Part shown: positions 1 to 28,185 of the stretch, piece after piece
How positions within the stretch are numbered: position 1 is the stretch's first letter
Layout: each line of letters opens with the position of its first letter
Assembly (NCBI GenBank): GCA_946482335.1
Contig: CAMLRG010000063.1
Location: 1-28,185 of the forward strand
DNA: 28,185 bases
From: an uncultured Duganella sp.
Lineage (GTDB): Bacteria > Pseudomonadota > Gammaproteobacteria > Burkholderiales > Burkholderiaceae
Direction of reading: 5' to 3'
Notes under the pieces: model-generated
Database searches by the model: none
What the model saw: the letters and a program-made list of their open reading frames with translations, nothing else
What the model was told of the DNA's origin: nothing
Made by a program: the position numbers and the translations under genes

Positions 1-3
1 TTT

Positions 4-240
4 TTGTCTATAAATGTCTGGAATCGGCCTTTCGCGGTCAAATTGGTTGACCTCAACCAATTCCAGACATTTCTAGCCTCGGTGCGGCAGCCGACCACCC
101 AGCCGCATCCATACTGGCCAGCGCAACCAATTGCGCAAACCGGCGTTGCCACGCTTGCGCTGCATGCAAAACCGTCGCCCTGGGATGGGGCCGAGCGCCG
201 CGCAGGCTACCGACGGCGGGAAGACTTGTTGCTGGAATAG
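4..240 (+). CDS. Doubtful small open frame with basic WDGxERR C-terminus
   Basis: A 78-residue open frame from a TTG codon, with a possible shorter form from the GTG at 82. The first 25 codons lie inside the nested inverted repeats, which argues against the longer form. The last 20 residues contain 'WDGAERRAGYRRRED', a Trp-Asp-Gly followed by Arg clusters, which looks more protein-like than random reading of GC-rich DNA. There is no Shine-Dalgarno sequence before either start. It could be a small basic protein, the tail of a decayed gene, or chance. Function unknown. Confidence 0.15.
   Translation: MSINVWNRPFAVKLVDLNQFQTFLASVRQPTTQPHPYWPAQPIAQTGVATLALHAKPSPWDGAERRAGYRRREDLLLE
8..76. repeat. 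Nested inverted repeats, possible operator or cruciform
   Basis: The outer arms are 8-24 and 60-76, 17 bases each with one mismatch; the 13 bases AAATGTCTGGAAT at 12-24 are a perfect reverse complement of 60-72. An inner perfect dyad lies at 41-62, with arms AATTGGTTGA and TCAACCAATT around a two-base centre. A further pair, GGTCAA at 36-41 and TTGACC at 47-52, overlaps the inner dyad, so alternative hairpins are possible. The AATTGGT/ACCAATT outer bases resemble half-sites of GntR/FadR-type regulators such as PdhR, but the spacing is wider. The likely role is an operator for an upstream, possibly divergent, gene outside the window; this is inference. Confidence 0.6.
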
Positions 241-258
241 ATGCCTGCGCGCTATGCT
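229..258 (+). promoter_or_regulatory. Possible sigma-70 promoter of the hydrolase gene
   Basis: TTGCTG at 229-234 and TATGCT at 253-258 are separated by 18 bases. Each matches four of six consensus positions. Transcription would start near 265, giving a leader of about 25 bases that includes the GAGGAGAG ribosome binding site of the gene at 290. Confidence 0.3.
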
Positions 259-289
259 GCGGGCTGTTCCCGACATTGCCGAGGAGAGC

Positions 290-1207
290 ATGCTCAATTT
301 GATCCGTCATTCACTGTGCGCTGCCGCGGGCGCTGCCGCCGTGGGCGCTTCCGCCGCACCGGCCGATGCTATCGTGACCCGGCCGCTCGACCTCGCCGGT
401 TACCTGGCGCTGAAAGGCCCGGCGCCGGACAAGCGCATCATGTACGGCAGCGCGCCCAGCCAGTTCGTCGAACTGTTCAAGCCTGCCGGCCCCGGCCCGC
501 ACCCGGTCGTGGTGCTGATCCACGGTGGCTGCTGGACGGTGCAATTCGGCGGCATCGAGCAGATGCGCAATATGGCAGGCGCCCTGGCGCAGCAGGGCAT
601 CGCCGTGTGGAACGTGGAGTATCGCCGTTACGACGAGGAGGGGGGCGGCTATCCCGGCATGTACCAGGACGTCGCCACCGCGGTGGATTTGCTGAAGCAT
701 GAAGCCAAGGCCAGCGCGCTGGATTTGTCGCGCATCGTGGCGGTCGGCCATTCGGCCGGCGGCCACCTGGCGCAGTGGGCTGTCTCGCGCCACAAGCTGC
801 CGGAATGGAGCCCGGCCTGGGCACCGCAACCGCTGCCGGTCAAGACCGTGATCAGCCTGGGCGGCCTGGCCGACCTGCGCAATGAAGCGGCCCTGATCCG
901 CCGCACCTGCGACCGCGAAACCGCGGAGATTGCCGGCACCCCGAGCGCGCAGCGCCCCGACGTCTTTGCCGATACCTCGCCCGCTGAATTGCTGCCCGCC
1001 GGCGTGCGCACCATCCTGATCCATGGCGAGCATGACGACATCTCGCCCGCCGTGACCGGCGAAAACTACGCCCGCCGCGCCCGCGCCGCCGGCGACCCGG
1101 CCGAAGTGCTGGTGCTGCCGGGCGGCAGCCACTACGACGAAGTATCCGCCGATTCGAAAGCCTGGGCGATCGTCAACGCGCAGATCAACCAGGCCCTGGG
1201 CCGCTGA
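290..1207 (+). CDS. Exported alpha/beta hydrolase (carboxylesterase/BD-FAE type)
   Basis: A 305-residue serine hydrolase of the alpha/beta fold, closest in style to carboxylesterases and kynurenine formamidase-like enzymes. The substrate cannot be told from sequence. The HGGCW oxyanion motif is at 78-82, the nucleophile elbow GHSAGG puts Ser at 155, the probable acid is Asp249 in HGEHDD, and the catalytic His is 281 in GGSHYDE. Residues 1-24 form a signal peptide (a basic start, then an Ala-rich core ending near ASAAPADA), so the enzyme is probably periplasmic. The start at 290 was chosen because GAGGAGAG sits just upstream and the signal peptide begins there; the frame is open to 131 but the extra residues look non-coding. 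A DUF1737 gene follows after nine bases, probably co-transcribed. Confidence 0.85.
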   Translation: MLNLIRHSLCAAAGAAAVGASAAPADAIVTRPLDLAGYLALKGPAPDKRIMYGSAPSQFVELFKPAGPGPHPVVVLIHGGCWTVQFGGIEQMRNMAGALAQQGIAVWNVEYRRYDEEGGGYPGMYQDVATAVDLLKHEAKASALDLSRIVAVGHSAGGHLAQWAVSRHKLPEWSPAWAPQPLPVKTVISLGGLADLRNEAALIRRTCDRETAEIAGTPSAQRPDVFADTSPAELLPAGVRTILIHGEHDDISPAVTGENYARRARAAGDPAEVLVLPGGSHYDEVSADSKAWAIVNAQINQALGR

Positions 1208-1216
1208 AAGCCAGCC

Positions 1217-1399
1217 ATGACCAGACCACCCGACAACCTGCCAATCTACCGCGTCCTGACCGGTCCTGACGACGCAAGGTTCTGCCAGCGCGTCAGCGAA
1301 ATGCTGGAGCTTGGATACGTCCTCCACGGCTCGCCTTCCGTGACCTTCAACGGCGAAACCGTCATCGTAGCCCAGGCAATCATCTGGCCCGCGGGATAG
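1217..1399 (+). CDS. DUF1737 family small protein
   Basis: A 60-residue protein that matches the DUF1737 pattern: a 'YRVLTGPDDARFCQRVSEML' type N-terminus, then Gly-Tyr and 'HGSPSVTFNG', then a hydrophobic 'VIVAQAIIWP' end. The family is small, cytosolic and of unknown function, and its length here is typical. It begins nine bases after the hydrolase stop, so the two genes are probably one transcript. No strong Shine-Dalgarno sequence is visible, so translation may rely on coupling. It runs towards the pyrophosphohydrolase gene on the other strand, with 21 bases between the stops and no clear terminator hairpin. Confidence 0.8.
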   Translation: MTRPPDNLPIYRVLTGPDDARFCQRVSEMLELGYVLHGSPSVTFNGETVIVAQAIIWPAG

Positions 1400-1420
1400 G
1401 GGAGTGCGGCGCAGCGGCGC

Positions 1421-1750
1421 TTACGCCTCCGGGGCCGGATACTTGATGGCGTTGAGCCGGATCTTCTCCAGCGCCGCGGCATGCAGGTCGACATCGAGCT
1501 TGTCGGCGATCTGCACCAGATAGAGCAGCACGTCGGCCAGCTCGTGGCGGATGGCTTCATGCTGGCCCGCCGCCAGTTCGTCCGCGCGCCCGGTTTGCAG
1601 CCATTGGAAATGCTCGGCCAGCTCCGCCACTTCGACCGACAGCGCCATCGCCAGGTTCTTGGGCGTGTGGTACTGCTGCCAGTCGCGCGCGGCGGCGAAG
1701 GCGCGCGTGCGCTCGCGCAGGTCGTGGAGCGCATCGGCCGGCGTGCTCAC
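1421..1750 (-). CDS. MazG-like nucleotide pyrophosphohydrolase
   Basis: A 109-residue all-helical nucleotide pyrophosphohydrolase of the MazG/RS21-C6 (dCTPase) type, which removes pyrophosphate from non-canonical or excess (d)NTPs in the cytosol. The Mg-binding pattern is visible: ExxE in 'SVEVAELAEHFQW' and ExxxD in 'HELADVLLYLV', followed by 'DKLDVDL'. The 'YHTPKNLAMAL' segment before the first motif is typical of the family. The start is the GTG at 1750, whose GTGA overlaps the TGA stop of the acetyltransferase upstream, so translation is probably coupled. A longer in-frame reading runs through the acetyltransferase in the wrong frame and was not used. Confidence 0.85.
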   Translation of the reverse strand: MSTPADALHDLRERTRAFAAARDWQQYHTPKNLAMALSVEVAELAEHFQWLQTGRADELAAGQHEAIRHELADVLLYLVQIADKLDVDLHAAALEKIRLNAIKYPAPEA

Positions 1751-2199
1751 GGCGCCGCCTTCTCCATGAATACGCTCAACGGATCGTCGCGGTAATCGCC
1801 ATACGGTCCGCGCACGGTGTAACCGAGGCGCTGGTACAGGCCAATCGCTTCCGGCTGCGACGGCCCGGTCTCCAGCATGAACTGGCGGCAGCCGCGCGCC
1901 AGCGCTTCCGCTTCCAGCTTGCCCAGCAGCCGCTGCGCCACGCCTTGCCCGCGCGCCGACGGGTGCACGAACATGCGCTTCACCTCGCCGTATTGCGGCG
2001 TCACGACGATGGCGCCGCAGCCCACCGCCGCGCCATCCACATTGCGCGCCACGGCAAACAGCACGTTCGGCTGCAGCAGGGAATTCATGTCGAGCGCATA
2101 CACGCTCTCCGGTGGGTACAGCGACAGCTGGTAAGCGTCCAGCAGGTCGATCAGGGCCACGACGTCGGGCTGGTTGGGGGTTTCGAGTTTGATGTCCAT
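1747..2199 (-). CDS. GNAT family N-acetyltransferase
   Basis: A 150-residue GCN5-related N-acetyltransferase. The acetyl-CoA binding motif A is 'VHPSARGQGVAQRLL', preceded by the beta strand 'GEVKRMF'. Motif B is 'LETGPSQPEAIGLYQRLGY', and a C-terminal 'DPLSVFMEK' strand closes the fold. The acceptor substrate cannot be predicted. Its stop overlaps the GTG of the pyrophosphohydrolase, making a two-gene unit. The start has no usable Shine-Dalgarno sequence: GGA directly abuts the ATG. A TGA-TACCAT extended -10-like element lies six bases before the ATG, so the mRNA may be leaderless. It is divergent from the aminopeptidase gene. Confidence 0.88.
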   Translation of the reverse strand: MDIKLETPNQPDVVALIDLLDAYQLSLYPPESVYALDMNSLLQPNVLFAVARNVDGAAVGCGAIVVTPQYGEVKRMFVHPSARGQGVAQRLLGKLEAEALARGCRQFMLETGPSQPEAIGLYQRLGYTVRGPYGDYRDDPLSVFMEKAAP

Positions 2200-2205
2200 T
2201 CCACA

Positions 2206-2211
2206 ATGGTA
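2206..2211 (-). promoter_or_regulatory. Possible -10 element of a leaderless acetyltransferase mRNA
   Basis: On the minus strand TACCAT is preceded by TGA, forming an extended -10, and ends six bases before the ATG at 2199. That distance would put the transcription start at or next to the A of the start codon. The hexamer matches four of six consensus positions. Confidence 0.35.
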
Positions 2212-2228
2212 TCATCCCTGCGCCACCC

Positions 2229-2242
2229 GACCGGGGCCGGTC
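2229..2242 (+). other. GC-rich dyad in the leader of the aminopeptidase gene
   Basis: GACCGG at 2229-2234 and CCGGTC at 2237-2242 form perfect six-base arms around GG. It lies between the GNAT and aminopeptidase starts, about 28 bases before the aminopeptidase ATG. It could be an operator or a leader hairpin; its function is unknown. Confidence 0.4.
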
Positions 2243-2269
2243 CGGGGCGAGACACGTATAAGGATAACC

Positions 2270-4933
2270 ATGAAATCGCTAGTCCCTCACGCCATTACCC
2301 TGGCAGTCAGTGCCCTTGTCGCCACCAGCGGCATCGCAGCCGACAGCGGCGCCCACCCGGCGCGCGCCGAGAACCCTTACTTGAGCCAGACCGATGCCGC
2401 CGCCCGTTCCGCGCGCGTGTCGAACGTCGCTTACGTCCTGGACTTCACGCTGACCGGCAAGGAAAGCTTCAGCAATTCCACCACCGTGGCCTTCGACCTG
2501 AAGGACAATGCCCAGCCGCTGACGCTCGACCTGGACAAGGCGACCATCAAGCGCCTGGTGGTCAACGGCAAGGAGGTGGCCGCGCCCCAGTACAACAACT
2601 GGTTCATCACCCTGGCCGCCGCCGACCTGCTGGCCGGCCGCAACAGCGTGACGGTGGAATTCGAGCGCCAGCACAGCACCAATGGCGAGGGCTTGCATCG
2701 CATGGTCGATCCGGTCGACGGCCGGGTCTACACGTACTCGCATTTCGAGCCGGCCGCGGCGCACCAGATGTTCGCCCTGTTCGACCAGCCCGACCTGAAG
2801 GCAACCTACCAGGTCAGCGTCACCGCGCCTGCCGACTGGACCGTGGTGTCCACCGCGCGCGAATCGAAAGTCGAGCAAGCGGCAGGCGCGCCGAACGCCC
2901 GGCGCTGGACCTTCCCGGCCTCCAAGATCCTCAGCCCCTACAACTTCTCGCTGCACGCCGGCCCGTACAAGGTGTGGGAAGACGCCAAGTCCGCCAAGTA
3001 CCCGATGCGCCTGTTCGCCCGCCAGTCGGTGGCCGACCAGGTCGATCCGGCGATCTGGTTCGAATACACCAGGCAAGGCCTGGCCTGGTTCGACGACTAT
3101 TTCGGCATCCCTTACCAGTACGGCAAATACGACCAGCTGCTGGTGCCGGACTTCCTGTACGGCGCGATGGAAAACGCCGGCGCCGTGACCTTCGCCGAGC
3201 ACTCCTTCCTGCATAAGGAAAAGATGACCGGCGCCGAAAAGCACGACCTGGCCAGCGTCATCATGCACGAAATGGCGCACCAGTGGTTCGGCGACCTGGT
3301 GACCATGCAATGGTGGAACGGCCTGTGGCTGAACGAGAGCTTCGCTTCCTTCATGGGCACCCTGGCCACCGCCGAAGCCACCGAATTCAAGGACACGGCC
3401 TGGCAGTATTTCTATTCCCAGGGCAAGGCCGGCGCTTACGTGCAGGACCAGCGCGTCACCACCCACGCGATCGAAACCCCGGTGCCGTCGACCGCCAACG
3501 CCTTCGATAATATCGACGCCATCACTTACTCCAAGGGCGCCTCCACCCTGAAGCAGCTGCGCCACCTGCTGGGCGAAGAGACTTTCCGCAAGGGTGTGCA
3601 CAACTACCTGGTCCAATACCAGTGGAAGAACGCCAGGCTGGACGACTTCATCGGCAGCCTGGCCGCTGCCGCCGGCCGCGACCTGGGCCAGTGGACCCAG
3701 GATTGGCTGTACCAGCCGGGCGTGAACACCATCACCGCCAATTACAGCTGCAAAGCCGGCAAGATCGATGCGTTCAGCCTGCAGCAGAGCGCCGTGGCGC
3801 AATTCCCGACCCTGCGCGAACAGCGCGTGCAGCTGGCCCTGATGCAAAAGAAGGGCAAGCAGCTCAAAGTGGCCAGGGTACTGCCGGTGACCTACAAGGG
3901 CGCCGCGACCGCCGTGCCGGAATTGAAAGGCGCCGTCTGCCCGGACCTGGTCTACCCGAACTACCAGGACTGGGGTTTCGTGAAAGCCAAGCTCGATGCG
4001 CGCTCCTTCGCCACCGCGCGCCAGGACGTCAGCAAGGTGGAGGACAAGCTGCTGCGCACCATGCTGTGGCACAGCATGTGGGACAACGTGCGCGACGGCG
4101 AGCTGCCGCTCAACGAATTCATCGACACCGTGCTGGCCAATGCGCCGTCCGAGCGCGACTACGTGCTGCTGGGCGACGTGCTGGGCAAGACCCACAATGC
4201 CTTGCGCTACCTGCGCACGATGGCAGCCGATGCCGCCTACACGCGCCAGGTGGAGGACAGGATCGGCAAGATGGCCTGGGAGCGCGCCAGCGCCACCGAG
4301 GGCGACTTCCAGCGCCGCTGGTTCAATACCTATCTGGCCGCTGCCGGCAATGCGGCATCGCTGGAGCGCCTGGCCGCCTTGCTGGATGGCCGCGGCAAGC
4401 TGCCGGGCCTGAAGCTGAGCCAGGAGCTGCGCTGGGACATCATCGCGCTGCTGAACCGCAAGGCCGTGCCGGGCGCCGAAGCGCGCATCGCGGCGGAACA
4501 GGCGAAGGACAAGTCCGACAGCGGCGAACTGGCGGCCGTTGCCGCGCAGGCAGCGCGCCCCGACCCGCAAGTGAAGCAGGAATGGCTGGCCAGGATCGGC
4601 GACCCGCAGACCAAGCTGCCGTTCTCGCGCCTGCGCAGCGCCATGCACGCGCTCTACCCGTCGACCCAGGTCGCGCTCAACGAGCAAAGCGCCGCCGCGC
4701 GCCTGGCGCAGCTGCCGCTGCTGGACAAGAGCGCCGGGCCGGTCTTCATGCGCGACTATGCCGGCGTGATGATCCCGGCCACCTGTACCGCGCACAGCGT
4801 GCAACGCCTGGCCGATGCGGCGGCCGCCAATCCCGGCCTGAGCGCCGGCACGCGCCGCGCGCTGCTGGTCGCGCACCAGGAGGACCAGCGTTGCGTGGCC
4901 ATCCGCAAGGCGCTGACCGTGCCGCTTGGCTAG
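2270..4933 (+). CDS. Exported M1 family zinc aminopeptidase (PepN/ERAP-like)
   Basis: An 887-residue metallo-aminopeptidase that removes N-terminal residues from peptides. The exopeptidase motif GAMENAG is at 298-304. The zinc site is HEMAH (His333, His337) with Glu356 in 'LNESFAS', exactly the HExxH-18-E spacing of family M1. An N-terminal beta saddle domain covers about 35-230, the thermolysin-like domain about 235-500, and a helical ERAP1-C-like domain the last 350 residues. Residues 1-24 form a signal peptide, so this enzyme should act in the periplasm or outside, unlike cytosolic E. coli PepN. The start at 2270 is supported by AAGGAT upstream and by the signal peptide. Its stop shares CTAG with the stop of the convergent GGDEF-EAL gene. 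Confidence 0.93.
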   Translation: MKSLVPHAITLAVSALVATSGIAADSGAHPARAENPYLSQTDAAARSARVSNVAYVLDFTLTGKESFSNSTTVAFDLKDNAQPLTLDLDKATIKRLVVNGKEVAAPQYNNWFITLAAADLLAGRNSVTVEFERQHSTNGEGLHRMVDPVDGRVYTYSHFEPAAAHQMFALFDQPDLKATYQVSVTAPADWTVVSTARESKVEQAAGAPNARRWTFPASKILSPYNFSLHAGPYKVWEDAKSAKYPMRLFARQSVADQVDPAIWFEYTRQGLAWFDDYFGIPYQYGKYDQLLVPDFLYGAMENAGAVTFAEHSFLHKEKMTGAEKHDLASVIMHEMAHQWFGDLVTMQWWNGLWLNESFASFMGTLATAEATEFKDTAWQYFYSQGKAGAYVQDQRVTTHAIETPVPSTANAFDNIDAITYSKGASTLKQLRHLLGEETFRKGVHNYLVQYQWKNARLDDFIGSLAAAAGRDLGQWTQDWLYQPGVNTITANYSCKAGKIDAFSLQQSAVAQFPTLREQRVQLALMQKKGKQLKVARVLPVTYKGAATAVPELKGAVCPDLVYPNYQDWGFVKAKLDARSFATARQDVSKVEDKLLRTMLWHSMWDNVRDGELPLNEFIDTVLANAPSERDYVLLGDVLGKTHNALRYLRTMAADAAYTRQVEDRIGKMAWERASATEGDFQRRWFNTYLAAAGNAASLERLAALLDGRGKLPGLKLSQELRWDIIALLNRKAVPGAEARIAAEQAKDKSDSGELAAVAAQAARPDPQVKQEWLARIGDPQTKLPFSRLRSAMHALYPSTQVALNEQSAAARLAQLPLLDKSAGPVFMRDYAGVMIPATCTAHSVQRLADAAAANPGLSAGTRRALLVAHQEDQRCVAIRKALTVPLG

Positions 4934-6810
4934 GAGGGGTGACGGGCGGCGCCGCGCGGCGTGAGCGCCGCCTGCGCCGCCAGCAAGTCCAGCAGCGCCG
5001 GCAACGGCGCCGGGCGGCCCAGCAGGTAGCCTTGCAGCGCATGGCAGCCGTGGGCCGCCAGGAAATCGGCCTGGGCCCGGGTCTCCACCCCTTCGGCCAC
5101 CACGCGCAAGCCCATCTGGCGCGCCATGGCCAGGATGGTCTGCACGATCACCACGTCGTTGGCGTCGTCCGGCATGTCCATGATGAAGCTGCGGTCGATC
5201 TTCAGTTCGTACAGCGGCATGCGCTTCAAATAGGCCAGGCTGGAATAGCCGGTGCCGAAATCATCGATCGAAAAGCGCACCCCCAGCGCGGCCAGTTCGT
5301 TCATGCGCGCCACGGTTTCCTCCAGCTTCTCCACCAGCAGGCCTTCGGTCACTTCCAGGATCAGCAGCGCCGGCTCCACCCCATGGTCCTGCAGCACGCC
5401 GCGCACCTGCTCAACGAAGTCGGCCTGGCGGAATTGCTGCGGGCTGACGTTGACTGACAGCGGCAGCGCCTGTCCCATGGCCGCCATGCGCTGCTGCGCC
5501 AGGCAGGCTTGCCGCAGCGCCCACATCCCGATCGGCACGATCAGCCCGGCTTCCTCCGCCAGCGGGATGAAGACGGCCGGCGACACCGCGCCACCGTCGT
5601 CGCGCTCCCAGCGCATCAGCAGTTCAGCCCCGTGCAGCCGGCCGTGGCAATCGAACTGCGGCTGGTACACCATGTGCAGCCGCTCCTGTTCGATCGCCTG
5701 CGCCAGCTCGCGTTCCAGGGTCAGGCGCCGCTCGACTTCGGCCTGCATGGCCGCTTCGAAGAAGGCGATGCCGTTGCGGCCGCCGCCCTTGGCGCGGTAC
5801 ATCGCGGTATCGGCCTCGCGCAGCAGGTCGTCGGCGCTCTGGCCGAACTTGGGCAACAGCGTCACGCCGATGCTGGCCGAACTGGCATAGTCCTGGCCGG
5901 CGATCTCGAATTCCTGCGCCAGCGCGGCGCGGATCTTTTCCGCCACCGCTTGCGCCGCATTGCCGGCGGCCGCCAGGTCGGGCGCCAAGTGTCCCAGCAG
6001 CACCACGAATTCGTCGCCGCCGATGCGCGCCACCGTGTCGCTCTTGCGCACCAGGTCGGACAGGCGCTGCGCCACCAGCCGCAGCAAATGGTCGCCGGTG
6101 GCGTGGCCGCGCGCATCGTTGATGGTCTTGAAGCGGTCCAGGTCGATGAACATCACGGCGCTGAACACTTGCTGCCGCTCGGAGCTGGCCAGCAGGCCGG
6201 CCAGCCGGTCGCGCAGCAGGCGCCGGTTCGGCAGCCCGGTCAAGGGGTCGTAGAACGCCAGCTGCTCGCCTTCGGCCAGCGAGCGCGCCAGGTGGCGCAG
6301 CAGCACGCCGCAACTCATGGTCAGCACGCCGGCGATGAACAGGTAATTCAGGGCCACTATGACGGCACGCACGACGGCATCGTCGGACAAGCCCATGGCC
6401 GCCGGGCTGGGCGGCGGCGCGAAGCCGGTCAGCACGATGGCCAGGGCGCCCGCCAGCAGCAGCCAGATGGCCGGCTTGAGCCCCATCAGCAGCGCCGCCA
6501 GGCAGGGCACGGCCAGCAGGTAGGTGTGCGCCACCGGCCCAACCTGCAGCATCAGCGAGACGCCCACCGCGAAGGCGATCAGCAGGAATTGCAGGGCGCG
6601 CGCGGGGTAGGAGACCACGCCTTGCAGGCGCCACAGGGCGGCCAGCCAGGCCAGTGCCACCACGTCGATCACGACCACGGCCCACAGCCCTTCGCGTGCC
6701 GACTGCACGATGCTCGGCAGCGCGGTGGCGATGCCCATGACCAGCACCACCTGCACCAGGCGGGCAAAGATGGATTCGCGCCAATGCGTGATCTGGTCGG
6801 GGGCTGCCAT
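4930..6810 (-). CDS. Membrane GGDEF-EAL c-di-GMP turnover protein
   Basis: A 626-residue integral membrane protein that may make or break cyclic di-GMP. Residues 15-175 hold about six hydrophobic segments, a MASE-like sensory region without a recognised name. The GGDEF domain (about 180-350) has an intact GGDEF at 264-268 and an RxxD inhibitory site, RKSD, at 255-258 with the standard five-residue spacing. The EAL domain (about 370-612) reads ELL at 396-398 with Arg400, which still fits the ExLxR signature. It also keeps 'NVSPQQF', 'EVTEG', 'DDFGTGYSSL' and 'LKIDRSF', so it may be an active phosphodiesterase. The start at 6810 follows CGGAGAACG; an in-frame ATG at 6852 would overlap the promoter. 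Confidence 0.92.
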   Translation of the reverse strand: MAAPDQITHWRESIFARLVQVVLVMGIATALPSIVQSAREGLWAVVVIDVVALAWLAALWRLQGVVSYPARALQFLLIAFAVGVSLMLQVGPVAHTYLLAVPCLAALLMGLKPAIWLLLAGALAIVLTGFAPPPSPAAMGLSDDAVVRAVIVALNYLFIAGVLTMSCGVLLRHLARSLAEGEQLAFYDPLTGLPNRRLLRDRLAGLLASSERQQVFSAVMFIDLDRFKTINDARGHATGDHLLRLVAQRLSDLVRKSDTVARIGGDEFVVLLGHLAPDLAAAGNAAQAVAEKIRAALAQEFEIAGQDYASSASIGVTLLPKFGQSADDLLREADTAMYRAKGGGRNGIAFFEAAMQAEVERRLTLERELAQAIEQERLHMVYQPQFDCHGRLHGAELLMRWERDDGGAVSPAVFIPLAEEAGLIVPIGMWALRQACLAQQRMAAMGQALPLSVNVSPQQFRQADFVEQVRGVLQDHGVEPALLILEVTEGLLVEKLEETVARMNELAALGVRFSIDDFGTGYSSLAYLKRMPLYELKIDRSFIMDMPDDANDVVIVQTILAMARQMGLRVVAEGVETRAQADFLAAHGCHALQGYLLGRPAPLPALLDLLAAQAALTPRGAARHPS

Positions 6811-6839
6811 GGTGTTCGTTCTCCGTTGTGCAGGGAACG

Positions 6840-6868
6840 ATGTTACGCGCAAACCAAACCAGTGTCAC
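6840..6868 (-). promoter_or_regulatory. Sigma-70-like promoter of the GGDEF-EAL gene
   Basis: On the minus strand GTGACA (plus 6863-6868) and TAACAT (plus 6840-6845) are 17 bases apart, matching five and four of six consensus positions. The leader would be about 25 bases and includes the ribosome binding site. The promoter lies back to back with the response regulator promoter. Confidence 0.45.
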
Positions 6869-6871
6869 CCT

Positions 6872-6880
6872 TGGTAAAAT
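6872..6880 (+). promoter_or_regulatory. Extended -10 promoter of the response regulator gene
   Basis: TGG followed by TAAAAT (6875-6880) is an extended -10 with five of six consensus bases. No -35 hexamer is recognisable at the right distance, as is common for extended -10 promoters. The start of transcription would be near 6887, about 28 bases before the TTG start codon. Confidence 0.4.
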
Positions 6881-6914
6881 TTGGCCATCGATCAAGCCTT
6901 ACTGGAGTAAAGAG

Positions 6915-7562
6915 TTGAGTACCCTGGATTTCCCGCCGCCGGCCGCGCCGATCAAGGTGCTGCTGGTGGACGACCATCCCCTGCTGCGGGCCGGCCTGGC
7001 GGACGCCATCGCCGGCCAGGGGGATATGCGGGTGGTGGCCGAAGCGGGAAACGGCCACGAAGCGGTGGCCGCCTGGCAGGCCTTCCGTCCCGACCTGGCT
7101 ATCATGGACCTGGCGATGCCGGGCATGGGCGGGCTGGAGGCGCTGGCCGCCATCCGCGCCCAGTTCCCGGCGGCGCGCATCGCCATGCTGACCACCTTCG
7201 GCGGCGACGCCCAGGTGCGGCGCGCGATGGAAGCGGGCGCCTGCGGCTTCCTGCTCAAGAGCAGCGTGCGCAAGGAGCTGGTGGACATGATCCGCGCCGT
7301 GGTCGCGGGGCAGCGCTATATCTCGCCGGAGATCGCGCAGCAGCTGGCCAGCCACCTTGGCGCTTCGCAGCTCAGCGAGCGGGAGATCGAGGTGCTGCAA
7401 TGCGCGGCGGCCGGCAATGCCAACAAGCGCATTGCCGCCCAGCTGGCCATTTCCGAGGAAACGGTGAAGGCCCATATGCGCAGCATCCTGGCCAAGCTGG
7501 GCGCCAATGACCGCACGCATGCGGTCACCATCGCCTTAAAGCGCGGCATTATCGGACTTTGA
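6915..7562 (+). CDS. NarL/FixJ-family response regulator (orphan)
   Basis: A 215-residue two-component response regulator. The receiver domain (about 13-130) has the acidic pair Asp19/Asp20, phospho-acceptor Asp65 in 'AIMDLAMPG', and the switch Lys in 'FLLKSS'. The C-terminal LuxR-type helix-turn-helix begins 'LSEREIEVLQCAAAGNANKR' and continues 'ISEETVKAHMRSILAKLGA'. The start is TTG at 6915, chosen because GGAG lies seven bases upstream and the next in-frame starts fall inside the promoter. No histidine kinase is adjacent. The propeller kinase at 13981-16986 likewise lacks a regulator and belongs to the HisKA_3 type that normally drives NarL regulators, so they may be a split pair (inference). 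The last 27 bases overlap the convergent DUF1275 gene. Confidence 0.92.
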   Translation: MSTLDFPPPAAPIKVLLVDDHPLLRAGLADAIAGQGDMRVVAEAGNGHEAVAAWQAFRPDLAIMDLAMPGMGGLEALAAIRAQFPAARIAMLTTFGGDAQVRRAMEAGACGFLLKSSVRKELVDMIRAVVAGQRYISPEIAQQLASHLGASQLSEREIEVLQCAAAGNANKRIAAQLAISEETVKAHMRSILAKLGANDRTHAVTIALKRGIIGL

Positions 7563-8201
7563 TCCGGGCGCCCCGGCCGCGCCAGGCGCCGCGGCCGGGG
7601 CGGGCTGCGGCAGTGCGGCCAGCACGGCCAGCAATGCCACCGCCGGCAGCAGCCCGAACCCCATGCCCCAGCCGGAGGCCAGCGCACCGCCCACGCAACC
7701 GAGGGCGAAGGCCAGCACGCCGCCGCCCAGCGCCGCCAGGGCGGGCCGCTGGGCCCCTCCCGCGCGGTCCAGCGCATCGATCACCAGCTGCGTGACGTTG
7801 CCGGTCATGACGGTGCTGGCCGGCAGCTTGGCCAGCAGCAGCTTGCCGTAGCCGTTCTGGGCGCCCATGGCGGCGGCGCACAGCAGGCCGGCCGCCATGT
7901 CCCAGCGCGCGCCGGCCGCCGCGGCCAGCATCAGCGCCGCCTGCAGCAGGTGGGCCGAGCGCAAGGCATCGTCGCCGGCGCGCTGGCGCCGGCGCACCAG
8001 GGCGCGCACCGCCACCACCCCGGCCACGAAGGCGGGGAAGGCCAGCAGCTTCAACAGCACGTCATTGCCCGGCGCCACCACTTCGCGTCCCAGCAGCACG
8101 AAGTTGCCCGTCACGTGGGCGGTGAACAGCCCGTGCAGGACGATGAAGCCGAGGGTATCGACGTAGCCGGCCAAAAAACTCAGGGTTGTTCCGCGTGCCA
8201 T
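7536..8201 (-). CDS. DUF1275 (YoaK-like) membrane protein
   Basis: A 221-residue inner membrane protein of the DUF1275/YoaK family, with about six hydrophobic segments. The family hallmark 'AGYVDTLGFI...FTAHVTGNFV' is near the N-terminus and 'GAQNGYGKLLL...VMTGNVTQL' lies in the middle. Function is unproven; members are suspected transporters. The ATG at 8201 follows GGGAGG and lies 22 bases inside the end of the DoxX gene, so it is the last gene of the seven-gene minus-strand operon. Its 3' end overlaps the response regulator gene by 27 bases tail to tail, leaving no room for an intergenic terminator. Confidence 0.85.
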   Translation of the reverse strand: MARGTTLSFLAGYVDTLGFIVLHGLFTAHVTGNFVLLGREVVAPGNDVLLKLLAFPAFVAGVVAVRALVRRRQRAGDDALRSAHLLQAALMLAAAAGARWDMAAGLLCAAAMGAQNGYGKLLLAKLPASTVMTGNVTQLVIDALDRAGGAQRPALAALGGGVLAFALGCVGGALASGWGMGFGLLPAVALLAVLAALPQPAPAAAPGAAGAPGSKSDNAAL

Positions 8202-8635
8202 AAGCCTCCCTTGTTTGCCAGGTCATGCCAGGCCACCAGCAGGAAGCCGCCGGCCAGGCCCAGGTGCTCGTAAAAACTGTTGGCGGCCATGAAGCGTTCC
8301 GGCCCCGCCAGCTCCCAATAGCGGTTGGCGATGAAGCTGGCCGCCACCGTGAACAGGGCCAGCCAGGCCGCGCCCAGCCAGCGCAGGCGGCCCGTCAGCA
8401 CCATGGCCGCCGCCCCCAGTTCGCCGGCGATGACGGCCGCCGCCAGCGGCGCCGCCGGCTGCAGCCCGAAGTGCCGCATTTCGCCGACCGCGCCGCCGAA
8501 ATCGAGCAGCTTGTTCAAGCCGCCCTGCAGGTAGGCGGCGCACAGCAGGGCCAGGGCCAGCCAGTGCAGGGCGCGCATGCCGGCGCCGGGGCGTCCGGTG
8601 TGCAGGCGCGCGCCGCCCGGGATGAGCGGCGCCAT
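8180..8635 (-). CDS. DoxX family membrane protein
   Basis: A 151-residue protein with four predicted membrane helices, matching the DoxX family: 'YLQGGLNKLLDFGGAVGEM' after the first helix, then 'AAVIAGELGAAAMVLTG', then a helix and a final 'NSFYEHLGLAGGFLLVAW'. DoxX-type proteins are inner membrane proteins often found in oxidative and electrophile stress operons; their biochemical role is largely open. The ATG at 8635 is one base after the TGA of the amidohydrolase, which suggests coupled translation. An internal ATG at 8578, just before the first helix, is an alternative start. The end overlaps DUF1275 by 22 bases. Confidence 0.85.
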   Translation of the reverse strand: MAPLIPGGARLHTGRPGAGMRALHWLALALLCAAYLQGGLNKLLDFGGAVGEMRHFGLQPAAPLAAAVIAGELGAAAMVLTGRLRWLGAAWLALFTVAASFIANRYWELAGPERFMAANSFYEHLGLAGGFLLVAWHDLANKGGLWHAEQP

Positions 8636-8636
8636 G

Positions 8637-10550
8637 TCACACCGCCCAGCAGGAGCAGCCCAGCGCGCCCCAGAACGACTTCAGGTCCGCGATGGGCAGC
8701 GAGCGCGTCCATGCCGTCGCATGCCGGTGGCCGTGCATGCCGCACTGGCTGGCGCAGCCGCAAGCCGCCGCTGCCGCCAGCGCCGCCGTCCTGGCATGTC
8801 CCGCCGGCGCGCCCTGGCCGGCGCTGGCGAGCGCGCCCGGCATCGCGCCCCACGCACCGTAGCCGCCATAGCGCCGCACCGGCGACCAGTCGGGCATGGC
8901 GGGCGGCGTGGGCGGGTCGTACTGGCCGAACGGGCCGGCGCCATACACCACTTTCCCGCCCACCACGGTGAGCAGCGAGGTGGTGTCAGCGATCTCGTCC
9001 TCCGGGCAGCGCAGGAAGTCGCGGTCCGGCACCATCAGGTCGGCCAGCTGGCCCACGGCGATGCGGCCCTTCTTGCCCTCCTCGTTGGAGAACCAGGTCA
9101 CGTTCTCGGTCCACATGCGCAGCGCCGCTTCGCGGTCCAGCAGGTTGCGCTGCGGGTAGAGCCGCGTGCCGCCCACCGTGCGCCCGGTGGTCAGCCAGGA
9201 CAGCGAAACCCAGGGGTTGTACGACGCCACGCGGGTGGCATCGGTGCCGGCCGACACCTTGACGCCGGATTCCAGCAGATACTTCACCGGCGGCGTCGCC
9301 TCGGCCGCCGCCGCGCCGTAGCGCTCGACGAAGTATTCGCCCTGGTACGCCATGCGGTGCTGTACCGCCACCCCGCCGCCCAGCGCCGCGATGCGGTCGA
9401 TCGATTGCGGCGAAATGGTTTCCGCATGGTCGAAGAACCAGTGCAGCCCGTCCAGCGGCATGTCGCGGTTGACCTTCTCGAACACGTCCAGCGCGCGCGA
9501 AATGGTCTCGTCGTAGGTGGCGTGCATGCGCCACGGCCAGCGGTTCTGCACCAGCACCCGTACCACGCCCTCCAGGTCGTCCTCCATATTGGCCGGCATG
9601 TCGGGGCGCGGCTGGCGGAAGTCCTCGAAGTCGGCGGCCGAGAAGGTCAGCATCTCGCCCGCGCCATTGTGGCGGAAGTAGTCGTCCCCTTGCTGGTACT
9701 TGCTGTGCGCCGCCCAGTTGAGGAAATCCTCCTTCTCCTGTTTCGGCTTTTGGGTGAACAGGTTGTAGGCCAGGCGCACCGTCAGCTGGCCGGCGTCGGC
9801 CAGTTGCTGGATCACCTGGTAATCCTCGGGATAATTCTGGTTGCCGCCGCCCGCGTCCAGCGCACCCGTCACGCCCAGGCGGTTCAGTTCGCGCATGAAG
9901 TGGCGGGTGGAGTTGAGCTGGTATTCCGGCGGCAGTTTCGGCCCCTTGGCCAGGGTCGCGTACAGGATGGTCGCGTTGGGCTTGGCCAGCAGCAGCCCGG
10001 TGGGATTGCCCGCGCCATCGCGCAGGATCTGCCCGCCCGGCGGTTCCGGTGTGTCGCGGTCGTAGCCGACGGCCCGCAGCGCCGCGCCGTTCAGCAGGGC
10101 GCGGTCGTACAGGTGCAGGATGAATACCGGCGTGTCGGGCGCCGCCGCGTTCAGCTCCTCGATGGTCGGCAGGCGTTTCTCTACGAACTGGTGTTCGGTA
10201 AAGCCGCCCACCACGCGCACCCATTGCGGCGCCGGCGTGACCGCCACCTGGGCGCGCAGCATGGCCATGGCGTCGGCCAGCGACCGCACGCCATCCCAGC
10301 GCAGTTCCATGTTGAAGTTCAGGCCACCGCGGATCAGGTGCAGGTGGTTGTCGATCAGGCCGGGCAGCACGCGCCGGCCCTGCAGGTCGATCACGCGGGT
10401 TTGCGGACCCGCCAGGGGCAGGATGTCGCGCGCTTGGCCGACGTGGGAAAAGCGGCCGCTGCTCACGGCGACCGCCCCGGCCTCGGGCTGGCCCTTGTCC
10501 AGCGTGGTGAAGCGGCCGTTATGGAGTATCAGCTCCGGTGCAGCAGTCAT
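8637..10550 (-). CDS. YtcJ-like amidohydrolase (Amidohydro_3) with Cys/His tail
   Basis: A 637-residue metal-dependent amidohydrolase of the YtcJ/Amidohydro_3 type, probably cleaving C-N bonds in an unknown substrate. The metal-binding 'LIDNHLHL' gives His69 and His71. Further conserved elements are 'FFDHAETIS', 'VQHRMAYQGE' and the late Asp in 'GTDATRVASYNPW'. No signal peptide is seen. After the barrel comes an unusual tail with Cys597, Cys599, Cys603, His606, His608, His610 and a final C-x-C (632, 634), which looks like an extra metal or redox site. The start at 10550 follows AAGGAGGAC, and its ATGA overlaps the stop of the XapX gene. Confidence 0.88.
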   Translation of the reverse strand: MTAAPELILHNGRFTTLDKGQPEAGAVAVSSGRFSHVGQARDILPLAGPQTRVIDLQGRRVLPGLIDNHLHLIRGGLNFNMELRWDGVRSLADAMAMLRAQVAVTPAPQWVRVVGGFTEHQFVEKRLPTIEELNAAAPDTPVFILHLYDRALLNGAALRAVGYDRDTPEPPGGQILRDGAGNPTGLLLAKPNATILYATLAKGPKLPPEYQLNSTRHFMRELNRLGVTGALDAGGGNQNYPEDYQVIQQLADAGQLTVRLAYNLFTQKPKQEKEDFLNWAAHSKYQQGDDYFRHNGAGEMLTFSAADFEDFRQPRPDMPANMEDDLEGVVRVLVQNRWPWRMHATYDETISRALDVFEKVNRDMPLDGLHWFFDHAETISPQSIDRIAALGGGVAVQHRMAYQGEYFVERYGAAAAEATPPVKYLLESGVKVSAGTDATRVASYNPWVSLSWLTTGRTVGGTRLYPQRNLLDREAALRMWTENVTWFSNEEGKKGRIAVGQLADLMVPDRDFLRCPEDEIADTTSLLTVVGGKVVYGAGPFGQYDPPTPPAMPDWSPVRRYGGYGAWGAMPGALASAGQGAPAGHARTAALAAAAACGCASQCGMHGHRHATAWTRSLPIADLKSFWGALGCSCWAV

Positions 10551-10804
10551 TGCTTGTCCTCCTTGGTGCTGGCGCAGGGCAGTTCGCCGAAACAATGCGG
10601 CTTGACCTGTCCCTGCAGCCAGGATACCTGCCGGTCCTTCGGTTCCAGCCACTGGCGCACCAGCGGCGGCACCTGTTCTCCCAGCAGGATGCCGAGCAGC
10701 CCCACCAGCGCCACCACGGGCGGCGCCGGCGAGCGCACGTTCAGCACGCCGTACAGGATGCCGGCCAGCAGGCCGGCGCCCAGCGAGAGAAGATAGATCT
10801 TCAC
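10547..10804 (-). CDS. XapX domain (DUF1427) small membrane protein
   Basis: An 85-residue protein with two hydrophobic segments: 'IYLLSLGAGLLAGILYGVL' and 'VVALVGLLGILLGEQVPP'. This is the XapX/DUF1427 pattern, including 'RSPAPPVVALVGLLGI'. The family is small, membrane-bound and uncharacterised. Beyond the domain the tail contains 'KPHCFGELPCAS', one His and two Cys, echoing the Cys/His tail of the amidohydrolase encoded next. The start is GTG at 10804, preceded by GGAAGG; its GTGA overlaps the YcaC-like gene's stop. Its own stop overlaps the amidohydrolase ATG. It is thus coupled on both sides. Confidence 0.85.
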   Translation of the reverse strand: MKIYLLSLGAGLLAGILYGVLNVRSPAPPVVALVGLLGILLGEQVPPLVRQWLEPKDRQVSWLQGQVKPHCFGELPCASTKEDKQ

Positions 10805-11457
10805 TGGCCTTCCTTGGCGTGGAACATGGTCTGCGCGTAAATGATACCCAGGCCGTAGGCGCCGCCGTATTTCTTGGCGATGCCGGTGGTCATTTCATAG
10901 GTGTTGGTACGCGCCCAGTCGCGCTGCAGTTCCAGCAGGTATTGCAGCGAGGTCATCGGACGTGCGCCAGCCTGCACCATGCGGTCCATGGCGCGCTCAT
11001 GCGCTTCGGCCGACACGTCGCCGCAGGCGTCGGCGATCACGTACACCTCGAAGCCTTGGTCCAGCGCCGACAGTGCCGGGCCGACGATGCAGACGCCGGT
11101 CCACAGGCCGGCCAGCACGATGCGCTTCTTGCCGATGGCATTCACGCGGCGGATCACGTTTTCGTCTTCCCAGGTGTTCATCGAAGTGCGGTCGGTCACT
11201 TCGGCACCGGGGAAGGCGGCCTTGATCTCGTCGAACACCGGGCCGGAGAAGCTCTTCTCGGCCACGCTGGTGATGATGGTCGAGACGTCGAAGCCGGCCG
11301 CGGCGTGCGCCACCAGGGCCGCATTGCTGCGCAGCTGGATGGCGTCGATCGAGTGGGTGGCGAACGCCATCTGCGACTGGTGGTCGATCATGATCAGGGT
11401 ATGGTCTTGCGGCGACAGCAGCATGGAGCCCGGGGTGGCTTTGGCGGTGATGGTCAT
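10801..11457 (-). CDS. Isochorismatase-fold cysteine hydrolase (YcaC-like)
   Basis: A 218-residue hydrolase of the isochorismatase superfamily, YcaC group. The catalytic triad is visible as Asp25 ('MIDHQ'), Lys68 ('AEKSF') and Cys123 ('TGVCIVGP'), which is the normal order and spacing. The substrate of YcaC-type enzymes is not established. No signal peptide is seen, so it is cytosolic. The ATG at 11457 is preceded by GAAAGGAAAAC and lies 22 bases after the catalase stop. It overlaps the GTG of the XapX gene by four bases. The order YcaC-like, XapX, amidohydrolase, all with overlapping stops and starts, suggests one pathway or complex. Confidence 0.9.
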   Translation of the reverse strand: MTITAKATPGSMLLSPQDHTLIMIDHQSQMAFATHSIDAIQLRSNAALVAHAAAGFDVSTIITSVAEKSFSGPVFDEIKAAFPGAEVTDRTSMNTWEDENVIRRVNAIGKKRIVLAGLWTGVCIVGPALSALDQGFEVYVIADACGDVSAEAHERAMDRMVQAGARPMTSLQYLLELQRDWARTNTYEMTTGIAKKYGGAYGLGIIYAQTMFHAKEGQ

Positions 11458-11479
11458 TTTGTTTTCCTTTCAGGGTTGA

Positions 11480-12925
11480 TTACCAAAGTGGTCGTAATTT
11501 GTCGAGCGCGGCGGCGACGCCGGCGCCATAGGCTTCATCAGCCTTGTTGCAGTTTTCGATGTGGCGCTGCTGGATGTGCAGCGGCACGCCGGCCAGGGAG
11601 CGCGCCGTGTTGTCGAACAGGGCCTGGCGCTGCTGCTCGTCCATCAGGCGGAACAGGGCGCGCGGCTGGCTGTAGTAGTCGTCGTCGGCGCGGTGGTTCC
11701 AGCGCATGGCGGCGCCCTCCAGGGCCAGCGGCGGCTCGGCGTAGGCGGCTTGTTCCTGCCATTCGCCTTTGGAATTGGGCTCGTAGCCGATGCTGCCGCC
11801 CTGGTTGCCGTCGACGCGCATGGCGCCGTCGCGGTGGTAGCTGTGGAAAGGACAGCGCGGTGTGTTGACCGGGATGGCATGGTGGTTCACGCCCAGGCGG
11901 TAGCGCTGGGCATCCCCATAGGCGAACAGGCGCGATTGCAGCATGCGGTCGGGCGAGAAGCCGATGCCCGGCACCACATTGGCCGGCGTGAAGGCGGCCT
12001 GTTCGACGTCGGCGTGGTAGTTGTCCGGATTGCGGTTCAACTCCAGCACGCCTACTTCATGCAGCGGGAATTCCTTGTGCGGCCAGACCTTGGTCAGGTC
12101 GAAGGGATTGAAAGCGGCCTGCGCTGCCTGCTGCTCCGTCATCAGCTGCACCTTCAGCGTCCAGCGCGGGTAGTCGCCGCGCTCGATGGCTTCGAACAGG
12201 TCGCGCTGCGAGGATTCGCGGTCCTTCGCGATCAGCTCCGCCGCCTCGGCATCGGTGAGGTTGACGATGCCCTGCTGGCTGATGAAATGGAACTTGACCC
12301 AGTGCCGCTCGCCGGCGCCGTTGAGGAAGCTGAAGGTGTGGCTGCCGAAGCCGTGCATGTGGCGGTAGGAAGCCGGGATGCCGCGCTCGCTCATCACGAT
12401 GGTGACTTGGTGCAGCGCCTCGGGCAGCAGGGTCCAGAAGTCCCAGTTGTTTTCCGCGCTGCGCAGGTTGCTGCGCGGGTCGCGCTTGACGGCGTGGTTC
12501 AGGTCCGGGAACTTCAGCGGGTCGCGCATGAAGAAGACCGGCGTGTTGTTGCCCACCACGTCCCAGTTGCCCTGCTCGGTGTAGAACTTGACGGCGAAGC
12601 CGCGGATGTCGCGCTCGGCGTCGGCTGCGCCGCGCTCACCGGCCACGGTGGAAAAGCGCGCGAACACCTCGGTCTTCTTGCCTACGGCGCCGAACAGGGC
12701 GGCCTTGGTGTAGCGCGTGATGTCGTGCGTCACGGTGAAGCTGCCGAAGGCGCCCGAGCCCTTGGCGTGCATGCGCCGCTCCGGGATCACTTCGCGGTGG
12801 AAGTGGGCCAGCTTTTCCAGGTGCCATACGTCCTGCAGCAGCATGGGGCCGCGCGGGCCCGCCGTTTCCACGTTCTGGTTGTCGGCGACCGGTGCGCCGG
12901 CCGCCGTGGTCAGTTTGCGCTCCAT
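11480..12925 (-). CDS. katA: Monofunctional heme catalase (small subunit type)
   Basis: A 481-residue catalase that turns hydrogen peroxide into water and oxygen. Distal His53 lies in '[12 protein letters not shown]', distal Asn126 in '[10 protein letters not shown]', 73 residues apart as in bovine catalase, and the proximal heme Tyr is in '[14 protein letters not shown]'. The length fits the small-subunit clade. No signal peptide is seen, so it is probably cytosolic. The ATG at 12925 follows the hydrolase stop by four bases, and its ribosome binding site AAGGG lies within the last codons of that hydrolase. It is the second gene of the seven-gene operon. The symbol is by family resemblance. 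Confidence 0.95.
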
Positions 12926-12929
12926 GGCT

Positions 12930-13889
12930 TCAGCCCTTGATGAATGCCAGCAGGTCGGCGTTCAGCTTGTCCTTGTGGGTGTCGGCCAGGCCGTGCGGCG
13001 CGCCCGGGTAGACCACCAGCTTGGCGTTCTTCAGCAGCTTGGCCGAGGCATGGGCCGAGGCGCCGATCGGCACGATCTGGTCGTCGTCGCCATGCAGCAC
13101 CAGCACCGGGATGTCGATCTTCTTCAGGTCGGCGGTGAAGTCGGTTTCCGAGAACGCCTTGATGGAGTCGTAAGTATTCTTGTGGCCGCCCATCATGCCC
13201 TGCATCCACCAGGCATTGATGATGCCTTGCGAAGGCTTGGCGCCGGGGCGGTTGTAGCCGTAGAAGGGACCGGAGGCGATGTCCAGGTAGAGCTGGGAAC
13301 GGTCCTTCAGCGAGCCGGCGCGGATGCCGTCGAACACTTCGATCGGCAAGCCGCCCGGGTTGGCCGGGGTTTTCAGCATCAGCGGCGGCACGGCGGAAAT
13401 CAGGCCGGCCTTGGCCACGCGCTTGCTGCCGTGGCGGCCCAGGTAGCGCGCCACTTCGCCGCCGCCGGTGGAAAAGCCGAACAGCACGGCATTTTTCACG
13501 TCCAGCTTGTCCAGCAGCTGCGCCAGGTCGTCGGCGTAGTGGTCCATATCGTTGCCGTCCCACGGCTGGCTGGAGCGGCCGTGGCCGCGGCGGTCGTGCG
13601 CGATGGTGCGGTAGCCGTGGTCGGCCAGGAACAGCATCTGCGATTCCCAGCTGTCGGAGTTGAGCGGCCAGCCATGGCTGAAGACGACGACCGGGCCGTT
13701 GCGCGGGCCCCAGTCCTTGTAATAGATCTCCACTCCGTCGCGGGTGGTGAAGGTGCCGGAGGTGCGGCCGGCGCCGCCCTTGGCGGGCGCCGGCGCCGCG
13801 CTGGCGGTGAGGGAGGAACCTGCGGCGACGGCGGCGGTGGCTGCGCCCAACAGGACGTTGCGGCGGCGCTTGCTGATCGGGGATGACAT
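12930..13889 (-). CDS. Exported alpha/beta hydrolase (cofactor-free haloperoxidase type)
   Basis: A 319-residue alpha/beta hydrolase of the non-heme chloroperoxidase/esterase group. The oxyanion motif is '[11 protein letters not shown]', the nucleophile is Ser140 in '[13 protein letters not shown]', the acid is within Asp268-270 in 'HGDDDQIVP', and His299 lies in 'GAPHGLAD'. In vitro such proteins can show perhydrolase and haloperoxidase activity; the physiological reaction is usually an esterase or lactonase. The N-terminus '[18 protein letters not shown]' resembles a Tat signal, so it is probably exported, unlike many cytosolic relatives. The start at 13889 was chosen for the signal sequence. 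It heads the seven-gene minus-strand operon, four bases before catalase. Confidence 0.9.
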
Positions 13890-13980
13890 GGTGGTGGCCT
13901 TTCTTTCTTGTGGGTGGATGGCACTTGAAAGGATAGCCAGCGGGCGGCCGCCGCAAATCGCCCATACGGGTGCGTGGCGC
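13890..13980 (-). promoter_or_regulatory. Probable promoter region of the seven-gene redox operon
   Basis: These 91 bases separate the kinase stop from the first gene of the operon and are the only sizeable gap upstream of it. On the minus strand TTGCGG followed 15 bases later by TATCCT is a weak promoter candidate. Farther upstream, CGCCCATACGGGTGCG at 13960-13975 (plus strand) has a CCC-N4-GGG core that could bind a dimeric regulator. No strong intrinsic terminator for the kinase gene is visible. Confidence 0.35.
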
Positions 13981-16900
13981 CTACCTCTTTTGGGGGAGGC
14001 TTGGCGGCCGCGGTGGTGCGCCGGGCAGCCAGCGCCGCAGCCGGGCCAGCCAGCTCGCTTCGCGCCGCTCGACAAAGGCCAGTTGCGCCGGCAGTTGCAG
14101 GCGTACGGTGGTGCCGCCGCCGGCCGGCGACAGCACGGTGCAGCTGGCGCCGATGGACGCGGCCCGCTCGCGCATGCCGACCAGGCCGAAGTGGCCCGGC
14201 CGCCCGGCCGCCGCCAATGCCTCGCCCACGCCGCAGCCATCGTCGTGCACGTCGAGCCGGAACCAGTCGGCGCCGTAATCGAGCAGCAGCTCGACGCGCC
14301 TTGCCTGGGCATGGCGGGCGGCATTGAACAGCGCTTCGCGCGCGATCGACAGTACGTCCTCGTGCACCCGCGGCGGCATGGCGCGCGGGTTGCCGCAGAT
14401 CGCGACGTGGAAGCGTTCATGCAACAGCACCGCGCCGTACTGGCGCAGCGATTGCGCCAATTCTTCCGCTTCGCCGGTGGCGCGCAAGTCCAGGATGTAG
14501 TTGCGGCCCTCGGCCATCAGCTGGTCGGCCAGCTCCAGCGTCTGCTCGAGCTTGGCCTTTTCCTCGCTGCCCGCTGCCAGCCGCGCCGCCTGGCGGTCGA
14601 AGAACATGATCAGGCCCTGCACGCTTTGCAGCAGGGTGTCGTGCAGGCCCCGCGCGATGCGGGCGCGTTCGGCCAGGCGTTCGTGCAGCAAGTCCTGCAT
14701 GCGCGCGGTCAGCTGGCGCACGCGCAGCGCGTACAGCGCGGCCAGCGCCAGGATGCCAGCCGCCGCCAGCAGGGCGGTGAACCATGGCGTCTGGGTGAAG
14801 GTGGGCGGGATCTCGAGATGCAGCGTGGCGCCGTCGCCGTTCCATACGCCATCCTCGTTCGACGCCACCACGCGGAAACGGTAATGCCCCGGCTGCAGGT
14901 TGGTATAGAAGGCTTCGCGCCGTCCCTGCACGTCCTGCCAGCCGGCGTCCACCCCTTCCAGCATGTAGCTGAAGCGCACCCGTTCCGGCATCGACAGGGT
15001 GAGCGCGGTGAAGGCGATCGCCACGTCCTTGCTGCCTTTGGGCAGGCGCACTTGCGGCAAGGGCAGGTAGGAGGCGCCGCCCGAACGCAGGGCGCGGATC
15101 TGTACTTCGGGCGCCAGCCGGTTGCGTGCGATGTGGCCCGGATCGATGCTGGCGACGTCGCTGGCGGTGGAGAACCATAGCCTGCCGTCGCTGGCCTGTA
15201 CCAGCGAGGGCAGGGGACGGAACTGCTCCGCGCCGCCCACCAGGCCATCCTGCGCATCGAAGTGCTCGAAGCGCGGCGCGTAGCCCGACCCGGCCGTCAG
15301 CAGGCGCTCCACTTCCTGCGCGGCGATGCGCGTGATGCCATCGACCCCGTGCAGCCATAATTCCCCCTGCGGCGTGCGCGCCATGCCCGAAATGCCGCGC
15401 AGCTGGGCATTGACGGCGTGGAAGCCGGCGCCGTCGAACCAGCCCAGGCCGTATTCGCCGCCGGCCCACACCAGCGTGCCGTCGGCCAGCAGCGACTGCA
15501 CATTGCCCAGCTCGATGCCGTCGCTTGCGCCGTACACCTGCGCCTTGCCCTGTTCGATCACGGCCACGCGGTTGCGCGGGTAGGCGACCCAGATGCGGCC
15601 GCGGCTATCGGTGGCCAGCGCCGGCGCCATCCCCTCCGGCAGGCCGGCCACGCCGCCATCCTTGGTCCAGCGCTGGCCGTCGGCAGTGAACAAGCCTTTG
15701 CGCGAGATGGAAAGCCACATGCGGCCGCTGGTGTCGAGCGTCATGGCTTGCACGTCGTGCTGGGCGTATTCGGGCGGATGCGGGAACCAGGTCATCAGCC
15801 CGGACGGCGCGCGCCGCCAGCGTTCATTGCTGTTGCCGAACCATAGCGCCCCGTCCGGCGCGCGGTAGCCGGCCGTCATGAAATTGGCTTCGCGCCGCAG
15901 CTGCTCGCCGGTGCTGCTGTAGCTGTGGACACCGCCGGCCTGGTCGCTGATCACCACCTTGCCGTCGCTGTCGGCCACCATGCCAGGATGGTCCATGGGC
16001 TGGGCGGTGGACAGGATGCGCAGCCGGTTGCGGCGCAGCCGGTCCAGGCCGGCCGAGGTGCCGACCCAGACATTGCCTTCCCGGTCTTCGAACCAGGTTT
16101 GCGGCAGGGCGCCGCTGATGCCGTTTTCGCGCGTCAGCTTCTGTCCCGCAGCGGTGGCGACGCCGGGCGTGGCGCGTTCCAGTGCGTCGCCATTCAACAG
16201 CCACATGGTGCCGTTGCGGTCGAAGTGGATGCCATTGGCCGTCACCGCGGGTCGCGGCGCCGGCTTGCCGCGCGGCGCTTCCGGCAGCACGCGGTAGCCG
16301 TGGCGGATGCCGTCGGTGGCCCAAATGGTGCCGTCCGGCCCCTCAGCCATCGCCATCAGGTCCAGGTGGGGCCAGGCGCGGCGGAAGCGCTGGCCGTCGC
16401 CGTCGCGCCAATAGGCGCCGCCCTGCACCGACACCCATTGCCGCCCGCTGCGGCTGAACAGCACCTGGCGCACCGGCCCGGCCGGCAAGCCGCTGTCCTG
16501 CGTCACCTGCGTAAAGCGCGCGGCGCCCGGCTTGAGCTGCGCCAGGCCGCCGCCGACGCATGCCCAGATGCTGCCATCGGGACCTTCGGTCAGGCTCATC
16601 ACGCCGGCCGGCGGCAAGCCTTGCGCCGGGCCGAACTCGCGCACCTTGCCGCCCACCAGGGCCGTGATGCCGCCGAAACGGTGGCCGATCCACAAGCTGC
16701 CGTCGCGCGTGGCCAGCAAGCCCACCGTGCTGGGCGACTGCAGGCGGTGCCCGCCGAGCGCCTCGACGCGCTCGAACGTGGCGCCGTCGAAGCGGTGCAA
16801 GCCGCCCGGCGAGGAGATCCACAGCCAGCCATCCCTGGTCTGGGCGAACTTGACGACGTCGCTGGGGGCGCCGTGCAGGCGGGTCCAGGCGGTGTGGGTG

Positions 16901-16986
16901 TAATCGGCCAGCAGGCGTGGGGATGCGGCTTGCGCGCCCAGGCCCGCCGCAAACAGGAGGGCGGCAATCAGGAAACGGGGGGACAT
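13981..16986 (-). CDS. Propeller-type sensor histidine kinase (HisKA_3), orphan
   Basis: A 1001-residue sensor kinase. Residues 1-20 form a signal peptide. About 25-650 hold two-component-regulator propeller repeats ('[19 protein letters not shown]', '[14 protein letters not shown]', '[13 protein letters not shown]' and more). Next comes a Y_Y_Y immunoglobulin-like domain ('[19 protein letters not shown]...[12 protein letters not shown]'), one membrane helix, and a cytosolic HisKA_3 domain with phospho-acceptor His782 in '[10 protein letters not shown]'. The ATPase domain has Asn888 in '[10 protein letters not shown]' and Asp915 in 'HDDGCGVG'. It senses a periplasmic signal and should phosphorylate a NarL-type regulator; none is adjacent, but one lies at 6915-7562. 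TACACT six bases before the ATG suggests its own leaderless promoter. Confidence 0.93.
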
Positions 16987-16992
16987 GCCGCC

Positions 16993-16998
16993 AGTGTA
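16993..16998 (-). promoter_or_regulatory. Possible -10 element of a leaderless kinase mRNA
   Basis: On the minus strand TACACT ends six bases before the ATG at 16986, and there is no Shine-Dalgarno sequence. The hexamer matches four of six consensus positions. Just upstream is GGGAAATCCC, a small dyad. The whole space between the TPR stop and the kinase start is 29 bases, so read-through from the upstream operon is also possible. Confidence 0.35.
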
Positions 16999-17015
16999 AG
17001 GGATTTCCCGCTAAC

Positions 17016-18806
17016 TCATAAACGCGCCAGGTCCGGACCGTTCCGGCCGCCCAGCCAGGTGTGCTCGAAGCGTTTGCGCGCGGCGGCCAGCGCCGCCTTG
17101 TCGCCGCGCTGTGCATACACCGCCATCAGGCCGCGCAGCGCCCACCCGTTGCTGGGCGTCCTGGCAAAGGAGGCGCGGAATGCCGCTTCCGCTTCCTCCA
17201 GCTTGCCGGCCTTCAGCAGGGCTGCGCCGAGCGACTGGCGCACCGGGTAGTACCAGTGCGGCGGCTCGGTATAGGGCAGGGCATCCTGCGCCGCCACAGC
17301 CTCGCTGAACAGGGCGATGGCGCCCGGCAGCTCGCCTTTCGCCTCGGCCAGTTTGCCGCCCGCCACCAGGCGCGCGGTGCGTACGATGTCCCGGCCCGGC
17401 ACGCCCCAGTCGGCGAGCGGCTTGAAGTCGGCCTGTTGCTCGATGGCGGCGATGCCGTCGACCTCGCGCTGGCTGTCGCCCCACAGGCCCTTGCGGGCAA
17501 AGCCGACCGCGCGTGCGTAGTGCCACATGGCACGCAGCAGCGCGAATTCGGCGCCAGGGTCGGGCAGGGCCAGCAGCGTGTCGGGGCTGCTGAATTGCAC
17601 GTGGACGAAGTAGGGCGCGGCGCGCACCGGCTGCAGCGGCGGCAGGGCGCGCAGCGTATCGGGGCCGATGGCTTGCTCCAGCCGCCGGGTCGCCTGCAGC
17701 GCGGCCTTGCCGTCGCCGCCCATCAGGGCCGACACCATCGCGAAATGGATGTTGTGCGGGTAGTAGGCGCCCTTGTACACCGCATCGCTGGCGGCGCCGC
17801 GGAAGTATGTTTCATCGACGGCGATCGCATCGAGGTTCGCTTGCAGCGCATCCTTGTACAAGCCGAGGCGGTAATAGATGTGCGAGGGCATGTGCACGAT
17901 ATGGCCGGCGCCGGGCATTTGCCGCGCCAGCCGGCGCGCGTACGGCAGGGCCTTGTCGGGCTGGACCGAGGCTTCCACCGCATGGATGTAGTAATGGATG
18001 GCGCCCGGATGGTCGGGATTGCGCTCGAGCACGCGCTCCAGCGCATCGAGCAATTCCTGCGTGCGGCCCTTCGGCCTGGCGCCGCCGGCTTCCCAGTAAT
18101 CCCATGGGGACAAGTCCATCAGCGCTTCGGCGAACAGCACCTGCACCGTATCGTCGTTGGGGAAGCTGCGCGCTGCGTCGGCCATGGCGGCCGCATACGC
18201 CTGGTCCAGGGGCGCGCGCTCGGCCACCGGCTGGGCGGCATAGCGCTTGGCGAGGGCGCGCACCAGGGCTTGCTCCACCGGGCTGGCGCTGGCGGCGGCG
18301 GCCGCGGCGCGTTCGGCGGCCGCGAAGGCGGGCGCCAACGCCTCGGGAAACATCGGTGCATTGATGTTCGGCCCCAGCACCAGGGCTTCGCCCCAGTGGC
18401 ACATGGCGCATTGCGGGTCGGCTTGCTGCGCGGCGCGGAAGGCGCGCGCCGCCTCGGCATGGTTGAAGGCGAACAGCAGGCGCAAGCCCTGGTCGAAATA
18501 GGCCTGGGCGCGCGGGCTGCGCGTGGTGACGGACAGGTGCAGCTTGCCCAGGTCGCGGTACAGCGGCGGGGCGGCGCTGGCGGGCTGGCCCGCCTGCTGT
18601 GCCTGCTGCGCCGGCTTGAAGGGCGCGGTTTCGGCCTGTGCCAGCATGGCCAGCAGCGGCGGGCGGGCGCCGGGACCGGCGCCGCAGCGCACGCCATCGA
18701 GCAAGGGATCGAAGGCCGGTTCGCGCAATGCCTGCGAGGTCCCGCTTGCCAGCAGCAGCGTCAGGACGGCAGCGCCTGCCATGCCCGCTTTCGCGGGCGC
18801 GTTCAC
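17016..18806 (-). CDS. Exported TPR-repeat protein
   Basis: A 596-residue protein with tetratricopeptide-like helical repeats, for example 'AQAYFDQGLRLLFAFNHAEAARAFRAAQQADP', 'HIYYRLGLYKDALQANLDAI' and 'LGAALLKAGKLEEAEAAFRASFARTP'. It belongs to a widespread, uncharacterised family with the hallmark 'CAMCHWGEALVLGPNINAPM' and 'HPGAIHYYIHAVE...MPSHIYYRLG'. A signal peptide covers about 1-26, so it acts outside the cytosol, probably as a scaffold. The start is GTG at 18806, overlapping the TGA of the ScyD-like gene as GTGA; the signal peptide begins there. The CxxCH in 'CAMCHW' is family-conserved and need not bind heme. It is the third gene of the operon beginning at 20378. Confidence 0.82.
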   Translation of the reverse strand: MNAPAKAGMAGAAVLTLLLASGTSQALREPAFDPLLDGVRCGAGPGARPPLLAMLAQAETAPFKPAQQAQQAGQPASAAPPLYRDLGKLHLSVTTRSPRAQAYFDQGLRLLFAFNHAEAARAFRAAQQADPQCAMCHWGEALVLGPNINAPMFPEALAPAFAAAERAAAAAASASPVEQALVRALAKRYAAQPVAERAPLDQAYAAAMADAARSFPNDDTVQVLFAEALMDLSPWDYWEAGGARPKGRTQELLDALERVLERNPDHPGAIHYYIHAVEASVQPDKALPYARRLARQMPGAGHIVHMPSHIYYRLGLYKDALQANLDAIAVDETYFRGAASDAVYKGAYYPHNIHFAMVSALMGGDGKAALQATRRLEQAIGPDTLRALPPLQPVRAAPYFVHVQFSSPDTLLALPDPGAEFALLRAMWHYARAVGFARKGLWGDSQREVDGIAAIEQQADFKPLADWGVPGRDIVRTARLVAGGKLAEAKGELPGAIALFSEAVAAQDALPYTEPPHWYYPVRQSLGAALLKAGKLEEAEAAFRASFARTPSNGWALRGLMAVYAQRGDKAALAAARKRFEHTWLGGRNGPDLARL

Positions 18807-19933
18807 GGTTTGATCCTCAATACCTGGCCGCCGGCGGGGAAGGCGGGCGGCATCGGCCCGGGCACGATGCTGAAGTTGGTCACATAGATCGTGCCATCGC
18901 CGGCGATGGCCAGCCCGCCCGGATAGAACAGGTTGTCGGCCAGGGTGCTGCGGCTGCCGTCGGCATTGATGCGCAGCAGCTTGCCAGGCCCGGCCAGCGG
19001 CGGCCCGCCCGGCGCGGCCAGGCCATTGCCGACCTGCAGCACGTGCAGCCGGTGCGAGGCGTCGAAGGCCAGGCCGATGATATTGGTGAAGCCGGTCGCG
19101 AAGACTTCCGGCGTGCCGCCGGCCAGCGGTATGCGGTACACATTGGCCGCGCCCACCGGGAAGGGGAAGCCGGTCAGTTCCCCCGTGTACAGATAACCGT
19201 CGCGGCCGTCGACCACGCTGGTGGTCACCGATTGCATCGGGATCTTGCTGCCGGGCGGCAGGCCGAGGAAGGGCGGCGCATCGACCATGCGTGCTTCGAA
19301 GGCCGCCAGGGTGGCGGTCTGGCCATTCGCTTGCGCGCCGAACAGGGCGTTGGCGCCGGCATCGGCCACGGCGATGCGCCCGGGCAGGGCCAGCACGCCG
19401 AAGGGATTGCTGTCGTTGCCGCCGCCGACCGGGTTGTGCGCTTCTTCGAAGGCGGCCAGATCGGCGCCTTGCTTCCAATGGCCGTCCACGCCCACTTGCA
19501 GCGTGGTGCCCAGCATGGCGGCCTTGGCGCCCAGGCCGCCGCGCTGCGAGCCCTTGAGCGCCAGGCCCAGCACCAGTTGGCCGTTGCCGGCCCCGTGGAA
19601 CGCGATGCCTTGCGGCCCGACGCCGCCCATGCCGCCGGGCGGGGCCAGCGAAGGCAGGCCGCTCAGCACGCGCAGCGGCGCTGCCACGCCGGCCGGGTCG
19701 ATCCGCACCAGCGCGCCGCTTTCGCCATAGCAGGCATTGCGGTTATCGGCCAGCACGATGCACGCGCCGTTGCCGCCGCTGCCCGCTTCGGCCACGTACA
19801 GCTGGCCGTTGGGCGCCAGCGCGATGCCGCGCGGGTTGTTCAGGCCGCTGGCGATGACGTCCACCTGCGGCGCTGCGTGGAGGGCGCCGGCCGCCAGGCC
19901 CAGCGTGAGGAAGAGGGAGCGGGCGGTCGGCAT
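18803..19933 (-). CDS. Exported ScyD/ScyE-like beta-propeller protein
   Basis: A 376-residue protein with a signal peptide (1-20, 'SLFLTLGLAAGALHA'). It is followed by NHL/SMP-30-like propeller blades such as 'GLNNPRGIALAPNGQLYVAEAGSGGNGAC', 'GGVGPQGIAFHG', 'NPFGVLALPGRIAVADAGANAL' and 'NIIGLAFDASHRLHVLQVG'. This pattern matches the ScyD/ScyE family, named from cyanobacterial scytonemin clusters but found widely with unknown roles. No scytonemin genes are present here, so the name only marks the fold. The start at 19933 has CAGGAG upstream. It lies 13 bases after the SnoaL-like gene, and its stop overlaps the GTG of the TPR gene, so all three are likely co-translated. Confidence 0.85.
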   Translation of the reverse strand: MPTARSLFLTLGLAAGALHAAPQVDVIASGLNNPRGIALAPNGQLYVAEAGSGGNGACIVLADNRNACYGESGALVRIDPAGVAAPLRVLSGLPSLAPPGGMGGVGPQGIAFHGAGNGQLVLGLALKGSQRGGLGAKAAMLGTTLQVGVDGHWKQGADLAAFEEAHNPVGGGNDSNPFGVLALPGRIAVADAGANALFGAQANGQTATLAAFEARMVDAPPFLGLPPGSKIPMQSVTTSVVDGRDGYLYTGELTGFPFPVGAANVYRIPLAGGTPEVFATGFTNIIGLAFDASHRLHVLQVGNGLAAPGGPPLAGPGKLLRINADGSRSTLADNLFYPGGLAIAGDGTIYVTNFSIVPGPMPPAFPAGGQVLRIKP

Positions 19934-19946
19934 GTGGGTCTCCTGG

Positions 19947-20378
19947 TCAGTGGTGGAGCGGGGCGCCGGCCGGCTTGCCGGCGGTCGCGGGTTGCAGGGC
20001 ATGTTCAAGCTTGCTCGTGTCGTAATAGGCGCGCTGCGACACGACTTTGTTGTCGCGCATCTTGAACACATGCACGAAAGGATTGTCATAAGAAATACCG
20101 GTACTGCGCGCGATCCAGCTTGACTCGCCCGTCACGACGACGGTGTCGCCTTCGGCCACCATGGTCTGGGGTTCCAGCCGCGTGCACTGGGCGGTCTGGT
20201 TCAGCTTGGTGAAGAATTCGGCGATCTGCTGCTTGCCGTGATAGCTGCCCGCAAAGGGCAGGTAGTCCGATTCGGGGTTGATCAATTCCGCATCGTCGTA
20301 ATAGCGTTCGAGCAGGCCTTTCAGGTCGCCTTGCGCGAACAATTGGTAGCCTTCACTGATGAGCTTCTTGGTGTCCAT
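19947..20378 (-). CDS. SnoaL-like / NTF2-fold protein
   Basis: A 143-residue protein with the cone-shaped NTF2/SnoaL fold: 'ISEGYQLFAQGDLKGLLERYYDDAELINPESD', 'GSYHGKQQIAEFFTKLNQ', 'VVVTGESSW' and 'NPFVHVFKMRDNKVVSQRAYYDTSKL'. Such proteins can be small enzymes or ligand-binding proteins; no catalytic set is certain. No signal peptide is seen, although the two downstream genes encode exported proteins. The ATG at 20378 has GGGGGA at a good distance; an ATG 12 bases upstream would add four residues. It is the first gene of the operon and is preceded by a promoter-like sequence with a dyad in its spacer. Confidence 0.85.
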   Translation of the reverse strand: MDTKKLISEGYQLFAQGDLKGLLERYYDDAELINPESDYLPFAGSYHGKQQIAEFFTKLNQTAQCTRLEPQTMVAEGDTVVVTGESSWIARSTGISYDNPFVHVFKMRDNKVVSQRAYYDTSKLEHALQPATAGKPAGAPLHH

Positions 20379-20434
20379 GGCATCCCCCATACACCGGCAC
20401 CCGCAGCGGCATGCCACGGGCTGCCGATCAGTTA

Positions 20435-20462
20435 AGCCTAGCCGGTGATGACCGGAAGTCAA
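20435..20462 (-). promoter_or_regulatory. Promoter of the SnoaL-ScyD-TPR operon with dyad in spacer
   Basis: On the minus strand TTGACT (plus 20457-20462) and TAGGCT (plus 20435-20440) are 16 bases apart, with five and four of six consensus matches. The spacer contains the perfect dyad CCGGT-N4-ACCGG at 20442-20455, a position where a bound regulator would control polymerase directly. The leader would be about 50 bases. Confidence 0.45.
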
Positions 20463-20491
20463 GCCGCATCCAGCGCCAAGTGGTGGCCTGC

Positions 20492-21349
20492 CTAGCGCGG
20501 CGTGCCGAACACCTGGGTCCAGTAGGCCGCCGGACGCTTGCCTTCGCGGATGCTGAAAGCGGCACCCATCTCCGTGTAGCGCGGATTCATCAGGGAACGG
20601 CAGTGGCCGGGGCTGTTGACCCAGCCCGTCACCGCTTCCTGCGCGCTGGTCTGGCCGCGCGAAATGTTTTCCGCGATGTGGCGCCAGGCGTAACCTGCCG
20701 CGTCGGCGCGCTGCGGCACTTCGCGACCTTGCTTGTCGGTGTGGGAGAAATACCCCTTTTGCGCCATATCCTTGCTGTGCCCCAGCGCCGCTTCGGCCAG
20801 GCGCTGGTTCCACAGCACCGGTGGTGCCGGCGCCATCCAGGTTTCACCGCAATAGCGGCCTTCGGCGCGCGCCGCATTGGTCGCGTGCAGCACTTGCGCC
20901 GCCGCCTCCGCTACGCTGGGCAACAGGACGGTGGGATTGGGTGTCGGCGCGGCCAGCACGATGGTCCATTCGTCGCCGGCGCGGTGGGCACCGATGTCGC
21001 GGTAGCGCGTGCTGCCCAGCGTTGCGCAATACGTCTCGCGCAGGGCGTCGAAGGCGGCGCGGGCGTCCGCCGGGCCGGCCACCTGCACCGCGTCGGCCAC
21101 TTCCGGGTCGTAGCCGGCCTGGTCCAGGGCGGCCAGCAGGATCATGTTGGGCCGCAGCGCGATGCGCGACAGCACCGCCAGCGGCGCCAGGGCCGGCACG
21201 GCGGCGCGCGGCTTGCCCTGGCACACGGCGGGGGCGGTGCGCCAGGCATTGACCAGGGCCACCAGCTGGCCGGCATCGCCGGCGGCGGCCGCGGCGGCGC
21301 CGGGCAGCAGTGCCGCCAGCGCGAGTGCGGGTATCGTCAGGCTCGTCAT
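20492..21349 (-). CDS. Exported protein with two tandem CAP domains
   Basis: A 285-residue protein with a signal peptide (1-23). Residues 153-285 are a standard bacterial CAP/SCP domain with His191 ('GHSKDM'), His203 ('GYFSH'), Glu227 ('IAENIS') and His249 ('NSPGHCRSLMNPRYTEMG'), ending 'YWTQVFG'. Residues about 28-145 repeat the same layout: 'VNAWRTAPAVC' matches 'TNAARAEGRYC', and 'TLGSTRYRDIGA...WTIVLA' matches 'LMNPRYTEMGA...WTQVFG', but the His/Glu set is missing. So it looks like an internal duplication with a degenerate first copy. CAP proteins are secreted; the biochemical role of bacterial ones is unclear. The ATG at 21349 fits the signal peptide; an upstream ATG at 21397 would overlap the divergent gene. 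Confidence 0.85.
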   Translation of the reverse strand: MTSLTIPALALAALLPGAAAAAAGDAGQLVALVNAWRTAPAVCQGKPRAAVPALAPLAVLSRIALRPNMILLAALDQAGYDPEVADAVQVAGPADARAAFDALRETYCATLGSTRYRDIGAHRAGDEWTIVLAAPTPNPTVLLPSVAEAAAQVLHATNAARAEGRYCGETWMAPAPPVLWNQRLAEAALGHSKDMAQKGYFSHTDKQGREVPQRADAAGYAWRHIAENISRGQTSAQEAVTGWVNSPGHCRSLMNPRYTEMGAAFSIREGKRPAAYWTQVFGTPR

Positions 21350-21356
21350 GCCCGCC

Positions 21357-21362
21357 ACTATA
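21357..21362 (-). promoter_or_regulatory. Possible -10 element of a leaderless CAP-protein mRNA
   Basis: On the minus strand TATAGT, five of six consensus bases, ends seven bases before the ATG at 21349. No Shine-Dalgarno sequence is present. The 35-base divergent intergenic region leaves no space for a normal leader. Confidence 0.45.
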
Positions 21363-21372
21363 GCCGCTCTGG

Positions 21373-21378
21373 TAAACT
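21373..21378 (+). promoter_or_regulatory. Possible -10 element of a leaderless acetyltransferase mRNA
   Basis: TAAACT preceded by TGG (extended -10) ends six bases before the ATG at 21385. There is no Shine-Dalgarno sequence. It lies ten bases from the divergent -10 element of the CAP gene. Confidence 0.45.
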
Positions 21379-21384
21379 GCCGCC

Positions 21385-21825
21385 ATGAATGAGACACCGA
21401 CTACCAATTTCACCCTGGCCCTGGTCGACAAACTGCCGTTCAAGGAACTCAAAGCCTTCCACCAGGACGCCGGCTGGGAAGAGCCGAAGATCCCGAAAGA
21501 GTCGCGTGGCCAGGTGCAGTGGGCCGTGGTGAGCGTGGCGAAGAACAAGGCGGCCATCGCCCGCCTGGAGCTGGCGCGCCCGGAATTCTGTTTTGTCACC
21601 AACCTGGTGGTGCTGACGAAATACCGCGGGCGCGGCGTCGGCGGCTGGCTGCTGGAACAGGTCGAGCGGCATTGCCGCGAGCAGGGCATCCGCCGCCTGA
21701 TCCTGGAACCCGCAGCGGGCACCGAAGCGTATTACCAGGCCCACCAATTCATCCCGGACCCGCTGGTCCCAGGTTGCGTGAAGAAGGATATCCCGCCTTT
21801 GCTGCGCCGCCGTTTTGTGCCGTAA
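21385..21825 (+). CDS. GNAT family N-acetyltransferase
   Basis: A 146-residue GCN5-related acetyltransferase. The acetyl-CoA motif A is 'NLVVLTKYRGRGVGGWLLEQVE', followed by 'CREQGIRRLILEPAAGTEAYYQAHQF', the usual motif B region. The N-terminus 'FTLALVDKLPFKELKAFHQDAGWEEP' would form the acceptor side. The substrate is unknown. It starts 35 bases from the divergent CAP gene and appears leaderless. The DUF2058 gene follows after 12 bases with its own GGAG ribosome binding site, so the two are probably one transcript. Confidence 0.88.
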   Translation: MNETPTTNFTLALVDKLPFKELKAFHQDAGWEEPKIPKESRGQVQWAVVSVAKNKAAIARLELARPEFCFVTNLVVLTKYRGRGVGGWLLEQVERHCREQGIRRLILEPAAGTEAYYQAHQFIPDPLVPGCVKKDIPPLLRRRFVP

Positions 21826-21837
21826 GGAGTAAAGTAC

Positions 21838-22377
21838 ATGGTTTCGCTGCAAGAACAATTGATGAAGGCTGGCCTGGTCGACAGCAAGAAGGTCAAGAAG
21901 GTCAACCAGGATAAATCCAAGCAGAAGAAGGAAGAGCGCCGCGCCGGCATCCAGAGCGTGGACGAAGCGCGCGAGGCGGCGCTCGAGCAGCAGCGCAGGA
22001 ACGCCGAGCGGGCGCGCGAACTGAACGCGCAGCGCGACGCGGCCGCCAGCCAGAAGGCTGTCATGGCCCAGGTGATGCAAATGGTGCAGCAGCACCGCCA
22101 GTCCAAGGGCAATGGCGACGTGGCCTACAACTTCACGCTGGGCAGCAAGATCGACCGCATCTACGTGTCGGCCGCCGTGCAGCAGCACTTGATCAACGGC
22201 CGCCTGGCCATCGTGGTGCTGGACGGCGTGGCCGAACTGGTGCCGAAGGTGGTGGGCGAAAAGATCGCCGAGCGCGCGCCGCAACTGGTGGTGGCCGTCA
22301 AGCAGGCGGCCAGCGCCCAGCCGGCGGAAGACGATCCTTACGCCGACTACAAGATCCCGGACGACTTTACCTGGTGA
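21838..22377 (+). CDS. DUF2058 (YaiL-like) protein
   Basis: A 179-residue cytosolic protein with the DUF2058 pattern. The N-terminus 'SLQEQLMKAGLVDSKKVKKVNQDKSKQKKEE' is highly basic, followed by a charged helical middle rich in Glu, Arg and Ala. The C-terminal domain has 'YNFTLGSKIDRIYVSAAVQQHLINGRLAIV' and 'YADYKIPDDFTW'. The family (E. coli YaiL) is annotated as nucleoprotein or polynucleotide-associated, and the basic N-terminus is consistent with nucleic acid binding, but no activity is established. GGAG lies just upstream of the ATG. The stop lies 11 bases inside the end of the convergent cyanophycinase-like gene. Confidence 0.9.
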   Translation: MVSLQEQLMKAGLVDSKKVKKVNQDKSKQKKEERRAGIQSVDEAREAALEQQRRNAERARELNAQRDAAASQKAVMAQVMQMVQQHRQSKGNGDVAYNFTLGSKIDRIYVSAAVQQHLINGRLAIVVLDGVAELVPKVVGEKIAERAPQLVVAVKQAASAQPAEDDPYADYKIPDDFTW

Positions 22378-23347
22378 CGATCACGCCTTCCACGGCGGAC
22401 ACGGTGCTGCGCACCGTCGATCCGCCATAGCCGGCCCAGTTGCGCAAGTCGAAGCTGCCGCCGCCGGCCATGCGCTGCGCATCGAGGTTCATGTAAGTCA
22501 GTGGCTGCTTCGGCTTGCACACCTGGGGCAGGCCGACCGATTGCAGGAAAGTCACCGCGCCGAGACCGACGCGCGTGCCCTTGCCATCCTCCACCAGCAG
22601 CGCCGTTTCCACGTCCACGCCGATGCCGCGCGCCATGCCGGCCCAGCCATCGTTGACGATGCGCGCCATGAAGGTGACCAGGCGGCCCAGCCGGTCGCGC
22701 GAATCGAAGTGGGCATCGGTCACCACGCTGCCCATGTCGGGCAGGGTCAGGTAATCGCGCACCAGCGTCACGCGCTTGTCGTAGGGATTGGCCAGCGCGT
22801 CGGCCGAAGTGATGCTGCCATTCAGCGCGGCAAAGCCGAAACGCCCCAGCAGCATCATGCCGGCGCTGGTGCCGCCGATCGGCACGTTGCGCCCGGCCAG
22901 TTCCTGGATCGCCGCCTGCACCGGCGTGCCCTGCCAGTACTCGACGTAATCGGCCTGGTCGCCGCCGGCGATGAACAGGGCTTCGGCGCCACGTATGCGT
23001 TCGATCACGAAGGGATCGCTGGCGGCTGCGCGGTTGGGGATCACCAGCGTTTCCACCGACTGCACGCCGCCCATCGCGTAAATATAGGGATTGTAGGCAT
23101 CGGTGCCGCGGCTGCGGATCACCACGAAGTTGCCGCCGCCGCCTTTCTGGATCATCCAGGCAAAGGCCGCGTCGACATCCGGGCCGCCGCCCATCAGCAC
23201 CATGGCCGGTTTCGATGGTTGCGGCAACACCACGTTGGCGGCATTGCCGACGGCGTAATACTGGTAAGGCTTGCCGGCTTGGGCCGGCGCCGCCAGCACG
23301 GCGGCCAGCAGCAGGAAGGCGGCGAACAGACGATTCAGGCGTACCAT
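22367..23347 (-). CDS. Exported cyanophycinase-like serine peptidase (S51)
   Basis: A 326-residue member of peptidase family S51. The nucleophile elbow 'IGGTSAGMMLLG' puts Ser at 161, with the supporting 'FIAGGDQADYVEYW' and 'VVTDAHFDSRDRLGRL' motifs, as in cyanophycinases that cut multi-L-arginyl-poly-L-aspartate into beta-Asp-Arg. Residues 1-24 form a signal peptide ending 'PAQA', so this is the extracellular or periplasmic type, which suggests use of cyanophycin from outside rather than internal storage. No cyanophycin synthetase gene is in the window. The ATG at 23347 follows GGGAG. A different S51 dipeptidase or esterase specificity cannot be excluded. Confidence 0.85.
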   Translation of the reverse strand: MVRLNRLFAAFLLLAAVLAAPAQAGKPYQYYAVGNAANVVLPQPSKPAMVLMGGGPDVDAAFAWMIQKGGGGNFVVIRSRGTDAYNPYIYAMGGVQSVETLVIPNRAAASDPFVIERIRGAEALFIAGGDQADYVEYWQGTPVQAAIQELAGRNVPIGGTSAGMMLLGRFGFAALNGSITSADALANPYDKRVTLVRDYLTLPDMGSVVTDAHFDSRDRLGRLVTFMARIVNDGWAGMARGIGVDVETALLVEDGKGTRVGLGAVTFLQSVGLPQVCKPKQPLTYMNLDAQRMAGGGSFDLRNWAGYGGSTVRSTVSAVEGVIVTR

Positions 23348-23383
23348 GGCGATGCTCCCGGACAGAGTGGAACCTGCCCGGCC

Positions 23384-23389
23384 ATTGTA
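23384..23389 (-). promoter_or_regulatory. Possible -10 element of the cyanophycinase-like gene
   Basis: On the minus strand TACAAT, five of six consensus bases, lies just past the glutathione transferase stop and about 36 bases before the ATG at 23347. No good -35 hexamer was found at 16-18 bases upstream. Confidence 0.3.
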
Positions 23390-23399
23390 CGCTCGACAA

Positions 23400-24104
23400 T
23401 TAACTCCGTGCGGGAATTTTCAAACCGCGCGCCACCGCGGGGCGTGCCAGGAAGCTGGCCAGCACACGGCGCACGTTGCTGAACTTGTCGAAGCCCACCA
23501 GCTCACCGGCGCCGTAGTATTCCACCAGGTTGCGCACCCACGGGAAGATCGCGATGTCGGCGATGGTGTACTGCCCGCCCATTACCCACTCGCGGCCCTG
23601 CAGGCGCTGGTCCAGCACGCCGAGCAGGCGCGCCGATTCGGCGAGATAGCGGTCGCGCGGGCGCTTGTCTTCATACTCCCTGCCGGCGAATTTGTGGAAG
23701 AAGCCCACCTGGCCGAACATCGGGCCGATGCCGCCCATCTGGAACATCAGCCACTGGATGGTTTCGTAGCGCGCAGCCGCATCCTGCGGCAGCAGCTGGC
23801 CGGTCTTTTCCGCCAGGTAGATCAGGATGGCGCCGGACTCGAACAGCGGCAGCGCTTTGCCGCCAGGGCCGTCGGGGTCGATGATGGCCGGGATCTTGTT
23901 GTTCGGGTTCAGCGACAGGAATGCCGGCGACATCTGGTCGTTGCTCTCGAAGTCGACCAGGTGCGGCTCATATGGCAGACCGGTTTCCTCCAGCATGATC
24001 GACACCTTCACGCCGTTCGGCGTGGGCAGCGAATACAGTTGCAGGCGTTCGGGATGTCGGGCGGGCCATTTGGCGTGGATGGGGAAATCGGCGATTCCGG
24101 TCAT
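23400..24104 (-). CDS. Glutathione transferase, Nu-class-like (YghU/YfcG type)
   Basis: A protein of 234 residues (242 if a TTG at 24128 is used). The thioredoxin-like N-terminal domain has 'LYSLPTPNGVKVSIMLEETGLPYEPHLVDF', the TPNG signature of YfcG/YghU-type transferases that reduce disulfides or peroxides with glutathione. It continues with 'SLNPNNKIPAIIDPDGPGGK' and 'LFESGAILIYLAEKTGQLLP', the cis-Pro and Glu-Ser glutathione-binding elements. The C-terminal helical domain includes 'QVGFFHKFA' and 'GGQYTIADIAIFPWVRN'. It is cytosolic. The start at 24104 was preferred because CATAAT at 24137-24142 then gives a normal leader; neither start has a strong Shine-Dalgarno sequence. Confidence 0.9.
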   Translation of the reverse strand: MTGIADFPIHAKWPARHPERLQLYSLPTPNGVKVSIMLEETGLPYEPHLVDFESNDQMSPAFLSLNPNNKIPAIIDPDGPGGKALPLFESGAILIYLAEKTGQLLPQDAAARYETIQWLMFQMGGIGPMFGQVGFFHKFAGREYEDKRPRDRYLAESARLLGVLDQRLQGREWVMGGQYTIADIAIFPWVRNLVEYYGAGELVGFDKFSNVRRVLASFLARPAVARGLKIPARS

Positions 24105-24136
24105 GCGCAAACTTTCGAGGTTGGACAATGGCCACG

Positions 24137-24142
24137 ATTATG
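24137..24142 (-). promoter_or_regulatory. Possible -10 element of the glutathione transferase gene
   Basis: On the minus strand CATAAT matches five of six consensus positions and lies 32 bases before the ATG at 24104. No convincing -35 hexamer is seen. The 96 bases between the coiled-coil gene stop and this start hold nothing else recognisable. Confidence 0.3.
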
Positions 24143-24200
24143 CGTCATCCGCAGATTTCCTGCCGCCTGGCGCCCGCCGCCGGCCGTACCCGGGCAAGCC

Positions 24201-24662
24201 TCAGGCGGCGCGGCGCGCGGCGCGGCACGCTTCGAGCTGGCTGCGCAGTTCCGCTGCTTCCGCCGCAAAGTTGTCGCGCGCGGTGACGGCGCCGACCAGT
24301 TCCATCTCGGCGGCCAGCTTGGCGTCGGACAGCGTGGCCGTGGCGGCCAGGCTGCGCTCGAGCTGTCCGCGCAAGTCGGCGATCTGGGCATCCTTGCCCT
24401 CGATGGCCAACTGGTCCTTGGCCTTGCCCACCAGTGCATCGGCGGCAATATTGCGCGCATTGCGCAATTCGCCATTCAGGCGCGTGATCTGGTCCTCGTT
24501 CTCTTCCAGCGTCGCCTGCGCGGTGGTGATCTGCGCGCGCAATTCCTCGATTTCGGCGCGCAAGGGGCTGCCTACTTCCTGGGCGGCTTGCTGCACCCAG
24601 CCGGCCAGGGCGGCCGTGACCGATGCGGGGATGTCCAGCTGGGGAATGTCGTGTTCTGCCAT
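24201..24662 (-). CDS. Uncharacterised coiled-coil protein
   Basis: A 153-residue protein I do not recognise. From about residue 35 to the end it is one long charged helix with heptad-like spacing ('LRAEIEELRAQITTAQATLEENEDQITRLNGELRNA', then 'LSDAKLAAEMELVGAVTARDNFAAEAAELRSQLEA'), so it probably forms a coiled-coil dimer. The first 30 residues ('LDIPASVTAALAGWVQQAAQEVG') may pack as a small cap. There is no signal peptide or membrane segment. GGAGCAGGAC precedes the ATG at 24662. It is divergent from the ECF sigma factor gene, with a perfect 16-base palindrome over its predicted promoter. A structural or DNA-associated role is possible but unproven. Confidence 0.75.
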   Translation of the reverse strand: MAEHDIPQLDIPASVTAALAGWVQQAAQEVGSPLRAEIEELRAQITTAQATLEENEDQITRLNGELRNARNIAADALVGKAKDQLAIEGKDAQIADLRGQLERSLAATATLSDAKLAAEMELVGAVTARDNFAAEAAELRSQLEACRAARRAA

Positions 24663-24695
24663 GTCCTGCTCCAAAGCGGGGTTCACAATCCACAC

Positions 24696-24725
24696 ACGAT
24701 ACCGCATTAGATTGCCGTACGGCAA
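24696..24725 (-). promoter_or_regulatory. Possible promoter of the coiled-coil gene
   Basis: On the minus strand TTGCCG (plus 24720-24725) and TATCGT (plus 24696-24701) are 18 bases apart, each with four of six consensus matches. The -35 hexamer lies inside the 16-base palindrome at 24711-24726, so a protein bound there would block this promoter. Confidence 0.3.
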
Positions 24726-24726
24726 T
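24711..24726. promoter_or_regulatory. Perfect 16-base palindrome, likely operator
   Basis: ATTGCCGTACGGCAAT is fully self-complementary. It lies in the 167-base divergent region between the coiled-coil gene and the ECF sigma factor gene, over the predicted -35 of the former and about 43 bases upstream of the ECF-type promoter. The size and symmetry suit a dimeric repressor, for example of the TetR type, but no such gene is in the window. Confidence 0.5.
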
Positions 24727-24768
24727 GACCGGCTTGCCAACTTCGGGCGACTTTTTTTGCATTGCCCG

Positions 24769-24797
24769 GGAACGTGGAAGAATCCCGTGGCATCCAA
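24769..24797 (+). promoter_or_regulatory. ECF-type promoter, probably autoregulatory
   Basis: GGAACGT at 24769-24775 and TCCAA at 24793-24797 are 17 bases apart. This fits the general ECF/RpoE pattern of a GGAAC -35 and a TCNAA-like -10. It lies about 33 bases before the sigma factor start codon, so the sigma factor may drive its own operon. This is inference from motif and position. Confidence 0.5.
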
Positions 24798-24829
24798 TGT
24801 CGTGAAAACAGCCAAATACCGGGATCACC

Positions 24830-25420
24830 ATGAATGACTTAGCCGCTTTTGAACAGTTGATGCGCCGCCACAACCGCGCGCTGTACCGCACGGCGCGCAG
24901 CATCGTCAAGGACGACGCCGAAGCGGAAGACGTGCTGCAGGAAGCCTATCTGCTGGCCTTCCGCGGCATGGATAGCTTCCGCGGCGAGTCCAGCATCGCC
25001 ACCTGGTTGACCCGCATCGTGATTAACGAGGCAATCGCCCGGTCGCGGAAAAAGGGGCGCCTGGCGGAAATCATCGAGCTTGACGGAGAAACAATGATGG
25101 ACGAGCACAACGAACGGCCCGAGCAAGCGCTGTTGCGCAGCGAGGCAAGGCGCCTGATCGAACAAAAGATCGATGGCTTGCCCGCTGCCTTCCGCACCGT
25201 CTTCGTGCTGCGCGCCCTGGAGGAAATGACGGTGGAGGAAATCGCCGCCTGCCTCGAGATTCCGGAAGCGACCGTGCGCACCCGCTATTTCCGGGCCCGC
25301 GGCCTGCTGCGCGAAGCCTTGTCGCGTGAGCTCGACGTCGCGCTGGAAGACGCTTTTGCCTTCGATGGCGCGCGGTGCGACCGCATCGTCGCCAGCGTGC
25401 TGGCACGGCTGCAACATTGA
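24830..25420 (+). CDS. ECF-family RNA polymerase sigma factor
   Basis: A 196-residue extracytoplasmic-function sigma factor. Region 2 is 'AEAEDVLQEAYLLAFRGMDSFRGESSIATWLTRIVINEAIARSRKK' and region 4 is 'LPAAFRTVFVLRALEEMTVEEIAACLEIPEATVRTRYFRARGLLREAL'. About 30 residues follow region 4 ('LEDAFAFDGARCDRIVASVL'), a short extension with one Cys. No anti-sigma factor gene lies next to it on either side, so control must come from elsewhere or from the extension. A predicted ECF promoter lies upstream. The ferritin-like and cytochrome c genes follow within 22 and -4 bases and are probably its co-transcribed targets. The ATG is preceded only by a weak GGGA. Confidence 0.93.
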   Translation: MNDLAAFEQLMRRHNRALYRTARSIVKDDAEAEDVLQEAYLLAFRGMDSFRGESSIATWLTRIVINEAIARSRKKGRLAEIIELDGETMMDEHNERPEQALLRSEARRLIEQKIDGLPAAFRTVFVLRALEEMTVEEIAACLEIPEATVRTRYFRARGLLREALSRELDVALEDAFAFDGARCDRIVASVLARLQH

Positions 25421-25442
25421 CCCACCACACCAAGGAGAAACC

Positions 25443-26018
25443 ATGTCCTTCCTGACTTCCCTCGACGACGTTGCCCAGGGCACGCGCCGTTCCTTCCTTT
25501 CCAGATCCGGCCTGCTGCTGTCCGGTGCGGCCGTGGCCCTGCTGGCCGGCGAAGATGCGTTAGCCGCGAAAGCAGGCAAACCGACCGATGACGATGTGCG
25601 CATCCTCAACACGGCGCTCGGCGCCGAACTGGAAGCCGTCGCCGCCTACCAGCTGGGCGCCGAAAGTGGCTTGCTGCAACAGCCGGTGCGCGACCTCGCG
25701 CTCACTTTCCAGGGCCACCACAAGGAGCACGCCGACGTGCTGGCCAAAGCCATCGCCAGGCTGGGCGGCAAGGCGGTGGCGGCGAAGGAGAAATACACCT
25801 TCCCGACCGAAAGCCTGAAATCGCAGGCGGACGTGCTGCGCTTCGCGGCCACGCTGGAGAAGGGCGCGGTCAGCGCCTACCTTGGCGCCGTGCCGCTGTT
25901 CGGCAACCGCGAGCTCGCCAAGGCCGCCGCCAGCATCCTGGGCGATGAGGCGATGCATTGGGCTGTCCTGCGCAACGCCCTCGGCGAAGTGCCGGTGCCG
26001 TCGGCCTTCGTCGCATGA
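25443..26018 (+). CDS. Tat-exported ferritin-like domain protein
   Basis: A 191-residue protein with a Tat signal ('TRRSFLSRSGLLLSGAAVALLAG', RR at 15-16) and a four-helix ferritin-like domain from about 50 to 180. Candidate metal ligands are Glu64 ('AELEAVAAYQLG'), His93/His96 ('GHHKEH'), Glu139 ('TLEKGAVSAYLG') and Glu169/His172 ('GDEAMHW'). This is close to a di-iron set, although the usual Glu of helix two appears as His. It should fold in the cytosol and be exported with its metal, which is the usual reason for Tat export. The role could be peroxide or iron handling in the periplasm. AAGGAGAAACC gives a strong start at 25443. Its stop overlaps the cytochrome c start. Confidence 0.85.
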   Translation: MSFLTSLDDVAQGTRRSFLSRSGLLLSGAAVALLAGEDALAAKAGKPTDDDVRILNTALGAELEAVAAYQLGAESGLLQQPVRDLALTFQGHHKEHADVLAKAIARLGGKAVAAKEKYTFPTESLKSQADVLRFAATLEKGAVSAYLGAVPLFGNRELAKAAASILGDEAMHWAVLRNALGEVPVPSAFVA

Positions 26019-26434
26019 TGCGCAGCGCCACCGCCGCGGCCGTCGGCGCCGCCCTGGCGCTGGCCGCCGCCGCCGGGGCGCTGGCGCCTGCCACGCAAAC
26101 CGTGCCCGCGTCCGCGCCGGCGGCATCCATCGGCAACGCGGCCGCCGGCAAGGTGGTCTACGAACGCTGCCTGGCCTGCCACGCCCTGGCCTACGATCGC
26201 ACCGGCCCCCGCCACTGCGGCCTGTTCGGCCGCCGCGCCGGCAGCGTGCCTGGCTTTGATTATTCCGAGGCGATGCAGCGCTCGCGCATCGTCTGGGATG
26301 ACAAGACCCTCAACCTGTTCCTGGCCGACCCGCCCCGGGCGGTCCCAGGCACCAGCATGGGCTATGCCGGCATCAAGGACGGCGCGGAACGCGCGGACCT
26401 GATTGCCTACCTGAAGCAAGCCTGCCCCCGCTAA
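26015..26434 (+). CDS. Exported monoheme c-type cytochrome
   Basis: A 139-residue class I cytochrome c. A signal peptide covers about 1-35 (Ala-rich core). The heme-binding CLACH lies in 'GKVVYERCLACHALAYDRTGPRHCGLFGRRAG', and the axial Met is in 'VPGTSMGYAGIKD', before the closing helix 'ERADLIAYLKQACP'. This is the c2/c550-like layout, so it is a periplasmic electron carrier. Two adjacent ATG codons are possible (26015 and 26018); the first overlaps the stop of the ferritin-like gene, so translation is coupled. It is the natural electron partner of the exported ferritin-like protein, but that is inference. A PAS-GGDEF gene follows after 42 bases. Confidence 0.9.
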   Translation: MMRSATAAAVGAALALAAAAGALAPATQTVPASAPAASIGNAAAGKVVYERCLACHALAYDRTGPRHCGLFGRRAGSVPGFDYSEAMQRSRIVWDDKTLNLFLADPPRAVPGTSMGYAGIKDGAERADLIAYLKQACPR

Positions 26435-26464
26435 GCCCGCGCCGACGCGCGCCGGATTTTGCGG

Positions 26465-26470
26465 TATGCT
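26465..26470 (+). promoter_or_regulatory. Possible -10 element of a leaderless PAS-GGDEF mRNA
   Basis: TATGCT, four of six consensus bases, ends six bases before the ATG at 26477. No Shine-Dalgarno sequence precedes the ATG. The upstream -35 region is GC-rich and shows no clear hexamer. Confidence 0.35.
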
Positions 26471-26476
26471 CGCTGC

Positions 26477-27676
26477 ATGAGCAATGCATTGCAGCGCCTG
26501 CCGGACCTGTTACTGGACGCCGTCTTCATGGTGGACGAGGGCGGCCGCATTGTCTTCGTCAATCCGGCCTGCCGCGCGATCTTTGGCTATGCGCCGGAAG
26601 AAATGATCGGCCGCATGATCCTCGACTTCATCCACCCCGGCGACAAAGAGCGCACGGTGGCGGAAATGGGACATGTCCTCAGCGGCCGTCCCGGCCTCGG
26701 TTTCGAAAACCGCTACATGCGCAAGGACGGCAGCGTGGCCCACATCATGTGGACCGCGCGCTGGTCGCCGGAAGACCGTTTGCGCATCGGCGTCGCGCGC
26801 GACATCAGCGAACGCAAACGTGCCGAACAGCGCCAGGCCGGCATGCTGGCGCTGGCCACCGCCGCCCACGGCGCCGCATCGCTGTCCGAACTGTTCAGCG
26901 CCTTCGAAGGCATCCTGCAAGACATGTTGCCTGTGCGCGGCATGGTGGCCGTGCTGCAGCCCGGCGAACGCCTGGCCTATGCCAGCGTGCCGCCGGACGC
27001 GGCGCCGTCCGACGCCACCGGCTGGCATCACCTCACCTTGTCCGCGTCGGGCATCGGGTTCGGCGAAATGCGCCTGGACCTGGGCAAGCACGGCACGCTG
27101 TCGGCGAAGGAGATCGATTTGCTGGCATTTGCCGCGGGACAGGCCGGCGCCGTCATCGAGCGCCTGGCACTGCACGCCGACCTGGCCCACGCCGCGCGTT
27201 ACGACGAATTGACCGGCTTGCCGAACCGCAGGCTGTTCCAGGACCGCATCCTCTCCGCCATCGCGCGCTGCCGCCGCGGCCAGTCGCGCGGCGCCCTGCT
27301 GTTCATCGACCTGGACGACTTCAAGCTGGTGAACGACGAGCATGGCCACCTAGCTGGCGACCAGCTGCTGCAAGCCATCGCGCGCCGCATCACCTCCTGC
27401 GTGCGCGAAGCCGACACGGTGGCCCGCATCGGCGGCGATGAGTTCGTGGCCTTGCTGGAAAACGTTGCCGACCTGGCGCAAGCCGAAGCGGTGGCCAGCA
27501 AGATCCGGCAAGTGATCGCCACCCCGCTGGTGCAGGGCGGGCGCATCCTGCAGCCGCATGCCAGCATCGGCATCGCCCTCTACCCCGAGCACGGGGAAGC
27601 CATCGACCAGCTGATGCGCCACGCCGACCAGGCCATGTACGCCAGCAAAGCCGCGCGCAAGGCGGCCACCGCTTGA
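26477..27676 (+). CDS. PAS-GGDEF diguanylate cyclase
   Basis: A 399-residue cytosolic diguanylate cyclase. A PAS domain covers about 5-118 ('LLDAVFMVDEGGRIVFVNPACRAIFGYAPEEMIG', ending 'VARDISERKRAEQR'). Next comes a short GAF-like segment (about 125-232), then the GGDEF domain from 240. The active site GGDEF is intact at 319-323, with RxxD inhibitory site READ at 310-313 and 'DELTGLPNRRLFQDR' at the start of the domain. There is no EAL domain, so synthesis of cyclic di-GMP is expected, with product feedback. The start at 26477 is favoured because the PAS begins soon after; a TTG at 26459 is less likely. It converges on the chemoreceptor gene. Confidence 0.93.
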   Translation: MSNALQRLPDLLLDAVFMVDEGGRIVFVNPACRAIFGYAPEEMIGRMILDFIHPGDKERTVAEMGHVLSGRPGLGFENRYMRKDGSVAHIMWTARWSPEDRLRIGVARDISERKRAEQRQAGMLALATAAHGAASLSELFSAFEGILQDMLPVRGMVAVLQPGERLAYASVPPDAAPSDATGWHHLTLSASGIGFGEMRLDLGKHGTLSAKEIDLLAFAAGQAGAVIERLALHADLAHAARYDELTGLPNRRLFQDRILSAIARCRRGQSRGALLFIDLDDFKLVNDEHGHLAGDQLLQAIARRITSCVREADTVARIGGDEFVALLENVADLAQAEAVASKIRQVIATPLVQGGRILQPHASIGIALYPEHGEAIDQLMRHADQAMYASKAARKAATA

Positions 27677-27691
27677 GTCGCGGCGGGCCCG

Positions 27692-28185
27692 CTAGGCTAG
27701 GCGCGGGCGCCGGGAACCGGGCGACGGCCGGGCTTCGAAGCGGAAGGCGCTGACCGACTCGGCCAACAGGACGGCTTGCTGCTGCATCGCGTCGGATGCC
27801 GCGGCAACTTCTTCCACCACGGCGGCATTCTGCTGCGTGACCTGGTCCATCTCGGCAATGGCCTGGTTGACCTGCTCGATGCCGGTGCTTTGTTCTTCGC
27901 TGGCCGCCATGATTTCCGCCATGATGCCGGTGACGCGATCGACGCTGGCCACCACCTGATCCATCGTGGCTCCCGCCTGGGCAACCAGCGTGCTGCCACG
28001 CTCCACCTGCTCGACCGAGCTGTCGATCAGGTGCTTGATGTCCCTGGCCGCCGTGGCGGAGCGCTGCGCCAGGTTGCGCACTTCGGCGGCCACCACGGCG
28101 AAGCCGCGCCCTTGTTCGCCGGCGCGCGCCGCTTCCACGGCGGCGTTCAGCGCCAGGATGTTGGTCTGGAAGGCGATGCCGTCGA
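27692..28185 (-). CDS. Methyl-accepting chemotaxis protein, C-terminal part
   Basis: The gene runs off the right edge; only about 164 C-terminal residues are visible. The highly conserved receptor tip '[36 protein letters not shown]' is present, where the CheA/CheW contact lies, followed by '[16 protein letters not shown]' and the descending methylation helix '[31 protein letters not shown]'. It ends in a short basic tail ('[12 protein letters not shown]') with no CheR-binding pentapeptide. The sensory and membrane parts lie outside the window, so the ligand is unknown. Its stop is 15 bases from the stop of the PAS-GGDEF gene, with only a small GCGGGCCCGC palindrome between. Confidence 0.95.

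Follow-up and report, generated by a model that had tools for sequence, protein, structure and literature searches.

The window, that is, the whole 28,185-nucleotide stretch of DNA from an uncultured Duganella sp. that was analysed, carries seven tightly packed genes on the minus strand. Pfam and NCBIfam profiles run on the translations find all seven, in the families that an earlier reading of the letters alone (the sequence-only reading) had named: an alpha/beta hydrolase that belongs to the cofactor-free haloperoxidase/arylesterase group and bears a Tat-type leader (12930..13889; Abhydrolase_1, 119.8 bits), a haem catalase of the small-subunit type (11480..12925; Pfam Catalase, 628.8 bits), a YcaC-like cysteine hydrolase of the isochorismatase fold (10801..11457; Isochorismatase, 91.6 bits), the small hydrophobic protein XapX/DUF1427 (10547..10804), a YtcJ-like metal-dependent amidohydrolase, hereafter Ami (8637..10550; Amidohydro_3, 444.3 bits), a DoxX-family membrane protein (8180..8635; Pfam DoxX, 52.4 bits) and a DUF1275 membrane protein (7536..8201; Pfam, 104.1 bits). 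The YcaC-like, XapX, Ami and DoxX genes make up the core. Recomputing the junctions returned every value previously given: gaps of 4 bases (hydrolase/catalase) and 22 bases (catalase/YcaC-like), 4-base overlaps at YcaC-like/XapX, where XapX starts with GTG, and at XapX/Ami, a 1-base gap between Ami and DoxX and a 22-base overlap between DoxX and DUF1275. Third-position GC is 86-90% in all seven frames, the hydrolase value being taken on the longer ORF 12930-14420. An Rfam search gave no match above gathering scores, and a promoter/terminator scan found no signals in excess of shuffled sequences.

Two regulatory genes that the sequence-only reading had missed flank the operon. A 1001-aa histidine kinase (13981..16986, minus strand; Reg_prop propeller repeats, Y_Y_Y, HisKA_3 and HATPase_c in Pfam) lies 91 bases upstream on the same strand and is the probable operon sensor; at the other end, a NarL-type response regulator (6840..7562, plus strand, in ORF 6828-7562; Response_reg and GerE; start uncertain, GTG 6828 or ATG 6840) converges on the last gene, its 3' end overlapping DUF1275 by 27 bases. 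Conservation was followed in 80 loci, the best 80 of 578 ranked on Ami similarity and not a random sample. Kinase relatives occur in 8 of these best 80 (also at L173, L176 and L177), and 9 of them have a relative of the regulator, scored above 180 bits, no more than 5 kb from the core; the regulator is also convergent at L001, L173 and L176. The two-component pair thus recurs with the core, but in a minority of loci, and is a candidate for control of the operon.

The leader of the alpha/beta hydrolase reads RRRNVLLG followed by a hydrophobic stretch, making it a predicted Tat substrate, and its closest solved sequence is chloroperoxidase F (1a8s, E 1e-144), so that the "exported haloperoxidase-type hydrolase" of the sequence-only reading holds for the fold and, by motif, for the leader. 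A script called Tat-type leaders in 21 of 35 hydrolase relatives, the call at L002 being spurious by eye. The catalase is closest to 2isa (E 1e-256). The YcaC-like protein has the Asp-Arg-Cys active site of YcaC-type cysteine hydrolases (D25, R90 and C123, invariant in 9 aligned sequences and aligning to 4wgf), which in P. aeruginosa YcaC is D19, R84 and C118, with residue roles described in PMC4519933. XapX passes both family cut-offs (Pfam, 120.6 versus 27.1 bits; NCBIfam TIGR03510, 64.5 versus 27.8). In 2005 this family was described (PMC554113) as a domain of unknown function found, among the genomes then available, only in plant-associated proteobacteria.

Ami passes the Amidohydro_3 cut-off and has the HxH...H...H...D ligand pattern (H69, H71, H343, H375 and D437); the window protein has no Tat leader. 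Its distinctive part is a C-terminal Cys/His tail (residues 597-637; 8637..8762), in which C599, C603, H606, H608, H610, C632 and C634 are kept in 111 of 111 sequences and position 597 is either C or H. Searched alone, the tail gave no Pfam match with E values allowed up to 10, and its best match among solved structures reached E 0.95; this tail of the Ami subfamily, with its seven ligand-type residues, is undescribed. A first structure model had a pLDDT of 59.7 and a second, after adding four distant relatives, 79.7, the tail staying below 50 in both.

The order YcaC-like, XapX, Ami, DoxX, which had been proposed as something to look for in other genomes, is conserved in 53 of the 72 testable loci among the best 80 of 578, covers 27 of 40 genus labels and spans three classes of Proteobacteria; many of the bacteria that share it live in soil or in association with plants. 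In a control anchored on XapX, two sets of 17 sites were examined, one from a single family and one sampled across a phylum; a YcaC-like and/or Ami gene lay within 1.5 kb at 15 and 9 of them, respectively. Both samples were centred on a genome picked for having the core, and without those the counts are 14 of 16 and 7 of 15. On plasmids, 5 of the 7 regions fetched have an annotated XapX/DUF1427 gene close to Ami; tblastn returned a single plasmid record, a yield that, given those annotations, reflects the insensitivity of a short XapX query. A shared function could still be illusory, the genes being packed by chance or for convenience of expression, and the shifting or dropping out of the alpha/beta hydrolase, DUF1275 and catalase genes between loci (best 80 of 578) would fit such packing. 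We consider this very improbable, because the core order is kept across the three classes and rearrangement at L173, L176 and L177 has not split up the gene set. Conserved order and content thus support the earlier view that the seven genes are one functional unit. The association has exceptions: in Pseudomonadaceae XapX adjoins Ami in only 7 of 30 loci, and no DoxX match was found at L001, a close relative. In the open-licence PubMed Central literature we found no paper on the YcaC-like/XapX/Ami/DoxX set.

The sequence-only reading took the unit to counter hydrogen peroxide or hypohalous acid, catalase and the haloperoxidase-fold hydrolase being its central enzymes. Both enzymes do sit in the window operon, a catalase lies near the gene set at L001, L173, L174, L175 and L177 (among them several Burkholderiales loci fetched separately), and Dps is found within 5 kb of the core in 6 of the best 80 loci of 578. 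As a shared theme, this reading is not supported by the wider sample, though it has those Burkholderiales loci on its side: catalase is near the core in just 1 of the best 80 of 578 and is missing at L176, where the layout is otherwise that of the window. Hydrolases of the haloperoxidase fold, moreover, act mainly as esterases. We regard peroxide or hypohalous defence as improbable and prefer a role in detoxifying electrophilic or quinone-like compounds; electrophiles were already among the stresses that the sequence-only reading had named, and that part of it is supported.

The neighbours of the core point in this direction. Counted within 5 kb versus 5-10 kb of the core, again in the best 80 loci of 578, MFS_3 exporters occur in 41 versus 4 loci, LysR regulators in 35 versus 11, pirins in 20 versus 5 and MhqO-type VOC dioxygenases, mostly in Rhizobiales, in 20 versus 3; the best solved match of the latter is MhqO itself (E 2e-75). 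Plasmid neighbourhoods in Rhizobium, Sinorhizobium, Pantoea, Metabacillus and Roseobacter speak for detoxification as well; on pRL12 of Rhizobium johnstonii 3841 the core consists of RL_RS35190 (hydrolase), RL_RS35185 (XapX), RL_RS35180 (Ami) and RL_RS35175 (DoxX). No nitroreductase neighbour was found in the 80 (best of 578). The window has no MhqO-type dioxygenase, pirin, quinone reductase or MFS exporter, so the link to toxins comes from the relatives, and an MhqO-type neighbour in just 20 of the best 80 of 578 counts against the detoxification reading, as do the Pseudomonadaceae and L001 exceptions above. An alginate-export-type porin (28 loci) and a secreted VOC protein (27 loci) also lie within 5 kb in the best 80 of 578, neither occurring at 5-10 kb, and would suit nutrient uptake too. 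They favour a catabolic operon that imports an amide or ester, either aromatic or of plant origin, for the two C-N hydrolases and the exported esterase to feed into central metabolism. Propeller kinases are often nutrient sensors, and among the fold relatives of Ami whose substrates are known, the nearest serve catabolism, as amidohydrolases and deaminases. We nevertheless hold catabolism to be rather unlikely, since MFS_3, pirin, Dps and MhqO/MhqD-type neighbours suit detoxification better and the window operon lacks ring-opening or CoA-linked pathway genes.

We hypothesize, with a confidence that stops just short of even, that the operon works at the cell envelope to detoxify reactive small molecules such as are met in soil or on plants, these being electrophiles, quinone-like compounds, or aromatic amides and imides. 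The propeller kinase would respond in the periplasm to the toxin, or to what it does there, and relay this to the convergent response regulator, which would turn the operon on. C-N bonds of the toxin, or of compounds formed from it, could then be opened by the YcaC-like hydrolase and Ami, while esters or acyl groups beyond the cytoplasm would be the targets of the exported alpha/beta hydrolase. DoxX, XapX and DUF1275 would make up the membrane section, linking up with the redox pool of the membrane or transporting the compound. Catalase would be a lineage-specific addition, clearing hydrogen peroxide from redox-cycling phenols. The gene content and order, the co-conservation, the leader motifs and the active-site residues are observed; the substrate class, the regulation, the single enzymatic steps and the membrane roles belong to the hypothesis. 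A bolder proposal, plausible but less likely than not, is that the four core proteins act together in an envelope enzyme system not yet described. Ami would then serve two compartments, being cytoplasmic or Tat-exported according to start codon or lineage; its C-terminal tail would supply a second metal site of Cys and His residues, and XapX and DoxX would be the partners in the membrane. If true, this would give DUF1427/XapX its first function and YcaC-type hydrolases a joint one. The conserved operon links XapX and YcaC-type proteins to a metal amidohydrolase and DoxX and, in relatives, to hydroquinone-cleaving enzymes, which narrows the substrate search and offers a genetic unit open to deletion and testing; the flanking kinase and regulator are a route toward the inducer.

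Compared with known proteins, the window hydrolase aligns with chloroperoxidase F and the arylesterases (1a8s) along its whole mature length and differs by its Tat-type leader and operon setting. Ami is closest in fold to the uncharacterised Pyrococcus metal-dependent hydrolases 3igh/3icj, at about 20% identity and with the tail outside the match. The YcaC-like protein shares the fold family and the aligned Asp-Arg-Cys of YcaC (E. coli 1yac; P. aeruginosa PA1202, 4wgf), but at 131.1 bits it lies under the NF041461 equivalog cut-off of 310 and is YcaC-like only. SaxB is, we presume, isochorismatase-like. Isothiocyanate detoxification by likeness to it was considered and dropped; SaxB is called uncharacterised in PMC12903958. 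For YcaC itself, a 2015 report gives solved structures, a function not then known and a propionamide adduct from acrylamide on the cysteine (PMC4519933).

In P. aeruginosa, PA2698 and PA2699 are probably the YcaC-like and Ami counterparts, as judged through locus L149: the L149 Ami leader is identical to the published PA2699 leader at 31 of 35 positions. At L149, Ami and the YcaC-like protein are 63% and 51% identical to those of the window and XapX is present; unlike in the window, the Ami gene there points away from YcaC-like and XapX, and its product has a Tat leader. Tat export of PA2699, from an upstream start codon, has been shown in published P. aeruginosa work. BexR raises PA2698 7-fold, in a regulon shared by PA1202-PA1205, among whose products are YcaC, a putative quinone reductase and a pirin (PMC2796861, PMC4519933 and PMC4051601). 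This and the acrylamide adduct on the YcaC cysteine are points for detoxification. A further point against it is that PA2699 was seen in the exoproteome only on phosphate starvation, not after electrophile stress (PMC4899797).

The mhq operons of B. subtilis offer the other comparison. No MhqO-type ring-cleaving dioxygenase, the mark of an mhq-type quinone-resistance operon, was found among the window genes scanned. The quinone-resistance genes mhqNOP/mhqED include a DoxX-family protein, a hydrolase, a ring-cleaving dioxygenase and a nitroreductase; to our knowledge, mhq operons do not contain YcaC-like, XapX or Ami genes. The window operon lacks the dioxygenase and the nitroreductase but also has a DoxX-family protein and a hydrolase, and MhqO-/MhqD-type genes adjoin the core in some relatives.

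The seven minus-strand genes of the operon (window 7536..13889) lie where the sequence-only reading had placed them, in the order alpha/beta hydrolase, catalase, YcaC-like hydrolase, XapX (DUF1427), YtcJ-like amidohydrolase, DoxX and DUF1275, and all six junctions agree with its claim (gaps of 4, 22 and 1 bases; overlaps of 4, 4 and 22). Pfam bears out the gene families, although the YcaC-like gene falls below the YcaC equivalog cut-off (131 bits vs 310). Two-component genes stand on both sides of the operon: a propeller histidine kinase of 1001 residues is encoded on the same strand, 91 bases upstream, and a NarL-type response regulator is convergent on DUF1275, with an overlap of 27 bases. 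Downstream of this regulator is a MASE11-GGDEF-EAL cyclic-di-GMP protein (window 4930-6852, minus strand), also found beyond the regulator in a related locus, L001. Elsewhere, the window carries a glutathione S-transferase (23400-24128, minus strand) and consecutive, overlapping ORFs for an ECF sigma factor, a Ferritin_2/DUF4439 protein and a cytochrome c (24830-26434, plus strand); a tRNA-Val(tac) of odd length (92 bases) called by ARAGORN at 1389-1480 (plus strand) may be false because Rfam shows no tRNA there.

The operon and its core (YcaC-like hydrolase, XapX, amidohydrolase, DoxX) are real. Relatives were fetched with the amidohydrolase (8637..10550, minus strand), which is in every locus by construction since it was the query; the analysis retained the best 80 of 578 confirmed matches, and profiles built from them served for neighbour calls. 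Of these best 80, 77 extend 2.6 kb or more upstream of the amidohydrolase: 71 of them have XapX on the same strand no further than 900 bases upstream, 69 have a YcaC-family gene in the upstream 2.6 kb, and 64 have both. DoxX lies downstream in 64 of the 75 that extend at least 1.6 kb on that side. All four genes, an intervening gene being tolerated, occur in 53 of the 72 loci with enough sequence on either side for the test; these 53 span 27 of 40 genus labels, including Burkholderia, Variovorax, Dyella, Lysobacter, Rhizobium, Bradyrhizobium, Caulobacter and Roseomonas. Within 10 kb of the amidohydrolase, the alpha/beta hydrolase is found in 41 of the best 80 loci, DUF1275 in 30 and catalase in 1. 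Defence against peroxide or hypohalous acid, at first proposed for the operon alongside electrophiles, is not borne out and appears distinctly improbable as a shared role, because catalase is a lineage-specific member. For the gene set as a whole, no paper was found in searches of the open-licence PubMed Central literature. In several of seven Burkholderia/Paraburkholderia loci (L032, L036, L039, L042, L045, L050, L056), tblastn matches XapX ahead of the YcaC-like gene but on the other strand, while the profile puts XapX just before the amidohydrolase; such loci possibly carry two XapX genes each. A Pantoea plasmid (L167, 5462-5940) has a tandem XapX/DUF1427 pair adjoining the YcaC-like hydrolase, divergent from amidohydrolase, DoxX and MFS genes.

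As a control independent of the amidohydrolase, XapX (PF07235) was searched in whole genomes. It exceeded the cut-off in 17 of 97 genomes in the family of G001 and in 16 of 299 in the phylum of G003, with a YcaC-like gene and/or the amidohydrolase within 1.5 kb at 15 of 17 and 9 of 17 sites, respectively (the latter with tandem hits merged and counted by eye); both genomes were picked as core carriers, and excluding their own sites leaves 14/16 and 7/15. Six of the eight phylum sites lacking a partner score below 70 bits; the other two (L112, L114) are strong XapX matches. The amidohydrolase is present in 229 of 398 Pseudomonadaceae genomes (E 1e-150), and among 30 fetched loci a YcaC-family match lies within 1.5 kb in 24 and XapX in 7. 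These counts speak against a fixed unit; the YcaC-like gene and the amidohydrolase therefore form the broader pair, with XapX and DoxX as frequent partners.

One close relative (L176) has the operon layout of the window minus catalase, from kinase to convergent regulator. Another (L173) has all seven operon genes and the convergent regulator, a more distant kinase (33%) lying beyond the latter. In L177 the set is rearranged, with no DoxX hit and a more distant catalase (44%); L001 has no DoxX. Of the best 80 of 578 loci, 8 contain a kinase relative and 9 have a regulator relative scoring over 180 bits no more than 5 kb away (Pseudoduganella, Rugamonas, Undibacterium, Lysobacter, Caulobacter, two Dyella and two Luteibacter). 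Other lineages have LysR and AraC genes near the core. The small number of loci with kinase or regulator relatives suggests that control by this pair would be a feature of some lineages.

Neighbours in the best 80 of 578 loci were counted within 5 kb of the amidohydrolase vs 5-10 kb: MFS_3 (41 vs 4), LysR (35 vs 11), alpha/beta hydrolase (32 vs 12), DUF1275 (29 vs 1), alginate-export porin (28 vs 0), a secreted VOC protein (27 vs 0), AraC (25 vs 11), an MhqO-type VOC dioxygenase (20 vs 3), pirin (20 vs 5), ChaC (7 vs 2) and RidA (4 vs 3). Rhizobium and Sinorhizobium plasmids run LysR, VOC, hydrolase, XapX, amidohydrolase, DoxX, MFS, and among solved structures the Rhizobium VOC protein best matches MhqO (E 2e-75) and a dichlorohydroquinone dioxygenase (E 1e-39); Pseudomonas oryzagri (L068) has LysR, pirin, YcaC-like, XapX, amidohydrolase, MFS_3. 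A Metabacillus plasmid (L166, 611-9050) combines an MhqD-like esterase (202 bits, under the 325 cut-off), two ring-cleaving dioxygenases, YcaC, a second hydrolase, a monooxygenase, the amidohydrolase and a nitroreductase. The best-supported role is detoxification of electrophilic or quinone-like compounds, which we favour tentatively, at close to an even chance; the main rival, a catabolic role involving an aromatic amide, seems unlikely. The core-like set of L166 sits in Bacillota, far from the proteobacterial loci. At E 1e-50, 384 of 72,556 plasmid records carry the amidohydrolase, and 212 of these bear the name Rhizobium, Sinorhizobium, Ensifer or Agrobacterium; an Escherichia albertii plasmid (NZ_CP126911.1, 77128-78102) matches its middle only (query residues 129-453, 80% identity).

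The body of the amidohydrolase is predicted to be an amidohydrolase barrel, nearest 3igh and 3icj (both uncharacterised), and H69, H71, H343, H375 and D437 are invariant across 39 sequences, down to 25% identity. A Tat-type leader is recognised by motif in 28 of the best 80 of 578 loci and in 24 of 30 Pseudomonadaceae loci, and many leader-bearing genes have a second ATG directly ahead of the domain; inspected by eye, the window gene has no Tat leader, its upstream frame entering XapX without a leader-like stretch. In the C-terminal tail, which no Pfam family covers, C599, C603, H606, H608, H610, C632 and C634 are conserved in all 111 sequences compared, a set that includes many close relatives; position 597 is C or H, and positions between the ligand-type residues vary. 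The tail is present in Pantoea and Acinetobacter plasmid relatives, partly kept in a Metabacillus relative and absent in Roseobacter and Sphingomonas relatives; a putative metal site is the simplest reading.

In published work, DUF1427 was confined to plant-associated proteobacteria among the genomes of the year 2005 (PMC554113), and in P. aeruginosa BexR, a bistable LysR regulator, raised PA2698 7-fold together with PA1202-PA1205, an operon for which small-molecule detoxification was suggested (PMC2796861); PMC4051601 words the direction of the BexR effect oppositely and names a quinone oxidoreductase as the closest characterised homologue of PA1204. PA1202, which is YcaC with propionamide found on its active-site cysteine (PMC4519933), rises together with PA2698 in two further settings (PMC5521831, PMC2110884), and with PA2698 and PA2699 in another report (PMC8402870); PA2698 is also in the ChIP target table of the zinc-response regulator CzcR (PMC13209446). 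Translation of PA2699, a YtcJ-like Tat substrate, begins at an upstream start codon, and expression from a plasmid also uses an internal one; in the exoproteome the protein was seen only under phosphate starvation (PMC4899797, PMC6085387). The amidohydrolase leader of L149, one of the fetched loci, is identical to that of PA2699 at 31 of 35 positions, and the L149 amidohydrolase and YcaC-like protein are 63% and 51% identical, respectively, to those of the window; through this likeness to both, PA2698 and PA2699 may be tied to the window genes.
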